From NCBI GenBank assembly GCA_019233755.1, contig JAFAMD010000013.1, forward strand, positions 62,001 through 126,000: 64,000 nt of DNA. The letters are read 5' to 3'. Shown one piece after another: positions 1 to 64,000 of this stretch. How positions within the stretch are numbered: position 1 is the stretch's first letter; every line of letters starts with the position of its first letter. The DNA comes from Acidobacteriaceae bacterium. GTDB lineage: Bacteria; Acidobacteriota; Terriglobia; Bryobacterales; Bryobacteraceae. Under the pieces are notes generated by a model. It ran no database searches. It was not told the origin of the DNA and saw nothing but the letters and a program-made list of their open reading frames with translations. A program made the position numbers and the translations under genes.

Positions 1-40
1 GTGGTTACGTTGCTGGCGGAGATCAACGGCAACTCCTGAT

Positions 41-418
41 TCAGTTCACCTCTGAAATATCCAGGTGGTCGCCCGGTTCGGTTTTCGTGGAGAGCGCGGT
101 GCCGGCGGGGAGTTCGAGAACGGAGTGTGCCCGAAGACACGCGGCGAGCCGCCAGGAAGGTACGCGATGCCGGATCTTAACTACTTGGCGATTGCGGCTG
201 AGAAAGAGGACATCGATCGGAAATTGCATACCGATGGTGTGGACCGCTTCGCAGGGAGCAATCCAGAGTCCTTCGCCAGATGGGAATGAGGTTCGACCCA
301 GCAGCCCTTTAAGGCGCGTAGCGCTGGTTCCGGCGAGGCTTGCTGCCTCGGCGAGAATCGTGCCTCGAGTGAGGTTTCGCACGACAAGCTTCGACATTCT
401 TTGACGCCAGTTTGACAT
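41..418 (-). CDS. DUF192 family protein
   Basis: A 125-residue protein with the whole DUF192 (COG1430) core. A LKGLLGR motif is followed by GEGLWIAPCEAVHTIGM, then FPIDVLFLSRNRQVV, and ends with SVLELPAGTA. DUF192 proteins are small beta-barrel proteins, often exported, of unknown biochemical role. This copy has no signal peptide. The start at 418 is preceded by GGGGAG at a good distance; a second ATG at 397 is possible. It is divergent from the debranching enzyme gene. A second DUF192 gene lies in the Tad locus at 21.2-21.8 kb and shares the HTIG/CTIG and VLELP signatures. Family assignment is secure, function unknown. Confidence 0.85.
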   Translation of the reverse strand: MSNWRQRMSKLVVRNLTRGTILAEAASLAGTSATRLKGLLGRTSFPSGEGLWIAPCEAVHTIGMQFPIDVLFLSRNRQVVKIRHRVPSWRLAACLRAHSVLELPAGTALSTKTEPGDHLDISEVN

Positions 419-466
419 GTTCTCCCCGGTGTTCCAAGCAAAGATGCCCGGATACAGTGAGGACAG

Positions 467-2425
467 ATGAATCGCGACTTAGAAGACTTCGACGCCGAGT
501 GGCTAGAGACGAATGGGTTGGGAGGGTTCGCGTCTTCGACTATTTGCGGCAGAAATAGCAGGCGGTATCACGGTCTGCTGGTGGCGGCATTGGACGGCCC
601 GGTGCGGCGATTTGTTTTGCTCTCGAAATTCGAAGAGACGCTGACGGTTGGCGGCGAGCGGTTTGAACTCTCGACGAATCAATATCCGGGTGTGATTCAT
701 CCGGCGGGTTACCGGTATCTGGTGGAGCACTCCATGGACCCGATGCCGACGTTCTGGTTCGAGGTGGCGGGATTTCGCGTGCAAAAACGGGTGTTCATGG
801 TTCACGGCGAGAACACAACCGTGGTGCAGTATGACATCACAGACACCCAAGCGGGGGGCCGCGGGTATACCTTCGAACTCAGGCCCTTGATCGCGTTTCG
901 AGATTACCATTCGATTGCGCACGCGAACGGCGCGTTGAACGGCAGATTTGAAGAGCACGCCGGGAGGGTGACTGTGCGGCCGTATGCGGACCTTCCGGAA
1001 CTGCACTTTGCCCATAACGGCTCGAGGGTGGATGCCGCAGGCAACTGGTATTACAACTTCGAATATAAAGTGGAGCAGGAACGCGGCTTCTACGAATGTG
1101 AGGATCTGTTCAACCCTTTTGTTCTTCGCTTTGAAGGAAATGCCGGAGAGACTCATGCCGTGGTGGTGTCGACGAGGGAGCACACCGCGGGGGATGCGAC
1201 ACGGCTGTTTGAAGGCGAGCTGGCGCGGCGGAACAGGATCCGCGCAAAGGCGGCCTCGGGCAGGCCTTTGGTTGTGGCACTGACTAAGGCCGCGGATCAG
1301 TTCCTGGTGAAGCGCGGCGGTGGTCATACGGTCATCGCCGGTTACCACTGGTTCACGGACTGGGGGCGGGACACGATGATTTCGCTCCCAGGTCTGGCGA
1401 TCGCGACGGGCCGGACAGAGATGGCGCGCGATATCTTACGAACCTTTGCGCGCAGCGTGGACCAGGGCATGATTCCCAACCGGTTCGCGGATGGAGCCGG
1501 ATTGCCCGAGTGGAACACAGTGGATGCAAGCCTGTGGATGTTCGAAGCGGCGCGCGCTTATGTTGCAAATACCGGAGACTGGAGCTTTGTGCGCGACGAA
1601 CTGTACCAGGTGCTGGTGGATATGGTGGAGTGGCACTGCCGGGGCACGCGGTACGGCATTCACATAGACGCCAATGGGTTGTTGACTGCAGGGGAAGCGG
1701 GCGTGCCGTTGACATGGATGGACGCGAAGGTGGGCGACACCGTTTTTACGCCGCGCGACGGCAAACCTGTAGAAATTCAGGCGCTGTGGCATAACGCTCT
1801 TCTTACGTTGAAGCAGTTCGCGGAGCAGTTTGGCGATGGAGAACTGGCGAAGGCTTTGCAAGCGCGGGCGCAACTGGCGGCGCGCAGCTTCGGCAGCCTG
1901 TTCTGGAACGCGGAAGCGGGGTGCCTGTTCGATGTTGTTTCAGACAATTACAGGGATGCCGCAATCAGGCCCAATCAAGTCTTTGCGATGAGTTTGCATT
2001 ATCCACTGCTCGAAGGGGAGCGGGCCGTGAGCGCGCTGCGAATTGTGGAAGAGCATCTGCTTACGCCGCGCGGGCTGCGGACGTTATCGCCGCAGGATCC
2101 AAAGTACCGGCCGCGCTACGGCGGTGACATTAGGAGTCGCGATTCTGCGTACCACCAAGGGACGGTTTGGCCCTGGCTGGCGGGGCCGTTCTTTAAGGCA
2201 TGGCTGCGGGTGCATGGCGCGACACCAGAAACCGTGTCGCGAATAGAGACCTGGCTGCGTGATTTCGAACCGCATCTCGGGGAAGCGGGACTGGGGCAGG
2301 TTTCGGAGGTGTTCGATGGAGATCCGCCGCAGCGGCCAGGCGGATGTATTGCCCAGGCGTGGAGCGTTGCGGAACTGCTTCGGCTGGCGGTGATGTTAGG
2401 CCGGCTTTTCGGCGGAGCCGAATGA
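467..2425 (+). CDS. Amylo-alpha-1,6-glucosidase (glycogen debranching enzyme, GH133 type)
   Basis: Hydrolyses alpha-1,6 branch points of glycogen-type glucans in the cytoplasm. The 652 residues begin with the GDE N-terminal domain (ETNGLGGFASSTICGRNSRR near residues 15-34). An (alpha/alpha)6 catalytic domain starts near residue 270. Its family signatures are HWFTDWGRDTMISLPGL (about residues 293-309), PEWNTVDASLWMFEA, LTWMDAKVGDTVFTPR, and near the end VSEVFDGDPPQRPGGC. Length is normal for the archaeal/bacterial single-function form, which lacks the transferase domain of eukaryotic debranchers. No other glycogen gene is adjacent; purU follows after 36 bp, so the two may be co-transcribed. 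Confidence 0.93.
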   Translation: MNRDLEDFDAEWLETNGLGGFASSTICGRNSRRYHGLLVAALDGPVRRFVLLSKFEETLTVGGERFELSTNQYPGVIHPAGYRYLVEHSMDPMPTFWFEVAGFRVQKRVFMVHGENTTVVQYDITDTQAGGRGYTFELRPLIAFRDYHSIAHANGALNGRFEEHAGRVTVRPYADLPELHFAHNGSRVDAAGNWYYNFEYKVEQERGFYECEDLFNPFVLRFEGNAGETHAVVVSTREHTAGDATRLFEGELARRNRIRAKAASGRPLVVALTKAADQFLVKRGGGHTVIAGYHWFTDWGRDTMISLPGLAIATGRTEMARDILRTFARSVDQGMIPNRFADGAGLPEWNTVDASLWMFEAARAYVANTGDWSFVRDELYQVLVDMVEWHCRGTRYGIHIDANGLLTAGEAGVPLTWMDAKVGDTVFTPRDGKPVEIQALWHNALLTLKQFAEQFGDGELAKALQARAQLAARSFGSLFWNAEAGCLFDVVSDNYRDAAIRPNQVFAMSLHYPLLEGERAVSALRIVEEHLLTPRGLRTLSPQDPKYRPRYGGDIRSRDSAYHQGTVWPWLAGPFFKAWLRVHGATPETVSRIETWLRDFEPHLGEAGLGQVSEVFDGDPPQRPGGCIAQAWSVAELLRLAVMLGRLFGGAE

Positions 2426-2461
2426 TGCTTCAAGAAGTAAGGCATATATAGAAGAAGCCGA

Positions 2462-3316
2462 ATGTCTCATTCCGCCACTCTGCTGATTCATTGCCCCGAT
2501 CGGAAAGGGATTGTTGCCGCGGTTTCCGGCTTTCTTTACTCACATGGTGCAAACATTCTCCACGCCGATCAGCACCAGGACAACGAGTTGGGACTGTTCT
2601 TTATGCGGATTGAATGGGCCCTGACGGATTTCGCCCTCGATGATGCGAGCTTACGAAGAGAATTTCGGGCCCTGGCGGATCAGTTTCAGATGCACTGGGA
2701 GCTGGCATATTCAGCGGTCCGGCCGAACGTTGGAATTTTCGTGTCTCGTTACGAACATTGCCTGCTGGACCTGCTGTATCGCCACAAGATCGGGGAACTG
2801 CCTTGCCGGATTCCGCTGATCATTAGCAATCACACGGCCACGCAGGACCTGGCCCGATTCTACGGGATTCCCTTCTACCACATACCGGTGAATACGAATG
2901 ATAAGGCGAGAGCAGAAAGGGAACAGTTGGAGCTGCTCGAGCGCCATGAGGTGGAATTGATTGTGTTGGCGCGCTATATGCAGATACTGTCGGCGGAGTT
3001 TGTCGCCCGCTATCCCCAACGGATCATCAACGTCCATCACTCGTTCCTTCCGGCCTTTAGCGGCGCGCGTCCATATCATGCGGCGTATCAGCGGGGCGTC
3101 AAGTTGATTGGCGCCACCAGCCATTACGTGACTGAGATGCTAGACGAGGGACCCATCATCGAGCAGGACGTCCTTCGCGTATCACACCGCGACCAGATTG
3201 ATGACCTGATCCAAAAGGGGAGAGATTTGGAGCAGGTTGTTCTTTCCCGGGCGGTGCAGTGGCATCTTCAGCACAGAATTCTGCACTATGCGGGGAAGAC
3301 GGTCATATTTGACTGA
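2462..3316 (+). CDS. purU: Formyltetrahydrofolate deformylase
   Basis: Hydrolyses 10-formyl-tetrahydrofolate to formate and tetrahydrofolate, feeding purine synthesis and balancing one-carbon pools. The 284 residues show an N-terminal ACT domain (starting HSATLLIHCPDRKGIVAAVS) and a C-terminal formyl-transferase fold. The hydrolase signature NVHHSFLPAFSGARPYH lies near residues 186-202, and the catalytic Asp is in TEMLDEGPIIEQD near residue 226. Length matches the family exactly. The HH before SFLP and the ACT domain separate it from PurN. It lies 36 bp after the debranching gene. Confidence 0.95.
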   Translation: MSHSATLLIHCPDRKGIVAAVSGFLYSHGANILHADQHQDNELGLFFMRIEWALTDFALDDASLRREFRALADQFQMHWELAYSAVRPNVGIFVSRYEHCLLDLLYRHKIGELPCRIPLIISNHTATQDLARFYGIPFYHIPVNTNDKARAEREQLELLERHEVELIVLARYMQILSAEFVARYPQRIINVHHSFLPAFSGARPYHAAYQRGVKLIGATSHYVTEMLDEGPIIEQDVLRVSHRDQIDDLIQKGRDLEQVVLSRAVQWHLQHRILHYAGKTVIFD

Positions 3317-3379
3317 AGTTGGCGTAGCCGACTGCTGGAGAACAGGCTGTAAACTATCGCTGACCTGGTAGGCCGCTCC

Positions 3380-3397
3380 TGTAAACAATCGTTTACA
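3380..3397. promoter_or_regulatory. Inverted repeat TGTAAACAATCGTTTACA (possible operator)
   Basis: This is the core of a perfect 9-bp inverted repeat (cctgtaaac - aatc - gtttacagg, 3378-3399). No U-run follows, so it is not an obvious terminator. It matches at 16 of 18 positions the element at 23824-23841 upstream of cpaB. A partial copy (TGTAAACTATCG) lies about 30 bp upstream, near 3349. A weak GG-N10-GC pair, as in a poor sigma-54 promoter, lies at 3448-3461, before the small ORF at 3474. That this is an enhancer-type site is inference. Confidence 0.4.
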
Positions 3398-3473
3398 GGG
3401 GTTCTCTGCAAGTCACACAGGGACTTGTAGAAAGCAGTGTTCCGGCTGGTAGTTGACGTGCGTTGCCCCGAGC

Positions 3474-3629
3474 ATGAGGACAAGATTTCTTCGCATTGCG
3501 GTGTTCTGCCTATGTGGAGTTTTTCCCTGGGCGCAGCCGTCATCAGCGTGGCCTCTTAAGCATCACAAAGCGAAGTTCGTCCATATGCGAACGCATGGGC
3601 GGCAACACAAGGTCTATATCCACCATTAG
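3474..3629 (+). CDS. Small putative secreted His/Lys-rich peptide (51 aa)
   Basis: An uninterrupted 51-codon ORF. Its N-terminus looks like a signal peptide: charged MRTRFLR, hydrophobic IAVFCLCGVFPW, then a cleavage region AQPSSA. The remaining 26 residues are basic and carry seven histidines (HH, H, H, H, HH). I do not recognise a family. There is no convincing Shine-Dalgarno sequence. If the weak GG-N10-GC element at 3448-3461 is a promoter, the mRNA would start almost at the ATG. It is the only coding candidate in the 433-bp stretch between purU and the membrane protein gene. It could be chance; the signal peptide is the main support. Confidence 0.3.
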   Translation: MRTRFLRIAVFCLCGVFPWAQPSSAWPLKHHKAKFVHMRTHGRQHKVYIHH

Positions 3630-3749
3630 GTGTCGAGCCGACCCGCGATCCGTTAATTCGCGGGATATCTTGCCTGGCAATAGACATGCTTTGTCCAGGC
3701 TGTGACGACAAGCTTTCTTCGCCTGCGGTTCTTTTGATGCGAAAGCGCG

Positions 3750-5273
3750 ATGATGAGTTCATCAGTACAACTTGAGGCACTTTGCGCTCCGGGTGCAGAG
3801 GAAACGACTAAGACGCAGGCGAACCGTCTGCTACGGCGAGTATTTTCATTCCCGGTTGTCCTTGGAGCGCTCTTAGTCCTGTTGACCGTGTTCACCGTGC
3901 GCTCACGGTTCAGCGATCCGGACCTTTGGTATCACCTCAAGATCGGCGAGATCATTTGGAATACACACTCGATTCCACGGGTCGATTCTTTTTCATTTAC
4001 AGCGAATGGACATGCATGGGTAGCCCAGGAATGGCTTTCGCAATTGACGATGTATGGCGCTTACAAACTTGGTGGCTATAGCGGTTTGATGCTCTGGTTA
4101 TGGGTCCTTTCTTCAGCCCTTATCCTCGGTGCCTACCTCCTGTGCACGTTGCATTCTCAAAACCCAAAAATCGCTTTTGTCGGCGGAATGCTCACGTGGC
4201 TATTTTCCACGATTGGTCTCGCCATCCGGCCGCACATACTTGGGTATGTGTTCCTGGTATGCGAACTGATTCTGCTTCATTTGGGGCGTTCGCGCGACCG
4301 GCGGTGGTTGCTGGCATTGCCGCCGCTGTTCGCGCTCTGGATCAATTGTCACGGTTCGTTTTTCTTGGGACTCATCGTGTTGGCTGTTGCCGTACTGTTC
4401 GCATTCACCAACTTTCGAGTCGGCTTATTGGTCGCGGAACCGCTCGGCAAGCGTTGTCAAATGATGCTGGTTGCCGCCTTTGTTTTCTCCATAGCAGCTC
4501 TGGGCCTGAATCCATTGGGGTTTCGTCTAATATTCAATCCTGTCGAAGTGATGGGCAAGCTGCACATGAATCTAACACAAGTTGCGGAGTGGAAGCCCAC
4601 GAATTTGGATGATATCCGCGGGGTTGCGCTGTTCGGTGTGGCAGGCCTTATCCTTATCCTTCCCCTACTTCGCCGCACCGAGTTGCCAGCCCAGGAGGTC
4701 CTACTTCTGTTGCTCGGATTCGGTTTCGCCGCTCAGCATTCACGAATGCTGTTCGTTTTCGGAATTCTGGTGCCGCCGATCTTCTGCCGGATGCTGGCTG
4801 GCGCTTGGGACCGTTATCACATGGAAATGGACCGGGTGCTGCCGAACGTATTCATGATGGCCCTTCTCACTCCGTTGATCGTTCTTCTTTTTCCGTCCGC
4901 GCGTGACCTCAAGGAGCAAGTGGAACGAGGAAACCCCGTCAAGGCTTTGGAATATATCGGGCGCGCTGGTCTCTCGGGGAGAATGCTGAATGAGTACGTC
5001 TACGGCGGTTATTTGATCTGGGCGGCCCCGCAATACAAGGTGTTTATAGACGGGCGAGGAGACATCTTTGAGTTGACCGGCATTTTTGCCGAATATGGCG
5101 AATGGCTGACGGTTCAAGCCGATCCTAAGGTGCTCCTGGACAAATACCATATCGATTTCTGCCTGCTTTCCCGCGATGCGCCAGTTACGCACGTCTTGCC
5201 GCTATTGCCCGGATGGAAGATGGTGTATTCGGATGCATCGTCTAGCGTCTTCGCAAGGCAAAGGCCCATATGA
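3750..5273 (+). CDS. Polytopic membrane protein, putative lipid-linked-sugar glycosyltransferase
   Basis: A 507-residue protein with about ten hydrophobic segments. Motif RFSDPDLWYHLKIGEIIWNT comes right after the first membrane segment, followed by PRVDSFSFTANGHAWVAQEW. An acidic DPD after the first transmembrane helix is the hallmark of GT-C-fold enzymes (GT39/GT83-like), which use polyprenyl-phosphate sugars on the outer face of the membrane. The C-terminal 120 residues are soluble. The next gene overlaps by 4 nt (ATGA) and encodes a DPM/GtrB-type GT2, which would make the lipid-linked sugar donor. That pairing supports the GT-C assignment. The exact substrate is unknown. The start could also be the second ATG, one codon later. 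Confidence 0.75.
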   Translation: MMSSSVQLEALCAPGAEETTKTQANRLLRRVFSFPVVLGALLVLLTVFTVRSRFSDPDLWYHLKIGEIIWNTHSIPRVDSFSFTANGHAWVAQEWLSQLTMYGAYKLGGYSGLMLWLWVLSSALILGAYLLCTLHSQNPKIAFVGGMLTWLFSTIGLAIRPHILGYVFLVCELILLHLGRSRDRRWLLALPPLFALWINCHGSFFLGLIVLAVAVLFAFTNFRVGLLVAEPLGKRCQMMLVAAFVFSIAALGLNPLGFRLIFNPVEVMGKLHMNLTQVAEWKPTNLDDIRGVALFGVAGLILILPLLRRTELPAQEVLLLLLGFGFAAQHSRMLFVFGILVPPIFCRMLAGAWDRYHMEMDRVLPNVFMMALLTPLIVLLFPSARDLKEQVERGNPVKALEYIGRAGLSGRMLNEYVYGGYLIWAAPQYKVFIDGRGDIFELTGIFAEYGEWLTVQADPKVLLDKYHIDFCLLSRDAPVTHVLPLLPGWKMVYSDASSSVFARQRPI

Positions 5274-6253
5274 TGAACCTAATTTCAATTGTCGTTCCGA
5301 CGCACAACGAAGCACTCAATGTCGAGCCGCTCTATCTTCGAATAGCCGAAGTATTCGAGGGAATGCTGGATTGCGATTTTGAGCTGATCTTTGCCGATGA
5401 CAGCACGGACGACACCCCCGAAAGGGTCGCCGCGTTGAACACGTACGATGCGCGGGTCAAACTCGTCCGGCTTTCCCGCCGCTTCGGGCAGGCGATCGCC
5501 ATTACGGCCGGCATCGATCGGGCCAGGGGAGACGCCGTTGTCCTGATGGATGCCGACCTGCAAGATCCGCCGGAGAGCATTCCCGCTCTAATCGATCGCT
5601 GGCGTGAAGGGAACGAAATTGTCTATGTGCAGCGCGCGAGCGGCTCCACCTATGCCCTGTATCGCGTGTTTGCGTTCATCTTCTACCGGCTTCTCCGGAA
5701 ATTCGCTTCTGTCGAGATCCCGGTCGATGCGGGAGAATTTCGTCTGCTCGACCGGAAGGTGGTTGGCTATCTTCAAAAGCTGACGGAGCATACCCGCTAT
5801 CTTCGCGGCCTCACCCTGCTGCCCGGATTTCGCCAGGCAGGTATCCAGATTTCGCGGGCAGAGCGAGTGCAAGGCGCAACCAATTACAACTTCACGCGTT
5901 CCTTACTGGTTGCTATTGATGGTATTTTCTCTTTCTCAATTCTTCCTTTGCGGATTGCCACGTTCCTTGGATTTGCGATGACGCTTGTGAGTATGGCACT
6001 CGGGGGAGCTTACATGGTATGGCGGCTGCTGGATCCGGCTATCTTCGGTCCCGGGTGGCCGAGCATTTTTATCAGCATGTTCTTCCTGGGTGGTTTGCAG
6101 TTGATAGTATTGGGCATCCTCGGAGAGTACGTCGCACGCATCTTCACAGAAGTGCAGAACCGCCCCGTATATTGGGTGGACTATCAATTAGGGTTCACCG
6201 AGACAGTTGATCTCGGTGTCAGTCACCTGACTGCGAAAGCGGTGGGCTTGTGA
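5270..6253 (+). CDS. Family 2 glycosyltransferase, GtrB/DPM1-like, membrane-anchored
   Basis: Transfers a sugar from a nucleotide donor to polyprenyl phosphate at the inner face of the membrane. Residues 1-230 are a GT-A domain with IVVPTHNEALNVEPL at the N-terminus, DDSTDDT, and the metal-binding MDADLQDPPE near residues 92-101. Two transmembrane helices follow (about 232-300), the GtrB/ArnC layout. The start codon overlaps the stop of the upstream polytopic protein (ATGA), and its stop overlaps the GTG of the methyltransferase, so the three genes are translationally coupled. The sugar is not predictable from sequence. Confidence 0.87.
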   Translation: MMNLISIVVPTHNEALNVEPLYLRIAEVFEGMLDCDFELIFADDSTDDTPERVAALNTYDARVKLVRLSRRFGQAIAITAGIDRARGDAVVLMDADLQDPPESIPALIDRWREGNEIVYVQRASGSTYALYRVFAFIFYRLLRKFASVEIPVDAGEFRLLDRKVVGYLQKLTEHTRYLRGLTLLPGFRQAGIQISRAERVQGATNYNFTRSLLVAIDGIFSFSILPLRIATFLGFAMTLVSMALGGAYMVWRLLDPAIFGPGWPSIFISMFFLGGLQLIVLGILGEYVARIFTEVQNRPVYWVDYQLGFTETVDLGVSHLTAKAVGL

Positions 6254-6975
6254 ATAGAGATTACAACGATTACTGGTCGAACCTGACGGCATCCCACGAC
6301 CATCATCCGGGCAATCGGTTTCGCTACAAATTGATTGCAGACGAGCTCTCTGCGGCAGAGCTGCGGCCAGAAACCGTCCTGGATTGTGGCTGCGGTGATG
6401 GGTCGCTGTTGTCCGTGGTTGCCAGACAAATTCCCTCAGCCGAGCTTCACGGCATCGACATCGCGGACAACGTACCGATATCCCGTACAGGCCTATCCAT
6501 TCAGTTCCGCGCACAGGATCTTGGTCAGCCAGTCCCCGAGGAGATGCACGGAGTATACGATCTCGTTCTCTGTTCGGAGGTTATTGAACACGTAGAAAGG
6601 GACCAAGCGCTGCTCCACAATCTGGCGGACGTAACTGCACAGGGTGGCACGGTTGTGCTGACCACGCAAGCCGGCAAGATGTACAGGACGGAGCAGTTCC
6701 TAGGTCACATACGACACTACAACCCGCGGGATCTTTGTCTTCGATTGGAGCACGCGGGACTAAAAGTCCGGAAATGTTATCTCGCCGGGTGGCCTTGGCT
6801 GAACGCGCAAAAAATTGCGGCTCATTACCTTCAAGGGATGGTCCAGAAGAATATTGTCCAGGCGCAAACGCTGAGCTTAAGAGTTCGGATCCTGTTTGCG
6901 CTTCTTGGCGCGATTTACCCTTTAAGCTCTCGCCGTCGAGGGCCGCAGATCGTGATCTTAGCCACGAAATTATAA
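6250..6975 (+). CDS. Class I SAM-dependent methyltransferase
   Basis: A 241-residue Rossmann-fold methyltransferase. The SAM-binding motif I is VLDCGCGDGSLL (about residues 43-54), followed by the acidic loop HGIDIAD and motif LVLCSEVIEHVE. This is the UbiG/Methyltransf_11 or 23 type. GTG start at 6250 overlaps the GT2 stop, so it is the third gene of a coupled forward operon. Next to glycosyltransferases it probably methylates a sugar or a lipid carrier end, which is inference. It converges with hddA, with only 19 bp between. Confidence 0.85.
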   Translation: MNRDYNDYWSNLTASHDHHPGNRFRYKLIADELSAAELRPETVLDCGCGDGSLLSVVARQIPSAELHGIDIADNVPISRTGLSIQFRAQDLGQPVPEEMHGVYDLVLCSEVIEHVERDQALLHNLADVTAQGGTVVLTTQAGKMYRTEQFLGHIRHYNPRDLCLRLEHAGLKVRKCYLAGWPWLNAQKIAAHYLQGMVQKNIVQAQTLSLRVRILFALLGAIYPLSSRRRGPQIVILATKL

Positions 6976-6994
6976 AAACCAGATCAGTCCGTCT

Positions 6995-8074
6995 TTAAAC
7001 CACCGTTTCAAGCTGCGTGAACCCATCGGAATGAGTAACACGGTGCTGTGGTAAGAGTAGCGAAGTGGCGAACCGACCGCGAATGGTGCGGCTCTGATTC
7101 TGATACAGTATCACGCGGCTGCCTGACTGCTCAAAAGCGAGATCAATTTTTCGAAGACGCACGCTTTTCTCAATGTCGCTGTGCCGTTCTGGTGGCGCAA
7201 AGAAGGTAAGGAACCCGCCCCCACCCGCTCCCAACAGTTTGCCACCGACTGCGCCAGCGCGCTTCGCCGCCTGGTAATAGTCGTCGATTTCGGGGTTACT
7301 GATTCCGGCATGAACTTCACGCTTGAGCCGCCAACCTGCGTCTAAGATCTCACCGACCGTTTCAACGTGGCCACGGTTTAACTCATTGCGCAGCTCGTAT
7401 GCGAGCTTCACCATCCTATGCAGCAACCCCTGTGTCGCAAAACTTGATTCGGTTTGTCTGCTCTGATCAGCAAGAATCGATGATGCTTGACGAGTCATCC
7501 CCGTGTAAAAGGTTATTAGAGACGACTCGAGCCTGGCAAGAGTCTCGCGAGAACAAAGAATTGGCTCGACAATAACGCGATCGTCCGGCTCGAAGCGAAT
7601 GAAGTTCAATCCGCCGACTGCGGCCGCGTATTGGTCTTGCTTGCCAATCCGTTCTCCGCATAGCTCGATCTCGACGTGGCAACTTTCCTCTGCCAAATCG
7701 GCCGGAGGAACATATTTCGATTGATAGGCGTGGAGCGCAAGCAGCAGGCCTACAGTAAAGGAACTGGATGATCCGAGTCCTGTGCCGCGAGACGGTATAT
7801 CAGCGATAGACGTGATCTCTACTCCCCCGGAGATACCGAGATGTCCGAGTGCTGCGCGAACGACAGGATGTTCCACCTCTTCGGCGGAGCCTACCTCTTC
7901 CGTTCGCGAATAGCTGACTCTGATTCCCTCGTCGAACTTTTGGTTCACGTTCACATAGATGTACTTGTCAATGGCGGTGTTGACAACTGCCCCGCCGAAA
8001 TGGCGATAGAAAGACGGAAGATCGCTTCCGCCCCCGGCGAAGCTCATGCGGAGAGGTGTCTGCGTAATGATCAT
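6995..8074 (-). CDS. hddA: D-glycero-D-manno-heptose 7-phosphate kinase (GHMP kinase)
   Basis: Phosphorylates D-glycero-alpha-D-manno-heptose 7-phosphate at C1 on the route to GDP-heptose for surface glycans. It is a 359-residue GHMP kinase: N-terminal ITQTPLRMSFAGGGSDLPSF, the phosphate-binding loop PSRGTGLGSSSSFTVG near residues 93-108, and the C-terminal motif GGKLLGAGGGGFLTFF. Length and N-terminus match HddA. The next upstream gene (8071-9393) encodes the next two enzymes of the same pathway as a fusion and overlaps by 4 nt. Other GHMP sugar kinases are possible, but the context makes HddA by far the best fit. Confidence 0.85.
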   Translation of the reverse strand: MIITQTPLRMSFAGGGSDLPSFYRHFGGAVVNTAIDKYIYVNVNQKFDEGIRVSYSRTEEVGSAEEVEHPVVRAALGHLGISGGVEITSIADIPSRGTGLGSSSSFTVGLLLALHAYQSKYVPPADLAEESCHVEIELCGERIGKQDQYAAAVGGLNFIRFEPDDRVIVEPILCSRETLARLESSLITFYTGMTRQASSILADQSRQTESSFATQGLLHRMVKLAYELRNELNRGHVETVGEILDAGWRLKREVHAGISNPEIDDYYQAAKRAGAVGGKLLGAGGGGFLTFFAPPERHSDIEKSVRLRKIDLAFEQSGSRVILYQNQSRTIRGRFATSLLLPQHRVTHSDGFTQLETVV

Positions 8075-9393
8075 TGCCGTTGCTCCTCGTAGTGTAGAAG
8101 GAACCTCGTGGCTTCCAGAAGATTGTCAAACTGAAAATCGGGATCGCATTTGGGATCAGTATGTGATGAACGAGCATTGGGGCCGATGAAGATCGAGCGA
8201 ACGCCGAACTTCTTTGCAGCTAAGATGTCTGTCGGGCGGTCTCCAATCATCCACGAACTCGCCGGGTCAATATTCAGATCGTTCTGCGCCCGCTCAAGGA
8301 GACCTGTATTCGGTTTGCGACAGGAACACGCAAACTTCAAGTCTGTTCGTTCCCCGGGGAAGCCTTTGTCCGGATGATGTGGGCAATAATAGATGCGATC
8401 AAGGAAGGCGTGGGACTCGGCAAGTAGCCATTCGAGCCTGCTATGAATGTGGCCGAGATCTCTGTGGGTGCACTCGCCTCGGGCCACGACGGGCTGGTTC
8501 GTGATAACCACCGCCAGCCGTCCGGATTGATTGATTCTGAAAACCGATTCGGCTGCGCCCGGCAGCAACTCCATCTGGCCAGGTGAACGTACCCACCCAT
8601 GATCATAATTGAGCGTTCCGTCGCGATCCAGAAAGATTGCTGAAGCAGGGCTCTCGAACGAACTTCGTCCTATACGGCCTGAAGCATAGTCAAGCGTGAC
8701 GCGGTCGAGGCGGTTGGGCGTGCCTGCGTCTTTTATGTACTCACGACTGCGATAGCCATACAGTTTCTTCCCGCAGGCCAGCAGTTCCGGAAAAACATGC
8801 TTACCAAAGTCGAGGGGACAGCGGGGGTTTCTGCGATGCGTTAACCATGGCAACAGACTTCTTTTGGTGCACACATACAGACCTGCACTCACCAGGTTGG
8901 GCAAGTACCGGTCGTTTGCATGCGGATATGGATGGAAAGCAGCAATCTGATTCGAATCGTCCAACTCAACCAGATCTGAGTCCTGTGGGTGATCATTCGG
9001 GTGGAGGAAAAGTGTCGCGCTGCCTTCCGCCGGGTGAACTGCCGCCATTCGCTGCAGATCCACATTCAGCATTGTGTCGCCATACAAAACCAGGAAGATG
9101 TCATCCAGCTTGTCAAAGGCATCTATGACCGCTCCCGCCGTGCCAAGCGCCTCCGATTCACGTTGGTAGCGGATCCTGACGCCCCATTTGTCTCCATTCC
9201 CGAAGTACCGCTCGATATAGTCAGCCCCGTGACCTGTCAGAAACAACAATTCTTTGATCTGATATCGGCGGGCGAGTAGAACCTGGTGTTCGAGGAGCGG
9301 CTTATCACCGACCCGAACCATTGGTTTGGGAAGATCTCCCGTGCGGTGACGTAAACGGGTACCCTTCCCGCCTGCGATTATCACAAGCTGCAT
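8071..9393 (-). CDS. Fusion: heptose-1-phosphate guanylyltransferase + heptose-1,7-bisphosphate phosphatase
   Basis: A two-domain enzyme of 440 residues. Residues 1-235 are a sugar nucleotidyltransferase (IIAGGKGTRLRHRTGDLPKP at the N-terminus, LYGDTML acidic motif), most like HddC. Residues about 248-437 are a HAD-type histidinol-phosphatase-like phosphatase: IFLDRDGTLNYDHGWV, the zinc-loop cysteines CPHHP and CSCRKPNTG, and MIGDRPTDILAAKKFG, most like GmhB. Together with HddA the protein would convert heptose 7-phosphate through the bisphosphate and 1-phosphate to GDP-D-glycero-D-manno-heptose. The isomerase GmhA is not in this window. It overlaps hddA by 4 nt and the epimerase gene by 13 nt. 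Confidence 0.85.
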   Translation of the reverse strand: MQLVIIAGGKGTRLRHRTGDLPKPMVRVGDKPLLEHQVLLARRYQIKELLFLTGHGADYIERYFGNGDKWGVRIRYQRESEALGTAGAVIDAFDKLDDIFLVLYGDTMLNVDLQRMAAVHPAEGSATLFLHPNDHPQDSDLVELDDSNQIAAFHPYPHANDRYLPNLVSAGLYVCTKRSLLPWLTHRRNPRCPLDFGKHVFPELLACGKKLYGYRSREYIKDAGTPNRLDRVTLDYASGRIGRSSFESPASAIFLDRDGTLNYDHGWVRSPGQMELLPGAAESVFRINQSGRLAVVITNQPVVARGECTHRDLGHIHSRLEWLLAESHAFLDRIYYCPHHPDKGFPGERTDLKFACSCRKPNTGLLERAQNDLNIDPASSWMIGDRPTDILAAKKFGVRSIFIGPNARSSHTDPKCDPDFQFDNLLEATRFLLHYEEQRQ

Positions 9394-10379
9394 AGAGCCT
9401 CGCGCGCTGGGCTGTGAAATTCGTTGTAAACCTCAGCTACAGCTCGCCGCACAGCTTCCGCCGAACTCAGTCTTGGCGACCATCCTAGAGCCTTGATCCT
9501 GGCGATCGAGTATTGAAACCTGGGCACATCGCCGGCCCACCCTTTACTGCCCCCAGTGAATCGTATGGGAATTGAGGGCGCCGCTATGCTTTGGACAGTC
9601 TCTGCGATTTCACGAACCGTGACGCCTTCGTCCGCCGGACCGATGTTGAAACAGTTCATGGGATCCGAGGACCTCTTGGAGAGGAACAGAATGGCATCGA
9701 TGAGTTCCGAGACGTGCAAATACGGTTTCTGCTGCCGCCCGTCGCCGAGCACTTCCAGATCCGGTGGGTTGTACTGTAACTTCTTCAGCAAATCGAAGAT
9801 GATTCCATGCGTGGCGCGAGGGCCGATTACGTTAGGAAAGCGGAAAATCCATGCACGCTCAATAAAGGTCTCGACGGCGGCACTGATAAGCGCTTCCGAT
9901 GCAAGCTTCATTGCTCCATAGTTTGAAATCGGGAAGAGCGGCCCGCTTTCCTCGCTTAGTACACCGTCGTACACGCCATAAATGGCAGAGCTAGAAGCAA
10001 AGAGGATTCGCCGGATTCCTGTGTCGCGCATCACCAGCAGCGTGTTGAACGTAGTTTGAAATGTGTCACGCAGATCCACTTTGGGATCCGCCCCTCCGGC
10101 TCCGATATCCGAGTTCGCGGCCATATGCCACACCGTATGGATCGGGAACCCTGAGACCAGTGCTCGATACCGGTGCTCATTTGTCAGGTCCTCTTCGAAG
10201 AAGCGAAATCTCGGATTCCGCAGTGCGGACTCGAGATTTGCGCGACTACCCCTTGAAAGATTGTCAACACCTATAACGAAGTGACCCTGCGCCAGAAGGC
10301 GTTCTACCAGACTGCTTCCAATGAAGCCCGCAGCTCCCGTAACCAGGACGCTGTGCGGGTCACCTTCGGTTGAGATCAT
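9381..10379 (-). CDS. NAD-dependent sugar epimerase/dehydratase (extended SDR)
   Basis: An extended short-chain dehydrogenase of the UDP-glucose 4-epimerase type, about 332 residues. It has the Rossmann motif VTGAAGFIGSSL, DNLSRGSRANL, the Ser-rich strand FASSSAIYG and the catalytic pair YGAMK. I place the start at the internal ATG at 10379, because this gives an ATGA overlap with the upstream gene, as at the other junctions of this operon. Substrate cannot be read from sequence. Within a GDP-heptose operon it may act on a nucleotide heptose or hexose. Confidence 0.83.
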   Translation of the reverse strand: MISTEGDPHSVLVTGAAGFIGSSLVERLLAQGHFVIGVDNLSRGSRANLESALRNPRFRFFEEDLTNEHRYRALVSGFPIHTVWHMAANSDIGAGGADPKVDLRDTFQTTFNTLLVMRDTGIRRILFASSSAIYGVYDGVLSEESGPLFPISNYGAMKLASEALISAAVETFIERAWIFRFPNVIGPRATHGIIFDLLKKLQYNPPDLEVLGDGRQQKPYLHVSELIDAILFLSKRSSDPMNCFNIGPADEGVTVREIAETVQSIAAPSIPIRFTGGSKGWAGDVPRFQYSIARIKALGWSPRLSSAEAVRRAVAEVYNEFHSPAREALCSL

Positions 10380-12019
10380 CTCGTGATCGAAACGTCGCAT
10401 ATTGCTAAGGCATCCCGCCGTTTAAAGGAGTTCTCGATAGGGTTCTGGTCGCGTTCCAAAATGTCAATTCCTTGCACGTGCTGTACCAGATGGTAGTGTC
10501 GTGTTAAATAGGGCTCCATGATGAGCTGCCCTTCCGGCGGAGCTTCATATGCAGGGAAGGCCTCCTTGACATCCTTCTCGAAATCGTGATCCCAAACCAC
10601 GTACCTCACCCGGCTCTTATCGAGATACTCAACGGCATCGTGGAATTGCGCGTCGGTGTTAATCCCATACATAAGAATGCTGAATGGTGTTGGGTTTCTG
10701 GTGGCCGTCAGGAAGTAGTACATCGGGGAGTAGGGATAGACAAATATTTCTTGTTGCGGTGCTACGTGAGCATCCAGAAAATCGATAATCGGGTCTGGGG
10801 ATGCTGCGTAGTATGTACCACGCCTTGTGACGATCTTATTTCCAGCAGCTGCCAACACGGTAAACCAATTGAACAGTGCTAGCGAAAAAACACATATGCA
10901 GATGATCTGAAAAGAGTGCACAAAGAATTGATTTCGCTGCTGCGCGAGGAAATAGAAACAAAGGATTATCAGGAGTGTCGACCCATGCACAAGATGCGTA
11001 ATATCTCTTCTGTGGATCTCTGAGAGCCATATAGCCGCTCCCGACATCCAATACGGCAAAACAGTAGAATTAAACGCCACTCTGCGGTAGCTCATTCCAA
11101 TGGCGCCACATACACCCGGTACGGCCGCTACAAATAAGAACGGAATCACAAGAGCGCTGGCAATTGCAACAGAAACACCGTGAGGAGCAACTGCGTCCAG
11201 CCCGCTGACCCAATGGCTCCAATACCAGTTTTTGATACAGTAGGCATACGGAACGCTATTAACCTCCCCGTACTGCTTCAAAGGAAAAACAACGTTGGCA
11301 TACAGCAAACCGGTGAGACCGCCCACCCTCCAATAAAAGAGCGTGACGACGAAGCCAACCGCCAGATAAGCGCCCGTGAGCCACAAAATGGATCGTAAAC
11401 GGGGAGCGCGTCCCGGAAGCAGACAAATCAAAACAAGAAATGAAAGAAATAAAAAGACACCCTTCGGCTGCAGAAAACAGGTTGTTACGCCAGCCAACAC
11501 GCCGGAGACGACCAGTGACGCAGGTCGGCCCGTATCAAGCCAGTGAAGCAGCGCGGCAAACGCGAGCAGCGCAAACAGATTGCTGTCATGATGATGGCTG
11601 ATAGCGGGCCACGCCGGGCCAAAGCCGGTCGCAAGTACCAGTGCAGCTGGCAGAGAGGCATATCTGGTGTTGAGGCGCCGCGTTAGGAAATATGTGACGA
11701 GAGCAATAAGTATTGTCGTAAACGCCAGCGAAACGCGAGTCGTTGACACCGTTGCGCCGAACATCTTAAAGAACAGAGCGAGCCAATAAAATACGCCCGG
11801 ACCATTTACTTCGAAGAAATCGCGCAAGGGGACCTGCCCCTCCGTGACACGGACTGCGCCATACGCAAAGGTGCCTTCATCGCCTGGACAATGAAGGAGC
11901 CTCATAAATGGGTAAACATAGAGGAGAAGGCAGACGGTAAAGAGGATGTAGGGCATGAAGGCTCGAGCGCGCGTCACGCTGCGAGATGTCGGTTCCACTG
12001 GCACTGTATGAGTGGTCAC
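10376..12019 (-). CDS. Polytopic membrane protein, GT39/GT83-like putative glycosyltransferase
   Basis: A 547-residue integral membrane protein with about eleven hydrophobic segments. After the first helix it has [35 protein letters not shown] (given here only as the region near residues 42-76), which resembles the acidic periplasmic loop of the GT39/PMT superfamily. The C-terminal 110 residues are soluble. It lies between a GT2 (12016-12834, ATGA overlap) and an epimerase, so it is likely a glycosyltransferase or oligosaccharide assembly protein. The family-level call is moderate; the substrate is unknown. Confidence 0.7.
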
Positions 12020-12834
12020 GGCTTCGAAACCCCGGGAACGTACATTGGAATTCGGCTGGGTATCGCCTCATAGTAGCCGTGATGGGCGTCTTTCCTTCCC
12101 AACTCGACAATGCCAGTCTTGGCCAATCCCGGCCGCTCGAAAACAAATCTTGCTGTCGTCAGTAGCACCCCCAGGCCATACCTGACACTTCGTCTGAAGC
12201 CGATCGAGGATGCTTCCTTAAAGTACTTTGTCGGACACGAAATCTCTCCAATAGCGAAGCCATACATCACGGCCTGTGCAAGCATCTGATTGTCAAATAC
12301 AAAATCATCGGAGTTTGCAGCTAGCGGCAGTGTTAGCAGAACTTCCCGGCTAAATGCGCGGTACCCTGTGTGGTATTCCGAAAGCTTCACGCTCAGAAAT
12401 AGATTCTGGAAAGCAGTCAGAGCACGATTGGCGACATACTTATACACGGGCATTCCGCCTTTGAGTGCTCCGCCGCCGAGTATTCGAGAGCCGAGCACGA
12501 CGTCATAGACTCCAAATGCGATCATGCTCGCCATCGCAGTCACTAATCGAGGCGTGTACTGGTAATCGGGATGAACCATGACCACAATATCGGCACCGGC
12601 TGCCAACGCTTCCCGATAGCAGGTTTGCTGGTTTCGTCCGTAGCCGTAGTTGCGGTCGTGCACAAACGTTCGTATTCCGAGGCTCCCGGCAAGGGCCGCG
12701 GTTCCGTCGCTGCTGGCGTCATCGACCAGAATTTTGATGTCAACGATATCCGGCAGCTCGCGGACCGTTTGTTCTAGCGTTTTCTCGGCGTTGAACGCCG
12801 GCATTACGACAGCGACACGTTTTCCGTTGATCAC
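12016..12834 (-). CDS. Family 2 glycosyltransferase (DPM1-like)
   Basis: A 272-residue GT-A enzyme. N-terminal [16 protein letters not shown], then [13 protein letters not shown], and a DxD-type region with a variant motif [11 protein letters not shown] near residues 95-105. A conserved [10 protein letters not shown] lies in the middle. Unlike the GtrB-like gene at 5270 it lacks C-terminal transmembrane helices. It would transfer a sugar to polyprenyl phosphate or to a growing glycan. The start overlaps nothing upstream (22 bp gap) and its stop overlaps the next gene start (ATGA). Confidence 0.85.
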
Positions 12835-12856
12835 GACTGACTCCCTTTGGTTATGT

Positions 12857-14641
12857 TCACGGCTTTACGATCGACGAATGCCGCAACGTACGAGCGAACT
12901 CGGCCCCTCTGGCCGTCGCGTCAGTAAAGTCCCCGACTGGATATGGTGAAATACGTGGCGGAGTGCAGTAGGGTTCAACCAGCCAAGCTTTGCGGCTTTT
13001 GAAATAGTTCAACAGCTCAAGATTGCTGGCGGCGTCCATTTCACGAGCCCAGACTACGTTCGAGTTATCGATGTCAGCAGCATTAAACACCCAATCTTCA
13101 AACTCATGGCCGGGAGAATATCTGACAATCGCAAGCTCCCGGCCAGGATACTTATCCAATTGCGCCAATACTTTTGCGCGAGGAAGACCGAGCGGCGCCG
13201 TCCCGTACCACGACAGAGTGGACTGCGTTTCAGGTGCAAGGGCGATATGTAGCGGCTGGGCAAACAGCCGAAGTGCCGCAAGACCTACGCACATGGTGGG
13301 AATCGCACGCACCAAGAATAGGCCTGAGGGGAGACCAGCGGGGCGCCAGACTCGGAGGTGACGCATACATTGCAAGAGGATCGCGTATAGCGCCGCGGTA
13401 AAAGGTGCGACATATTGTTGCATCAGCCAGGTCTCTACCGCCATCCCAAGTCCAAAAACAACTCCGCTGGCAGCGAAAAAGCGGATGCGGCGGTCGCGCA
13501 GCGCCCAAGGCAGCATGAAGACAGGCGCAATCAGCGCGAAGTTTAAGTTGAACAGGAAAGCCGAAAGCAGTTTGATTGCACTGGTCTTCAGAAGGCCAAC
13601 TGGCGTTCGGGTTTCGCGGAACCAGCTCAACTCCCAGCCAGAGTAAAAGTCACGCATCACCTTATGGCGGTATACCGGTTCGGGTCTGGCGGACTGCCAC
13701 AAAAAATGTGGAGCCGAAGCATATGTTGCACGATCGACCCTATACGGCGGCGTGAACACATCTCCGAACACGCGGTAATTGTAATAGGCCATGAATCCGG
13801 CAGTCGCAAGAAGTAGAACAACAGCGGGAGCAGCCCGGCGGAGAAGAACGAGAGCTGGCGGGTGAGCCCTTTTCAGCAAACACCAGGCGAGCGCGGCTAA
13901 AGCCGGTACTGAAACCAGCAGTCCTTCATACGGCCGGCTGGCCGCCAGGATGGACATGCCTAATGCCATCCAAACGAAGTTGCGACGGGAGAAGGAACGT
14001 TGAATACGGGGCAGCGCCCCTAGAACGAGCGCTCCTCCGATCGCGGAAAGAGCAGGGCCAAAGTAGCTATTAATCCAAAAGCTGAATAGTGCCAGGCGCA
14101 AGATGGCTAGTACCCCTCCGAGCAGCGCCCAACCGGGCGGCACCCACCCTTGCAGCATCCAGCAGATGACAGCGCACATGAGCGCACAACTGGCCAATAC
14201 CCCGTACCAGGGATGTCCGGCAAGAACTTGGCCCGCGGCCAGTAGCATTCCTTGAGCGGGGAAGTACATGGACGCGTAAGTGGGTTTTTGAGTGATATGG
14301 AATGTCTCGAAATGCTTCCACATCGGATGCGTGGGATTGGCCAGCCGCCCGGAAGCAAATGTATCTGCGGCCAGAAGGAAGCTAAAATCTCCATAAACAA
14401 AAGGTTGGGGAATTGGTGCTAGTGGAATCATCAGCAGCCGGAGCGTACAGGCGGTTACACCAACAAGGAAAACAGAGACAGCCCGCTTCCGTGCCAACCG
14501 CCCGAAGGCCGCCTCTACCTTGAAGAAAAATCCGGAACCACTTCGCGGCCAACAGAATGCGATGGCGAGTGTCATGAGGCTTAGTCCGAGTTCGATGAGC
14601 TGAAGCGAGGGTGCGGTGGAGGGCTGGCTTGATATTGACAT
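12857..14641 (-). CDS. Polytopic membrane protein with soluble C-terminal domain
   Basis: A 594-residue protein with about ten to twelve hydrophobic segments and a soluble C-terminal domain of roughly 110 residues ([20 protein letters not shown] onward). An acidic [20 protein letters not shown] loop follows the second helix, as in GT-C-type glycosyltransferases. It is the first gene of the six-gene reverse glycan operon. I do not recognise a characterised family; a role in lipid-linked glycan transfer is inference from topology and neighbours. Confidence 0.65.
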
Positions 14642-14856
14642 TGTCGATTAGCCTCTAACTTGGATGGAGACGGCGACGCCGCAATCTGGGTGTCTTCGGG
14701 AACAATCGGAATCGAAGCCGAACGTCATCGCTCTGCTTCTTAGTATGAGAAGCACAGCGGAGAAGCGGCATCTCAGGGCTCGAAAATTATTTCCGGTTAC
14801 TTTGTGGACCAAACTGTCAGGAATATGTTCGCGTATAAACGCCATGTGGAGTTCAG

Positions 14857-14894
14857 AGGAGGGGAGTGGAGAATATACTTTGCGATCCCCTCCT
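14857..14894. terminator. Stem-loop after the reverse Flp pilin gene
   Basis: Perfect 9-bp inverted arms AGGAGGGGA (14857-14865) and TCCCCTCCT (14886-14894) with a 20-nt loop. It begins 9 nt beyond the stop codon of the reverse-strand pilin. There is no clear U-run, so it may be a weak terminator or an mRNA 3' stabiliser. The rest of the 262-bp gap (14642-14903) shows nothing I recognise. Confidence 0.45.
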
Positions 14895-14903
14895 GCCTGG
14901 CGG

Positions 14904-15110
14904 CTAACCTACTTCGCTGGTCAGCTGGGTGCCGATATTGGCGAATGCGTTGTTGATTTTGCCGGCCAAGCCAGTCATACCTGCCGTAGCGCCAAGGGCG
15001 ATCAGGGCTACGACAAGGGCATACTCGATCAGATCCTGGCCTTCTTCGTTCTTCAACGCATCCCGCATGATCTGCGCACTGATATACAACTTCAACAGCA
15101 TATTTTTCAT
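14904..15110 (-). CDS. flp: Flp-type IVb pilin (reverse copy)
   Basis: A 68-residue Flp/Fap pilin. The prepilin peptidase site is NEEG|QDLIEY: Gly before the cut, Glu at +5 and Tyr at +6, as usual for type IVb Flp pilins. The leader is 24 residues and the mature pilin 44. The hydrophobic core ALVVALIALGATAGM is almost identical to that of the forward pilin at 15648. SD GGAGAA precedes the ATG. Subunits assemble into adhesive Tad pili after processing by CpaA. Expression is probably from the sigma-54-type promoter at 15171-15186. Confidence 0.93.
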   Translation of the reverse strand: MKNMLLKLYISAQIMRDALKNEEGQDLIEYALVVALIALGATAGMTGLAGKINNAFANIGTQLTSEVG

Positions 15111-15170
15111 GCAATCGTTCTCCTAAGTCTAGATTTGTTCCCGCCGATGAGGGAAACGCAGGCGGTAGTG

Positions 15171-15186
15171 GCAATTCCATGACCAA
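15171..15186 (-). promoter_or_regulatory. Sigma-54 (-24/-12) promoter for the reverse pilin
   Basis: On the reverse strand: TTGGTCATGGAATTGC, i.e. TTGG-N8-TTGC with the GG and GC elements 10 nt apart, as required for RpoN. The GC ends 60 nt upstream of the pilin ATG. The same spacing and class of element precede the forward pilin and cpaB, which makes chance unlikely. Confidence 0.7.
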
Positions 15187-15239
15187 AGCTATTACCTCTG
15201 ACGACCTCATACTGCGCCGATCATCGACTCAGCCTTTTG

Positions 15240-15258
15240 TGTAAAGCCGTCTCGTGTA
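15240..15258. promoter_or_regulatory. Possible activator site upstream of the reverse pilin
   Basis: TGTAAAGCCGTCTCGTGTA has half-sites (TGTAAA and CGTGTA) like those of the element at 23824-23841, but with a longer spacer. It lies 53 bp upstream of the -24 element. Weakest of the three candidate enhancer sites of the Tad locus. Confidence 0.25.
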
Positions 15259-15492
15259 TGGCCGTTATTGGCATAGCAGTTAAGACGATTTGACGCAGGT
15301 CATCTCAGCAAAGAGTAGGAGCTAAGTTATAGCTGACCGCGGGGTTGCCATTGGAGGCCGCCCCTGATGTTCTCGCGAGCCTTGAACCGCAGACAGAGAA
15401 TGACTATGCATGTTCCGCCCGCGACGGGGTTGCTACGCGGCGGAGAGACGAAAAAGGTCAGTGTATACGACGGATCACTTGGTTGCCCGACC

Positions 15493-15510
15493 TGTCTACA
15501 GTTGTTGACA
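15493..15510. promoter_or_regulatory. Possible activator site upstream of the forward pilin
   Basis: TGTCTACAGTTGTTGACA: inverted ends TGTC/GACA, 13 of 18 positions identical to the cpaB-upstream element (23824-23841). It lies 58 bp upstream of the -24 element at 15569, against 62 bp at cpaB. Position and similarity fit an enhancer for a bacterial enhancer-binding protein. The remaining part of the divergent pilin gap (15111-15647) holds no gene I can support. Confidence 0.4.
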
Positions 15511-15568
15511 CCAGCGTCGTGCGCCGCCACAAACTGTTCTAAGAACAACAATATTCTAAAGCCTTAAA

Positions 15569-15584
15569 TTGGCCATCGGGTTGC
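15569..15584 (+). promoter_or_regulatory. Sigma-54 (-24/-12) promoter for the forward pilin and tad operon
   Basis: TTGGCCATCGGGTTGC: exact TTGG-N8-TTGC. The GC ends 63 nt before the ATG at 15648, giving a predicted 5' leader of about 50 nt. Confidence 0.75.
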
Positions 15585-15647
15585 GTGTTGGCAACTGCTT
15601 TCTTGCTTTACAGAAGAACCAAATCAAGCTTTGCGAAGGAAAAGTGC

Positions 15648-15842
15648 ATGGAAAACATAGGTATAGAGTTGTTTGCCTTAGTCCGACGCTTTAGAAACGA
15701 TGAGGGACAAGATCTGATCGAGTATGCACTTGTCGCGGCCTTGATCGCGCTTGGCGCCACGGCGGGTATGGGCAGCTTAGCAGCCGCAATTAACACGGCA
15801 TTCGTCAGCGTTGGCAACACGTTCACCGGCTACACCGGATAA
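15648..15842 (+). CDS. flp: Flp-type IVb pilin (forward copy)
   Basis: A 64-residue Flp/Fap prepilin with cleavage site NDEG|QDLIEY (Glu +5, Tyr +6), a 20-residue leader and a 44-residue mature pilin. The hydrophobic core ALVAALIALGATAGM nearly matches the reverse copy. I chose the ATG at 15648 because AAGGA precedes it; a longer reading from 15585 would begin inside the sigma-54 promoter. It heads the forward tad gene set (cpaA, cpaE, cpaF, tadB, tadC). Confidence 0.93.
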   Translation: MENIGIELFALVRRFRNDEGQDLIEYALVAALIALGATAGMGSLAAAINTAFVSVGNTFTGYTG

Positions 15843-15872
15843 GAATCCCAGAATCCCGGAGTTTCCTCGCAT

Positions 15873-16394
15873 ATGCACTCCATCGCCTGGTGGCCCACTT
15901 TGATCGCTCTTGTTATCGCGACCGTTTCGGATTTACGCAGCCGGCGCATTCCGAACTGGCTGATCGTCCCTTTCCTCCTTGGGGGGCTGGTCACTTCGAC
16001 TGTGACGCGTGGATGGAGCGGGCTCGGGCAAAGCCTGTTGGGGCTGCTTCTGGGCTTGGTGTTGCTCGGCGGACTCTACTGGGTTGGCGGTATGGGGATG
16101 GGAGATGTGAAGCTGTGTGCGGCCATCGGAGCGTGGATCGGCCCGCAACAACTGATTCTGGCGCTGGTGATGATGGGGTTTGTCGGCGGTGTAATGGCGC
16201 TGGCCTGGGCGATCAGGGGTGGTTTCCTCGGGGAATCGCTCAGCGGCGCAAGCGACTTAATCTTCGGTCTGCCAAAGCGCGGACTCAGGCCGCACGACGA
16301 ATTGTCTCTAGGCAACCCGGCGGCGCGCAAGATGCCGTATGCTCCAGCAATCGCTATCGGCACGGTGCTGTCGTTCTTCGCTCTCTCAAAATGA
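15873..16394 (+). CDS. cpaA: Prepilin peptidase CpaA/TadV (A24 family)
   Basis: An inner-membrane aspartic peptidase of 173 residues that removes leader peptides from Flp pilins. The first catalytic Asp is in VSDLRSRRIPNWL (near residue 21), the second in the GMGMGDVKL signature (near residues 71-79). About six hydrophobic segments. It lacks the N-terminal methylase domain of PilD, as usual for CpaA/TadV. It lies 30 bp after the pilin gene. Confidence 0.93.
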   Translation: MHSIAWWPTLIALVIATVSDLRSRRIPNWLIVPFLLGGLVTSTVTRGWSGLGQSLLGLLLGLVLLGGLYWVGGMGMGDVKLCAAIGAWIGPQQLILALVMMGFVGGVMALAWAIRGGFLGESLSGASDLIFGLPKRGLRPHDELSLGNPAARKMPYAPAIAIGTVLSFFALSK

Positions 16395-16459
16395 AACACG
16401 AATTTGATCCTCTGGCAATTCGGCTGCTGTACCGCCCAGAGGAAAGCGGTGCATCGTGA
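16391..16459 (+). CDS. 22-codon coupling ORF between cpaA and cpaE
   Basis: A short ORF starting in an ATGA overlap with the cpaA stop and ending in a TGATG overlap with the cpaE ATG. It could serve as a translational relay between cpaA and cpaE. There is no clear SD of its own. I cannot tell whether the 22-residue peptide has a function; it may be chance. Confidence 0.25.
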   Translation: MKHEFDPLAIRLLYRPEESGAS

Positions 16460-17661
16460 TGCCTAACTCCACGCACGCTCCGGAGTCTCTCAGCATGGGC
16501 GCTCTATCGGTCGTCCTGATCGGGCCGCACAAGGAGCGGCGGCTCCTGCTCGCCAGGGCGTTCGCCGGACCGCAGGCGAACGTCACGAAGGAGTTGGCTG
16601 ATTATCCGGTTATTGACAATCTCGATCAGATCGTAGCGGTTGGTCACGACGTCATTGTTGTTGATCTGGACCCCGATCCGGAACGCGCGTTGGACGTTGT
16701 CGAGAATGTCTGCGGGTTGAGCGGCTCTCAAACCGTAATGGTTTATTCGGACTATTGCCATCCGGAATTGCTGGTCCGCTGCATGCGCGCTGGTGCACGG
16801 GAATTTCTGAGCAAGCCGCTCGAAGCCAATACCGTGGTGGAGGCGCTGGTTCGCGCCTCGGCGCGCCGCGATGAGGGAGGCCGGAGTAAGAAAGCGATAG
16901 GAAAGCTGCTCGTCTTCGTGGGCGCAAAGGGAGGCTCCGGGGTGACCACCGTGGCAAGTAATTTCGCCGTGGCTCTTGCGGCCACTCAGCCTGGCGGAAA
17001 GGTCGCGCTGATCGACCTCGATCTGCAGCTGGGAGATGCCGCGCTCACGTTAGGTCTTTCGACAAAATTTTCCATCGTTGATGCGCTGGAGAGTGCAGAT
17101 CGTCTCGATTCGGATTTCCTTTCGGTTCTGCTCGCGAAGCACGGCTCCGGTCTTGCGGTCCTGCCGGCCATGGATAAGATTCCGATTCAGCAGCCGGATA
17201 GAAACGAAATCGAAAAGCTGCTGCAGCTTGTCCGCGAAGATTTCGCTTATGTAGTAGCGGACGCCGGCTCGCATTCCGTCGACATGTATGAAGCCCTTTT
17301 CGAAGCGGCCAGTACCGTGTATCTGGTGACGCAGATCAGCGTTCACGAGCTCCGCAATGCAAACCGGTTTATTTCGCGCTACTTCACCGGCAACGTGGGC
17401 AAAAAGCTGGAAATCGTGCTGAACCGCCATGTGTCGCGGAACGTCGAGATCGACGAAGCGGCCATCACCAAGGCGTTGATGCAGCCGGTGAAATGGAAAG
17501 TCCCGAACGACTTCGAAGCCTCCCGGTGGGCGCAAAACACGGGAACACCGGTTATCGCCAAAGACAATCAGATATCGCGCGCCCTGAACGCAATGGTGGC
17601 GGCAGCAGCCGGCGTGGCTACGGTCAGCGAAAAGAAGAGGAAGTTCGGCTTGTTCCGGTGA
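16459..17661 (+). CDS. cpaE: CpaE/TadZ pilus-assembly ATPase
   Basis: The localisation ATPase of the Tad system. Residues about 15-130 form an atypical receiver-like domain (VVLIGPHKERRLLL, VIVVDLDPDPERAL, FLSKPLE). Residues from about 150 are a ParA/MinD-type ATPase with a deviant Walker A, FVGAKGGSGVTTVASN, and ALIDLDLQLGDAA. The in-frame GTG three bases upstream is an alternative start. It lies between cpaA and cpaF in the usual order. CpaE-type proteins recruit the pilus secretion apparatus to a cell pole in Caulobacter; that role here is by family. Confidence 0.9.
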   Translation: MPNSTHAPESLSMGALSVVLIGPHKERRLLLARAFAGPQANVTKELADYPVIDNLDQIVAVGHDVIVVDLDPDPERALDVVENVCGLSGSQTVMVYSDYCHPELLVRCMRAGAREFLSKPLEANTVVEALVRASARRDEGGRSKKAIGKLLVFVGAKGGSGVTTVASNFAVALAATQPGGKVALIDLDLQLGDAALTLGLSTKFSIVDALESADRLDSDFLSVLLAKHGSGLAVLPAMDKIPIQQPDRNEIEKLLQLVREDFAYVVADAGSHSVDMYEALFEAASTVYLVTQISVHELRNANRFISRYFTGNVGKKLEIVLNRHVSRNVEIDEAAITKALMQPVKWKVPNDFEASRWAQNTGTPVIAKDNQISRALNAMVAAAAGVATVSEKKRKFGLFR

Positions 17662-17701
17662 GGCGAAGCCAGGCCGGGTGTTTCAACGCGGATGAAAAAC
17701 A

Positions 17702-18982
17702 ATGGAACGACTCAATTTTGAACAGTTCAAAGCGGATATCCATCACACGCTCATAACGAAGCTCGATCTAGAGAAGCTCTCAACGGTGCAAACCGGCAAG
17801 GCGCGCCAGGCAGTGGCCAATCTGGTGAACGAAATCATTGCCGATCGCAAAGTTCCTCTGACCGCGCAGGAAAGAGAGAAGATGCAGTCTGATTTGCTGG
17901 ACGAAGTCTTCGGGCTCGGTCCCCTGGAAGCGCTGCTGCGCGATCCCAAGGTCTCTGACATCCTAGTCAACCAGAAGAATGTAGTCTTCGTTGAGCGGGG
18001 CGGCAAGCTCCAAAAGGCCGATATCGCGTTCCGGGATGAACGGCATCTGCTGCAGATTATTGATCGCATTGTATCGAAAGTGGGCAGGCGGGTGGATGAG
18101 TCGTCGCCCATGGTGGACGCGAGACTCCCGGATGGTTCGCGTGTCAACGCGATTATTCCACCGCTCGCGCTCGACGGTCCCGCGGTGTCCATCAGACGCT
18201 TTGGGACGGGGCCGCTCTCGGCCAACGCGCTCGTGGAACTGAAGAGCGCGTCTCCACAAATGCTGGAGTTGCTTTCGGCCGCTGTGCGCGCCCGAATCAG
18301 CATCCTGATATCGGGCGGCACGGGCGCCGGCAAAACCACCTTTCTGAACATGCTGTCGCAGTACATCCCGCAAAACCAGCGTGTCATCACGATTGAAGAT
18401 GCGGCGGAACTGCAGCTTCCGCTCCAAAACCTGGTCCGCCTGGAAACCCGGCCGCCGAACGTAGAGGGCCAGGGAGCCATCCGGCAGAGGCAATTGCTGA
18501 TCAACTGCCTCCGTATGCGGCCGGACCGGATCATCGTCGGCGAAGTGCGCGGCGAGGAAGCATTCGACATGTTGCAAGCGATGAACACGGGTCACGAAGG
18601 ATCGCTGACGACCATCCACGCCAACACGCCGCGAGATGCGCTGTCGAGACTCGAATCGATGGTCGCGATGAGCAATATGAATTTTCCGGAGCGCACCGTG
18701 CGGCAGCAGATCGCGTCGGCGATCACGATTGTAGTGCAGTGTTCGCGGCTGAGCGACGGTACGAGAAAAGTCATGAATGTCGCCGAGATCACCGGTATGG
18801 ACGAGAACATCATCGGCATGCACGACATATTCACGTTTGTTCGCAAGGGGATTGGACCAGACGGCAAGGTGCTCGGAACGTTTCGACCCACCGGTATCCG
18901 GCCCAAGTTTCTCGAGCGCTTGCGCGTGGCCGGAGTGCATCTCCCAAGCGAGCTTTTTGAGACCTCTATGGAAGTGAGCTAG
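17702..18982 (+). CDS. cpaF: CpaF/TadA secretion ATPase
   Basis: A hexameric type II/IV secretion-family ATPase of 426 residues that powers Tad pilus assembly. It has GPLEALLRDPKVSDILVN in the N-terminal domain, Walker A GGTGAGKTTFLN (about residues 202-213), ITIEDAAELQLP, the Walker B region RPDRIIVGEVRG, and TGHEGSLTTIHANT. Length is typical for CpaF. 41 bp after cpaE, 17 bp before tadB. Confidence 0.95.
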   Translation: MERLNFEQFKADIHHTLITKLDLEKLSTVQTGKARQAVANLVNEIIADRKVPLTAQEREKMQSDLLDEVFGLGPLEALLRDPKVSDILVNQKNVVFVERGGKLQKADIAFRDERHLLQIIDRIVSKVGRRVDESSPMVDARLPDGSRVNAIIPPLALDGPAVSIRRFGTGPLSANALVELKSASPQMLELLSAAVRARISILISGGTGAGKTTFLNMLSQYIPQNQRVITIEDAAELQLPLQNLVRLETRPPNVEGQGAIRQRQLLINCLRMRPDRIIVGEVRGEEAFDMLQAMNTGHEGSLTTIHANTPRDALSRLESMVAMSNMNFPERTVRQQIASAITIVVQCSRLSDGTRKVMNVAEITGMDENIIGMHDIFTFVRKGIGPDGKVLGTFRPTGIRPKFLERLRVAGVHLPSELFETSMEVS

Positions 18983-18999
18983 AGGAAAGAGCGAAACGT

Positions 19000-19968
19000 A
19001 TGCTGGTGGCGATACTGGTTTTTGTAAGTGTTTTCGTCGTAGTGGCCCTGATGGTTCTGGCCAGTGGTGCTGGAGCATCAGAGCGTATCAAGCGGAACGT
19101 GGCGCGTTTGGACGCTGTCTTGATTGTGGGGAAATCGTCTCTGGAAGACGAGATTATCGACCTTCGCAAGCAGGAAATGTTGAGTGCCATCCCGGCGTTG
19201 AATCGCCTGCTCCTGAAAGTCGACGTTGCCCCGCGGCTTCGGCGCCTTTTGTACCAGGCCCAGGTGAAGTGGACTCCGGGAAAGCTGCTGCTGATGGTGT
19301 TAACAACCTGGGCCCTGGCCGGCTATTGCGTTCACCTGAGGACAGGCTCAGTGATTCCGTCTCTGCTGCTGGGAGCTGTATCCGCAACCTGGCCGCTGAT
19401 ATACGTGTTCTTCAAGCGTGGAAGGCGATTCAAGAAGTTCGAGGAGGGATTGCCCGCAGCCCTGGACATGATGGTGAACGGTCTGCGTGGTGGTCACAGC
19501 CTTGTATCGTGCCTGGGCCTGGTGGCCCGGGAGAGTCCGAACCCGATTGGTCAAGAGTTTCGTGTCTGCTACGACGAACAAAATTACGGACTCGAGCTGC
19601 GGACCGCCATGGAGAACCTGGCGACCCGGATTCCCCTACAGGATCTCCGCATCATCATGACGGCCATTCTGATTCAGAAAGAAACCGGCGGCAATCTGGC
19701 GGAAGTCCTGGAAAAATGCGGGCATGTCATTCGCGACCGGTTCCGGCTGAAAAGAGAGATCCTGACGCGAACCGCGCAGGGGCGGCTGACGGGCATGATT
19801 CTTTCCTTGCTTCCTGTTGTTCTAGGGGTGCTTCTTTACTTCGTAAATCCCGACGGCATCAGCCTTCTCTGGAAGCAGCCGCTCGGCCTGAAAATGCTTT
19901 ACGGAGCGTCCGGCATGACTGTCATCGGGTCACTGATAATCCAAAAAATCGTTCGGATACGGGTTTGA
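19000..19968 (+). CDS. tadB: TadB inner-membrane platform protein
   Basis: A 322-residue type II secretion F-domain protein, one of two platform proteins of the Tad pilus machine. It has an N-terminal helix, a pair of helices near residues 90-130, the cytoplasmic F domain (LPAALDMMVNGLRGGHSL and VLEKCGHVIRDRFRLKREI), and two C-terminal helices. It is followed after 7 bp by tadC. Confidence 0.92.
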   Translation: MLVAILVFVSVFVVVALMVLASGAGASERIKRNVARLDAVLIVGKSSLEDEIIDLRKQEMLSAIPALNRLLLKVDVAPRLRRLLYQAQVKWTPGKLLLMVLTTWALAGYCVHLRTGSVIPSLLLGAVSATWPLIYVFFKRGRRFKKFEEGLPAALDMMVNGLRGGHSLVSCLGLVARESPNPIGQEFRVCYDEQNYGLELRTAMENLATRIPLQDLRIIMTAILIQKETGGNLAEVLEKCGHVIRDRFRLKREILTRTAQGRLTGMILSLLPVVLGVLLYFVNPDGISLLWKQPLGLKMLYGASGMTVIGSLIIQKIVRIRV

Positions 19969-19975
19969 GGACTGT

Positions 19976-20890
19976 ATGGGCATAGCCGTTATTGCGTTCG
20001 TGGCGATTTTCCTGTTGATCGGGACCGCGGGGCTTCTGCTGTTTTACCGCGCGGGTATGGCCCGGCGTCTTTCCGCCGTAATCAATCCCAAGGTGGAGGA
20101 TGTCGATCAAAGCCGCTCAAAGATGGAGCTGGCAGGTTTCTCTATCAAGGCCGTTGTTGAACCGTTTGAGAAGGTACTGCCGAAGAGTCCTCAGGAAGTC
20201 TCCGTAGTTCAGAAGCGGCTGATACGCGCCGGCCTGCGCGAGGATACGCACGTGCGGATCTTATATGGCGCCAAGGTGCTTACTCCGCTGGGACTTTGCC
20301 TCTTAGCGGGTACGAGCGGCGCCGCCGAGCACTTCGGATCGTTTTTCGCTTATGCGGTGGCCCTGGGCATGGGCTATCTGCTGCCCGATTTCTGGCTCGG
20401 CCGCCGTATTTCGAAGAGACAAGAGAAGATCCGTGTCGGTCTTCCGGATTTTCTCGATCTGATGGTGGTTTGTATCGAAGCAGGCCTCAGCCTGGACCAG
20501 GCGCTTGTTCGCTCGGCGGAAGAATTACGCGCGAGCCACCCTGAAATTAGTGACGAGATGGGGCTGCTCATTCTCGAGATGCGGGCCGGCCGCCCGCGCG
20601 TGGATGCCTGGAAGAACTTAGCCGAACGGGCCGACATCGACGTCATCCGCATGCTCGTCTCGGCAATCATCCAGGCCGATCAGTTTGGTACCAGCATTGC
20701 TAAAACTCTTCGCGTGTACTCCGATACTCTGCGCGTGCAGCGGCGCCAAAAAGTCGAAGAAATCGCCGCGAAGCTGGCAGTGAAATTGGTCTTCCCCCTG
20801 GTGCTCTTCATCTTTCCATCGTTGTTTGTGGTGGCGCTGGGGCCGGCTGTAATCGTTATGGCCGAGTCCTTCAGCAAGTATTTTCATTAG
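19976..20890 (+). CDS. tadC: TadC inner-membrane platform protein
   Basis: A 304-residue partner of TadB with the same F-domain layout: N-terminal helix, LPDFLDLMVVCIEAGLSLDQ near the middle, QADQFGTSIAKTLRVYSDTL, and a C-terminal helix KLVFPLVLFIFPSLFVVALG. The family is often annotated as type II secretion system F family protein. It precedes the 31-residue membrane peptide gene by 15 bp. Confidence 0.92.
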   Translation: MGIAVIAFVAIFLLIGTAGLLLFYRAGMARRLSAVINPKVEDVDQSRSKMELAGFSIKAVVEPFEKVLPKSPQEVSVVQKRLIRAGLREDTHVRILYGAKVLTPLGLCLLAGTSGAAEHFGSFFAYAVALGMGYLLPDFWLGRRISKRQEKIRVGLPDFLDLMVVCIEAGLSLDQALVRSAEELRASHPEISDEMGLLILEMRAGRPRVDAWKNLAERADIDVIRMLVSAIIQADQFGTSIAKTLRVYSDTLRVQRRQKVEEIAAKLAVKLVFPLVLFIFPSLFVVALGPAVIVMAESFSKYFH

Positions 20891-20905
20891 AAAGGAGACG
20901 TTGAC

Positions 20906-21001
20906 ATGGACAATACGATGCTCATCCGGGTTATATCCGGTGTGTTGTTTGTGATTGTGCTGTTCTTCCTGATCCAGCGCCGCAGAACCCGGGTTCAGTA
21001 A
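20906..21001 (+). CDS. 31-residue single-pass membrane micropeptide of the tad operon
   Basis: A 32-codon ORF with a strong SD (AAAGGAG, 9 nt before the ATG) placed 15 bp after tadC. The peptide has a short polar N-terminus (MDNTML), one membrane helix (VISGVLFVIVLFFLI) and a positively charged C-terminus (QRRRTRVQ), so it should sit with its C-terminus in the cytoplasm. The SD, position and clean topology argue for a real gene. I do not know a named family. A role in pilus assembly is inference from position. Confidence 0.65.
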   Translation: MDNTMLIRVISGVLFVIVLFFLIQRRRTRVQ

Positions 21002-21170
21002 CCCCCCGGGTTCAGTAAGCCAAGGTTCCGTAGTAGCGACGGCGACGGCTCGCGGGAACAGTTTGACGGTACGGGCGGAAGGGGCCCAAGCGCTTGCTGA
21101 AGCGCTGGCTTAGTGGTCTTGGTAGCTTGCATGAACCACTGCCGGCGGGTCCCTCCGGGATGAGTGACCC

Positions 21171-21779
21171 ATGGCACTTCCGCCCAGCCCGCCAGGCGCG
21201 GGAAGTAGCATTTCGTTTTTCGGCATGCAGCGGTTGGATTCACCGCTCGCAGGTGATGAACAGCGGTTTGTCTTATGTGTTGGAAAAAGGGGACAACCCA
21301 GCCAAATTGCCCACGTTCGCTATGGCTGGGTCGGGGGATGGTCACCATTGTTTGATAGAGATCAAAAGTCGCAGTGTACTTACTGTGTCTTCAACGAGGA
21401 CCGAGAGTCATTCCTCAGCTTGAACGTGAAGACGGCGCATAGTTGTCTTTTGCGTCTGAAAAAGCTGTTTGGCAGGAACCCTGCTGAGTTCAACGAAGGA
21501 ATCTGGTTTTTCCAATCCCACGGTGTCTGTACGATCGGCCTGTGGTTTGCAATCGACGTAATTTATCTGAATGCGGAGAATCGCGTGATTCATCTGATTG
21601 AGTCTTTAAAAACATTCAGGCTTAGCACGCACCTGGAAAGCTGTGCGAGCGTGCTCGAGTTGCCGGTTCGAACCATTCATTCTTCGCAAACGGGCGTAGG
21701 GGATCGGTTGTTGATTTGCTCTCAGTCTGAAATGGAAGACTACTTCAGGAAGAGACAGTGCGAATGCGAAGCAAGGTAA
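21171..21779 (+). CDS. DUF192 family protein in the tad locus
   Basis: The C-terminal 130 residues carry the DUF192 core: LKKLFGR, FNEGIWFFQSHGVCTIG, AIDVIYLNAENRVIHLIE, CASVLELPV. It resembles the DUF192 gene at 41-418. The first 60 residues before CVFNEDRESFLSLNV look unrelated to the family, so the true start may be a TTG at 21348 or another alternative codon near there; the ATG at 21171 is simply the most distal. No signal peptide is seen. Family certain, start uncertain, function unknown. Confidence 0.7.
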   Translation: MALPPSPPGAGSSISFFGMQRLDSPLAGDEQRFVLCVGKRGQPSQIAHVRYGWVGGWSPLFDRDQKSQCTYCVFNEDRESFLSLNVKTAHSCLLRLKKLFGRNPAEFNEGIWFFQSHGVCTIGLWFAIDVIYLNAENRVIHLIESLKTFRLSTHLESCASVLELPVRTIHSSQTGVGDRLLICSQSEMEDYFRKRQCECEAR

Positions 21780-22237
21780 GTTCAGCGAAACGAAAGATCT
21801 TTATGTCAAAGGATGGGCGGATTTTTGCGGGAATCATGAACTGGTTGAAGGCGGCGCCCTCTCGAGTGATGCGCCCGGAACGGTACATTCGTCTCGGTAT
21901 CAAAACGCATTACTGGGATGGTGGAGCGCCAGTTTCGCATGATCTGAAGGACATCAGTATGACGGGTGCATACCTATGCACCGCGGAGCGTTGGTATTGG
22001 GGGACGATCCTCACTCTCACACTCGTGCAGGAGGGATTGAATGCCGGAGAGAAACCGGTATCGATCTCTCTGCCGTGCCGGGTAGTCCGGCATGGGCCGG
22101 ATGGAATCGGTGTGCAGTTTATTTTTCGGACAAAACCGGAGCGAAAAGATTTTGAGCGATTTCTTCGGAGTGCGATGGCAAACCGCGGGTTGACCTTCTC
22201 ATTGGATTCCGAAGGAAAGGGTTTGAAACCGTATTAG
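21758..22237 (+). CDS. PilZ domain protein
   Basis: A 159-residue protein with a C-terminal PilZ-like beta-barrel: DLKDISMTGAYLCT (the DxSxxG motif, about residues 67-80), then SLPCRVVRHGPDGIGVQF. The N-terminal RxxxR part of the c-di-GMP site would be around RPERYIRLGIK. PilZ domains bind c-di-GMP and often tune pili or exopolysaccharide. The GTG at 21758 has AGGAAG five bases upstream and overlaps the DUF192 gene by 22 bp; ATGs at 21764 and 21803 are alternatives. c-di-GMP binding is not certain because the first motif is imperfect. Confidence 0.8.
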   Translation: MRMRSKVSSAKRKIFMSKDGRIFAGIMNWLKAAPSRVMRPERYIRLGIKTHYWDGGAPVSHDLKDISMTGAYLCTAERWYWGTILTLTLVQEGLNAGEKPVSISLPCRVVRHGPDGIGVQFIFRTKPERKDFERFLRSAMANRGLTFSLDSEGKGLKPY

Positions 22238-22376
22238 TAATACCGCTTCTCTTTCTGCTGGTCGGTTAACTTCGGCAGCTTTGTCTATACCTGGACTACG
22301 ATGGCGGATGCGGCGCGTGCAAGCGCCCGGTTCCTGAAGGTCCGCCCAGTAGCTTTAGTTCAGTAGCTCGCCATTC

Positions 22377-23804
22377 TCACTGTACGGGAATGATCAGGAG
22401 GACCTCGACTGCCGAAGGTTCTCCGCCTCGGCTCGCGGACCGAAAGTGCCATAGCCTTAGAGCCCCGAGAATCGTCTCGCTCTCGTTGAAATCATCAGGA
22501 AACACAACCGAGATTCCATCGAAACGCCCTTCGGCGGTGATCAGCCCGTGCACGATCACGTAATCCGGACCCTGGCGGGCGAATTGATCCGGGAGCACGA
22601 GGTAAAACGGCCAGGGCGCCTGCAAAAGGCCTGCGGGACCAGCATCTGAGCCCTTCGGCAAGCAATACTGCAGAATCCAGCTCTTGCGTAGTCCTACGGG
22701 CACGTAGACCGTGTAGACGATTTTCCCGCTTAAGGCAGCCGCGGCCTCCAGGTGCGGGGCAGAAGTGCCGGACCCGAGTACGACAACCTGAAATTTCCCG
22801 TCTTTGGGCCGCGCGATCAGCGTCATCCCCGGCAGGGCGGCGGGCATTCCGGCCACCGTACCCGTTCCGTCGACAGCTTGGCTTTCCGTTCCGCTACCTT
22901 TGGAACCTCCTGCAGGTGCGACCTGATTCGCAGGCGGCACAACGATCAATGTCTGAGGCAGCAAAGCGATATCGGGCAGGGAAATCACGTGAACCTGGCT
23001 TGGGTCACTGGACGGCGAAATTTGCGGGAGCCGGCTTGCCTGTTCCATTGGCAGGCTTGCGATCGGGAACGTCCTCGCGTTAGGGCGTGGCAGCTTCGGA
23101 AGCTCATTCAATGCGGGTGTTGAGAGTTTCAGATCGGTGACGCCCGCCTCTGCGTTCGGCAGACTCAGAATGGGGATGGCAGGCAGGTTCGCTACGTTAT
23201 CTTCTTCGACCGGAGGAGTCATGACTGGCTTCAACGGGTGCTCAGACGGAGACGGCTGGGTCCAAGATACGATCTGCGGAACTGTGATTTCGTGCTTTAA
23301 CGAAACATCAGGGGGCACATCGAGCTGAACCAGCGTTTGATGCGCAGTCTGCAAGGGGATGATGTCTGGCAGTTCGAACTGGCGATTGTCGCCAGCCGCC
23401 GGTCGGGTACTAGAGGAGTTGTTTGACTTCTTTTCGTTTGGAAGAGGTCGGCTTCCTCGCTGCGGATAGTACGTAAGGGGCGCCAGGCGTATGAAACGGA
23501 CATGATAGGATCGCCGGCTAACTACGTTTTGGTTCGCTGGCAGCGCAACGGACCAACTCGCAAGCAAGATGAAGAAAACGAGATGCAGAATGCCAGACAC
23601 GGCAAAGGCAGGCAGGCGCCTCGCGACAAAATATAAAAACCACACCCTGACCAAAGAGCAGCTCCCTTGTTGCTGAAGTCGTTCGGATATCCTAAGGCGT
23701 CGCTCGTACTGCTGCACGAATCGCGAATCTTTCTTTGCAAAAGTATGCCCTGAAAGAAAAAACTGCCTATCCTGCATCAGATGAAAACTCATTGAGTACG
23801 GCAA
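22377..23804 (-). CDS. Membrane-anchored proline-rich protein with TonB-like C-terminus
   Basis: A 475-residue protein. One hydrophobic segment (FAVSGILHLVFFILLASWSV, near residues 70-90) is followed by a long Pro/Ser-rich stretch and then a compact C-terminal domain (KIVYTVYVPVGLRKSWILQY, GRFDGISVVFPDDFNES, ILGALRLWHFRSA). The layout and the last domain resemble TonB, but no TonB box partner or ExbB/D is adjacent. It lies reversed inside the tad locus, facing away from cpaB. The actual start may be at a later ATG (residue 5 or 10). A trans-periplasmic link to the pilus apparatus is speculation. Confidence 0.65.
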   Translation of the reverse strand: MPYSMSFHLMQDRQFFLSGHTFAKKDSRFVQQYERRLRISERLQQQGSCSLVRVWFLYFVARRLPAFAVSGILHLVFFILLASWSVALPANQNVVSRRSYHVRFIRLAPLTYYPQRGSRPLPNEKKSNNSSSTRPAAGDNRQFELPDIIPLQTAHQTLVQLDVPPDVSLKHEITVPQIVSWTQPSPSEHPLKPVMTPPVEEDNVANLPAIPILSLPNAEAGVTDLKLSTPALNELPKLPRPNARTFPIASLPMEQASRLPQISPSSDPSQVHVISLPDIALLPQTLIVVPPANQVAPAGGSKGSGTESQAVDGTGTVAGMPAALPGMTLIARPKDGKFQVVVLGSGTSAPHLEAAAALSGKIVYTVYVPVGLRKSWILQYCLPKGSDAGPAGLLQAPWPFYLVLPDQFARQGPDYVIVHGLITAEGRFDGISVVFPDDFNESETILGALRLWHFRSASRGGEPSAVEVLLIIPVQ

Positions 23805-23823
23805 TATACAGCAAATACCCGCT

Positions 23824-23841
23824 TGTAAACAGTCGTGTACA
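23824..23841. promoter_or_regulatory. Inverted repeat TGTAAACAGTCGTGTACA upstream of cpaB
   Basis: An 18-bp imperfect palindrome in the 170-bp divergent gap, 62 bp upstream of the -24 element of cpaB and about 20 bp upstream of the TonB-like gene. It is nearly the same as 3380-3397 (16/18), and related sites precede both pilin promoters. It fits an enhancer for a sigma-54 activator, and could also repress the reverse gene. A GTCACA/TGTGAC stem at 23933-23954 lies in the predicted cpaB leader. Confidence 0.5.
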
Positions 23842-23903
23842 GTGTCAGGTTGCGCAAGACCGTAAACATAGCCAATTTAGATTGATTTAGTTACGCGGAT
23901 ACA

Positions 23904-23919
23904 TTGGCTGCACGATTGC
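23904..23919 (+). promoter_or_regulatory. Sigma-54 (-24/-12) promoter for cpaB-cpaC
   Basis: TTGGCTGCACGATTGC: exact TTGG-N8-TTGC, with the GC ending 55 nt before the cpaB ATG. Third such element in the tad locus. Confidence 0.75.
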
Positions 23920-23974
23920 CCGGTACCAGTTGGTCACATGCGAGTTTTTGTGACAAAGAAGAGCTGAGCGGCTG

Positions 23975-24847
23975 ATGAACCGAAAACTATCGTCCATCCT
24001 CTTAATCGCGTTTCTCGTGGCGGCAGCCTCGAGCTATTTGGTTTACCGTTTGGTCGGTCGGCAAATAGGCGCAACCCAACAGGCACCGACGAATAAAATC
24101 ATCGTCGCGGCGCATGATCTGGAGATTGGGACGATTATCCACGATACCGATCTAAGCATGGCGGAGTGGGTAGGGGCGCTGCCCAAAGGTGCTCTCGTCG
24201 CAAAAGACGCGGTGGTAGGCCGCGGGGTCGTTTCCGCGCTGTACCAGGGAGAACCAATCTTGAACAGCAGGCTGGCGGCGGCCGGTTCGGGCGGCGGACT
24301 TGCAGCGACGATCCGCCCTGGCATGCGAGCGTGCGCGGTGAAGGTCGATGACGTCGTAGGTGTAGCCGGGTTTGTCGTCCCTGGTATGCGCGTCGATGTG
24401 CTCGTCTCCGGAACCGCTCCCGGTGACCCCACGGCCGGCGGTCCGGAAGTGAAAACATTGTTGCAGAATATCGAGGTTCTCTCCGCGGGCACTGACATAC
24501 AGAAGGACAACGAGGGCAAGCCGAAGCAAGTTCAAGTGGTAAACCTGCTCGTTACCCCCGAGCAGGCCCAGCTCCTGAGCCTGGCGAGCAACCAGACCAA
24601 GATTCAATTGGTTCTTCGTAATCCTCTCGATACCGATACTCCGAAAACACCACTGATTGCTATGGCGAGCCTTTTTTCAGATGGTGAACCGACGAAACCG
24701 AAAGCCGCGGCGGCGGTTCGAAGGACGCCGGCGCCTGCAGCGGCGCCGCAACTGCAGAAGCCGGCCACATCCCCTATTTTTCTTATTGAAGTCCTAAATG
24801 GCGGCAAGCGCTCGGAAGAAAAGTTTGGAGCTTCTGAGCACCAATAG
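23975..24847 (+). CDS. cpaB: CpaB/RcpC Flp pilus assembly protein
   Basis: A 290-residue periplasmic component of the Tad outer-membrane complex. It has an N-terminal membrane anchor (LSSILLIAFLVAAASSYLVY), a SAF domain (VAAHDLEIGTIIHDTDLSM, PILNSRL), and the RcpC domain (GMRACAVKVDDVVGVAGFVVPGMRVDVLV, NIEVLSAGTD, VTPEQAQLLSLAS). The C-terminal tail is Ala/Pro-rich. It precedes the secretin gene, the normal order in Tad loci. Confidence 0.93.
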   Translation: MNRKLSSILLIAFLVAAASSYLVYRLVGRQIGATQQAPTNKIIVAAHDLEIGTIIHDTDLSMAEWVGALPKGALVAKDAVVGRGVVSALYQGEPILNSRLAAAGSGGGLAATIRPGMRACAVKVDDVVGVAGFVVPGMRVDVLVSGTAPGDPTAGGPEVKTLLQNIEVLSAGTDIQKDNEGKPKQVQVVNLLVTPEQAQLLSLASNQTKIQLVLRNPLDTDTPKTPLIAMASLFSDGEPTKPKAAAAVRRTPAPAAAPQLQKPATSPIFLIEVLNGGKRSEEKFGASEHQ

Positions 24848-24887
24848 GTGGGCAAGGCACATTAATTCATCATCAGGGACACATCCA

Positions 24888-26501
24888 GTGATAAGGTATC
24901 GGACGCTCATCAACCCGGTAATCATAGCTATCTCCTCCGTGATTCTTTTGCCTGGTGTGGCAATGAAGGCGCAGGGCCTTCCAAATGGGGCAGTCGCAGC
25001 GCAAGATCCTTCCAACGAGCTATTTGTAGTAGCGGGGAAATCAGTTATCGTCGACAGCGCGCTGCCGATCGAACGTATATCTGTCGGTTTTGGCGATGTA
25101 GCCGAGGCAACTGCGGTGAGTCCCCAAGAAATTTTGGTTAACGGAAAGACTCCTGGCGAAACAAGCCTGATCGTCTGGCAGCGAGGCGGTAGCAAGCTTT
25201 TTTTCGACGTTAAAGTGGCGCCGGCCGGTTTTGCTGCAGAAAGCCGCCTGGATGCTTTGAAACGGCAGCTTGCTAAAGAGTTGCCGAACCAGAAGATCGA
25301 CGCGAGCGTGGAAGGTGATTTGGTCTTTTTGCGAGGCACCGTTAAAGACTTGACCAGCTCCGATCGCGCCATGGCGATCGCCGGAGCGATCGGCAAGCCG
25401 GTGAATCTGTTATACGTCGACGTCCCTGCACCCGAGCCGCAGATCCTGTTGAAAGTTCGTTTCGCGAGCGTGGATCGAAGCCTGAGCACGCAAGCGGGAA
25501 TTAACATTTTCAGCACTGGCGCCACCAATACAATTGGTTCCATCAGTACACAACAATTCTCCCCGCCATTGCTGAGCAGTTCGGGCGGTTCGGGAGGAGG
25601 TGGTGGTTCGGGGAGCGGTGGTGGTTCGGGAGGCGGCTCGGGTGTCGGTAGTAAAGGGGTTACGGCCACACTTACCGACGCCCTTAATCTATTCTTCTTC
25701 CGCCCCGATCTGAATCTGGGTGCAACTATCGAGGCATTGGAAGCGAAAGGCCTGGTGGAAGTCTTGGCCGAGCCGAATGTTCTGGCTGAGAACGGAAAGC
25801 AGGCGAGCTTCCTGGCCGGCGGCCAATTTCCATACCCGGTTGTGCAGGGCGCGGGTGCGGGCGGCGCCAACGCCGTGACGATTCAGTTCCAACAATTCGG
25901 CGTGCGCTTGAATTTCATCCCGACGATTACTCCTCGTGGAACGATCCACTTGCAAGTCGCTCCCGAAGTGAGTGCCCTCGATTACGCGAGCGGGGTCACC
26001 GTAGAAGGTTTCACGGTACCCGGAATATCTGTACGCAGGGTGCACACGGAGGTTGAATTGTCAGAGGGACAGAGCTTCGCCATTGGAGGTCTTCTGGACA
26101 ATCGTGAGACGCAGACGCTAAGCAAGATTCCATTCATCGGAGATATACCCATCCTTGGTAAGCTCTTTCAATCAATATCGCGCAGCAAGAATAATACGGA
26201 GCTGATGGTCATAGTTACCCCGCAGTTTGTCCGCCCCATTCCTGCCGGACAGCCCATTCCAGAGCTCAAGTATCCTGTTCCTTTTCTGCCTGCCAACACC
26301 CCGGCGGAAATGGCGACGCCTGGTCAGAAGACAACAGGCCCGGTGCCGGTGACACCACCCCCCCCGACGGTACCGGTCGAGACTCTCATTAAGAGCCTGC
26401 AAGCGGAAAAGCCTCTGATTATAAATTCGGGCTCAGGAAACGGGGGCAGCCAGGGGCAAGCGGCCGGGACCGGCACGGGGCCACCGACGGGATACCAATA
26501 G
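24888..26501 (+). CDS. cpaC: CpaC/RcpA secretin
   Basis: The outer-membrane pore of the Tad pilus, about 537 residues. I choose the GTG at 24888 because it gives a clean signal peptide (RTLINPVIIAISSVILLPG, cut near AMKAQG); the ATG at 24798 would overlap cpaB by 50 bp and add a polar extension. Then come a pilus N-terminal domain (ELFVVAGKSVIVDSALPIER), a BON-like domain, and the secretin domain (VEVLAEPNVLAENGKQASFL, VPGISVRRVHTEVELSEGQS, KIPFIGDIPILGKLF). A Gly/Ser run of about 25 residues (25579-25650) interrupts the N1 region. A Pro-rich tail ends the protein. Confidence 0.93.
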   Translation: MIRYRTLINPVIIAISSVILLPGVAMKAQGLPNGAVAAQDPSNELFVVAGKSVIVDSALPIERISVGFGDVAEATAVSPQEILVNGKTPGETSLIVWQRGGSKLFFDVKVAPAGFAAESRLDALKRQLAKELPNQKIDASVEGDLVFLRGTVKDLTSSDRAMAIAGAIGKPVNLLYVDVPAPEPQILLKVRFASVDRSLSTQAGINIFSTGATNTIGSISTQQFSPPLLSSSGGSGGGGGSGSGGGSGGGSGVGSKGVTATLTDALNLFFFRPDLNLGATIEALEAKGLVEVLAEPNVLAENGKQASFLAGGQFPYPVVQGAGAGGANAVTIQFQQFGVRLNFIPTITPRGTIHLQVAPEVSALDYASGVTVEGFTVPGISVRRVHTEVELSEGQSFAIGGLLDNRETQTLSKIPFIGDIPILGKLFQSISRSKNNTELMVIVTPQFVRPIPAGQPIPELKYPVPFLPANTPAEMATPGQKTTGPVPVTPPPPTVPVETLIKSLQAEKPLIINSGSGNGGSQGQAAGTGTGPPTGYQ

Positions 26502-26683
26502 TGTTCGGTTGTAACTTGTAGTTCGATCTTTATTCGCTGGATCGACTTCCGCCGCGGAGGTTGGCTAACGGATCGCGTTCTGTGCGTCAAAGAGCGCGGA
26601 GTACTGGGGTTCTGGAATTTATGGCCAGGCAATACAGGATGACGCGATTGAGTGTGTGCGACGAAAAGGAGGTTTCAGGCACT

Positions 26684-26872
26684 ATGTTTCGACGGATGCA
26701 AAGAGCGCTCCGATCGCGAAAGGTTTCGCGCTGCCGAGCGTTCCGGAGTGGGCTCTTGGCCGAGGACGGTTGGCAGCCGCACAGGCGCTCAACTGCTATC
26801 GTCCTCTCGACGATGGGCTTTCTAACACAAAGAGGACCGGATATCTCCCGGTTCGTGAATCCAGGCCGTTAG
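26684..26872 (+). CDS. Small basic hypothetical ORF with strong SD
   Basis: A 62-codon ORF preceded by AAAGGAGG about 11 nt before the ATG. The peptide is Arg-rich (MFRRMQRALRSRKVSR) with a short apolar middle (STAIVLSTMGFL). The N-terminal arginine stretch followed by LLAEDG faintly recalls the start of TadE/TadG pseudopilins, which are otherwise missing from this locus, but the long hydrophobic helix is not there. It may be a decayed TadE/G remnant or a chance ORF. A weak sigma-54-like TTGGCTAACGGATCGC lies at 26561-26576. Nothing else is seen in the 26502-26882 gap. Confidence 0.3.
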   Translation: MFRRMQRALRSRKVSRCRAFRSGLLAEDGWQPHRRSTAIVLSTMGFLTQRGPDISRFVNPGR

Positions 26873-26882
26873 AGGTGAAAAG

Positions 26883-28274
26883 ATGTGGAATAGAAGCAAA
26901 TTAGACGAAGACGCGACGGTAAGGGCAGCAGTAAGGAATCGGCTTGTTACCGTACTGGGCCTGGATCTGCACGAGCCCCGAAACGGTGTTTGTTTGGCTG
27001 ATGATGCCCCGTCTTGGGGCATAGAAGTGCCCCGCGAGCGCGGCAACGAACTTACATCGCAATTAAGTATCCAGGTTCTCGGGATATCGTCGGGCCCTGT
27101 GGCGACAGCCGTCATACCAGGTACTGAAGCCCATGCTGGGAATTCTGATACCCAACAGCCGTCAACCTGCCTGACACCCAAATCTATTGCAGACTCGACG
27201 CTCAATCCGACACCTACCGTATGTGTCCCAAGATTAGCCGAGACTTTTGAGCCTATCGATTCGAACGGCTCGGGAATAAATCAATCGAACCTCGGTCAAA
27301 ATACCGAGGAGGGTTCCAACGGGCAGGTAGAGCCCCTTGAAGAGAAAGGCAATTACAGAATGTTCCTTAAGCAGACGGATCTAGCCACTATGACAGCACG
27401 CCTGCAAGACTGTTCCGTCGCAGCCGATGCGCCGCAATCAACGGTCGAGACGGCGTTGATTGACTTGACCCGCAAAAGTGAAGAATTAGTTGATAAACAG
27501 GCGAGGCTATTCGAAGAAAGCCTGGCCCGAATTGGAAGCAAGTCGTTATCTCAGGCGGAAGCAAGTGTGCGCAGGGCTGTATCACGCTTGGAAAACTGTT
27601 TCGCCGAGGCTCAGGAACTGAAGTCGACGATGGACGACAGCTTGGCAAACCTTGCCAGAAAGATGACAGAAGCAGCCCAGGGGCAGATCAACGCCCTGGA
27701 AGAGAACCTGGCAAACATCGCCGGGCAGATCGGCACTCGCATACAAGCGGAGCTCGATCCGGTGGCCACCCGAATGGAGAGTTACCGTGCCCAGGTGCAG
27801 GAAATGGATGCAGCGTTTGAGACGACCTTGACGCGCTTTACACAGAAGATGGAGGAAGCGGCTCAGGGCCAGACCCGGTCCTTGGAGGAGAAGATTGCCT
27901 CGATCTCCGAACACGCTGTTTCTCAGGCGCAAGATAGTTTCCATGGCGGTATGATGCAGTTGCGAGAAGCCGCGGAGCGTTCATTCGAAGACCGGATTGC
28001 CTGCCTGAGTGAAAGTGTCGAACGGCATTTAAAGGAAAGCTTCGAAGCCTGGTCCAAGGCGCAGCTTGAGATCGTCCAGCAGCAGGCGGACAAGCTTTCC
28101 GCGGATCTTCTAGGCCAATTGCGCGCAGAGTCGGAAACTGTCGTGCACCATCTCCACGAACGCTTGAAGTCCGATGCGCAGCTTTTGGAGACGCAGACTC
28201 TGCAGGCTGTGCAGGGCAAGCTACAGAAGGTTATGGACGAGGTCCAGTTAACCCTGGGCCGCGCGTTTGCATAA
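26883..28274 (+). CDS. Long coiled-coil protein of unknown function
   Basis: A 463-residue soluble protein with no signal peptide or membrane helix. Residues 1-150 are low-complexity and polar; residues about 160-460 are nearly all helical heptads with many Ala, Glu, Gln and Leu. An internal repeat is visible: KMTEAAQGQINALEENLANI and KMEEAAQGQTRSLEEKIASI, about 73 residues apart. It resembles tropomyosin/apolipoprotein-like or methyl-accepting-type helical bundles, but no HAMP or signalling tip is present. GAGG lies 9 nt before the ATG. It follows the secretin gene, so a scaffold role near the pilus is possible but unproven. Confidence 0.7.
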   Translation: MWNRSKLDEDATVRAAVRNRLVTVLGLDLHEPRNGVCLADDAPSWGIEVPRERGNELTSQLSIQVLGISSGPVATAVIPGTEAHAGNSDTQQPSTCLTPKSIADSTLNPTPTVCVPRLAETFEPIDSNGSGINQSNLGQNTEEGSNGQVEPLEEKGNYRMFLKQTDLATMTARLQDCSVAADAPQSTVETALIDLTRKSEELVDKQARLFEESLARIGSKSLSQAEASVRRAVSRLENCFAEAQELKSTMDDSLANLARKMTEAAQGQINALEENLANIAGQIGTRIQAELDPVATRMESYRAQVQEMDAAFETTLTRFTQKMEEAAQGQTRSLEEKIASISEHAVSQAQDSFHGGMMQLREAAERSFEDRIACLSESVERHLKESFEAWSKAQLEIVQQQADKLSADLLGQLRAESETVVHHLHERLKSDAQLLETQTLQAVQGKLQKVMDEVQLTLGRAFA

Positions 28275-28285
28275 GCCACTTGATA

Positions 28286-28314
28286 TATAGAAGCTGGATC
28301 GTGTTTCTTCTATA
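28286..28314. terminator. Bidirectional stem-loop between converging genes
   Basis: Perfect 8-bp arms TATAGAAG (28286-28293) and CTTCTATA (28307-28314) with a 13-nt loop, in the 41-bp gap between two convergent genes. A/T-rich arms, no long U-run; a weak two-way terminator is likely. Confidence 0.45.
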
Positions 28315-28315
28315 G

Positions 28316-29185
28316 CTAGGCACGGGGTACCGCTCCTGCCGATCGCTGCTTGAGATCATCGCGGAAGAAGGCGTTGAGCTCAGCGAAGGAAACCGATCCA
28401 GCAAAACCGGAAAAACTGCCTTCATCCGCTATGCTCCTTGCCGCGCGAAGGAAACCGCCCCACGCGGCCCGCGCAAGAGAAGAGCCAACACTGACACGTC
28501 GTACACCCGTCTCCGCTAGATCCTTCACCGTCAATCCGGTGTCTGAGCTCATCAGAACGTTAGCGGGCTTAGGACGGACCGCCGCCACGATGGCCTGGAT
28601 CTCCTCGCGTTTTTGTACCCCAGGTGCATAGAGTACGTCCGCACCTGCCTCCGCATACGCTTGCAGACGAAGGATCGATTCTCTCAACGGTTCGGCATGG
28701 CCGACAAGGTAGCACTCAGCCCGTGCAGTGAGAAGGACGCCGGTGCCGGACTCATCGATTGCATTTCGCGCCGCCCTGATACGATCTACTGCGAGCGGCA
28801 GTTCGTAGAGCGGCATGCTGCGATCACCGGTTGCGTCCTCGATCGAGAGACCCGCGACTCCGGTTTTAGCGCACAACCGGACATTTTCCGCCATGACTTC
28901 GGGTTCATGTGCGTACCCGGATTCGAAGTCGGCGTTGACCGGCAGCTCTACTGACGCTACGATCTCCGCGATGTGGTGGAGCATCTGGTCTCGCGATAGG
29001 GCCCAGTCCGCATCCGGCAGGCCACGTGAGAAGGCGAACCCGGAACTGGTGGTAGCCAGTGCGCGGAAGCCGAGATGGCGCAGATATCTGGCCGTGCCGA
29101 CGTCCCAGGGATTTGGAATTACAAAGCAGCCGCTTTCATGAAGTCTACGGAACTCGACGCAGCAAGCGCTGAATTTGGACATCAC
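28316..29185 (-). CDS. Isocitrate lyase/PEP mutase superfamily protein
   Basis: A 289-residue TIM-barrel protein of the ICL/PEPM superfamily, which makes or breaks C-C or C-P bonds next to a carboxylate. It begins with CFVIPNPWDVGTARYLRHLG, then NADFESGYAHEP (metal-binding Asp/Glu), GLSIEDATGD, and LTARAECYLVG. The KKCGH motif of isocitrate lyase is absent, so it is a short-form family member such as an oxaloacetate or methylisocitrate-type lyase, or an uncharacterised one. It is often annotated as carboxyvinyl-carboxyphosphonate phosphorylmutase, which the sequence alone does not establish. No phosphonate genes are nearby. Confidence 0.83.
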   Translation of the reverse strand: MMSKFSACCVEFRRLHESGCFVIPNPWDVGTARYLRHLGFRALATTSSGFAFSRGLPDADWALSRDQMLHHIAEIVASVELPVNADFESGYAHEPEVMAENVRLCAKTGVAGLSIEDATGDRSMPLYELPLAVDRIRAARNAIDESGTGVLLTARAECYLVGHAEPLRESILRLQAYAEAGADVLYAPGVQKREEIQAIVAAVRPKPANVLMSSDTGLTVKDLAETGVRRVSVGSSLARAAWGGFLRAARSIADEGSFSGFAGSVSFAELNAFFRDDLKQRSAGAVPRA

Positions 29186-29275
29186 CCCACTCTACCGCCC
29201 AAACCTGAACGGGTTCGCGGAAACCAAAGTCTTGGGTAGCGTGAAAAACTCACTGGCGTTTCTGGTCCGGACTCG

Positions 29276-30268
29276 TTAAGGGACCGTGACCACGATTTTG
29301 CCGTTTTGCTGATTTGATTCCATGTAGCGATGGGCCTCGGCGATGTTAGACAGCGGGAAGGTCCGGTCAATTTTCGGCCTGAGCTTACCCTGCTCCAATT
29401 GCTGGTAGACGTACCTTTCGGCCCGGACGCGCAGATCGGAATTCGTTGTAATCTCAAAAAGCGTATAACCCCTCACGCTAAGCCCTTTTTCGAGGGCCAG
29501 GAACAGCGGAAATGGGGTTGGTTCGTAACTAAGCGCTCCGTATTCGATGATCTGTGCCCCGCGAGCGGCGCACTGCGCGAGCGTCTCAACGAACTTGCCG
29601 GCGATCGGATCGAAAATCAGCTCAACGCCCTTCTCGTTTGTCAATTGCCGAACCACGGCCGGGAGGTCTTCCTCGGCACTTGCAATCACCTTGGCGGCGC
29701 CGAAATCGAGGAGGGCCTGCTTTTTGGCTGAGGTGCGTGTTACCGCGATAGGGTGAGCGCCCGCCAGCTTAGTAAGTTCAATGGCTGCGAGCCCGACACT
29801 GCTGCTTGCTGCGGTAATCAAGACGTGCTCTCCAGGACCTGGCTTGCCGTAATGGATAACGCCTCCCCATGCTGTGAGGTATTGCATCCAGATGGACGTG
29901 CCTTCGACCGGAGAAAGATTGTCTGGGTACCGGGCCACCGCGTGAACCGGAACGATCGCTGTCTCTCCGTAGACTCCATAGGAGTTCATGGAAAATGAAG
30001 GGATCGTACTCACGCGATCGCCCACTTTAACGGCCGTGACGCCCGGACCAACCGCGTCGATGACACCGGCAGCTTCGTAACCGAGGCGTGCGGGAAAATT
30101 AGGCGATTCAAGATAGGCGCCTGTGCGGAACATCACTTCTGCGCGGTTTAAGCCTATGGCTTCCACTTTCAAGCGCACTTCATTCTTCTTAGGTTGCTCA
30201 AGGGGCATGTCTTCGATCTGCAGCACCTCTGCGGGGCCGGTGTGATGGAAGCGCACGATTTTCGGCAT
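29276..30268 (-). CDS. Zinc-independent alcohol dehydrogenase / quinone oxidoreductase (MDR)
   Basis: A 330-residue NADPH-dependent medium-chain reductase. It has GYEAAGVIDAVGPGVTAVKVGDRV, the cofactor motif ITAASSSVGLAAIEL near residues 150-164, and a normal quinone-oxidoreductase C-terminus (GKIVVTVP). The structural-zinc cysteines are absent. I place the start at the internal ATG at 30268 (MPKIVRFHHTGPAEVL), where homology to the family begins; the reading from 30391 adds 41 unrelated residues. Substrate unknown. Confidence 0.85.
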   Translation of the reverse strand: MPKIVRFHHTGPAEVLQIEDMPLEQPKKNEVRLKVEAIGLNRAEVMFRTGAYLESPNFPARLGYEAAGVIDAVGPGVTAVKVGDRVSTIPSFSMNSYGVYGETAIVPVHAVARYPDNLSPVEGTSIWMQYLTAWGGVIHYGKPGPGEHVLITAASSSVGLAAIELTKLAGAHPIAVTRTSAKKQALLDFGAAKVIASAEEDLPAVVRQLTNEKGVELIFDPIAGKFVETLAQCAARGAQIIEYGALSYEPTPFPLFLALEKGLSVRGYTLFEITTNSDLRVRAERYVYQQLEQGKLRPKIDRTFPLSNIAEAHRYMESNQQNGKIVVTVP

Positions 30269-30633
30269 GGTAATCGGATGCCAGGACATCCCGGCGGGAT
30301 TCCGCGAGGCGCGATGGTTGCTTGCAACTGGTCTCAGGGAGAGATGGCGTGCTGCCTCGTTGTCAGCGCCTACATCGAAATAGGCCTTCACCTCGTTGGT
30401 TGAGTCGCCCTAGTACTCTCACACCGGCTAGTCCCAAGGTTTAGTTACAGGCATATTAATAAGGAAGCAGAGATCTCGTGGATCGACCCCGTGAGGTGGT
30501 GTTGACGTGTCACACGAGTGTCTTACACCGGCGATTAGCTAGTAAGAACCCCAGTACTAGAACGGTACATAACCCACCGAACTGTCAATTTTACTTGCCA
30601 GTACACATTAAGACAGGCTACTATCGTCCCGCT
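30269..30633. other. Divergent intergenic region between MDR and the sigma-54 activator
   Basis: 365 bp without a gene. A possible sigma-70 promoter for the activator is TTGCCA (30595-30600), 18-bp spacer, TACTAT (30619-30624), which would start the mRNA almost at the ATG. No -24/-12 element is seen, so the activator gene is probably not self-activated through sigma-54. Confidence 0.3.
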
Positions 30634-32031
30634 ATGATCCGTGTTGTGTTGTGCTCGCACGATGTCAAGCTACAACCTCTGTTCGCGCCTGCCTTGGGAA
30701 GCGACTTTGAGGTTCTGGCAGAGCCTAACGGCGCGCAACTCCAACAAATGCTCGCAGACGGCACTGTCGATGTTGTGCTGTTAGATCTCGGTTCCGATTC
30801 CTGCGAAATCGAACAGCAGTTAGAAGTGTACAACGCTATCACTGAGCCGGGCGTGGCTGTCGTGGTGATGGCTGACGATATGGCGCGGCCGATGGCGATC
30901 GACCTTGTTCAGCGCGGTGCGCACAGCTATTGCCGAAAGCCACCTGCATTGCGCGAGTTGAAAACGGTACTCCGCCGGGCATACGAGCATGTCACGATGA
31001 GCCGGCAATTGGAGCGCAAGCCGGTGCAATCAACCCGCGTCAATTCGCCAGAGCCGGCCTCATGCGACGGTCTGATCGGAGCGAGCGCGGAAATGCAGAA
31101 GGTGTACGAGAAAATTCGCCGCGTCGCTAGCCTGGACGCTTCCGTGTTGGTGACGGGTGAAAGCGGTACCGGTAAAGAGCTTATCGCCAGGGCCATTCAC
31201 AATCTGGGTGACCGTGCTAAATCCCCATTTGTCGCTGTGTCCTGCGGGGCCATCCCCGAGACCTTGATAGAATCCGAGCTCTTCGGCCACGAAAAAGGCG
31301 CATTCACAGGCACCACCGGAACACGGACAGGCTATTTTGAACAGGCTGGCGGCGGCACGCTTTTCCTGGACGAAATCGGAGAGTTGAGCCTGCAGACTCA
31401 GGTTAAGCTCCTTCGGGTCGTGCAGCAGAAGGAGTTCACGCGTCTAGGCAGCGGCCGCGCCATTCCTTTGAGGGCACGGCTGATTCTCGCAACGCATCGA
31501 GATCTTCCGCGGATGGTTTCCGAAGGCAGTTTCCGCCTTGACCTGTACTACCGGATTAACGTAATGACCATCAATGCTCCGGCCCTTGCGGATCGGCCGG
31601 AAGATATCCCCCTCCTTGCTAACTTTTTCTTGAAGCAGTACTCCGATTTGTATCGAAAATACGTAGCTTCTATTGAGCCTGACGCGCTCTTGCTGCTGCA
31701 AGAATATGATTGGCCCGGCAACGTGCGAGAACTCGAGAACGTCATCCAAAGCGCGATCATTTGTGCCGATACGGATGGCATCCGGCTGAGAGATCTGCCC
31801 GAGCGGCTCCACTCCAGCCACGGACGAGGCACACAAATCGCTGGCGATGTCCCGCGGGGGAGCTCATTCGAAGCGCTTCTGCGCGATTTTAAGGTGAAGC
31901 TCGCGACGAAGGCTATTGAGGACTGTAACGGCAACAAAACTCTAGCGGCGCAGAGTCTGAATATCTCGCGAGCTTACCTTCATCGCCTCATCCGGTTGTC
32001 CGAGGCTGGCGGCAACCTCGATGCAGCTTAA
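30634..32031 (+). CDS. Sigma-54-dependent response regulator (NtrC family)
   Basis: A bacterial enhancer-binding protein of about 465 residues. Residues 1-120 are a receiver: phospho-acceptor Asp51 in VVLLDLGSD and Lys102 in CRKPPAL are present, but the usual acidic pair is reduced (LCSHD) and the switch Thr/Ser is Ala80. Residues 150-385 are the AAA+ domain with Walker [10 protein letters not shown], the sigma-54-contact loop GAFTGTTG, and [12 protein letters not shown]. The C-terminal Fis-type helix-turn-helix is [20 protein letters not shown]. The start at 30634 is where receiver homology begins. Sigma-54 promoters in this window lie at the pilin and cpaB genes, so it is a plausible activator of the tad locus. 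No histidine kinase is adjacent. Confidence 0.92.
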
Positions 32032-32136
32032 ATCAGCCGTTTTCGCTAGACGCACAGCAATTTTGGCGCTTTTCTGTAGGTAGAAGCTTTCTGCAAGTAG
32101 AATTAGCTTGGAGCAAGCGAAACGCTCTCAAGCCGA

Positions 32137-33177
32137 TTGTACTGGAGGCGTTTGGCACCGGCCAACGGTTGGCGGTATAGGCTCTTCAGAGACACTGTGG
32201 GCTTTCCAGCCAGGCCTATATTGCGGGCCATTCGACCGACCACCCAGAAAGCCACTGGTTTGGCACTGCTGATCTTCTCGGCAGCGGCCTCGAGCTACGG
32301 CCAAGTTCGCGGCGAATATTCTTCCGGCTCCACCTTAACGCAGGCTGGAACGGTACCGGCTCCCGGATTCTCCTACACGAACCAGGTCTGGTACAGTTCA
32401 GGCGATCATCTGGTCGGCCCACATGGCAACAAGATCCCCATTCAGAACTCCGTTGCCATCGGCATAGACAACAACACGGTGACCTATGTTCCGGATCTCA
32501 AACTGCTCGGTGGAAATTTGGTATTTTCAGTCACGCTTGTTTTCGCGAATGGCAACTACGCCGCGCACAGCCTGTTTTTGCTCGGCACGGGCGCAAGGGG
32601 CAGTGCGTTAGGTCTGAGCAACACTGATTTAGTCCCCTTCGCTCTCGGGTGGCACCTGAAATGGGCCGACCTCCTGACCGGGAGCAGCGTAACAGCGCCA
32701 ACGGGCAGCTATACGGCGGGTGCCCCCAACAACTTGAACTCTGGCTTCTGGACCATAGGGTGGGAAACCGGAGCAACCATATATTTGAGCCGGAACAAAG
32801 CCACTCAGCTCAGCATTTACAATCTGTACGCGTGGAACACGGTGCAGTGGGATACGGGGGTTCACCCCGGCCAAAACGATTCCGTCGATTATTCCGTGTC
32901 ACAAACATTCTCCTTCGGCAAAGGTGGAAGGTGGTCGCTGCTCGCCGGCGCGGCTGGCGCCGGGCAATGGCAAACCACAAGGAACGGCGGTCAGAACCCG
33001 GTAAGGGCTGCACTGACATACCGGATCGAATCCGTCGGCTTTACGCTGAGTCTTTCAACGCCGTGGAGGGGCTTCTATATAGGAGGCAGCACTCTTTGGA
33101 ATTACGGCGCTGTGAACACTTTTGTAGGACGCACCAGCACCATCAACGCGGGCCTTACTCTCCGGAAGAGCCCGTAG
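32137..33177 (+). CDS. Outer-membrane protein, MetA-pathway-of-phenol-degradation family
   Basis: A 346-residue protein with a signal-like segment near residues 38-57 (GLALLIFSAAASSYGQ), followed by a beta-rich domain of alternating aromatic/polar strands ending in a short aromatic-poor tail. The pattern (YVPDLKLLGGNLVFSVTLVF, DLVPFALGWHLKWAD, FWTIGWETGATIYLS, NTVQWDTG) matches the Phenol_MetA_deg/SphA family of putative outer-membrane channels. The annotated N-terminus before the signal segment is long, so the true start is probably further in. The channel substrate is unknown. Confidence 0.75.
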   Translation: MYWRRLAPANGWRYRLFRDTVGFPARPILRAIRPTTQKATGLALLIFSAAASSYGQVRGEYSSGSTLTQAGTVPAPGFSYTNQVWYSSGDHLVGPHGNKIPIQNSVAIGIDNNTVTYVPDLKLLGGNLVFSVTLVFANGNYAAHSLFLLGTGARGSALGLSNTDLVPFALGWHLKWADLLTGSSVTAPTGSYTAGAPNNLNSGFWTIGWETGATIYLSRNKATQLSIYNLYAWNTVQWDTGVHPGQNDSVDYSVSQTFSFGKGGRWSLLAGAAGAGQWQTTRNGGQNPVRAALTYRIESVGFTLSLSTPWRGFYIGGSTLWNYGAVNTFVGRTSTINAGLTLRKSP

Positions 33178-33317
33178 CTGGCGCGATCTCAAGCTGTGTT
33201 GTCGTCGCGCTCCTCAAGCGACCCTGAAAACCAGCGCGACAGCGACGCGTCCTTGGCATTCACTCTTGCCGCAGCACGCTACGTCGATGACTGCGTTACG
33301 CCTAAAGACAAACCTGA

Positions 33318-34556
33318 TCACCAGCTTCGGAAGATAAGGGACGCGTTTGTTCCCCCAAACCCGAAGGAATTGGTCATTGCATATTCCATCGGCATAGCCC
33401 GGCTCCTATCTCGGATCAGATTGACCCTGCACCGTTCATCAAGCTCGTCAATGTTCGTTGTTGGAGGCGCGACCTGATCGCGCAAGGCACAGACGGTAAT
33501 TCCGGCTTCCAGACTCCCAGCGCCACCGAGCAAATGTCCGGTCATTGATTTCGTGGAACTCACGCTTAGGGTTTCCGTCTCGCCAAACGTGTCCACAATC
33601 GCCTGCGCTTCAGCGTTATCGCCGAGCGGCGTGGAGGTAGCGTGCGCATTCAGGTACTGAATGTCAACGGGACGGAGTCCTGCACTCTGAAGCGCGAGTT
33701 CCATTACGCGGCGCACACCACGACCATCCTCCGGAGGAGCATTTGTGTGGAACGCGTCTGAATTTGCAGCGTACCCAACCAGTTCTGCCAGAATCACTGC
33801 TCCTCGTGCTCGCGCATGTTCAAGCTCTTCAAGAATCAAGACCCCGGCGCCTTCACCGACGACGAAACCGTCGCGATTTTTGTCCCACGGACGCGACGCC
33901 GTCTCCGGGCTGTCATTTCGGGTAGACAATGCTCGCATCGCAGTGAATCCAGCGACAGAGAGAGGAGTAACAGCAGCCTCGCTTCCACCGCAAATCATCG
34001 CGTCTGCATCACCCCGTCGAATAACATGCCATGCTTCCCCAATGCTGTGCGCTCCTGTTGTGCATGCTGTGGCGGACGCCATGTTAGGTCCACTCGCACC
34101 GTAGCGAATCGAGATCTGTCCTGCTGCCAGGTTAGCGATAGCGGCTGTGATGAAAAATGGAGATACCCGATCGGGACCTCTCTCCAGCAACTTGCTATGT
34201 TCGCGTTCGATGACTTCGAAAGAGCCGATTCCGCTGCCGACGTAAACTCCGATCCGCTCTGCATTCTGCGCGCTTATCGAGAGTCCAGATTCGCTGATCG
34301 CAAACTCGGCTGCGGCAAGCGCAAACTGGATGAATCGACCCATCTTTTTCAGGTCCTTGCGATCGATATACTTCTCGGGTTCGAAACCTTTGACTTCGCC
34401 GGCGAACCGGCAATCATGGCTTGAGGCGTCAAACAATCGTATCGGAGCTATCCCCGAGCGGCCGGCGAGAAGTTCGCGCCACGTCTCCTCCGTGCCGATC
34501 CCAACCGGACTGACTAATCCAACTCCCGTTACCACTACACGACGTTTCTGTTCCAC
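33318..34556 (-). CDS. fabF: Beta-ketoacyl-ACP synthase II
   Basis: Condensing enzyme of fatty-acid synthesis, 412 residues from a GTG at 34556 (EQKRRVVVTGVGLVSPVG follows), the point where FabF homology begins. The catalytic triad is visible: Cys in SATACTTGAHSIGEA, His in NAHATSTPLGD, His in KSMTGHLLGGAGSLEA. A longer reading from 34637 would overlap the MarR gene. No other fab gene or acyl carrier protein is nearby, so it may be an accessory enzyme. The upstream MarR regulator gene ends 52 bp before the start and may be co-transcribed. Confidence 0.93.
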   Translation of the reverse strand: MEQKRRVVVTGVGLVSPVGIGTEETWRELLAGRSGIAPIRLFDASSHDCRFAGEVKGFEPEKYIDRKDLKKMGRFIQFALAAAEFAISESGLSISAQNAERIGVYVGSGIGSFEVIEREHSKLLERGPDRVSPFFITAAIANLAAGQISIRYGASGPNMASATACTTGAHSIGEAWHVIRRGDADAMICGGSEAAVTPLSVAGFTAMRALSTRNDSPETASRPWDKNRDGFVVGEGAGVLILEELEHARARGAVILAELVGYAANSDAFHTNAPPEDGRGVRRVMELALQSAGLRPVDIQYLNAHATSTPLGDNAEAQAIVDTFGETETLSVSSTKSMTGHLLGGAGSLEAGITVCALRDQVAPPTTNIDELDERCRVNLIRDRSRAMPMEYAMTNSFGFGGTNASLIFRSW

Positions 34557-34608
34557 GAATCCTAAGCCTCTTCCCGCGAGTGCGAAACATCTTCCGAACT
34601 GTGCGTGA

Positions 34609-35052
34609 TCAGTTCGGCAGCTTTTTGAGCAAACCATCCAGATCCGCGTTCAGCTGTTTCACTCGACTCGTACCCAACTGTTTCTCGAAGTCGATTTGCG
34701 CGGCTCGCCATTTGGACATGGCGGCCGTGAATGCCTTCTTGCCTGATGCAGTCAGGCGAAGTGAGCGAGATCTTCCATCAGATCCAGGTTCGGTCACCAC
34801 ATAGCCTATCCTTTGAAGCGGTGTCAGATTGCGAGTCAAGGTTGTGCGATCCATTTTCATGGTGTCGGCTATGGTCGAAATCGAGGCTGCCTCCATCCCA
34901 GCAATCGTCGCGAGTAGCCCAAACTGCCCAATGCTGATCCCACATGAGATCAGGAAACCGTCATAGCTACGGGATAAGAGGCGTGCCGCTTGTCTAAGCC
35001 GGTAGCACGTGCAATCCGGCAGCGCGTTGGCCAAGATAGGTTGTTTGGTCAC
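34609..35052 (-). CDS. MarR family transcriptional regulator
   Basis: A 147-residue winged-helix regulator. The wHTH core is ISIGQFGLLATIAGMEAASI, STIADTMKMDRTTLTRNL, and the wing YVVTEPGSDGRSRSLRLT. I choose the GTG at 35052, because GGAAGG lies 6 nt upstream; the open frame up to 35403 has no coding features. A 12-bp perfect palindrome and a TATAAT lie just upstream (35073-35092), a typical autoregulated promoter. It probably regulates itself and fabF, perhaps also the NmrA-like gene. Confidence 0.88.
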   Translation of the reverse strand: MTKQPILANALPDCTCYRLRQAARLLSRSYDGFLISCGISIGQFGLLATIAGMEAASISTIADTMKMDRTTLTRNLTPLQRIGYVVTEPGSDGRSRSLRLTASGKKAFTAAMSKWRAAQIDFEKQLGTSRVKQLNADLDGLLKKLPN

Positions 35053-35072
35053 TCCAAGCCTTCCTTTAAACA

Positions 35073-35092
35073 GTGTAATTACACCTATTATA
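35073..35092 (-). promoter_or_regulatory. MarR promoter with palindromic operator
   Basis: Reverse strand: -10 TATAAT at 35087-35092, followed within 2 bp by a perfect 12-bp palindrome GTGTAATTACAC at 35073-35084, 20 bp upstream of the MarR GTG. A dimeric MarR protein bound there would cover the transcription start. No good -35 is seen. Confidence 0.6.
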
Positions 35093-35201
35093 GGCTGCAA
35101 ATCGCTTTTCGCTTTACGGAATTCACACAAGGAGGGATACCATGCACTCAATATCCATGCCGTTGCGCGCAACCATGCGGGCGCAAGGCATCCGCAGACA
35201 C

Positions 35202-36143
35202 TCAGGCCTCTTTTGCCGATGCGGTGAATGCCGCCGCACTCTTCCTGACGAACTCCTGCATGCTCAGCGGCCGTTTTCCGGTCAGCGTGAGCACGTCGTC
35301 CGACATCCGGTCGTAGCGTCCCGCGCGGTGTAGATCGGCCATTGTCGCAAGGTGGTTCACCAGGTGAACCGGCAAACTGCGCGCGAGCAGCCCGTCCCGC
35401 CACGGCTCGACCGGAATGTCCTGAAAGGTGATCGTGCGGCGAAGCGCCTTCGAATACTCCTGTGCATAGAAATGCATGTTTTCGGACTGCGGACCGGTCA
35501 GGTGATAGGTTTTGCCGATGTGCGGCTGCGGATTGGCCAGCAGCACTGCGAGCAAACGTGCCACGTCTTCCACCGCGATCGGCGAAGTCTTGCCTTCACC
35601 GAACGGTAGTCTGATCTGATCTGATTGCCTGACCGAATCCGGAGTGAGAATCAGGAAGAACCCTTCTTGTAACACTGTCGGCCGCACGTGCACGACCGGC
35701 AGACCGGACCAGTTCAGCGCCTGCTCGGCGAGCCAGTGCAGCTTGTGCTGCGGGCTCGCGGTGGTTTCGGTAATGCTCATCTGTGAGAGCGTCATCTGCG
35801 ACATATTGATGAACGCCTTCACTCCGTGATGCTTCGCCACCGCCGCCGCATTGACGGTCGCGGCCAGATAGGCATCGGAAACCGACATGCCGAAGTACAT
35901 CATCTCGCAGCCGGCGATCGCCCTATGCATCGAATCGAGATCGAGCAAATCGCCGACCACAACCTCCGCACCCATGTCGCGCAATGCCTGCGCGCGTTCG
36001 TCCTCATTCCGCACCATCGCACGCACCGCTTTGCCTCGCTGCAAGAGCAGTTCGGTGACCGTGCGCCCTATCGCGCCGACGCGACCTGCCGCGCCGGTGA
36101 CCAGAATGGGATTTGCCATGTTTTCTTCATTCCTTCTTTCCAT
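35202..36143 (-). CDS. NmrA-like NAD(P)-binding protein
   Basis: An atypical SDR of about 313 residues. Rossmann motif ILVTGAAGRVGAIGRTVTEL, AVRAMVRNEDERAQAL, VVGDLLDLDSMHRAI, and later VVHVRPTVLQEGFFL. No YxxxK active site is evident. It is the NmrA/NAD(P)H-azoreductase-like type, often a redox sensor or quinone reductase. ATG 36143 has AGGAAG seven bases upstream; ATG 36119 is an alternative. It is divergent from the TetR gene, so it is the likely TetR target. Confidence 0.83.
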   Translation of the reverse strand: MERRNEENMANPILVTGAAGRVGAIGRTVTELLLQRGKAVRAMVRNEDERAQALRDMGAEVVVGDLLDLDSMHRAIAGCEMMYFGMSVSDAYLAATVNAAAVAKHHGVKAFINMSQMTLSQMSITETTASPQHKLHWLAEQALNWSGLPVVHVRPTVLQEGFFLILTPDSVRQSDQIRLPFGEGKTSPIAVEDVARLLAVLLANPQPHIGKTYHLTGPQSENMHFYAQEYSKALRRTITFQDIPVEPWRDGLLARSLPVHLVNHLATMADLHRAGRYDRMSDDVLTLTGKRPLSMQEFVRKSAAAFTASAKEA

Positions 36144-36238
36144 GATGAAACTTCCTGTGCCGCACGCAGTCAAAGGCCGCCGCGCGAAAAAGTCGGCTTC
36201 GACCAATGGTTGATTGCTTTGGCATTTTGCGGCGTACT

Positions 36239-36259
36239 TATAATATGATGATTATCATA
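36239..36259 (+). promoter_or_regulatory. TetR promoter with inverted-repeat operator
   Basis: TATAAT at 36239-36244 abuts the inverted repeat TATGAT-gatt-ATCATA (36244-36259), 21 bp upstream of the TetR ATG and in the divergent gap to the NmrA-like gene. The layout fits an autoregulated TetR operator that also controls the divergent gene. Confidence 0.55.
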
Positions 36260-36280
36260 GATGGAGGATGCAGAAAAGTT

Positions 36281-36808
36281 ATGCGCTACCCCGCCAAAGA
36301 GACCGCCGCAAAGCATGACCGGATTGTGAAGGAGGCTTCCCGCCTCTTCCGTGAACGAGGATTTGAGAACGTAACCGTCGGCGAGGTGATGAAGGCCGCT
36401 GGCCTGACTCATGGCGCGTTCTATGCACACTTCGGTTCGAAGCAAGAACTCCAGGAGGCTGCAGTCGCTTACGGACAGGGCGTTTCGCTAAGCCGAGTGA
36501 AGCGCCGCGATACGAAGAAGAGCAAAGAATCGTACGCCGACAGGTATCTGAGCCCATGGCACAGGGATAATCCAGGGGACGGCTGCACCATGGCCGCACT
36601 TGCGCAGGAGGTGGCTCGTTCGACGCCTGAAATCAAAGCGGCGTTGGAGCGGGGACTTGAGGCAATTCTCTCTGCGATCGGTGGGGACCGGAAAGAAGCC
36701 ATCTTTCAGTTAGCCGCGAAGGTCGGTGGCATCGTGCTGGCTCGCGCCGTTCGGGATGCACGGCTCTCGAATGAGATTCTTGAGAGCGTTCGACAGAAAC
36801 TCGGCTGA
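36281..36808 (+). CDS. TetR family transcriptional regulator
   Basis: A 175-residue regulator from the ATG at 36281. The N-terminal HTH is clear: HDRIVKEASRLFRERGFENV, TVGEVMKAAGLTHGAFYAHF, GSKQELQEAAV. The C-terminal ligand domain has GCTMAALAQEVARSTPEIKAAL, the pattern of the TetR_C AcrR/NemR-like group (electrophile or quinone sensors). An upstream reading from 36206 would run through the operator. Directly after its stop lies a fragment of an SDR gene. Confidence 0.9.
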   Translation: MRYPAKETAAKHDRIVKEASRLFRERGFENVTVGEVMKAAGLTHGAFYAHFGSKQELQEAAVAYGQGVSLSRVKRRDTKKSKESYADRYLSPWHRDNPGDGCTMAALAQEVARSTPEIKAALERGLEAILSAIGGDRKEAIFQLAAKVGGIVLARAVRDARLSNEILESVRQKLG

Positions 36809-36809
36809 T

Positions 36810-36866
36810 CGCGTGCACTTCGTCACCGGAATACAGCTATCCGTGGATGGCGGCTTTGCGCAGGTT
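36810..36866 (+). pseudogene. C-terminal remnant of a classical SDR
   Basis: Directly after the TetR stop, the frame reads RVHFVTGIQLSVDGGFAQV, the universal C-terminal tail of SDR oxidoreductases (FVTG...VDGG). There is no N-terminal part in the forward direction, so a deletion seems to have joined the TetR gene to the last 19 codons of an SDR gene. TetR-SDR pairs are common, which supports the idea. Confidence 0.65.
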
Positions 36867-36974
36867 TACACATTGGAGAGTCCTCTCATGCGCTTGCGTG
36901 TTGCTCATTCAGCGTTTTCGCAGCTTTTTCTCCAAGAGAAGTGCAGACATGGAACAGCCGCCCAAGGGTGCGGT

Positions 36975-37846
36975 TCAGAGAATGTCCTGAGTGCGCCTGG
37001 TTCGAGTCATTTCCAAAAGGAAGGAGCGAGTTTGCGCTTTTCGTGAGAGTTCTGGAAAGACAGGTGCTAATGCCTCGCAAGCGACCAAGAACTTAGCGGG
37101 TAACGAGATCGTACACATGTTTGATTCTCTTTCAAGCGCCTGCCGGGCACGCCGCGCCGCGTAGCCGGCCGCAATGGAAAAACAAGGGAGATTGGCGAGA
37201 ATGGCAAACCGTGCAAATTCGTTTCTTGCGTCCCCTTTGAATTGCGCATTCAGATAGGAACCAATTCGCATCGATCCGGGTATAGCGGTCAACACGTGAA
37301 TGCCGTAAGCGCGCAATTCCGGATTGCTCCCGATTGAAAACCCGGCCAGCGCAAATTTCGCACAGCTGTAGGGCAGTAAGTGCGGGCCGCTAACGTGGCC
37401 TCCAACGGACGTGATATTGACGATATGACCGCGGCCATGTTGCTTCATTGTGGTAACACTGCGAACGTCAAATCTACCGGCGCCCAAAACATCAAATCCA
37501 TTGCGCGCTCAAAATTTGAATGATCAAAGCTCTCGAACGGCCCTACCTGGATGGCACCGGCGCTATTGATGAGAACGTCGATTGTGCTGAAGCGTTCGAG
37601 AACTCGTTCCACCAAGGAGTTGATCTCAGCGTGATTGGTGAGATCGCAGGTGAATGGGGCAGCTTCAATACCCTCTAGTGCCAGGCGTGACACAGTTCCT
37701 GCAATTCATTGGGATCCCGTGCACATAAGCAATTCGCGAGCCCTGACGTCCGACTTCATAAGCTAGTGCCAGGCCGAGCCCGCGAGGTCCGGTAATTAGC
37801 ACAGTCTTGTCCTGTAAAGCGAAATTGGAGCTAACAGTCCCTTCAC
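36975..37846 (-). pseudogene. Frameshifted SDR oxidoreductase
   Basis: Successive reverse frames carry a whole classical SDR. KTVLITGPRGLGLALAYEVG (cofactor loop) lies near 37750-37820; ARDPNELQE near 37710-37735; VDVLINSAGA-type segment STIDVLINSAGAIQVGPFES at 37530-37590; then GHIVNITSVGGHVSGPHLLP and YSCAKFALAGFS (YxxxK) at 37320-37440. At least three frame changes are needed (near 37735, 37700 and 37455). It is a decayed gene, or carries sequencing errors. Confidence 0.75.
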
Positions 37847-37928
37847 AAGCTTTATCGTTCTGAAAATGGCGATCGCAGATACACCGGCTTACCCGGGAAT
37901 TCGCTTCGGTAAACGTGTTGATCTGATG

Positions 37929-38788
37929 CTAAAGGCTTTCACACTGACCTTCTTTCGGATTCGGGCGGTAATATCTGGACAACCATCGCGCAAGGCCATC
38001 AAGGCCCGGGTTCAGTAAGCGTTCCGTTATGCCGGTCTGGTCCAGCTTGTCCCTGATCTCAGGCTTGAGCGCCGCGGGTATAATAATCCGCTTCGCCAAA
38101 TCAGAATGCGCATTCAGCAAGCGTTCATGTCCAAAGCTGGATGAGACATGATTCAGAACAACGCAAATTGATTTACTATTCGCGTATCAAAGGAGGGCGG
38201 TTCTAGGAAGAGCACAAACGTCTCTGTCGCCAAATTATCGAACTCTTCGAGTGAGCCTGCAACAGACTCGAGCATGGTTGCAGTAAAGACATCAGATCCT
38301 TCCCGCGTCACGAGAACCCGGAGTTTTTCAGGAAGAAGCCGGTTGGATCTTGTGTGATTGATGCACCAGACGCATCCATCCAGGTGATAGAGATCCGGAT
38401 TCTCGACGGCGAAGTGCAGGGCGACAAAAGGGGAAAATGACCAATCGAGCAGTCTTGTCGGCAGGCCGTGGTGTTGCGCCACCGGCAGCCATCTCCAGCA
38501 AGATTCTCCCAATGCGATCTCAATGCTGGCATATTTCTGGAAATTGCGGAAGAGATGACCCTCGATGCGTCTTGCATCTGCGGTTCCGAACACCAGCGCC
38601 GAAAGACTCGTAGCCAGGCCGCCGTCCGGATGCTCGGTGCCGCCAAAAACAAACGGCGAGCGAAAGCGGCCGATTCTTGGATTCCGAGCACCCTCGTAGA
38701 GTTTCTCAACAAGAGGCGTCCATCCATCGACAACGACGGTGTGCACGTTGGTCAGTGCCTTGGCGCGCCCCTCAGAAATCCTCGCCAT
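37929..38788 (-). pseudogene. FRG-domain protein, frameshifted
   Basis: The first 211 codons (38788-38153) encode an FRG domain: PFVFGGTEHPDGG (normally FRG; here the Arg is Gly), then LPVAQHHGLPTRLLDWSFSP and FVALHFAVENPDLY. The frame stops after RIVNQFALF, and the neighbouring frame continues at once with [20 protein letters not shown] and [18 protein letters not shown] to 37929. The two together have a usual FRG-protein length of about 285 residues. A single frameshift near 38155 explains it. FRG proteins are of unknown function and often lie in mobile or defence-related regions. Confidence 0.75.
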
Positions 38789-38835
38789 TCCTGTTTTTCT
38801 TGACTATATGCAGCGAGTAGACGCTACACCTAGGT

Positions 38836-38859
38836 TCCATACTTACGTCCATACTTACG
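38836..38859 (+). repeat. Two tandem 12-bp repeats (TCCATACTTACG)
   Basis: Exact direct repeat of TCCATACTTACG upstream of the GT4 gene at 38986, in a 197-bp divergent gap. It may be a regulator site or a small slippage repeat. No promoter consensus is evident. Confidence 0.4.
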
Positions 38860-38985
38860 CAGATGTCTCGAACCAGTAAGGAAACGTCTTGCTCCGACGC
38901 GTCCGGTTCTTTGCCACCGCGGAGCCGACCGAATCATCTTCCAAATCTGTAATGTTTACGTCACACGTCACGTCTAACAAACGTA

Positions 38986-40104
38986 ATGCGAATCGCTCAA
39001 GTCGCTCCTCTCGTCGAGACTGTTCCACCGGAAGGGTATGGCGGAACCGAGCGAATCGTATCGTATTTGACCGAGGAGTTGGTCCGACTCGGACACGATG
39101 TCACGCTATTCGCGAGCGGTGGGTCGACAACTGCGGCCAAGCTCGTGCCGATTTCTGCACGTGCCCTGCGCTCTGATCCGAGCGTTCAGGACCCGCTCAG
39201 TCGAATTGTTTTGGAGATCGAAGAGGTCCTCAAGCGCTCTCAGCATTTTGATCTCGTGCACTTTCATGACGGGTACATCCATTTTCCCCTGGCGCGCCGT
39301 CTGGGGATTCCGGCTGTGACTACCATGCATGGACGAATGGACCTTCTGGATCTCGCGTCTGTTTTTCAGGAATTTTCCGACATGCCGCTGGTATCGATCT
39401 CAGATCAACAGCGCACTCCACTGCATTCTGCGAATTGGATCGCAACGGTGTACCACGGGCTTCCGGAAGATCTCTATTCATTCCGGGCTGATCCCGAAGA
39501 CTACGTTGCCTTTGTGGGGCGGATCTGCCCGGAGAAGCGGGCCGATCGCGCGATCGAGATCGCCAAAAAGGCAGGAGTGCCCCTGAAGATAGCCGCGAAG
39601 GTGGACAAAGCGGACGAGCAGTATTTCGAGTCGAAAATTAAACCTTTGCTGGATGATTCTCTAGTTGAGTTCATCGGCGAGATAAATGAGCAGGAAAAGA
39701 ATGTACTGTTTGGCGGGGCTCGCGCCTTCTTGTTCCCGATTGATTGGCCGGAGCCGTTCGGCCTCGTAATGATCGAGTCGCTTGCCTGCGGAACACCCGT
39801 GATTGCTTTCGAGCACGGATCTGTCCCTGAAATCTTGGAGCACGAAAGGACCGGATTCATCGTGCACGATGTACCCGAGGCCGTGGAGGCCCTCAAGAAA
39901 ATAGAGAGAATCGATCGGCATGTTTGCAGGCAGGAGTTTGAGGCAAGGTTTACCGTAAGGCAAATGGTTAGAAAGTATGTTTCGGTCTACGAGCAGCTTA
40001 GAACAGAAAGTTCGCCTCAACTTCTGGAGAGCTCAACCCACGTCGCCGCATTAGCCGGGAAAGCAACATTCGATCTTGAAGCCGGTTGCCTACCCTCCGC
40101 TTAA
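38986..40104 (+). CDS. Family 4 glycosyltransferase
   Basis: A retaining GT-B enzyme of 372 residues. N-terminal MRIAQVAPLVETVPPEGYGG with the donor-fold motif GGTERIVSYLTEELVRLGHD; DLVHFHDGYIHFP; VAFVGRICPEKRADRAIEIA; and the nucleotide-sugar EX7E motif EPFGLVMIESLACGTPVIA. No hydrophobic anchor. It lies apart from the large glycan operon but has a relative there (43674). Sugar specificity unknown. Confidence 0.9.
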   Translation: MRIAQVAPLVETVPPEGYGGTERIVSYLTEELVRLGHDVTLFASGGSTTAAKLVPISARALRSDPSVQDPLSRIVLEIEEVLKRSQHFDLVHFHDGYIHFPLARRLGIPAVTTMHGRMDLLDLASVFQEFSDMPLVSISDQQRTPLHSANWIATVYHGLPEDLYSFRADPEDYVAFVGRICPEKRADRAIEIAKKAGVPLKIAAKVDKADEQYFESKIKPLLDDSLVEFIGEINEQEKNVLFGGARAFLFPIDWPEPFGLVMIESLACGTPVIAFEHGSVPEILEHERTGFIVHDVPEAVEALKKIERIDRHVCRQEFEARFTVRQMVRKYVSVYEQLRTESSPQLLESSTHVAALAGKATFDLEAGCLPSA

Positions 40105-40260
40105 GCTGGCTTGAAACAAACCTCGAATCAGCCTGACCGCTGTCAGGGATCAGCGCGGAGATCGTTTCATAGGAGGGTAAGTCTGCCCGAACGCAGTACG
40201 AGCTTGCGCACTCCCAAAGAGCTCGCGACGCTGCCGAGATTAGCGGGGCTGAGTTCTTGC

Positions 40261-40677
40261 CTAACCTGTCGTTTTGCCGCGCGCTCGGCGGCGCGCTGCA
40301 GCTTGCTTCGCCTGCTTGGAGAGAGCAGATTTCGAAGCGGCCGACCGAGATTCTCGTTTTAGAGCCTCGATCGTGGCGCGCGAACGCGTAGCCGAGGGTT
40401 TCGTCTGTTTGGCGCTTCGTCCCTTTTCCAGGTCTCTCTCGGCACTTTTGCGAGTAGCCTCGGAAGTCGTGCCTTTTCGCGGTTGCGGAAGATCGACACC
40501 CGCCCGCCGCGCTTTGGAGAGTCCAATAGCAATGGCTTGTCGGGGTGAGCGCGCTCCATGTTTACCCTGCCGAATGTGCTCTATTTCCTCGCGCACGAAT
40601 TCTCCGGCCTGAGTAGTGGCGGCTTTGCCTTCAGCTTTGTCCTTTTGGGCTCGTTCGATCGTCTTCTTCTCTGGCAC
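40261..40677 (-). CDS. DUF6496 (Lys/Arg/Ala-rich) protein
   Basis: A 138-residue, very basic, low-complexity protein. The core EFVREEIEHIRQGKHGARSP followed by RQAIAIGLSKARRAGV is the DUF6496-type signature, and the C-terminal half is Lys/Arg/Ala-rich like a histone-H1 tail. I use the GTG at 40677, because GGAGGAAG precedes it; the open frame up to 40869 has no coding features. DNA binding is plausible from the composition but not shown. The rest of the gap up to 40990 contains only the tandem repeat at 40916. Confidence 0.75.
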   Translation of the reverse strand: MPEKKTIERAQKDKAEGKAATTQAGEFVREEIEHIRQGKHGARSPRQAIAIGLSKARRAGVDLPQPRKGTTSEATRKSAERDLEKGRSAKQTKPSATRSRATIEALKRESRSAASKSALSKQAKQAAARRRARGKTTG

Positions 40678-40915
40678 TTCTTCCTCCCCAAATATGAGAA
40701 TCCTCCCTGGTGAATTCGTTGCGGGAAGAGAGACCGCGGCATGCATTATGGAAGCCACGGTTGAAATTGATACCAGGGCAGGATCTGATCGGCCAGAGGC
40801 ACCGCTCCACCTCGGCTTCCAGAGTGAGTGCGGTCTAACCGCAATATTGCGGGCAGCCTTTGGTAACACAGCGATTGCATGGAACCGTCGCCGACTCTCC
40901 TAACTGACATCCGCC

Positions 40916-40945
40916 TCTGCAGAGATATCTTCTGCAGACATATCT
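40916..40945 (+). repeat. Tandem 15-bp repeat upstream of the cytochrome genes
   Basis: TCTGCAGAGATATCT followed at once by TCTGCAGACATATCT (14 of 15 identical), ending 45 bp before the cytochrome start at 40991. Each copy holds a CTGCAG palindrome. A two-site operator is a natural reading. Confidence 0.5.
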
Positions 40946-40990
40946 TCCGAAATCCAACTGAAATGCGCTAAATGGTTTTACGATAAAGGC

Positions 40991-41365
40991 GTGCGGATCA
41001 TCTCCTGTGCTTTAGCCCTCTTCAGCATCACGCTCTATGGCTGCAGCCGGCATGAAGCCATTGAGTTGGGCCAGGGGCTAACAGGAGGTGATCCGAGAGT
41101 GGGCGAGCACTTGATCTATGCATATGGCTGCGGCTCCTGCCACCTGATCCCCGGCGTGGCAGAGGCAAATGGAAGTGTTGGCCCACCGCTTCAGGGATTC
41201 GGATCTCGCATTTACATTGCAGGCTTGTTAGTAAATACGCCGGAAAATCTGCTCCATTGGATTTCCAAGCCTCAGGAGGTTGATCCCGGAACCGCCATGC
41301 CGGATCTCGGCGTGACCGAACCGCAGGCCCGGGATATCGCTGCCTATCTTTACACGTTGCAATGA
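40991..41365 (+). CDS. Monoheme c-type cytochrome, lipoprotein
   Basis: A 124-residue cytochrome c with GTG start. It has a lipobox-like ITLYGCSRH after a short hydrophobic stretch, one heme site YGCGSCH (residues 45-51), and a Met ligand in TAMPDLGV. It is probably anchored to a membrane facing the periplasm. The domain is closely related to the second heme domain of the next protein (GPPL, YIAGLLVN vs YVAGSLVN, AYLYT). It overlaps the following gene by 4 nt. Confidence 0.9.
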   Translation: MRIISCALALFSITLYGCSRHEAIELGQGLTGGDPRVGEHLIYAYGCGSCHLIPGVAEANGSVGPPLQGFGSRIYIAGLLVNTPENLLHWISKPQEVDPGTAMPDLGVTEPQARDIAAYLYTLQ

Positions 41366-42303
41366 ATCGCCCAGCCATAAAAGTCGCTCTTACTGCGATA
41401 GCCGTCATGATAGTCCTCCAGTTGGTCGGCGGGGTACTGTTCTTGGCATCCGGAAGCTACAACATCGCAGCTGATGAACCACATCTCAAGCCCACACGCT
41501 GGTTGCTGCAGGCCGGCAGAACACGTGCGGTGGAGTTCCGCAGCCGGGGAATGTACGTACCAAACCTTCGGGATCCATCGCTCGTCAAGCACGGACTAAG
41601 GCTTTATCGTAAGAACTGTCAGCCGTGCCACGGTGGGCCGGGTGCTGCGAACGAACAAATCGGGCGCGGAATCGATCCCAAGCCGCCGCCCTTGGTGATT
41701 GCCAGTAATAAGTGGAATGACTCCGAGTTGTTTTGGATCATCTCGCATGGGCTCAAACTCAGCGGAATGCCTGGATTTGCTCCCCGCCTTAGCGAGACCG
41801 ATCGGTGGGGCATCGTAGCCTTTCTTCACCGTGTGGTTTTGCTGTCTCCAACTGATTACAAACAATTGACTACTGCAGAGGACCTGGGTGTTGAGGACTC
41901 ATCATTGCCATGGATATCGAGTAATGATTATGGGTTTGCGCAACTCAAGGCTCAGGGGAATGCCAATAGGGGACGCGAATTGATTCAGACTTATGGCTGC
42001 ACGACCTGTCATACGGTTGCCGGCTTGGGCGCAGCCGCCGTTGGGCCGCCACTTACCCGGTTCGCCGAGCGCCAATATGTTGCCGGGTCACTCGTGAATG
42101 TGCCTTCGAACGCTGTGGCGTGGATCACGAACCCCCAACAGTTCAAACCAAAAACAGCGATGCCAAATCTGAACGTGCCGCCTGCCGAGGCTCTTGACAT
42201 GATCGCGTATCTCTACACCTCGGGCAGTTCGGAGCGCCTCACTGCGCTCGAACGAAGTTCCGGAATCCCGAAAGCAAAATCGACTGCAAAGGTAAATAAA
42301 TAA
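41362..42303 (+). CDS. Diheme c-type cytochrome, membrane-anchored
   Basis: A 313-residue protein with an N-terminal helix (VALTAIAVMIVLQLVGGVLF) and two cytochrome c domains. The first heme site is NCQPCHGGPG (about residues 85-94) with a possible Met ligand in LSGMPGF; the second is YGCTTCHTVAG (about 211-221) with TAMPNLNV. The two-domain form resembles electron carriers between quinol- or alcohol-oxidising enzymes and terminal oxidases. Translationally coupled to the monoheme cytochrome gene. Confidence 0.9.
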   Translation: MNRPAIKVALTAIAVMIVLQLVGGVLFLASGSYNIAADEPHLKPTRWLLQAGRTRAVEFRSRGMYVPNLRDPSLVKHGLRLYRKNCQPCHGGPGAANEQIGRGIDPKPPPLVIASNKWNDSELFWIISHGLKLSGMPGFAPRLSETDRWGIVAFLHRVVLLSPTDYKQLTTAEDLGVEDSSLPWISSNDYGFAQLKAQGNANRGRELIQTYGCTTCHTVAGLGAAAVGPPLTRFAERQYVAGSLVNVPSNAVAWITNPQQFKPKTAMPNLNVPPAEALDMIAYLYTSGSSERLTALERSSGIPKAKSTAKVNK

Positions 42304-42566
42304 ATCTGGGCGGCACATCCGCGGGTGCCTGCTCGTCCTTGAACCCTGCCAAGCTCATAGCATCTAATTGCGGATTCAATTGTCATGCGCAATCACTGCT
42401 TGTCATACCTGGTTAGTGGCCGTATCCGCGTTCCAGATCGCCGGCAAATGTCGAGCGGCTTCGGTATGAGCAATCCCAGCCCGAAGCGAACCCGTGTCGT
42501 GAGTCGTGCCAGTCAAGTCACCGGTAGCGGTTTGGGCTGCGTTGGATCTAACTAGCAGGAGCTTTT

Positions 42567-42713
42567 ATGGCCGAAGACAAAAAATGCGCTCATCCATCGT
42601 GCAATTGTAGAGCACGAGATGATAGCAAATACTGCAGTCCTTATTGCGAAGCTGCTGGAACTACTGTCGAAATTCAATGCAACTGTGGCCACGCGGAATG
42701 TTCAAAAGTCTAG
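42567..42713 (+). CDS. Bacterial metallothionein-like protein (48 aa)
   Basis: A 48-residue Cys-rich protein with eight cysteines (7, 12, 14, 23, 27, 38, 40, 45) and two likely metal-binding histidines (9, 42). The arrangement CxHxxCxC...YCxxxC...CxCxHxxC is that of SmtA/BmtA-type bacterial metallothioneins, which bind Zn, Cd or Cu through Cys and His. AGGAG stands 6 nt before the ATG. No smtB-like repressor is next to it. The 263-bp gap upstream (42304-42566) holds nothing else I can recognise. Confidence 0.85.
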   Translation: MAEDKKCAHPSCNCRARDDSKYCSPYCEAAGTTVEIQCNCGHAECSKV

Positions 42714-42870
42714 GCTACGGGTGGGTGGTTCTCCACGGCTTGTGTACGTGTCTCGAGGTTCAGCCAATCAAGTGATTAGTTTGTGGACATTCATGCGCCG
42801 AACAGCGAGTGCGTGATCATATTCGCCGTAGCCTCTTAATTCGCGGCCCGCAGTACCTCAATCCAAAACT

Positions 42871-43677
42871 TTGACGAAGACCACACTGCCAATCCGTTTT
42901 CTACTTCGGCCGGCGGTAATTGTAGTTGCACATCCGGATGACGAGGCGTTAGGCTTGGGGACGCTGCTGTCGGAGTTTCGGGAGTTACGAGCTATCATTC
43001 ACGTGACTGATGGAGCTCCGTGCCGAGGGTCTGATGCAGCCGATGCTGGGGCGAATTCGAGAGAGGAGTACGTCACTCTGCGGCGCCGCGAATTTGAGAA
43101 CGCTATGCGGCAGGCGGGCGTACGGGCCGACCGTCACGTCAGCTTGTGGTGTCCCGATCAAGAGGCACCGTTTCGCATAGCTGAACTGGCGAAGCGGCTG
43201 GCATCCCTGTTCCAGAGGTTTCATGCTTCCTTTGTGTTTACGCACAGTTATGAAGGCGGCCACCCAGACCACGATGCTTGTGCGGCCGCTGTCCGATCTG
43301 CGGTTTTGTTGCTCGAGCGGCAGCAGCGGAGGCGACCGGAGATTCTGGAATTCACCTCTTATCATGCGTGTTCGTCAGGGTTGAACACGGAATGTTTCCT
43401 CGGTCATCCCGGGAGGATCTGGCGGCGGCCGCTCGACGAGCGGCAGAGGCAATTCAAATCCAGATTGCTCTCAAATTACGTGAGTCAACAGCGAGTGTTG
43501 TGTCAGTTCCCTCTTCTAGAAGAACCTCTGCGGATGGCTCCGCGATACAACATGTTAAAACCGCCGCACAAAGGACAACTCTACTATGAGCAATTTGAGT
43601 GGGGCATTAACGGCCGCATGTGGCGGAGGCTAGCAAGCCACGCGATGAATACTTTGGGATTTTGTCTGCCTGTATGA
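42871..43677 (+). CDS. PIG-L/LmbE family deacetylase
   Basis: A zinc-dependent N-deacetylase of 268 residues from a TTG start, acting typically on GlcNAc-linked conjugates. Metal site AHPDDEALGLG (residues about 20-30), HVTDGAP, and the distal HPDHDAC. The TTG at 42871 is the only nearby candidate before the conserved strand. Its stop overlaps the ATG of the next GT4 gene. It faces the 13-gene reverse operon and likely belongs to the same glycan pathway. Confidence 0.88.
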   Translation: MTKTTLPIRFLLRPAVIVVAHPDDEALGLGTLLSEFRELRAIIHVTDGAPCRGSDAADAGANSREEYVTLRRREFENAMRQAGVRADRHVSLWCPDQEAPFRIAELAKRLASLFQRFHASFVFTHSYEGGHPDHDACAAAVRSAVLLLERQQRRRPEILEFTSYHACSSGLNTECFLGHPGRIWRRPLDERQRQFKSRLLSNYVSQQRVLCQFPLLEEPLRMAPRYNMLKPPHKGQLYYEQFEWGINGRMWRRLASHAMNTLGFCLPV

Positions 43678-44843
43678 CCATCTTAAATGTCGCTTATCCC
43701 CTAATGCCGGTGAGCGAATGCTCCGGGGGCGGGGCGGAACAGATCCTGTACATACTCCAGCGCGGACTGGTGAAAGCGGGACACCGATCCATAGTGATCG
43801 CGGCGGGAGGATCTTTGGTCGACAGTCACTTGGTCCAAGCCACCAGACCTTCGAGCGAGATCACGGATGAGGTTCGATGCTCGGCTCAACAAGCTCATCA
43901 GGATGCGATTTATATCGCTCTGCAGCGCTATCCGGTTGATCTGATCCATTTCCATGGTTTGGACTTTTACGAATACTTGCCGAGGGTGCGAGTGCCAATG
44001 CTAGCTACCCTGCATCTTCCGGTTGACTGGTACCCCAGAAGCATTTTCGAGCTGCCTCAGGTCGTTCTGAATCTGGTTTCTCGCTCGCAGGCGGCTTCTC
44101 ACTCTGCAGCGGCTTGCCTGCCGGTGGTCTGCAACGGGGTAGAACTTTGGCGCTATAGCCCCTCAGAGGACGGCGGGGACTTTTTATTGATGCTGGCACG
44201 CATTTGCCCTGAAAAGGGAGTTGATGTTGGCCTGCGCATCGCGTACCGGCTGGGCCTGCCGCTGATTCTAGCGGGTCCGATTCATCCGTATGAAGCACAT
44301 CGACGATATTTTGCTGAGCGCGTGCAGCCGCTGCTGGATGACCGGCGATGCTACATCGGACCGGTGGGAGCTCGAACCAGAACCGCTCTGCTTGCGAGGG
44401 CGAAATGTTTACTGGTGCCTAGTTTGGTACAGGAGACTAGTTCGTTGGCCGCGATGGAGGCGATTTGTTCGGGAACCCCTGTAATTGGCTTTCGATCGGG
44501 AGCATTGCCGGAAGTGATTGACCAAGGTAGCAGCGGGTTCATAGTGGATTCGGAAGAGGAGATGGCCGAAGCCGTGGGGCGCGTTGGCGAAATTTCAGCC
44601 AAGCGCTGCCGGGCTATTGGAGAGAGTCGCTTCGACAGCCGTCGTATGGTTCGGGAGTATTTGGCGATTTATGATCGCTTGGTACGGGAGGACGGTCACA
44701 GAATGTTGCGAATGCGTACCGTTGTACCTCTTATCCAGCGCTCCGGGGGTGAACTGACCACCAACTGCTCCGAGCTTCAGGCTTCAGCACGAAGAATTTC
44801 CGCGGCGGAGTGCTCTTCGAGCACGTGCAGAGCCTCGCGATAG
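43674..44843 (+). CDS. Family 4-like glycosyltransferase
   Basis: A GT-B enzyme of 389 residues starting at the ATGA overlap at 43674. N-terminal LNVAYPLMPVSECSGGGAEQ, DLIHFHGLDFYEYLPRV, LMLARICPEKGVDVGL, and donor motif ETSSLAAMEAICSGTPVIGF. Its last 67 bp overlap, tail to tail, the nucleotidyltransferase gene on the other strand. The C-terminus after about residue 350 is not conserved, so the protein may have been extended by loss of a stop codon. Confidence 0.87.
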   Translation: MTILNVAYPLMPVSECSGGGAEQILYILQRGLVKAGHRSIVIAAGGSLVDSHLVQATRPSSEITDEVRCSAQQAHQDAIYIALQRYPVDLIHFHGLDFYEYLPRVRVPMLATLHLPVDWYPRSIFELPQVVLNLVSRSQAASHSAAACLPVVCNGVELWRYSPSEDGGDFLLMLARICPEKGVDVGLRIAYRLGLPLILAGPIHPYEAHRRYFAERVQPLLDDRRCYIGPVGARTRTALLARAKCLLVPSLVQETSSLAAMEAICSGTPVIGFRSGALPEVIDQGSSGFIVDSEEEMAEAVGRVGEISAKRCRAIGESRFDSRRMVREYLAIYDRLVREDGHRMLRMRTVVPLIQRSGGELTTNCSELQASARRISAAECSSSTCRASR

Positions 44844-45523
44844 CCGTGGAGCGTGCCTACGTCAACGTAGGACGCGCCCAACCTAAAGCCAGAAGCACAA
44901 CCGCCTCGCGCTAGATATTCATTAATAAGGCTGCCCATATATTCGTCATGACGTTCGAGCCAGAGTTGATATAGATCATGGAAGACAGCGCCAGGCATTT
45001 TCATGGCGCCCCAGATCCATTTTGTGGATGCCAGAGGGCTCTTTACTTGAATTTCGATTACCTCGGCGTACTCGCCAGTCACGACGGCATCGAATTGTTC
45101 TGGATGCTCGACTGGGAAAAGCAACAGCGATAGCGTCTTGGCGGGCAGCTCGGCGAGAGCAGTCTCCGGGAACCAGATGGTGTCGGGCAATCCGATGCAG
45201 ACCTGCTCGTTCGGGGAGATGAAGGGCCACGCACGGAAGATGGCATCGCATAGCCCTTCCGGATGTTCCTGAACAGCGTAGAGGATGCTTGCGGAAAGAG
45301 AGCGTCCTCCGAAGTAGCTCAGAATATCAGCCTTTCCAGGAGCGATAACGAAGCATATTTTATTAACTCCTGCTTTAACCATTCGTTCGACAAGATATTC
45401 GCTTACAGCGCGAGGCCGTTCCGTGCAGCCATCGACGTAGCTTCCAAGGGGAAGTAACTCCTTCGAAAATGCAAGTGGCTGGATTCGGCTTCCTGTCCCG
45501 GCTGCTGGGATGATTCCCCACAT
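44777..45523 (-). CDS. Sugar-phosphate nucleotidyltransferase
   Basis: A 248-residue NTP-transferase that activates a sugar 1-phosphate to its nucleotide form. Signature IIPAAGTGSRIQPLAFSKEL followed by LPLG, acidic motif GLPDTIWFP. It is closest to RfbA/GalU-type enzymes, but shorter. It is the last gene of the 13-gene reverse operon. The sugar and nucleotide cannot be assigned from sequence. Confidence 0.87.
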   Translation of the reverse strand: MWGIIPAAGTGSRIQPLAFSKELLPLGSYVDGCTERPRAVSEYLVERMVKAGVNKICFVIAPGKADILSYFGGRSLSASILYAVQEHPEGLCDAIFRAWPFISPNEQVCIGLPDTIWFPETALAELPAKTLSLLLFPVEHPEQFDAVVTGEYAEVIEIQVKSPLASTKWIWGAMKMPGAVFHDLYQLWLERHDEYMGSLINEYLARGGCASGFRLGASYVDVGTLHGYREALHVLEEHSAAEILRAEA

Positions 45524-45526
45524 TTG

Positions 45527-46639
45527 TCAGATTTCCTTGCCCCGATGCACGTTGCCCTCAATCGAGGTCCTCTCGTTTTTAGGGAACTCAATCAGATCGA
45601 TTAGCTGGCGCGCTCGGATGCTGGCCGTGTGACAGTCGAGGACACGCTGCTTTGCTCGAGAGCCGATTCGTTTCAGTACGCTGGAATCCTCTGAGACCGC
45701 CCGAATGGAATCAGTGGTCGACGCTGCGATGAGGATTTCGTCTCCCGGCAGAAAGAACTCATCGAGCCCTGGCCACCAATCACTCAGAACGGGAGTTCCA
45801 CAGGCTGCAGCTTCAAATAGACGACCCGACGGGCAGTAGCCCATCGCGGCCATCGGTGCTCGCGTGACGTTCAGGGTGATGCGCGAGGAAGAAAAGAAGG
45901 CCGGATGCTGGGGGGGAGGCAAGTGTTCCAGTTTGGTTACATTGGCGGGAGTGTCGCGCAATTGTGGAAACATCGCACCCGCAATGACGAAACGGCGGTT
46001 CGGCATAAGGGCAGCCGGATAAATCAGTAGATTTTCCAATGCGGACTGCCGGTCGGGGGCATACGTGCCTAGGTAAGAGAGATCTGCCCTAAATTCCGGA
46101 ACAGGATCTGCGGTGTGGTAGCTTTCCGGGTCCACCCAGCCGTACAACGCAGAAACGCAGCGGGCATGCAGCTTTTGTCGCAACTGAGTCAGAGCTTCTC
46201 CACCCGTATAACTCAGAACCAGGTCAAAGGCGGCCAAACCCTCCGGGGGAAGATATTCGATACGTTCCCCCTTTTCTAAACGGGCCAACGTTACAGGCGT
46301 GTCCATGTCATAGAAAACCTTTCTTGGGACTTTGGACTTGGTAACCAGTCGCGATGCACGTATCCCATCCGGACAATAAGACGTGACTATTGCAGCGTCG
46401 GCCCTCTCCAGCTGGCGAATCATATCGAAACGGGCATCGAACCAATCAGAGTAAAGATGCAATGCCGCAAATGAAAAACAATCTGCATCCCGATGCGAGG
46501 AGTAGTACGGTTTATCTTGCTCGAAGAAATGAACTTCGTGCCGTTCAGAATGTAGTGCGCGAAATAAGCCACGCAACAGCGTGGCGTGGCCGTTGCCCCA
46601 CGCCGAACTAATTGAAAGACCGAATATGATAATCTTCAT
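45527..46639 (-). CDS. CgeB-family glycosyltransferase (copy 1)
   Basis: A 370-residue GT-B protein of the CgeB/Glyco_trans_1_2 group (named for a Bacillus spore-coat maturation protein). Start at internal ATG 46639 (MKIIIFGLSISSAWGNGHAT). C-terminal domain: FFSSSRITLNVTRAPMAAMG, CPSGRLFEAAACGTPVLSDW, WPGLDEFFLPGDEILIA. The N-terminal WGNGHAT motif is shared with three relatives in this operon, most closely with 49932-51179 (FYDIDTPVTLARLE in both). Probably adds a sugar to a glycoconjugate. Confidence 0.85.
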   Translation of the reverse strand: MKIIIFGLSISSAWGNGHATLLRGLFRALHSERHEVHFFEQDKPYYSSHRDADCFSFAALHLYSDWFDARFDMIRQLERADAAIVTSYCPDGIRASRLVTKSKVPRKVFYDMDTPVTLARLEKGERIEYLPPEGLAAFDLVLSYTGGEALTQLRQKLHARCVSALYGWVDPESYHTADPVPEFRADLSYLGTYAPDRQSALENLLIYPAALMPNRRFVIAGAMFPQLRDTPANVTKLEHLPPPQHPAFFSSSRITLNVTRAPMAAMGYCPSGRLFEAAACGTPVLSDWWPGLDEFFLPGDEILIAASTTDSIRAVSEDSSVLKRIGSRAKQRVLDCHTASIRARQLIDLIEFPKNERTSIEGNVHRGKEI

Positions 46640-46727
46640 TTCTTCGGGATATAACCGGCAGTGTTCTTCATCGAGATGCGCACTGTCCAATTGTCGTAAC
46701 GGATACAATGTCGCTCATTGGCCAGTA

Positions 46728-47858
46728 TTATCGACAGCTAGAAAGAGGTTTAGTATGGGCTGCAGTTCCAGGCGCACCATGAGGGCCTTTACTGCTTTCT
46801 TGAAGGACGCTAAGAGCGGCGCGAATTTCCTCGATAGTTTCTCTCCAATCGCCGAGTTGCTTCTGCCGAAACAGTCGGGCAGTCGGATACCACGGTGTAT
46901 CGCACCTACGTAGCATCCACCGCCAGTCCGCTCTAGCGGGCAGCAATATCCAGACCGGGCGCGCCAATGCGCCAGCGAGATGCGCTGTCATGGTGTCAAC
47001 GGTAATGACTAAGTCAAGATTCAGGATCAGAGCGGCCGTATCCTGTACGTTGGCAGCGTAGGATTCAAGGTCATAAATGGCTCCGCAGCGGCGAAGACGA
47101 TCCGGGTCCGCGCCTTTCTGAAGCTCGTAGAAGCAGCAATTCTTGCACTCGAATAGAGGAGAAAACTCCTCCAGGGGAATGGACCTCAAGGGGTCCCAGG
47201 GCCCAGCATCCCAGGAAATCCCAATTCGGAGGTTCTCGTGGTTCCGAAATAATCCCGAGGCCCACCGGATTCTTTCAGGGGAAACCTGAATGTAGGGCGT
47301 CACTGCTGGGATGTTGGAAATCGTCGTTCGAAACGCTCTTGGCAACTCCGTCACTTCCATTTGTACGTCCCAGTCGAAGCTCTCCGCCCCGGATCCCGGC
47401 CCCCAAGTGAAGACACGATCGACTCCTAAGACGCCTTCGATCAATCGAACAAGTTGCGGGTGCGTTTGAGCGGTAAGGGAACGGCAGGTCTGCCTCAGTA
47501 GCGGTGCATACCGGATGAACTGAATTGTATCTCCGAGGCCGTGCAGGCAACGCAGCATCACGTCCTTCCCGTCCCACGATTGACCGTTCCAAAATTGATG
47601 CGGATCTTTGGCGCCGGTTGCCGTTATAAGTTCGCTTTCTTTCCACGCGCACTCAAATCTGCCCAGCAGCATCCAGCACGTCCATCGAGCCGCTGCGCAT
47701 TCCCTTATGTCGTACCCCAGATGCTGCGCCGAATAGAAACACTGGAGCGCGGGGCGCACATTTCTGTTGAGGAGCAAACTGACGCCATCGGCAAATACTC
47801 TCGACGCACGCCCCGAAGTGGGCAAGACCGGGGTGATCTCGGAGATCTCAAGCTGCAT
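46728..47858 (-). CDS. GT9-like (heptosyltransferase-fold) glycosyltransferase with helical N-terminus
   Basis: A 376-residue protein. Residues 1-90 look like one or two TPR-like helical hairpins (ALQCFYSAQHLGYDIRECAA). The rest resembles the C-terminal half of ADP-heptose:LPS heptosyltransferases: LRCLHGLGDTIQFIRYAPLL, LRIGISWDAGPWDPLRSIPL, and the donor site LDLVITVDTMTAHLAGALAR. This TPR-GT9 type is widespread but poorly characterised. The start ATG lies 11 nt inside the preceding glycosidase gene. Heptose as donor is possible given GDP-heptose genes at 7-9 kb but is not shown. Confidence 0.8.
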   Translation of the reverse strand: MQLEISEITPVLPTSGRASRVFADGVSLLLNRNVRPALQCFYSAQHLGYDIRECAAARWTCWMLLGRFECAWKESELITATGAKDPHQFWNGQSWDGKDVMLRCLHGLGDTIQFIRYAPLLRQTCRSLTAQTHPQLVRLIEGVLGVDRVFTWGPGSGAESFDWDVQMEVTELPRAFRTTISNIPAVTPYIQVSPERIRWASGLFRNHENLRIGISWDAGPWDPLRSIPLEEFSPLFECKNCCFYELQKGADPDRLRRCGAIYDLESYAANVQDTAALILNLDLVITVDTMTAHLAGALARPVWILLPARADWRWMLRRCDTPWYPTARLFRQKQLGDWRETIEEIRAALSVLQESSKGPHGAPGTAAHTKPLSSCR

Positions 47859-48735
47859 ATCGCCTTGTCATTCGGGCACAAAATTCCGCGAACTGGGTAA
47901 CGTCTTTGGGAGGACTGGTGTGATTTGGCGCCAGCCCGCAATGTTCCGGTGTGAAGCAAAAAGTGAGGGTAACGTCAAATGCGTCCAGCTTGATCATCTG
48001 GCTATCGAACCAGCGATCTGCACCCGGACGGAAGCTGTCCGCCCAACTTAGGCCAGTGCGCAGGCGCTTAACGCCGAGTTCCCTCAGCAAAGTTACAGCA
48101 GTCTCAAGCCGATGATCCTCAAAATGAAACCATTGGCAGATGCCCAGCGCAGGAGTGTACTGTCGGAAATCTCGTAAAGCTGGTTTGTGCGTCCCATCCT
48201 CCCGGACAAGGCCCATGTAAAAGTGACGGTAGTAAGCCGAGCCCTCCGCTTCACGGTGTCTCGTGGTAGCAGGCCACGCTCTAGGCAAATCGTAGAGGCT
48301 ATACCAATGGATGCGCTCCGTGCGGTTAACTAGCAATTCGGCGGTTCGGTTTAGCCCGAAGACCTGGATCTCCTCGGCGCCAAACGTAGACGCGCCCACC
48401 TCCGACACCCATATGGGTAGCGTCGTCACAGCTCTGATCTCATCGAGCTTTGCCGGCCATTCGTGGATGGACCAGTGGTTCCAATCGAGCGGGAATCCGT
48501 GTACCGCCACCACGTCGACGTGTGAAAGAACACATTGCCGCTGCAACGTGCGCAGAAAGTTTGGATCAATTGGCGACATCCCTCCTAACACCCTTCGCAG
48601 CCTGGGACTCTCTGAGCGAATAGCGTTTGAAGCGTGTCTCACCATGGCAGAATAAATGGACCAGTCCGGATCCAATTCGAAATTCCAGTGAGACAGATTG
48701 TTGGGTTCGTTCCAGAGCATCACCGCTTCAATCAT
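47848..48735 (-). CDS. Circularly permuted GH39-like glycosidase
   Basis: A 295-residue TIM-barrel glycosidase-like protein whose halves are in swapped order. Residues 3-190 hold the usual second half of the barrel: acid/base Glu10 in MLWNEPNN and nucleophile Glu112 in IWVSEVGAS. Residues 200-294 hold what is normally the first half (LGVKRLRTGLSWADSF, FTPEHCGLAP, FAEFCARMTRRYA). In the unpermuted relative encoded at 55756-57789 these parts occur in the normal order. ATG 48735 has GGAG in front and overlaps the methyltransferase gene by 8 nt, so the permuted gene is intact. Family members tend to be annotated as beta-xylosidase; the true substrate is unknown. Confidence 0.82.
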   Translation of the reverse strand: MIEAVMLWNEPNNLSHWNFELDPDWSIYSAMVRHASNAIRSESPRLRRVLGGMSPIDPNFLRTLQRQCVLSHVDVVAVHGFPLDWNHWSIHEWPAKLDEIRAVTTLPIWVSEVGASTFGAEEIQVFGLNRTAELLVNRTERIHWYSLYDLPRAWPATTRHREAEGSAYYRHFYMGLVREDGTHKPALRDFRQYTPALGICQWFHFEDHRLETAVTLLRELGVKRLRTGLSWADSFRPGADRWFDSQMIKLDAFDVTLTFCFTPEHCGLAPNHTSPPKDVTQFAEFCARMTRRYAA

Positions 48736-49441
48736 GGTGCTCTCTCCGCCTGCAGATATAGACCTCGTTCTCGGGACGTTCCACGATCTCAAACCCAGAG
48801 CTGCGCAGCATGGCCTCCACACAAGCCCGATTCGGGATCCACCAATTCGTTGGATCGTGCGCGTACCGGTGCTCGACGAAATGCATCACAGGATAGCCGT
48901 CCAGGTTAAATACGGCCGTTTCGGCGAAGGGGTAGTTTTCCTGAAGAGTCGGCACCGTACAGCTCCCGCGCAACAACGACTGAAAAATGAGCATTTCTCT
49001 GACGGCATGTTCTTGTAGGAGGTCGAGAGCCAGCAACGGATGGCGGAGATGATAGAGGACACCCATAAAGAGCACGATGTCAAATTTCTCTCTCAATGCC
49101 GCGACATCATACACGTCGAGTTTACGAATATCTAGGTCTACGCCGGTGATTTGAGCCGCAAAGCGCGCCTGCTCCAGATAATCGTGGTCCGAATCGATAC
49201 TCACTACGCGGGCGGCGCCGCGCCGCTTCATTTCAATGGAGTAGAAACCTCCGTTACAACCGACATCGAGCACGCTCTTTCCAGTCAGATCGGCCGGAAT
49301 GCTTGCCTGAAATGCGTGCCATTTACAGGATGGATAGTCGCCGAGAAAGTGATTCGGCGCAGTTTGTACACCGCCAAGATCAATATTGTGAAACCACGTG
49401 CCGAGTTCCAATACTCGTTGCCTGATCTGATTGGCGGTCAT
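48728..49441 (-). CDS. SAM-dependent methyltransferase (rhizo-twelve type)
   Basis: A 237-residue class I methyltransferase from the ATG at 49441 (49465 and 49507 are alternatives). It starts IRQRVLELGTWFHNIDLGGV, then QTAPNHFLGDYP, and has SAM motif I SVLDVGCNGGFYSIEM, VSIDSD, LFMGVLYHLRHPLLAL. The LGxWFHN...QTAP opening recalls the family I know from TIGRFAMs as the methyltransferase of the rhizo-twelve gene cassette, related to CmoB/DUF1698 enzymes; this recollection should be checked. Its end overlaps the permuted glycosidase gene. Confidence 0.87.
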   Translation of the reverse strand: MTANQIRQRVLELGTWFHNIDLGGVQTAPNHFLGDYPSCKWHAFQASIPADLTGKSVLDVGCNGGFYSIEMKRRGAARVVSIDSDHDYLEQARFAAQITGVDLDIRKLDVYDVAALREKFDIVLFMGVLYHLRHPLLALDLLQEHAVREMLIFQSLLRGSCTVPTLQENYPFAETAVFNLDGYPVMHFVEHRYAHDPTNWWIPNRACVEAMLRSSGFEIVERPENEVYICRRREHHD

Positions 49442-49510
49442 GGGTACAGAAACTTCACCTTTCATCGCCTTTCGATCTTGGCGTGCACAGCCTGTTTCGC
49501 TCAACACGGT

Positions 49511-50113
49511 TCATATTGGGATCTCTCGGGTGTAATTGAGGCACCGAATAGAAGGCCAATCCTCGACAAAGCGCACGACGGTAACGGAGGCAGGGCTGAT
49601 ATCAAACCGCAGCAGGAGATCGAGTGGCATCCCAAGATAATGCGCAATAAGCGTCCGCAAAGGATCGGCGTGGCTCACAACCGCCACGGTTCCTTCGTTG
49701 TGCCGAGCGCGCAGATTCTCAATTTCACGCACCATTCGCGTTTGAACCTCAATCATGAGCTCTCCCCCAGGGGCTCGTACAATGCTTCTCATTGCATTAA
49801 ATCGGCGCCATCTGGAATCTTCACTCAGTTCTTCAAAAGCCCGGCCCTCCCACTGGCCAAATCGCAACTCGCCAAGATCTTCGCGAATGGCCGGAAGAAT
49901 GCGATGCGGCGTTCCGATAGCCTCCGCTGTCTCAACGGCACGTTCGAGTGGGCTCGTGTAGATTGCTTCGATCGGCACCCGGGAGAGAGACTGCGCAAGC
50001 CGCTGCACCTGCTCTCTTCCCGTCTCGTTCAGATGGTAATCGGGTCTCCAGCCCGCGAGCAATGTTCCCACTGCATCCGTCTCGCCATGTCGCACCAGGA
50101 GAAACGTGCTCAT
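49511..50113 (-). CDS. Histidine phosphatase family protein
   Basis: A 200-residue phosphoglycerate-mutase-like phosphatase. The catalytic RHGE motif is at the N-terminus (FLLVRHGETDAVG), the second Arg/Glu in SPLERAVETAEAIG, and the second His in VAVVSHADPLRTLIAHYLG. AAGGAGATGA directly precedes the ATG. It probably removes a phosphate from a sugar phosphate of the pathway, which is inference. Its first 182 bp overlap, in another frame, the 3' end of the CgeB-like gene upstream. Confidence 0.9.
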   Translation of the reverse strand: MSTFLLVRHGETDAVGTLLAGWRPDYHLNETGREQVQRLAQSLSRVPIEAIYTSPLERAVETAEAIGTPHRILPAIREDLGELRFGQWEGRAFEELSEDSRWRRFNAMRSIVRAPGGELMIEVQTRMVREIENLRARHNEGTVAVVSHADPLRTLIAHYLGMPLDLLLRFDISPASVTVVRFVEDWPSIRCLNYTREIPI

Positions 50114-51179
50114 TCATCTCCTTCAAGTAATGTTCAAGCTGCAGGGCGCGAGCAACGGGAGTGTGCTCCGCGAGCACGCGTCTCCGGGCGCCCGCAGCAA
50201 CGCGCAAACGCGCTGATTCGGGAAAATCGCGAAGATAGCGGAGTACGTCATCGGCGCTCTCCGCCACCAGCAATTCTTCACCGATCCTGAAGACTCTGTC
50301 CAGTCCTTCCCAGCAATCGCTTATCACGGGCACGCCACAGGCCCCAGCTTCAAACAGACGCACGCTCGGCGAATACCCAGCTTTCTTCATAGCTTCGCGA
50401 GTAATATTGAGAGTGAATCGCTGCGCTCCATAAAACGACGCGTGCTCCCGTGGCGATAGATGTATCGTCCGCTCTACGTTCGTGGGCCAGGAGATTGTCT
50501 CAGGATACTGAGGACCAGCTATAGCAAAGCGGCCTTTAGACCACTGTCGTGCCGGTGCAATAAACAGTGCGTCCAACGATGGTTGGCGATCTGCGCTGTA
50601 GGTTCCGAGGTAACCCAGGTCCCAATAGGTCGGTGTTCTGGGCGGATTGTATTTTTCCGGATCAACGGAGCAATAGAGCGCGCGAGCCATCGGCGAACCG
50701 TATCGACGCTCGATATTCCTCAAAGTAGGTCCGCCGGTGAAGGAAAGATACGCATGATATCGGCGAATCAGCTCGGGATTAATATATTCCGCGTTTCCTG
50801 CTTCCAAGCGGGCCAAAGTAACCGGAGTGTCGATATCGTAAAAGACGCATTTTCCGAGTGCCACGGAGGTGGCCCACTCGCCGATTCGGATGCCATCCGG
50901 AACATACGACCCGACGATCACGAGCGCTGCGTGGCTTACAACGCACTCAAAGCGAGCTATCAGTTCTTCGACACTCTCATAAATCACCGTAGTAGCGCCG
51001 TCAGGGTGCGGCTCATCGCGATTCTCGGCGTACCATGGGGCGTCGCGTTCCAGAAACAGGATGCGATAACCTCGCAAGGCCAGTCCCCGGATCAAAGCTC
51101 GCCAGGTCGTCGCGTGGCCGTTCCCCCAGGAGGACGTCACAGTTAAGCCGAGAATGACGATATCGAAAGGCGCTGTCAT
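49932..51179 (-). CDS. CgeB-family glycosyltransferase (copy 2)
   Basis: A GT-B protein of 415 residues with the CgeB pattern: ILGLTVTSSWGNGHATTWRA, FYDIDTPVTLARLEAGN, AQRFTLNITREAMKKAGYSP, SVRLFEAGACGVPVISDCWE. Conserved sequence ends near ALQLEHYLKEMNEH, about 60 codons before the stop. The remaining codons overlap the phosphatase gene and look like an out-of-frame run-on; one frame back, a TGA overlaps the phosphatase ATG. A late frameshift or sequencing error is likely. Closest relative in the window is copy 1. Confidence 0.85.
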   Translation of the reverse strand: MTAPFDIVILGLTVTSSWGNGHATTWRALIRGLALRGYRILFLERDAPWYAENRDEPHPDGATTVIYESVEELIARFECVVSHAALVIVGSYVPDGIRIGEWATSVALGKCVFYDIDTPVTLARLEAGNAEYINPELIRRYHAYLSFTGGPTLRNIERRYGSPMARALYCSVDPEKYNPPRTPTYWDLGYLGTYSADRQPSLDALFIAPARQWSKGRFAIAGPQYPETISWPTNVERTIHLSPREHASFYGAQRFTLNITREAMKKAGYSPSVRLFEAGACGVPVISDCWEGLDRVFRIGEELLVAESADDVLRYLRDFPESARLRVAAGARRRVLAEHTPVARALQLEHYLKEMNEHVSPGATWRDGCSGNIARGLETRLPSERDGKRAGAAACAVSLPGADRSNLHEPTRTCR

Positions 51180-52267
51180 ACACCCATTTCCACGCCCACG
51201 GCCACAGAGATATCGAGAACAGCGTCGATCTGTTCAGCACGATGAGCATATGTGTGCTCCGCGAGCGCGCGCCGGTGTGCCGCCGCTCCAATCTTCCTGG
51301 CTTCATCGACAGTGAGCCTGCGCATCCATTCGACTACTTCTTCGCCATCTGATGCCACGAGAATCTCCTCGTCGGGTTCGAAAAACATGCCGATGCCTTC
51401 CCATGCATCCGTGATCATGCACGCTGCCGCGCCGGCGGCTTCGAACACCCGAGTAGCCGGAGAAAACCCGTACCTCGCCATGCTTTCGCGGGTGACGTTC
51501 AGCACAGCTCGCGGGGTTGAGTTGAACGCGTTATGATCGCGCGTGTACACGTGATCGTAGTACTTGATATTCGAACTCTTTCGCTTATCATTCCATCCTG
51601 AACCTCCGAGCAGAAAACGAAGCTCGGGCAGTTGTTCCGCTGGTTTAAGAAAGAACTCCTCCACGCGCGTTTCGCGATCCGGGAGCCGGTTTCCTAAGAA
51701 TCCAAGGTCGCCTGAGTAGCGCTTGTCGGCCGCAACGGGAAAATGGGTGTGGGGATCCAGGGCGTTATAGATGGGGACGCACTGGCGGGCTCCAAGGGCG
51801 CGATAAGCCCGAATCACAGGATCTCCTCCCCCATACGTAAAGACCGCGTCATAACCCGGAATCAAAGCGGCAAATGGATCAGCCGAGTTGTGGAATAGAC
51901 GATCGAGCGTTGCGGGGGCATCCACGTCCCAAAACACGACCAGGTTGGACGCGCTCTTGAAAGCCAACACAGCCTTTTCTAACAGCTCATCGAACATGCC
52001 GATTCCACTTGCCTTAACAATCAGATCCGCGCCGCGCGCGCTGTCGACGGCCCGAAGCGCGGCATTGGGTTCAGCCGGATACACAACGACTTGTGCCCAG
52101 GCAGGGTCGGCGATATCACGATGCTGCTGCCGCTGCCAGGCGTCCGGCTCGTAAAACGCTACGTTGTGTCCACGGTCGTGCATCGAGCGCACAATTCCGC
52201 GATAGTATGTCGCTGCACCATTCCAATAGGCCGATACAAGGCTGGAGCCAAAAAAAGCGATGTCCAT
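51176..52267 (-). CDS. CgeB-family glycosyltransferase (copy 3)
   Basis: A 363-residue GT-B protein. N-terminal IAFFGSSLVSAYWNGAATYY, VVFWDVDAPATLDRLFHN, LGFLGNRLPDRETRVEEFF, AVLNVTRESMARYGFSP, TRVFEAAGAAACMITDAWEG. The WNGAAT signature corresponds to WGNGHAT in copies 1 and 2. Its stop overlaps the start of copy 2 (ATGA). Predicted cytoplasmic sugar transferase; donor and acceptor unknown. Confidence 0.87.
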   Translation of the reverse strand: MDIAFFGSSLVSAYWNGAATYYRGIVRSMHDRGHNVAFYEPDAWQRQQHRDIADPAWAQVVVYPAEPNAALRAVDSARGADLIVKASGIGMFDELLEKAVLAFKSASNLVVFWDVDAPATLDRLFHNSADPFAALIPGYDAVFTYGGGDPVIRAYRALGARQCVPIYNALDPHTHFPVAADKRYSGDLGFLGNRLPDRETRVEEFFLKPAEQLPELRFLLGGSGWNDKRKSSNIKYYDHVYTRDHNAFNSTPRAVLNVTRESMARYGFSPATRVFEAAGAAACMITDAWEGIGMFFEPDEEILVASDGEEVVEWMRRLTVDEARKIGAAAHRRALAEHTYAHRAEQIDAVLDISVAVGVEMGV

Positions 52268-52268
52268 T

Positions 52269-53381
52269 CTATGTTTTCCCTTCCGGCACGCTCATTGCCA
52301 CCGGCGATCCGATAAAGGAAAATAATTCGTCCACGCGATGAGCGCACGTGTGCCGGCTGCGAATCGTTTGAAGCGCGTGTGTGATGAGCCGGCTGCGAAT
52401 TAGTGGTTGCTTTAGCAGAAGTTTGAGATGTGAGATCATCTCCTTGCCATTCCGCGCAAACAGAAAATCTTCGCCCGGGCTGAACATGCGCTCCGAATCC
52501 TTCCAGGGCGCCGAGATCAACGGAATGCCGCACGCCATGGCCTCAAAAGGGCGAATGGTCGGAATGCCGGGAAGCGCTTCCACATAATGGTGGCGCGGAA
52601 CATGCAGCGTCAGTTGGTATCGGGCGAAAACCTCCGGGACCTTATGATTCGGTAGCCACCCTCCATATTCAATTCCGGCTTCGGCAAGTTCGCGCAATGC
52701 TTCTTGGGGGTACCGAACGCCATAAACGCGAGCGCGTAATCGCAAGCTTCTTACCGGCTCGATCAGAAACTCGCGCAAGGTGTCTGCACGTTCGCCATCG
52801 CCCCAGTTGCCAATCCACACCAGGTCGCCGACTTTCTCAATCGAGGGCAATGGGCGGAAAACCCGTATGTCGGCCGCTTCGTGCCACGTCCAAGCGTGGA
52901 GCCCCCATCCGAGGGCCCGATAAGCATTGCGAATCGCCGTGCCATAGGCAAGCACGCCATCGAAGCAGCTCAAGTCATATGCGGCAATACCTTCTCGATC
53001 GCTCAGGCTGCGGTGATGCGTGTCATGGAAGAAAAGTTGATAATCGCGGCCAGCCCTATGCCGTCCGATGCGGGCGACCAGTTCCGGTGGATTCCACTCA
53101 TGCACCATGACCACATCCGCGCCCCAAAGAGCTTGGTTGAGATCGAGAGTTCGATCGTCGTAAAGAGCGCTGCGCAATTGCGGAAACGCCTTGTGGAAAT
53201 TCTCGATCGCGCCTTGCCCGTGCTCCCGCAGAAGGTTTTGTCGGCTCCACCCGCTTTCCGGCTCAAAGATGGCCAGCTCGTGACCTCGGCTGAGCAGTTC
53301 CGACGCGATGCCGCGCAAAAAGTGCGCATTGCCATTATTCCAATCCGACACGAGTGAATGTGTGAAGATTACGAAGCGCAA
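52269..53381 (-). CDS. CgeB-family glycosyltransferase (copy 4)
   Basis: A 370-residue GT-B protein starting MRFVIFTHSLVSDWNNGNAH and continuing FLRGIASELLSRGHELAIFE. C-terminal PTIRPFEAMACGIPLISAPW and FSPGEDFLFARNGKEM. More diverged than copies 1-3, but the N-terminal WNNGNAH and the C-terminal donor loop are in place. The start lies 13 nt inside the upstream GT4 gene; 1 bp separates its stop from copy 3. Confidence 0.86.
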   Translation of the reverse strand: MRFVIFTHSLVSDWNNGNAHFLRGIASELLSRGHELAIFEPESGWSRQNLLREHGQGAIENFHKAFPQLRSALYDDRTLDLNQALWGADVVMVHEWNPPELVARIGRHRAGRDYQLFFHDTHHRSLSDREGIAAYDLSCFDGVLAYGTAIRNAYRALGWGLHAWTWHEAADIRVFRPLPSIEKVGDLVWIGNWGDGERADTLREFLIEPVRSLRLRARVYGVRYPQEALRELAEAGIEYGGWLPNHKVPEVFARYQLTLHVPRHHYVEALPGIPTIRPFEAMACGIPLISAPWKDSERMFSPGEDFLFARNGKEMISHLKLLLKQPLIRSRLITHALQTIRSRHTCAHRVDELFSFIGSPVAMSVPEGKT

Positions 53382-54493
53382 GCATGCCTCCTCGTGTGGC
53401 GCCCGTGCTTTGCAAGTGCAGATTGATAGGCACAGAGATATTCCGTGACCATCCGCGACTCCGTGAATTCAGATGCGCGGCTCAGAGCGCGCCTCGACAT
53501 TTTCGCGCGATAGATCGAGTCGTGCATGAGTCGCTGCAACACCGTTTTGAGAGCGTCTGCATCATTCGGAGCGACAAAGGCCGCGGCATCCTGCCAGATC
53601 TCACGCAGACTAGCGATATCGCCTAACACCAGTGCGCATCCCGACATCGCTGCTTCGAGAACAGACAGTCCAAAGGGCTCATAGCGCGCTGGCGACACAT
53701 AGATCGCCGCACGCGCATACCATTCGGACAATTCCACCGGGCTCAAATGTCCCAGTAAACGGCAACCAGGCAGCACTGTTTCGTCTCCGTTGGGACTCCG
53801 CGGATCTCCTGCCAAAAAGACAGGCCAGGATAGCTGCGGCGCGAGACCTGCGAGTATCTTCGCGTTCTTTGCCTCGTCCCAAAGCCGCCCGACACTTAGA
53901 ATCAAAGGCTTCTTTTCCTGAATCCGGAATCCTCCCGGCCTGCGTCCGTTGTAGATAGCAAAACCACTCTCGATCTCAATTGCATAGTGTTTGCCGATCG
54001 CAGCTAGCGCGACATGGGAAGGCGCCGTAATAATAGTTGCCGATTTGAGGGAGGATTCCACTACCTGCTGGTAATGGCGCCACTCTGGCGGAAGCGGCGA
54101 CTGCTTTACTGCCGCCCACCAGGATGCGACGCAGGAATGCACGGTCGTCACAACGGGTATCTTCCAAGGAAGATCGCCATGGCACAGAGTATTCATGTGA
54201 ATTAAATCAGGGCGTTCCGTCAATGCAACCCCGGTTAACCACTGTCCCGCTCTCTTTATGTCCGGCCACGGCGCCTCCATCCATTCGAGCTTCGAGCTAT
54301 GGTGGATCCATGTCAGCCCGGTCATAGCGCGAGCTGAGCGTATTTGAAAATCGGCAGCGGACGGTCCGAAAGTCGCAAGACAAACCTCCAGCCCCCGCCT
54401 AATCAAGCCCTCGGCCAATTCCAACGTGAACGTCCACACTCCCCCTACCGTGTCTCCTGTGAGCAGAATGCGCTTGAGTCGCCGGTAGGCCAT
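53369..54493 (-). CDS. Family 4 glycosyltransferase
   Basis: A retaining GT-B enzyme of 374 residues. N-terminal RILLTGDTVGGVWTFTLELA with EGLIRRGLEVCLATFGPS, LIHMNTLCHG, LILSVGRLWDEAKNAKILAG, and donor motif EPFGLSVLEAAMSGCALVLG. It is the glycogen/sucrose-synthase-like GT4 subtype. It follows the radical SAM gene by 7 bp in the operon. Confidence 0.9.
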   Translation of the reverse strand: MAYRRLKRILLTGDTVGGVWTFTLELAEGLIRRGLEVCLATFGPSAADFQIRSARAMTGLTWIHHSSKLEWMEAPWPDIKRAGQWLTGVALTERPDLIHMNTLCHGDLPWKIPVVTTVHSCVASWWAAVKQSPLPPEWRHYQQVVESSLKSATIITAPSHVALAAIGKHYAIEIESGFAIYNGRRPGGFRIQEKKPLILSVGRLWDEAKNAKILAGLAPQLSWPVFLAGDPRSPNGDETVLPGCRLLGHLSPVELSEWYARAAIYVSPARYEPFGLSVLEAAMSGCALVLGDIASLREIWQDAAAFVAPNDADALKTVLQRLMHDSIYRAKMSRRALSRASEFTESRMVTEYLCAYQSALAKHGRHTRRHACAS

Positions 54494-54500
54494 CGAGTTA

Positions 54501-55775
54501 TTAGCGAGCCTCCAGTTGAACTAACGGTGCGGGGCGCTGCTCTTGAATGTCACTGAATTCGTCAAACTGATTCAGGTAAAACTCGTGTGCACGCTCCCAG
54601 GCATTATCATCGGGTCGGCCCCAGCGTTGGGTGTAGTCGGGAGAGCCTGGGTAAGGGAACAGCGGTACAGGCTTGTTGGCCCAAACGCCATGTTCTTGGA
54701 GGCTTTGCCGCCAAGCTTCTACCTCTTCAGGCTCATCGGCTTGGCAGTCCAAAAGGTTTGCCTGGACGAAGGGCACGCGCTTCCTCGCATAGAGCAACCG
54801 TTCCGTGATCTCACTCGTCGAGAGCTTGCATTTTTTCTGCAGCAGATCGCGACCAGCCGGGGTAATGCTTTCCACGCCAGCTTCGATAGATACACAGCCC
54901 GCTTTCCCGAGCAGATCGATCATCTCGTGAGTCCAAAGGTCGATTCGCGTCTGAATGCCAAACTTGATTCGGCGCGCGTCAATCATCTCCAAGACCGGCC
55001 GATAGGCGAGGAAAATTTCATCGATGAAGTACACGTACTCGATCCCCGCGGCGACGAGCCCATCAAGCTCACGTGCCACTGTCTCAATCGGCCTCCGCCT
55101 GAACGCATTGCGGAAGTTATCTTTCGCACAGAACGTGCAGTGATAAGGGCATCCGCGGGATGTTTCTATTTCTGCGCCCGGTCCCACAGGCGAGGCGTCG
55201 AAACGATGATGATGGTGGGAATGCCGTGCGATAGTCTTCGAATCCCAATGAACGTCCGGCAGTTCATTCATGTTTGAGGCATGCGGATCACCCTGTACGC
55301 GCACGCCACTCTCTGATCTGTAACAAATGGACGCTGTAGCTGACCAATCGTCGGCGAGCTTGGGCAGAATCTCCTCGCATTCACCTATCACCACCACATC
55401 GGCGCCGAGTTTCCTCAATGCGGCAGTTGGTGTGGTCGAGCCATGAGGGCCCACACCAACTAACTTGCAGGGCAGATCGTGCAGCACATTCATGACTTGT
55501 CGAGGCACACGCAACTCAGGCGGAGCGCACCGCCAAAACAAATAACTAGGCGCGGTCGTAACCACGGCAAAATCGGAATCGAATTCACTAACGCTTGCGC
55601 GAATTTGCTCTAGTGTCAGGTCGTTGAGATGAGCATCCACGATTTGAGCCTCGTGACCAGCCCGTTCAAGCAGCACGCGAGAGTAGCCCAACTCCAATGG
55701 AAGGTGAGGTTCACGGCAACCGAAGTAAATGCTGCGATCGAAGTCCCACCGAGGATTAATGAGCGAGAACCGCAC
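54501..55775 (-). CDS. B12-binding radical SAM protein
   Basis: A 424-residue enzyme from a GTG at 55775, chosen because GAGAGGAG precedes it and homology starts there (RFSLINPRWDFDRSIYFGCR). Residues 1-150 form a cobalamin-binding domain (LPLELGYSRVLLERAGHEAQ). The radical SAM domain has the 4Fe-4S triad CPYHCTFC near residue 205, and the barrel strands GIEYVYFIDEIFLAYRP and CVSIEAGVESITPAGRDLL. Such enzymes often methylate unactivated carbons or rearrange sugars. I recall this type as the signature protein (TIGR04295) of the rhizo-twelve system; to be verified. Confidence 0.9.
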   Translation of the reverse strand: MRFSLINPRWDFDRSIYFGCREPHLPLELGYSRVLLERAGHEAQIVDAHLNDLTLEQIRASVSEFDSDFAVVTTAPSYLFWRCAPPELRVPRQVMNVLHDLPCKLVGVGPHGSTTPTAALRKLGADVVVIGECEEILPKLADDWSATASICYRSESGVRVQGDPHASNMNELPDVHWDSKTIARHSHHHHRFDASPVGPGAEIETSRGCPYHCTFCAKDNFRNAFRRRPIETVARELDGLVAAGIEYVYFIDEIFLAYRPVLEMIDARRIKFGIQTRIDLWTHEMIDLLGKAGCVSIEAGVESITPAGRDLLQKKCKLSTSEITERLLYARKRVPFVQANLLDCQADEPEEVEAWRQSLQEHGVWANKPVPLFPYPGSPDYTQRWGRPDDNAWERAHEFYLNQFDEFSDIQEQRPAPLVQLEAR

Positions 55776-57789
55776 GATGGACTCCTCTCTCTGTTTGGCG
55801 CATATTGGGTCTGTACGATTCGACCAGCCAGTCATACAGCCGCTGCACTCCTTCACGGACGCTTACTCTTGCAGCCCAGCCTGTCGCCGCCTTAAACTTT
55901 CGAGTATCTGATACGTAGTAGCGCTGATCGCCAATCCGCCAATCGTCCTTCCGTACTTCCGGCATGCGATTTTGCAGAGTCCCGATTAAATCCAGCAGTT
56001 CCGTAAGACTGATTGTGTTTCCTAATCCGCCGCCAATGTTGAAGGCCTGGCCGGATAGCGTGTGACTGTTTGCCTGAGCCAGCAGGAACGCGTCCACCAG
56101 ATCGTCCACGAATAAAACATCGCGAACCTGCAGGCCGTCGCCGCAAATGGTAATTGGTTCGCCTTTGATTGCCTGTATCAGAAAATGCGCGATCCAGCCC
56201 TGATCTTCCGTGCCCATTTGATGGAGCCCGTAGATGCAGCTCATACGGAACACAATGGCAGGAATGTTGAAGGTACGCGCATAGTCGAGAACGTATTGAT
56301 CAGCCGCGCCTTTTGAGCAGCCGTATGGACTATGAAAATCGAGCGGCCTTTCTTCGTTGATACCCGTCCGCAGGGCTGCGTCAAACGGCTGATACCGCGT
56401 CGAATTTCTTTGCAGACAGAGATCCGAAAGCGCGCCGTAAACTTTATTAGTCGAAGTGAAAACCAGCGGCGGCGGGTTATTCATTCCTCTAATGACCTCC
56501 AGCAGATTCAGAGTGCCGCCTATGTTTATCTCGTAGTCATCCCGCGGCTTTAAGAGGCTTGTCGTCACCGCTACCTGCGCGGCAAAATGAAAGACTCTGC
56601 CTGCAGAGAGCACTGCGGATTTGAGTCCGGCGGCGTCGCGTACATCTCCGACTTCCATGCGCACCTTGTTGCCGTGTTTCTCGCGGAGCCACGTTACGTT
56701 GCAACCCACGCCTTGCCTCGACAGGTTGTCATAGAGCGTGACCTCGCAGCCTTCCGTAAGTAAGCGATCGGCCAAGTTGGTGCCAATAAAACCTGCGCCG
56801 CCCGTGATCAAAACACGCGTTTCGCTTCCGCCGGACTGTGGCCGTACAAACCGTGCAGACTCCTTCACCGATTTCAGTCCACCCTCTGACCAAAGCCGGA
56901 ACAGTAACTTGGGACTTGAATCCGCGTGGAGAAGCCCATAGTGGTAGTCACGTTCATCAGAATGGAGGGAGTCAGGACTCCCCGTTATGGCCGGTTTGTC
57001 GAAAACTTCCTGCCAGTACACTCGCTCTACTGGAGCATTCATAGCGTCAGCAAAGGCCCACACTTGAGCCTTCTCGTTCCCTCGCCATGTGGAGAAGCCC
57101 GTTTGCGTGATCCAAATCTCAGGATTCGCGCCAAGCCGATCCAGGCATCTCCGCACATCCCCGACTTCCTGTTCCCAGCCGCGCCAGCCGAACTCCGGGC
57201 TGCTCGGAAACCCGTGTACACCGACAGCATCGATGTGGGAGAGTACGCCACGCTCGCACATTAAGTCGAACCATTGCGGATTGGAGGGCCATAGACCGGG
57301 AAGAACCGCCCTTTTGCCTCGCTTGCGAATCCAATAGGCGGCGCCGCCGATCATCTCGCTGAAGATTCGCCAGCCTGGATCCATGCGCGAATCCCATTCA
57401 TCGGGATGATTTGGATGGTTCCACAGCTCCAGCCATTCAAACAGACCGCCGAAGCGCGTGATCATCACATCGATGAAGTCGGCGTAGGCCTTGGGAGTCC
57501 GTGGGGGCGAGGAGAACTTCGGCGCCATCCCGAGTGACGGCGGCGTGTAAAGAAAGCAGGGTAGAACGTTGACGTCAGCAGCGAGCCGAGGGAGCAGCCA
57601 AGCGTACCAACCGTCCCCCTCAGATGTGTACCAATCCGCCCAGCATATGCCGGTACGCATCTCACGCACCCCCAGGGTACGTACTTTTGCGAGGACGTTC
57701 TCCACTCGTTGATATTCCCCAGGCCGGAACCACTCCACTAGACCTGGCCGCGGGCCGCTCCCTTGATCTGTTTTGTTGCGGGCTCTCAT
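55756..57789 (-). CDS. Fusion: inactive GH39-like barrel + CDP-paratose-2-epimerase-like SDR
   Basis: A 677-residue protein. Residues 20-305 are a TIM barrel related to the permuted protein at 47848-48735, but the acid/base Glu is His125 (ELWNHPNHP) and the nucleophile is Gln229 (IWITQTGFS), so it should not hydrolyse glycosides. Residues 325-665 are an extended SDR: VLITGGAGFIGTNLADRL, DNLSRQGVGCNV, TSTNKVYG, SPYGCSKGAADQYVLDYAR and QGWIAHF, as in CDP-paratose 2-epimerases. The barrel may bind the glycan while the SDR supplies a nucleotide sugar. Start overlaps the preceding epimerase gene by 4 nt; its end overlaps the radical SAM start by 20 nt. Confidence 0.87.
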   Translation of the reverse strand: MRARNKTDQGSGPRPGLVEWFRPGEYQRVENVLAKVRTLGVREMRTGICWADWYTSEGDGWYAWLLPRLAADVNVLPCFLYTPPSLGMAPKFSSPPRTPKAYADFIDVMITRFGGLFEWLELWNHPNHPDEWDSRMDPGWRIFSEMIGGAAYWIRKRGKRAVLPGLWPSNPQWFDLMCERGVLSHIDAVGVHGFPSSPEFGWRGWEQEVGDVRRCLDRLGANPEIWITQTGFSTWRGNEKAQVWAFADAMNAPVERVYWQEVFDKPAITGSPDSLHSDERDYHYGLLHADSSPKLLFRLWSEGGLKSVKESARFVRPQSGGSETRVLITGGAGFIGTNLADRLLTEGCEVTLYDNLSRQGVGCNVTWLREKHGNKVRMEVGDVRDAAGLKSAVLSAGRVFHFAAQVAVTTSLLKPRDDYEINIGGTLNLLEVIRGMNNPPPLVFTSTNKVYGALSDLCLQRNSTRYQPFDAALRTGINEERPLDFHSPYGCSKGAADQYVLDYARTFNIPAIVFRMSCIYGLHQMGTEDQGWIAHFLIQAIKGEPITICGDGLQVRDVLFVDDLVDAFLLAQANSHTLSGQAFNIGGGLGNTISLTELLDLIGTLQNRMPEVRKDDWRIGDQRYYVSDTRKFKAATGWAARVSVREGVQRLYDWLVESYRPNMRQTERGVHRAVLAH

Positions 57790-58907
57790 ATCATCAAACC
57801 TCTGACAGCAAGCTCCTCACGTGCTTCAATAGCCCGATCCGATGCTTTCCGGCCTTCTAGCCATACTGCGAGATCATCTAAGCCCTGCTCGATCTCGATC
57901 GAGGGTCTCCACCCGAGAGCGCTTCTGGCGCGGGAAATATCGGCAAAACAATGCCGAATATCCCCGACCCGGTACTTGCCGGTGATTTCCGGTTCTAAGT
58001 CCCTTGATCCCAGGCACCGGATCGTTCTGCGTGCGATTTCCTCCACAGTCATCGCTTGGCCAGAAGAAATGTTGAAAGCCTCGCCATCAACGTGTTCTGA
58101 TTCGAGCGCTAGCCTGCATGCCGACGCCACATCGTAGACGCTCACAAAGTCTCTCTTCTGCCGGCCATCCTCATAGATCAAGGGAGCCCTTCCATTCAAA
58201 ACGCGTGCGGCAAAATTGCTCAGCACGCCGGTATAAGGATTCGAGAGCGCCTGATAAGGCCCATATGTGTTGAAAAAGCGCAGCGCGGCGGCGCGCATGC
58301 CATAAGCGCTTGAGAGCATCAGTGTCATCCTTTCCTGGTCGTATTTCGAAAGCGCATACACCGAAGCTAGTGCAGGAGTCTTATCTTCCGGAGTCGGAAC
58401 AGGAATCAGCGGTCTGCCTAGTCCATCTGTGATTTCCCATCTCGCTGCTCTTAACTGATCAAGAGTACGGGCAGGAGCAGCCTCAGGAATTCCATCCGCA
58501 TTCAGATAGAGACCTTCGCCATAGACACTCATGCTTGAGGCGACCACAACGGCTTCTACTGGCTTCGCGCTCAAGACTTGCATAAGCGTGGCTGTGCCGC
58601 CGTTGTTGACGCTGGTATATTCTTCAATCTGATACATGCTCTGACCCACGCCGACTAGGGCGACCAGGTGGATCACAGCATCGATTCCTCGCAATGCTCG
58701 AGAGAGCAACTGTGAATTGCGAATGTCGCCTATAACCAATTCAACCTCTGAATCAAGGTAGTCAGGCCTGCCTCCGATAGGACCGTGAACCTGAGGCACA
58801 AGAGCGTCGAGCACGCGAACACGGTAACCATGCTCCAGGAGCTCGTTTGAAACGTGAGCGCCTATGAAGCCAGCGCCACCCGTAATCAGTACGGATTTAT
58901 GTGACAT
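57786..58907 (-). CDS. NAD-dependent sugar epimerase/dehydratase
   Basis: A 373-residue extended SDR and first gene of the 13-gene reverse operon. Cofactor loop VLITGGAGFIGAHVSNELLE, GDIRNSQLLSRALRGIDAVI, SSMSVYGEGLYLNADG, catalytic YALSK, and FFNTYGPYQALSNPYTGVLS. Similar to dTDP-L-rhamnose/UDP-glucose epimerase-type enzymes, with an unusually long insert (residues about 130-180) before the active site. Substrate unknown. Confidence 0.87.
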   Translation of the reverse strand: MSHKSVLITGGAGFIGAHVSNELLEHGYRVRVLDALVPQVHGPIGGRPDYLDSEVELVIGDIRNSQLLSRALRGIDAVIHLVALVGVGQSMYQIEEYTSVNNGGTATLMQVLSAKPVEAVVVASSMSVYGEGLYLNADGIPEAAPARTLDQLRAARWEITDGLGRPLIPVPTPEDKTPALASVYALSKYDQERMTLMLSSAYGMRAAALRFFNTYGPYQALSNPYTGVLSNFAARVLNGRAPLIYEDGRQKRDFVSVYDVASACRLALESEHVDGEAFNISSGQAMTVEEIARRTIRCLGSRDLEPEITGKYRVGDIRHCFADISRARSALGWRPSIEIEQGLDDLAVWLEGRKASDRAIEAREELAVRGLMI

Positions 58908-60279
58908 CCGATTTTCCCTGAACGAATTTGTAGAAAGACTCTCTAACTGCCGCCGAGCAAGCGAGTGCTAAACCTGGATGATAGTTTCACCCGGCAAATT
59001 GCATGAATCTTACGGTGCAGGCCCTGATTGCTTCAAACGGTTACAGTGCGAAGAAGGCTCAGTGAGAGGATTCCCACTCAGCCAAGCGAACTCCTCAACG
59101 TGCGCGGCGCATTCTGCATTGCTCGAAGAAGAATAAGTCGAGTACCACATCTCCATTTTGCGAATCCCGCGCTCTTGCTGATTCGGGAGATAAATTCCTG
59201 CGAGTCTGCACCGTCGGCGCCCGCCAATCCAATTCGCAAAACAAGCAATCCTTCTATCCCATTGCTGATCCGTATTTGTGAGACATTCCTTTTGCTCGAT
59301 GGATATTCGGTGCCCCGGCTGTGTTACACGGTACAAATACGGGGAGCTATCGTGACCCTTCCAGCGGCGAAAGAAGCCGTAACCCGTATCAATCGGAGTC
59401 AACGACCAAGCGACGTTCCGGTCGTTGCTTATTCCGCTTGTTGCATCGCCCCAAACCCCAGCGAATTAGTTATGACGCCGTGGCGCTCAACACAACCTAC
59501 GGATACGTGCTCGGTTGGGTGCCTGCCTTACAGTGGCTGCGATATTCTCAAAGCTTCTATAAATTCTAAGCGGCGTTCTAACTTGTCACAATTTGTGACG
59601 CCCGGAGCGCTTTCTCTTCAATACTGGGTAAGAATTTCCGTGCGCTCTTACGGCTGTTCGAATTTCCTGATCGTACAGACACTGACAAAACCCCGAGGTG
59701 GGAATTACGGTAAGGCAAGACCAGATCTATTGGACCAGACATAGAGAATCGATGCTTTCACTATCTTGGCGCTCCGAAACGTTTCCCGCAGCCAGGAGTC
59801 TCGTTGTGCCGAGCATTGCTGCAGGCCGTCGGCTTCGCTCTGATTTACTGGTGCGGTTTCCCGAGGAGATGTTTCCGGCGCAAAACACCCTCTGTGGACG
59901 ACACTGTACTCCTCTTGGAAGTTACGACTACTCTTAGGTTCGGAGATATATTGCCGAAGACCCGATGGATTCGGCTATTGATGACGCTTCAGGCACTGAC
60001 TGGACTCATTCGATCTCATTCGACTGGCGTTGACTTTATCCATTCCCCAATCACTTAGCAATTTCGTTCCGATCGTCCGCACTCTTCGTTAGCGGAAGCG
60101 CCCCCGGATCTGCAGGGTGGTGCGACATCATGCTACCGACAAGATGCAAGACAACTGAACCATGTCAAACTATATTCTTCGGACGATATATATCCAGCAA
60201 TGTTCCCAGCGTATGTACCGTAAGGTGGGTTGCGTCAAACGTTTGTCGCAAACTTGTAGCTTCAGACGTATCAAAAAAC
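58908..60279. other. Long intergenic region with no supported gene
   Basis: About 1.37 kb. Open frames occur on both strands (59010-59402 reverse; 59028-59744 forward), but neither has SD, domain or codon pattern that convinces me. It contains an exact palindrome GTCACA-ATT-TGTGAC at 59585-59599. The region separates the reverse glycan operon from the xox operon and must hold both promoters. Confidence 0.5.
59585..59599. promoter_or_regulatory. Palindrome GTCACAATTTGTGAC
   Basis: A 15-bp inverted repeat (6-bp arms, 3-bp centre) within the long non-coding stretch. Operator-like in shape; regulator unknown. Confidence 0.35.
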
Positions 60280-62049
60280 TTGAGAACCTCCAGATACATC
60301 CCAACTTGGATAGTTCTTCTGCTGCCGGTTTTATCCGCATACGCGCAGATTCAGAACCAGCCCGATGACGGTCAGTGGACCATGGCAGCCAAGAATTACG
60401 CGAGTACCCGTTTCAGTGCGCTGGATCAAATCAATAGCGGAAATGTGAGAAACCTGAAGCTCGCCTGGACATTTTCGACCGGCTTGACACACGGCCATGA
60501 GGCAGCACCATTGATAGTTAATAACACCATATACATCGTGACGCCGTGGCCCAATTATCTGTACGCCCTCGACCTAAGCAAACCAGGTGCGCCCATGAAA
60601 TGGGTTTATGAGCCTGATCCCACTCCGGCAGCTCAGGGCGTGGCATGTTGCGATGTCGTCAATCGTGGTGCTGCATATTACAACGGCAAAATCTACTACA
60701 ACACTCTCGATGCTCAAACAGTCGCAGTGGACGCAAATACGGGTAAGGAGATCTGGAAGACGAAGCTCGGCGATATCAATTTGGGCGAATCCATGACCAT
60801 GGCCCCGATCGTAGCAAAAGGTAAGGTGATTGCCGGCAACAGCGGCGGCGAGTTCGGCGTGCGTGGATGGATGGCTGGTCTCGATGCGGATACGGGTAAG
60901 ATCGCCTGGCGCGCATACGCGACCGGACCCGATTCCGACGTGTTAATCGGGTCGAACTTCAAGCCGTTCTACCAAGCGGCGAGAGGCAAGGATCTTGGTG
61001 TAAAGACATGGCCAGGCGAGACCTGGAAAATTGGCGGCGGCACAGGCTGGAGTTGGATCTCTTATGATCCCGACCTCGACCTTATCTATTACGGAACATC
61101 GAATCCGGGACCATGGAACCCAGAACAGCGTCCGGGTGATAACAAATGGACGTCCACGTTATTTGCGAGACGTCCTGAAACTGGCGAGGCGATCTGGGCC
61201 TACCAATTCAATCCGCACGATGACCATGACTACGATGCCGTCAATGAGAACATCCTGCTTGATCTGAATATCGGAGGCCGGAGCCGAAAGGTACTGGCAC
61301 ACCCGGACCGAAACGGACGGATGTATATCCTTGACCGTACAAATGGAGAGGTCCTCTCGGCCGAGCCGTTTGCTTATCAGAATACAAGTGAAGGTGTGGA
61401 TCTCAAGACTGGCAGGTTGAAGGTCAATCCCAACAAGGCGAGTGGTTACAAGACCCTTCGCGACGCCTGTCCTGCGCCTCCTGGAGGCAAAGACTGGCAA
61501 CCCTCAGCCTATTCGCCCAAGACAGGGCTTATCTACATTCCACATAACAATTTGTGCTATGAAAGCCAGGGTGTGAGGGCAAATTACATCTCGGGAACAC
61601 CGTTCGTAGGGATGAACGTCCGTATGTACGCCGGACCGGGTGGCAACCGTGGAGCGTTTTCTGCCTGGGATCCCGTGAAGGCCAAGACCCTTTGGGAGGT
61701 CAAGGAAATGTTTCCTGCGTGGAGTGGCGCGCTTGTCACTGCCACAAATATCGTTTTCTACGGAACCATGGATGGCTGGTTCAAAGCGCTCGACGCGACT
61801 AACGGCAAATTGCTTTGGCAATTTAAGACTGGATCGGGAATCATCGGCCAGCCGGTCACATACAAAGGACCGGATGGCAAGCAATACGTCGCCGTGTTAT
61901 CAGGAGTGGGCGGCTGGGCCGGAACTGTCGTCGCGGGCGGAATAAACACTGTTGATGGCACGGCGGCGCTGGGGTTTACAAACGCCATGACCGATTTGGG
62001 TAAGTACACAACCAAGGGCGGCACGCTCTATGTCTTTTCGTTGCCTTAA
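60280..62049 (+). CDS. xoxF: Lanthanide-type PQQ methanol/ethanol dehydrogenase
   Basis: A periplasmic eight-bladed propeller quinoprotein that oxidises methanol or other short alcohols. I use the TTG at 60280, which gives a signal peptide (RTSRYIPTWIVLLLPVLSAY); the frame opens at 60130, and no start has a good SD. Key features: disulfide ring GVACCDVVNRG; metal Glu in GESMTMAP; metal Asn in YGTSNPGPWN; catalytic Asp plus the extra Asp of lanthanide enzymes in HDDHDYDAVNE (D-Y-D; calcium-type MxaF has D-x-A there); C-terminal tail VFSLP. The alignment is best with XoxF. Operon with xoxJ and a cytochrome c. Confidence 0.9.
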   Translation: MRTSRYIPTWIVLLLPVLSAYAQIQNQPDDGQWTMAAKNYASTRFSALDQINSGNVRNLKLAWTFSTGLTHGHEAAPLIVNNTIYIVTPWPNYLYALDLSKPGAPMKWVYEPDPTPAAQGVACCDVVNRGAAYYNGKIYYNTLDAQTVAVDANTGKEIWKTKLGDINLGESMTMAPIVAKGKVIAGNSGGEFGVRGWMAGLDADTGKIAWRAYATGPDSDVLIGSNFKPFYQAARGKDLGVKTWPGETWKIGGGTGWSWISYDPDLDLIYYGTSNPGPWNPEQRPGDNKWTSTLFARRPETGEAIWAYQFNPHDDHDYDAVNENILLDLNIGGRSRKVLAHPDRNGRMYILDRTNGEVLSAEPFAYQNTSEGVDLKTGRLKVNPNKASGYKTLRDACPAPPGGKDWQPSAYSPKTGLIYIPHNNLCYESQGVRANYISGTPFVGMNVRMYAGPGGNRGAFSAWDPVKAKTLWEVKEMFPAWSGALVTATNIVFYGTMDGWFKALDATNGKLLWQFKTGSGIIGQPVTYKGPDGKQYVAVLSGVGGWAGTVVAGGINTVDGTAALGFTNAMTDLGKYTTKGGTLYVFSLP

Positions 62050-62806
62050 CCTCTTACTCCTTACTTTGATAGCTGGCGAAGCAGCGGCACAAAACGTGCT
62101 GAGGGTCTGTGCGGATCCAAATAATATGCCTTTCTCCAATCGGCAAGGGCAGGGGTTCGAGAACAAATTGGCAGAGATCGTCGCCGCGAACCTCGGCGTA
62201 AAGCTGCAGTATACCTGGTGGTCGCTGCGAACATCATTCGTAAAAGACTCAATCGATGAGGGACGTTGCGATGTTTTGATGGGTGTCCCAACGGCGCTTG
62301 CTGCGATTACACCAACGCGGCCCTATTACCGCTCGACCTATGTCTTCGTTTCGCGCCGTGATCGGGGACTACATCTCACGTCACTTGATGATCCACGCCT
62401 GAATAATCTCCGCATTGGAATCCAAATTGTCGGAGACGACTATGCGCCGCCGGCGATCGCACTCGCGCGTCGCGGTATAACAGCAAATATCATCGCGTTC
62501 AGCCTTTTCGGTGACCAGGAGAATGCTCACGGGAAGATCATCAAAGCGGTGGTGCGTGGAGATATAGATACAGCAATTGTATGGGGTCCGTTCGCCGGAT
62601 ACTTCGCCAAATTGCAAAACGCTCCATTGGACATCAGGCCCGTCTCTCCGGCTATCTTTCTCGGTATTCCGTTTACGTACGAGATCTCCATTGGGGTCCG
62701 CAAGGGGAATGAGTCGCTCAAAGCCGAATTGGACAAGGCGCTTATAAGCGAATCATCCACAGTGGAAGGGATGCTCTCACAATACGGCGTGCCCCAAGTG
62801 CATTAA
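62030..62806 (+). CDS. xoxJ: XoxJ-like periplasmic substrate-binding-type protein
   Basis: A 258-residue secreted protein of the SBP_bac_3 fold. Signal peptide LNLLLLTLIAGEAAAQ, then VLRVCADPNNMPFSNRQGQG and FENKLAEIVAANLGVKL, typical for MoxJ/XoxJ, which help mature or activate PQQ dehydrogenases. It overlaps the xoxF 3' end by 20 bp, strong evidence that it belongs to the dehydrogenase. An ordinary solute receptor is unlikely because no ABC transporter genes follow. Confidence 0.87.
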   Translation: MSFRCLNLLLLTLIAGEAAAQNVLRVCADPNNMPFSNRQGQGFENKLAEIVAANLGVKLQYTWWSLRTSFVKDSIDEGRCDVLMGVPTALAAITPTRPYYRSTYVFVSRRDRGLHLTSLDDPRLNNLRIGIQIVGDDYAPPAIALARRGITANIIAFSLFGDQENAHGKIIKAVVRGDIDTAIVWGPFAGYFAKLQNAPLDIRPVSPAIFLGIPFTYEISIGVRKGNESLKAELDKALISESSTVEGMLSQYGVPQVH

Positions 62807-62812
62807 CAAGCA

Positions 62813-63337
62813 ATGCGGACTCTTTGTATTTTCGGCGTCTGCTTTTTCGTTGTATTCACATCCTGCCAGCGAGAGAAGCGCGATTTACGGCCTGTACCCA
62901 CGCGACTGGCAATTTATAGCGATGCTGCCCGGCAAAGTCCGTTGCGTCCGGGAGGAGCCGAACAGCCACAGTTACGTGTCACGAATCCCTACAACGGAAG
63001 TGCCTACGACATCGCTGAAGGCGAACGTCTGTATGAGTGGTATAACTGCTCCGGCTGTCACTCGCATGGTGGAGGCGGCATTGGACCTCCGCTGATTAAA
63101 ACAGATTGGATTTATGGAGGTGAGCCCGAAAATCTCTTCGACACAATCGTGAAAGGCAGGCCAAACGGCATGCCATCGTGGGGCGGCCGCATTCCTGAGT
63201 ACCAAATTTGGCAAATTGTGGCGTTTATACGCTCAATGAACGGCCAGCAACCGCGCTCCGCCACCGCTAGTAGAGCCGACACAATTGAACAGAATCCGCA
63301 GACTATTCAGAATCGGACGGGCGGAGCAACGAAATGA
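62813..63337 (+). CDS. XoxG-like c-type cytochrome, lipoprotein
   Basis: A 174-residue monoheme cytochrome with a lipobox-like VVFTSCQ at the end of a short signal sequence, heme site WYNCSGCHSH near residues 77-86, and Met ligand in NGMPSWGG. Position directly behind xoxF and xoxJ indicates the electron acceptor of the dehydrogenase (XoxG role). Its stop overlaps the start of the oxidase subunit gene, suggesting electrons pass on to that oxidase. Confidence 0.87.
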   Translation: MRTLCIFGVCFFVVFTSCQREKRDLRPVPTRLAIYSDAARQSPLRPGGAEQPQLRVTNPYNGSAYDIAEGERLYEWYNCSGCHSHGGGGIGPPLIKTDWIYGGEPENLFDTIVKGRPNGMPSWGGRIPEYQIWQIVAFIRSMNGQQPRSATASRADTIEQNPQTIQNRTGGATK

Positions 63338-64000
63338 CGAAGCGGAACGGCGAAAAAGGGGCTGGTTTGAAAGGGGCAGTCTTCTGCGCCTACGCTTTTG
63401 TCCTTTTTGATGCGTGTGCCGGTCATCAGCAATCGGCTGTCGATCCGGCTGGGCCGCAATCTGGCAAAATCGCGGTGCTCTGGTGGTTTTTCTTTGGGTT
63501 GCTTACTACCATCTTTCTAATTGTGATGGTGTTCACGCTTCTGACACTTACCCGAAGGGGTCATAGAAGTGGACAAGAGCCTCTCAATGCCAGTCATCTT
63601 CCGCCCGGAGCAGACGAAAAGGAACTCACGAGAATTGTTGCGGCTGCAACAATCGCAACCGTCCTCATTCTGTTCGTCTTGCTTATAGCGAGCGTCTCCA
63701 CAGGGAAGTCCATCTCCGAACTCGGGGACAAGAAGAATGGAATGGTCATTGAGGTGACCGGCAATCAGTGGTGGTGGCACGTGCGCTATTGGAACGATGA
63801 TCCAAGCCAAATGCTGGTGACCGCGAACGAGATTCACATTCCCACCGGCCGGCCGGTGATGATCCGCGGAATGTCGCAGGACGTAATTCACAGCTTTTGG
63901 GTGCCGAATCTTCATGGTAAGCGTGATTTGATTCCATCGCGGGTTACAACCGAATGGATTGAAGCCGACCAGCCAGGTATCTATCGCGGTCAGTGTGCCG
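63334..64000 (+). CDS. coxB: Cytochrome c oxidase subunit II (partial, runs off the window)
   Basis: 222 codons visible from the ATGA overlap at 63334; the 3' end lies beyond 64000. A signal/lipobox-like FVLFDACAG is followed by two membrane helices (VLWWFFFGLLTTIFLIVMVF; IVAAATIATVLILFVLLIAS), then the periplasmic cupredoxin domain with the conserved VTGNQWWWHVRYW and the first CuA His in QDVIHSFWVPNLHGKRDLIP. The Cys pair of CuA is not yet reached. Being in one operon with xoxF it may belong to an oxidase devoted to alcohol oxidation. Confidence 0.93.
   Translation, partial: MTKRNGEKGAGLKGAVFCAYAFVLFDACAGHQQSAVDPAGPQSGKIAVLWWFFFGLLTTIFLIVMVFTLLTLTRRGHRSGQEPLNASHLPPGADEKELTRIVAAATIATVLILFVLLIASVSTGKSISELGDKKNGMVIEVTGNQWWWHVRYWNDDPSQMLVTANEIHIPTGRPVMIRGMSQDVIHSFWVPNLHGKRDLIPSRVTTEWIEADQPGIYRGQCA

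Follow-up and report, generated by a model that had tools for sequence, protein, structure and literature searches.

A probable natural circular permutant of a GH39-like glycosidase barrel in a bacterial glycan-building gene cluster

Results

Genomic context of the permuted gene

The window (the whole stretch of DNA analysed, 64,000 nucleotides from an Acidobacteriaceae bacterium) carries on its minus strand a gene for a GH39-like glycosidase of 295 aa, running from an ATG at 48735 to a TGA at 47848, in which the barrel strands follow the order b4-b5-b6-b7-b8-b1-b2-b3. Its directly upstream neighbour, conserved at other loci, is a TIGR04290 methyltransferase gene (48728..49507, minus strand), which ends at 48728 and is overlapped by 8 nt, while the end of the permuted gene overlaps by 11 nt a downstream gene starting at 47858 (46728..47858, minus strand). 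This downstream gene had no match in Pfam (E<=1e-3) or NCBIfam (E<=1e-4), and from its sequence we take it to resemble a TPR and glycosyltransferase-9-like protein. The sequence GGAG lies 8 nt 5' of the permuted gene's ATG; with the two overlaps, this bears out the first-pass annotation of the gene as intact, with a good Shine–Dalgarno sequence and overlapping genes at both ends.

Further minus-strand genes of the same cluster were a histidine phosphatase family gene (49511..50113, Pfam/NCBIfam), three glycosyltransferase-like genes matching PF13524 (‘CgeB-like’; 49932..53381), a fourth PF13524 gene (45527..46708), a GT4-type glycosyltransferase gene (53369..54493) and a TIGR04295 B12-binding radical SAM protein gene (54501..55856). 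A fused gene with an unpermuted glycoside hydrolase (GH) domain (55756..57789) is overlapped by 4 nt by the NAD-dependent epimerase gene upstream of it (57786..58907, minus strand), and a nucleotidyltransferase also belongs to this glycan-building cluster. As called, the radical SAM ORF shares 101 nt with the fused gene. Its match to the TIGR04295 model starts at residue 29, and the real start codon therefore probably lies inside the called ORF. Genes for c-type cytochromes and PQQ-dehydrogenase-like proteins flank the window cluster (41362–42303, 60130–62049 and 62813–63337), and cytochrome genes likewise adjoin the same cluster in the Rhizobium etli and Tistrella plasmids (flanks of L182 and L183). 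The clusters of Azospirillum and Roseomonas have an inositol-phosphate synthase in addition, and that of Roseomonas also a UDP-glucuronate decarboxylase.

The arrangement was largely conserved elsewhere. Among 77 loci with enough upstream sequence, the methyltransferase gene lay directly upstream of the permuted gene in 62, with an overlap of 4 nt in 33 loci and of 8 nt in 11. At six of the other 15, a homologue of the nucleotidyltransferase ended in that position. Where 7 kb of flanking sequence was available on either side (55 loci), a homologue of the window's PF13524 genes was present at 52.

Homology in swapped order

The two parts of the permuted protein correspond to an unpermuted relative in reverse order. 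Residues 1–190 (b4 to a8; 48166..48735, minus strand) are equivalent to residues about 117–300 of the relative, and residues 195–295 with the stop codon (b1 to a3; 47848..48153, minus strand) to residues about 14–115. When the permuted protein was searched against its own genome (a draft of 71 contigs, 4.95 Mb), the fused protein encoded at 55756–57789 was matched in swapped order, by query residues 3–184 (E 2.0e-19) and 193–293 (E 7.6e-15). Smith–Waterman alignment paired residues 1–188 with 117–298 of the fused protein (score 222; maximum of 500 shuffles 55) and residues 195–293 with 14–113 (score 160; shuffle maximum 43). The limits proposed at first pass (3–190 with 119–305, and 214–294 with 35–118) were close, except that the second segment begins about 20 residues earlier.

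The permuted protein was then rotated to every possible cut point, and each rotation was aligned to the fused protein's GH domain. The best rotation, cut at residues 188–194, scored 382 vs 222 for the unrotated sequence, and shuffled controls over the rotations (n=40) had a mean of 34.6 and a maximum of 44. At the profile level, hhalign matched the permuted profile A1 (62 rows) to the unpermuted profile A2 (9 rows) with E 1.8e-35, over the larger part only. The gene shows the features of a natural circular permutant: its homologous segments are swapped, the former termini have been linked and the present termini fall within the ancestral chain.

Structure prediction

Structure prediction of both proteins had been proposed as a check at first pass. 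The AlphaFold2 model of the permuted protein had a pLDDT of 91.1 and a pTM of 0.89, from a shallow alignment of 62 rows at 67–80 % identity. Its strands (residues 4–7, 47–53, 75–80, 108–113, 142–145, 198–200, 224–230 and 254–260) are b4 to b8 followed by b1 to b3. The chain starts just before b4 and ends just after helix a3 (279–293), and helix a8 (185–193) is linked to b1 by a turn of about four residues; the weakest part of the model was residues about 151–170 (mean pLDDT 52–58). The old ends would be joined by this short a8-b1 turn and the new ends placed in the a3-b4 turn, which we assume from usual TIM-barrel geometry to be on the side of the barrel away from the active site. The unpermuted GH domain, modelled from a shallower alignment, gave a pLDDT of 76.0 and a pTM of 0.77, with eight strands in normal order.

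Residues 195–295 contribute three of the eight strands in the permuted monomer model, and from the strand count and pTM we infer that they close one predicted barrel together with residues 1–190. The protein was modelled as a monomer only, and a real permutation could in principle exist in a domain-swapped or obligate dimer with barrel parts supplied by two chains. This arrangement appears quite improbable, given that the predicted single chain already holds eight strands at a pTM of 0.89 and has a short, regular a8-b1 link.

Foldseek is a sequential aligner that follows chain order, and the two models behaved differently in its searches. The permuted model had nine PDB matches at E<=1e-3 (best 1.7e-4), seven of which spanned 163–186 columns, the other two covering 278 and 303 columns at an rmsd of 7.7 and 11.6. 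Among its best 50 rows, all alignments of at least 250 columns had an rmsd of at least 7.3 Å, and the TM-score by query length was never above 0.44. The unpermuted model had 443 PDB matches at E<=1e-3, the best being PslG (E 6.6e-13, 325 columns, TM 0.69/0.55). That the weaker unpermuted model matched PslG end to end, whereas the better permuted model was matched mainly by half, is expected under circular permutation. A search of a viral fold library gave three matches at E<=1e-3, comprising two GH5 phage proteins (221 and 234 columns) and an uncharacterised protein (313 columns, rmsd 6.8).

Active site and family assignment

Clan GH-A enzymes are (b/a)8 barrels in which an Asn-Glu pair follows b4 and a second Glu sits on b7. 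In the permuted protein N9-E10 follows the strand at 4–7 and E112 lies in the strand at 108–113, so both catalytic Glu residues named at first pass (10 and 112) are present. E10 (WNEPNN, after b4; 48706..48708, minus strand), the presumed acid/base, was found in 127/127 permuted sequences that have a residue at this position, as was N9, and E112 (VSEVG, at the end of b7; 48400..48402, minus strand), the presumed nucleophile, in 129 of 129. H79, W144 and R226 were also kept in 129/129. We take these six residues (N9, E10, H79, E112, W144 and R226) to be the set expected of a clan GH-A retaining active site.

We know of no solved structure or activity for the permuted form, and names such as ‘beta-xylosidase’ in plasmid records are annotation only, which would also fit a non-catalytic carbohydrate-binding or scaffold protein. 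Such a protein is nevertheless an unlikely reading of a gene in which all six of these residues are invariant across 127–129 sequences. The invariance of the E10/E112 pair instead suggests, at the level of sequence, that the permuted enzyme is probably active.

Both profiles showed sequence similarity to GH39/PslG-like proteins. A1 matched PslG with E 1.7e-6 over residues 2–184 only, and A2 over its full length (5–288) with E 4e-7; A2 also weakly matched chains named beta-xylosidase (E 0.004–0.02), which we take to be GH39. Pfam matches to the permuted protein at E up to 1 were limited to PF11790 (1.6e-5) and PF07745 (0.24), with no GH70 or GH13 match, and no NCBIfam family was found for it. 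Fragments of gp41 made up 5 of the 18 rows of one profile search and were taken as chance matches. A contiguous (b/a)8 barrel starting at b1 describes the unpermuted relative and not the permuted protein, which starts at b4.

Distribution and phylogeny of the permuted form

A scan of GTDB (one genome per species), seeded with permuted-protein peptides and hence biased towards the permuted form, returned 536 loci related to the query. The best 80 of the 536 were kept, and all 80 had an ORF that matched the query in one piece over more than 250 residues, at 67–81 % identity. By record title, these best 80 loci covered eight named phyla: Acidobacteriota (32), Myxococcota (18), Pseudomonadota (12), Verrucomicrobiota (5), Gemmatimonadota (3), Chloroflexota (2), Nitrospirota (2) and Thermodesulfobacteriota (2), with four loci having no phylum named. 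The permuted homologues that the first-pass annotation had suggested looking for in other genomes were found in many genomes and phyla.

Among 200 close genomes, 21 (the own genome included) had an unbroken permuted match and three more a match in pieces; among 396 genomes of the phylum, eight had an unbroken match and one more a match in pieces. In the class of a Microvirga genome, 7/337 genomes had the permuted form and 6/337 the unpermuted form. A search of the order of that genome with the unpermuted profile found the permuted form in 24/297 and the unpermuted form in 4/297, both occurring together in one genome. Three additional phylum-level samples had the permuted form in 3/207, 1/145 and 2/148 genomes and the unpermuted form in 2, 1 and 3, respectively. 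Plasmid records with a match numbered 147, including 97 at 60–80 % identity that were mostly from Sinorhizobium and other alphaproteobacteria; among the matches listed in this band, 95–100 % of the query was covered in one piece. The permuted proteins were named ‘beta-xylosidase’, ‘glycosyl hydrolase’ or hypothetical in these plasmid records, with the swapped order unmentioned.

The start of the permuted ORF was sharply conserved. An ATG, GTG or TTG was present at residue 1 in 100 of 103 permuted ORFs, and over 78 loci the identity to the window protein averaged 82 % for the first 25 aa vs 12 % for the 25 codons before. An upstream start supplying a full N-terminal barrel part was ruled out, as the upstream frame was not conserved.

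The window comes from a draft genome of 71 contigs, which might raise the concern of an assembly or gene-calling artefact or of a chance fusion of two fragments. Such an origin is exceedingly improbable: the same chain order in all 80 kept loci, complete Sorangium and Minicystis chromosomes among them, refutes an assembly artefact and upholds the early judgement that assembly error was unlikely. The order was also the same in Sinorhizobium pSymB, and E10 and E112 were invariant.

After rotation to normal order, the permuted sequences formed one clade in both trees, with support of 100/98 in the first (52 rows; 24 of the 76 chosen permuted rows were omitted because the joint motif was missed, and the bootstrap had not settled) and 99/100 in the second (36 permuted rows). 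The second tree used a looser joint motif and omits the unpermuted sequences L047, L187, L215 and L261, which were long or decayed, and the near-copy L170. A separate alignment, A4, leaves out the C fragments that were misaligned in A3. With 80 loci, one clade and a conserved start, the form is fixed as a lineage rather than being a single gene.

The single clade points to one origin, and such high identity across many phyla suggests horizontal spread; we infer that the permutation arose once and then spread horizontally. No tandem-duplication intermediate was found among 129 distinct permuted sequences, so that the route of permutation is not shown by these sequences.

Unpermuted relatives and loss of the catalytic residues

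The unpermuted relative in the window (55756..57789, minus strand) consists of a GH domain (residues 1–318; 56836..57789, minus strand) and an NAD-dependent epimerase (SDR) domain. Permuted and unpermuted versions do lie in one operon, as had been noticed at first pass, with the qualification that the unpermuted copy here has both catalytic Glu replaced (WNHPN and ITQTG). The Arg of b2, the His of b6 and the Trp of b8 are kept in this domain. Most unpermuted relatives were epimerase-fused, as seen directly in the window and in six other regions, by annotation in R. etli and Tistrella, and elsewhere judged from ORF length. The R. etli and Tistrella clusters carry the fused form, with no second match in the plasmid record.

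The b4 and b7 positions were tabulated for 35 unpermuted ORFs at >=150 bits, which gave 22 rows without repeats and 20 genomes. L182 (a plasmid record only, E/E) and L262 (a second copy of genome G1591, not fused, E/E) stand outside this count. An unpermuted copy with both Glu was present in 12 of the 13 genomes in which no permuted gene was found, absence being scored in partly draft genomes, and in none of the seven with a permuted gene (Fisher p 1e-4, a value that ignores relatedness). The b4/b7 residues in these seven were H/Q (own genome), Q/Q (G074), E/A (G211), P/E (G208), G/E (G1020), R/E (G1232) and N/G (G1692). Nine of the 12 intact copies came from the class of the Microvirga genome, three of them near-identical. 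The single exception among the 13, G152, had an E/K copy and no permuted gene found in a genome that is 88 % complete. Its cluster (L268) is reduced, with one PF13524 gene split into two ORFs and the unpermuted GH standing alone, and neither the methyltransferase nor the radical SAM gene was present in the 16 kb read.

The loss of Glu in 7/7 genomes with both forms and the retention of both residues in 12/13 without the permuted gene suggest a takeover, in which the permuted enzyme assumed the function of the unpermuted GH domain and the latter subsequently lost catalytic residues where both occur. The same pattern might reflect lineage history alone, with no functional takeover: the genomes are not independent, and of the eight copies lacking a Glu, five group in a single clade, including that of G152, in which no permuted gene was found. 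This explanation is possible but the less probable one, as losses also occurred in G1020, G1692 and G208, with the replacements G/E, N/G and P/E, each together with a permuted gene, and the alphaproteobacterial order of G1020 has three other fused copies that are all intact. On the first tree the losses map to only three or four positions.

A standalone unpermuted GH gene was found in G1591 (L267:14657–15646), in the slot occupied elsewhere by the permuted gene. It begins with an ATG that overlaps the stop codon of a TIGR04290-like methyltransferase gene, whose product is 47 % identical to that of the window. The GH was about equally distant from the two groups, with a mean identity of 39 % to the rotated permuted sequences and 41 % to the unpermuted ones. 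Its place varied between trees, with the fused group in the first (98/91) and with the permuted group in the second (72/90). This gene may show the slot as it was before the permutation. No further unpermuted standalone genes were found beyond G1591 among the 13 genomes of its order, or beyond G1373 itself among the 26 genomes of the order of G1373.

Discussion

The swapped-order homology, the confident AlphaFold2 model, the contrast in fold searches and the conservation of the family in other genomes, where the ORF starts sharply at the same residue, support the view that a GH39-like barrel (of clan GH-A type) has been circularly permuted, as had been suggested from the window's letters. The gene very probably encodes a naturally permuted retaining glycosidase barrel that is GH39-like and related to PslG.

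By analogy with PslG in the Psl operon, the permuted enzyme would most likely be a retaining glycosidase or transglycosidase whose substrate is a cluster intermediate, one that would be made by the adjoining glycosyltransferases, methyltransferase and epimerases. As the chain opens immediately ahead of b4, it could not accommodate a signal peptide, which suggests a cytoplasmic location for this activity.

A wider scenario, for which we see the balance as even, is that the permuted GH-A barrel arose once, spread across phyla in one oligosaccharide-type cluster and displaced its unpermuted counterpart, the fused copy losing catalysis while the permuted form stayed invariant, with a cut placed almost as in GH70 of an unrelated clan. 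A single subfamily here offers the two topologies, a candidate for the state before permutation (G1591) and several cases in which the displaced copy has decayed, making the effect of permutation on function directly testable. For annotation, the names in plasmid records give nothing on the swapped order, and the sequential fold search of the one model made covered mainly half of that model.

Among the papers listed from the open-access literature searched, none described this gene cluster or a permuted barrel of GH39 or clan GH-A. The best-known precedent is GH70, in another clan. The account of permuted glycosidase barrels given by GH70 rests on one clan; a cut at almost the same place in an unrelated clan, if the wider scenario is true, would mark the a3/b4 region as a preferred point for changes of topology in barrels of this kind.

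Among known systems, the fused unpermuted GH-SDR protein (window 55756–57789; R. etli plasmid L182) belongs to the same subfamily, at about 33–36 % identity and in the same cluster type, and differs in its normal strand order and epimerase fusion. PslG (GH39; PDB 5bx9 and 4zn2; Pseudomonas aeruginosa) was the best profile match of both forms and the best fold match of the unpermuted form. Its Glu pair lies on b4 and b7; its strand order is normal, whereas the permuted protein begins directly at b4. PslG is described as encoded inside an exopolysaccharide biosynthesis operon and as periplasmic, with an N-terminal transmembrane domain (PMC10485009). The window's permuted GH likewise lies within a glycan-building cluster.

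The MalS alpha-amylase of E. coli (GH13 subfamily 19) is reported to have circularly permutated domains (PMC10223318); it belongs to another clan, and the permutation is reported for domain order. The GH70 glucansucrases and GtfB have a similar topology. They are described as a circularly permuted (b/a)8 barrel of the order a3-b4...b8-a8-b1...b3 (PMC4919382) with the unpermuted sisters GtfC and GtfD (PMC9732880). They differ from the present protein in belonging to clan GH-H (GH13-like), with other catalytic residues, and in being large multidomain enzymes acting on sucrose or starch; they share with it a natural permuted GH barrel whose cut lies one helix away from the present cut.
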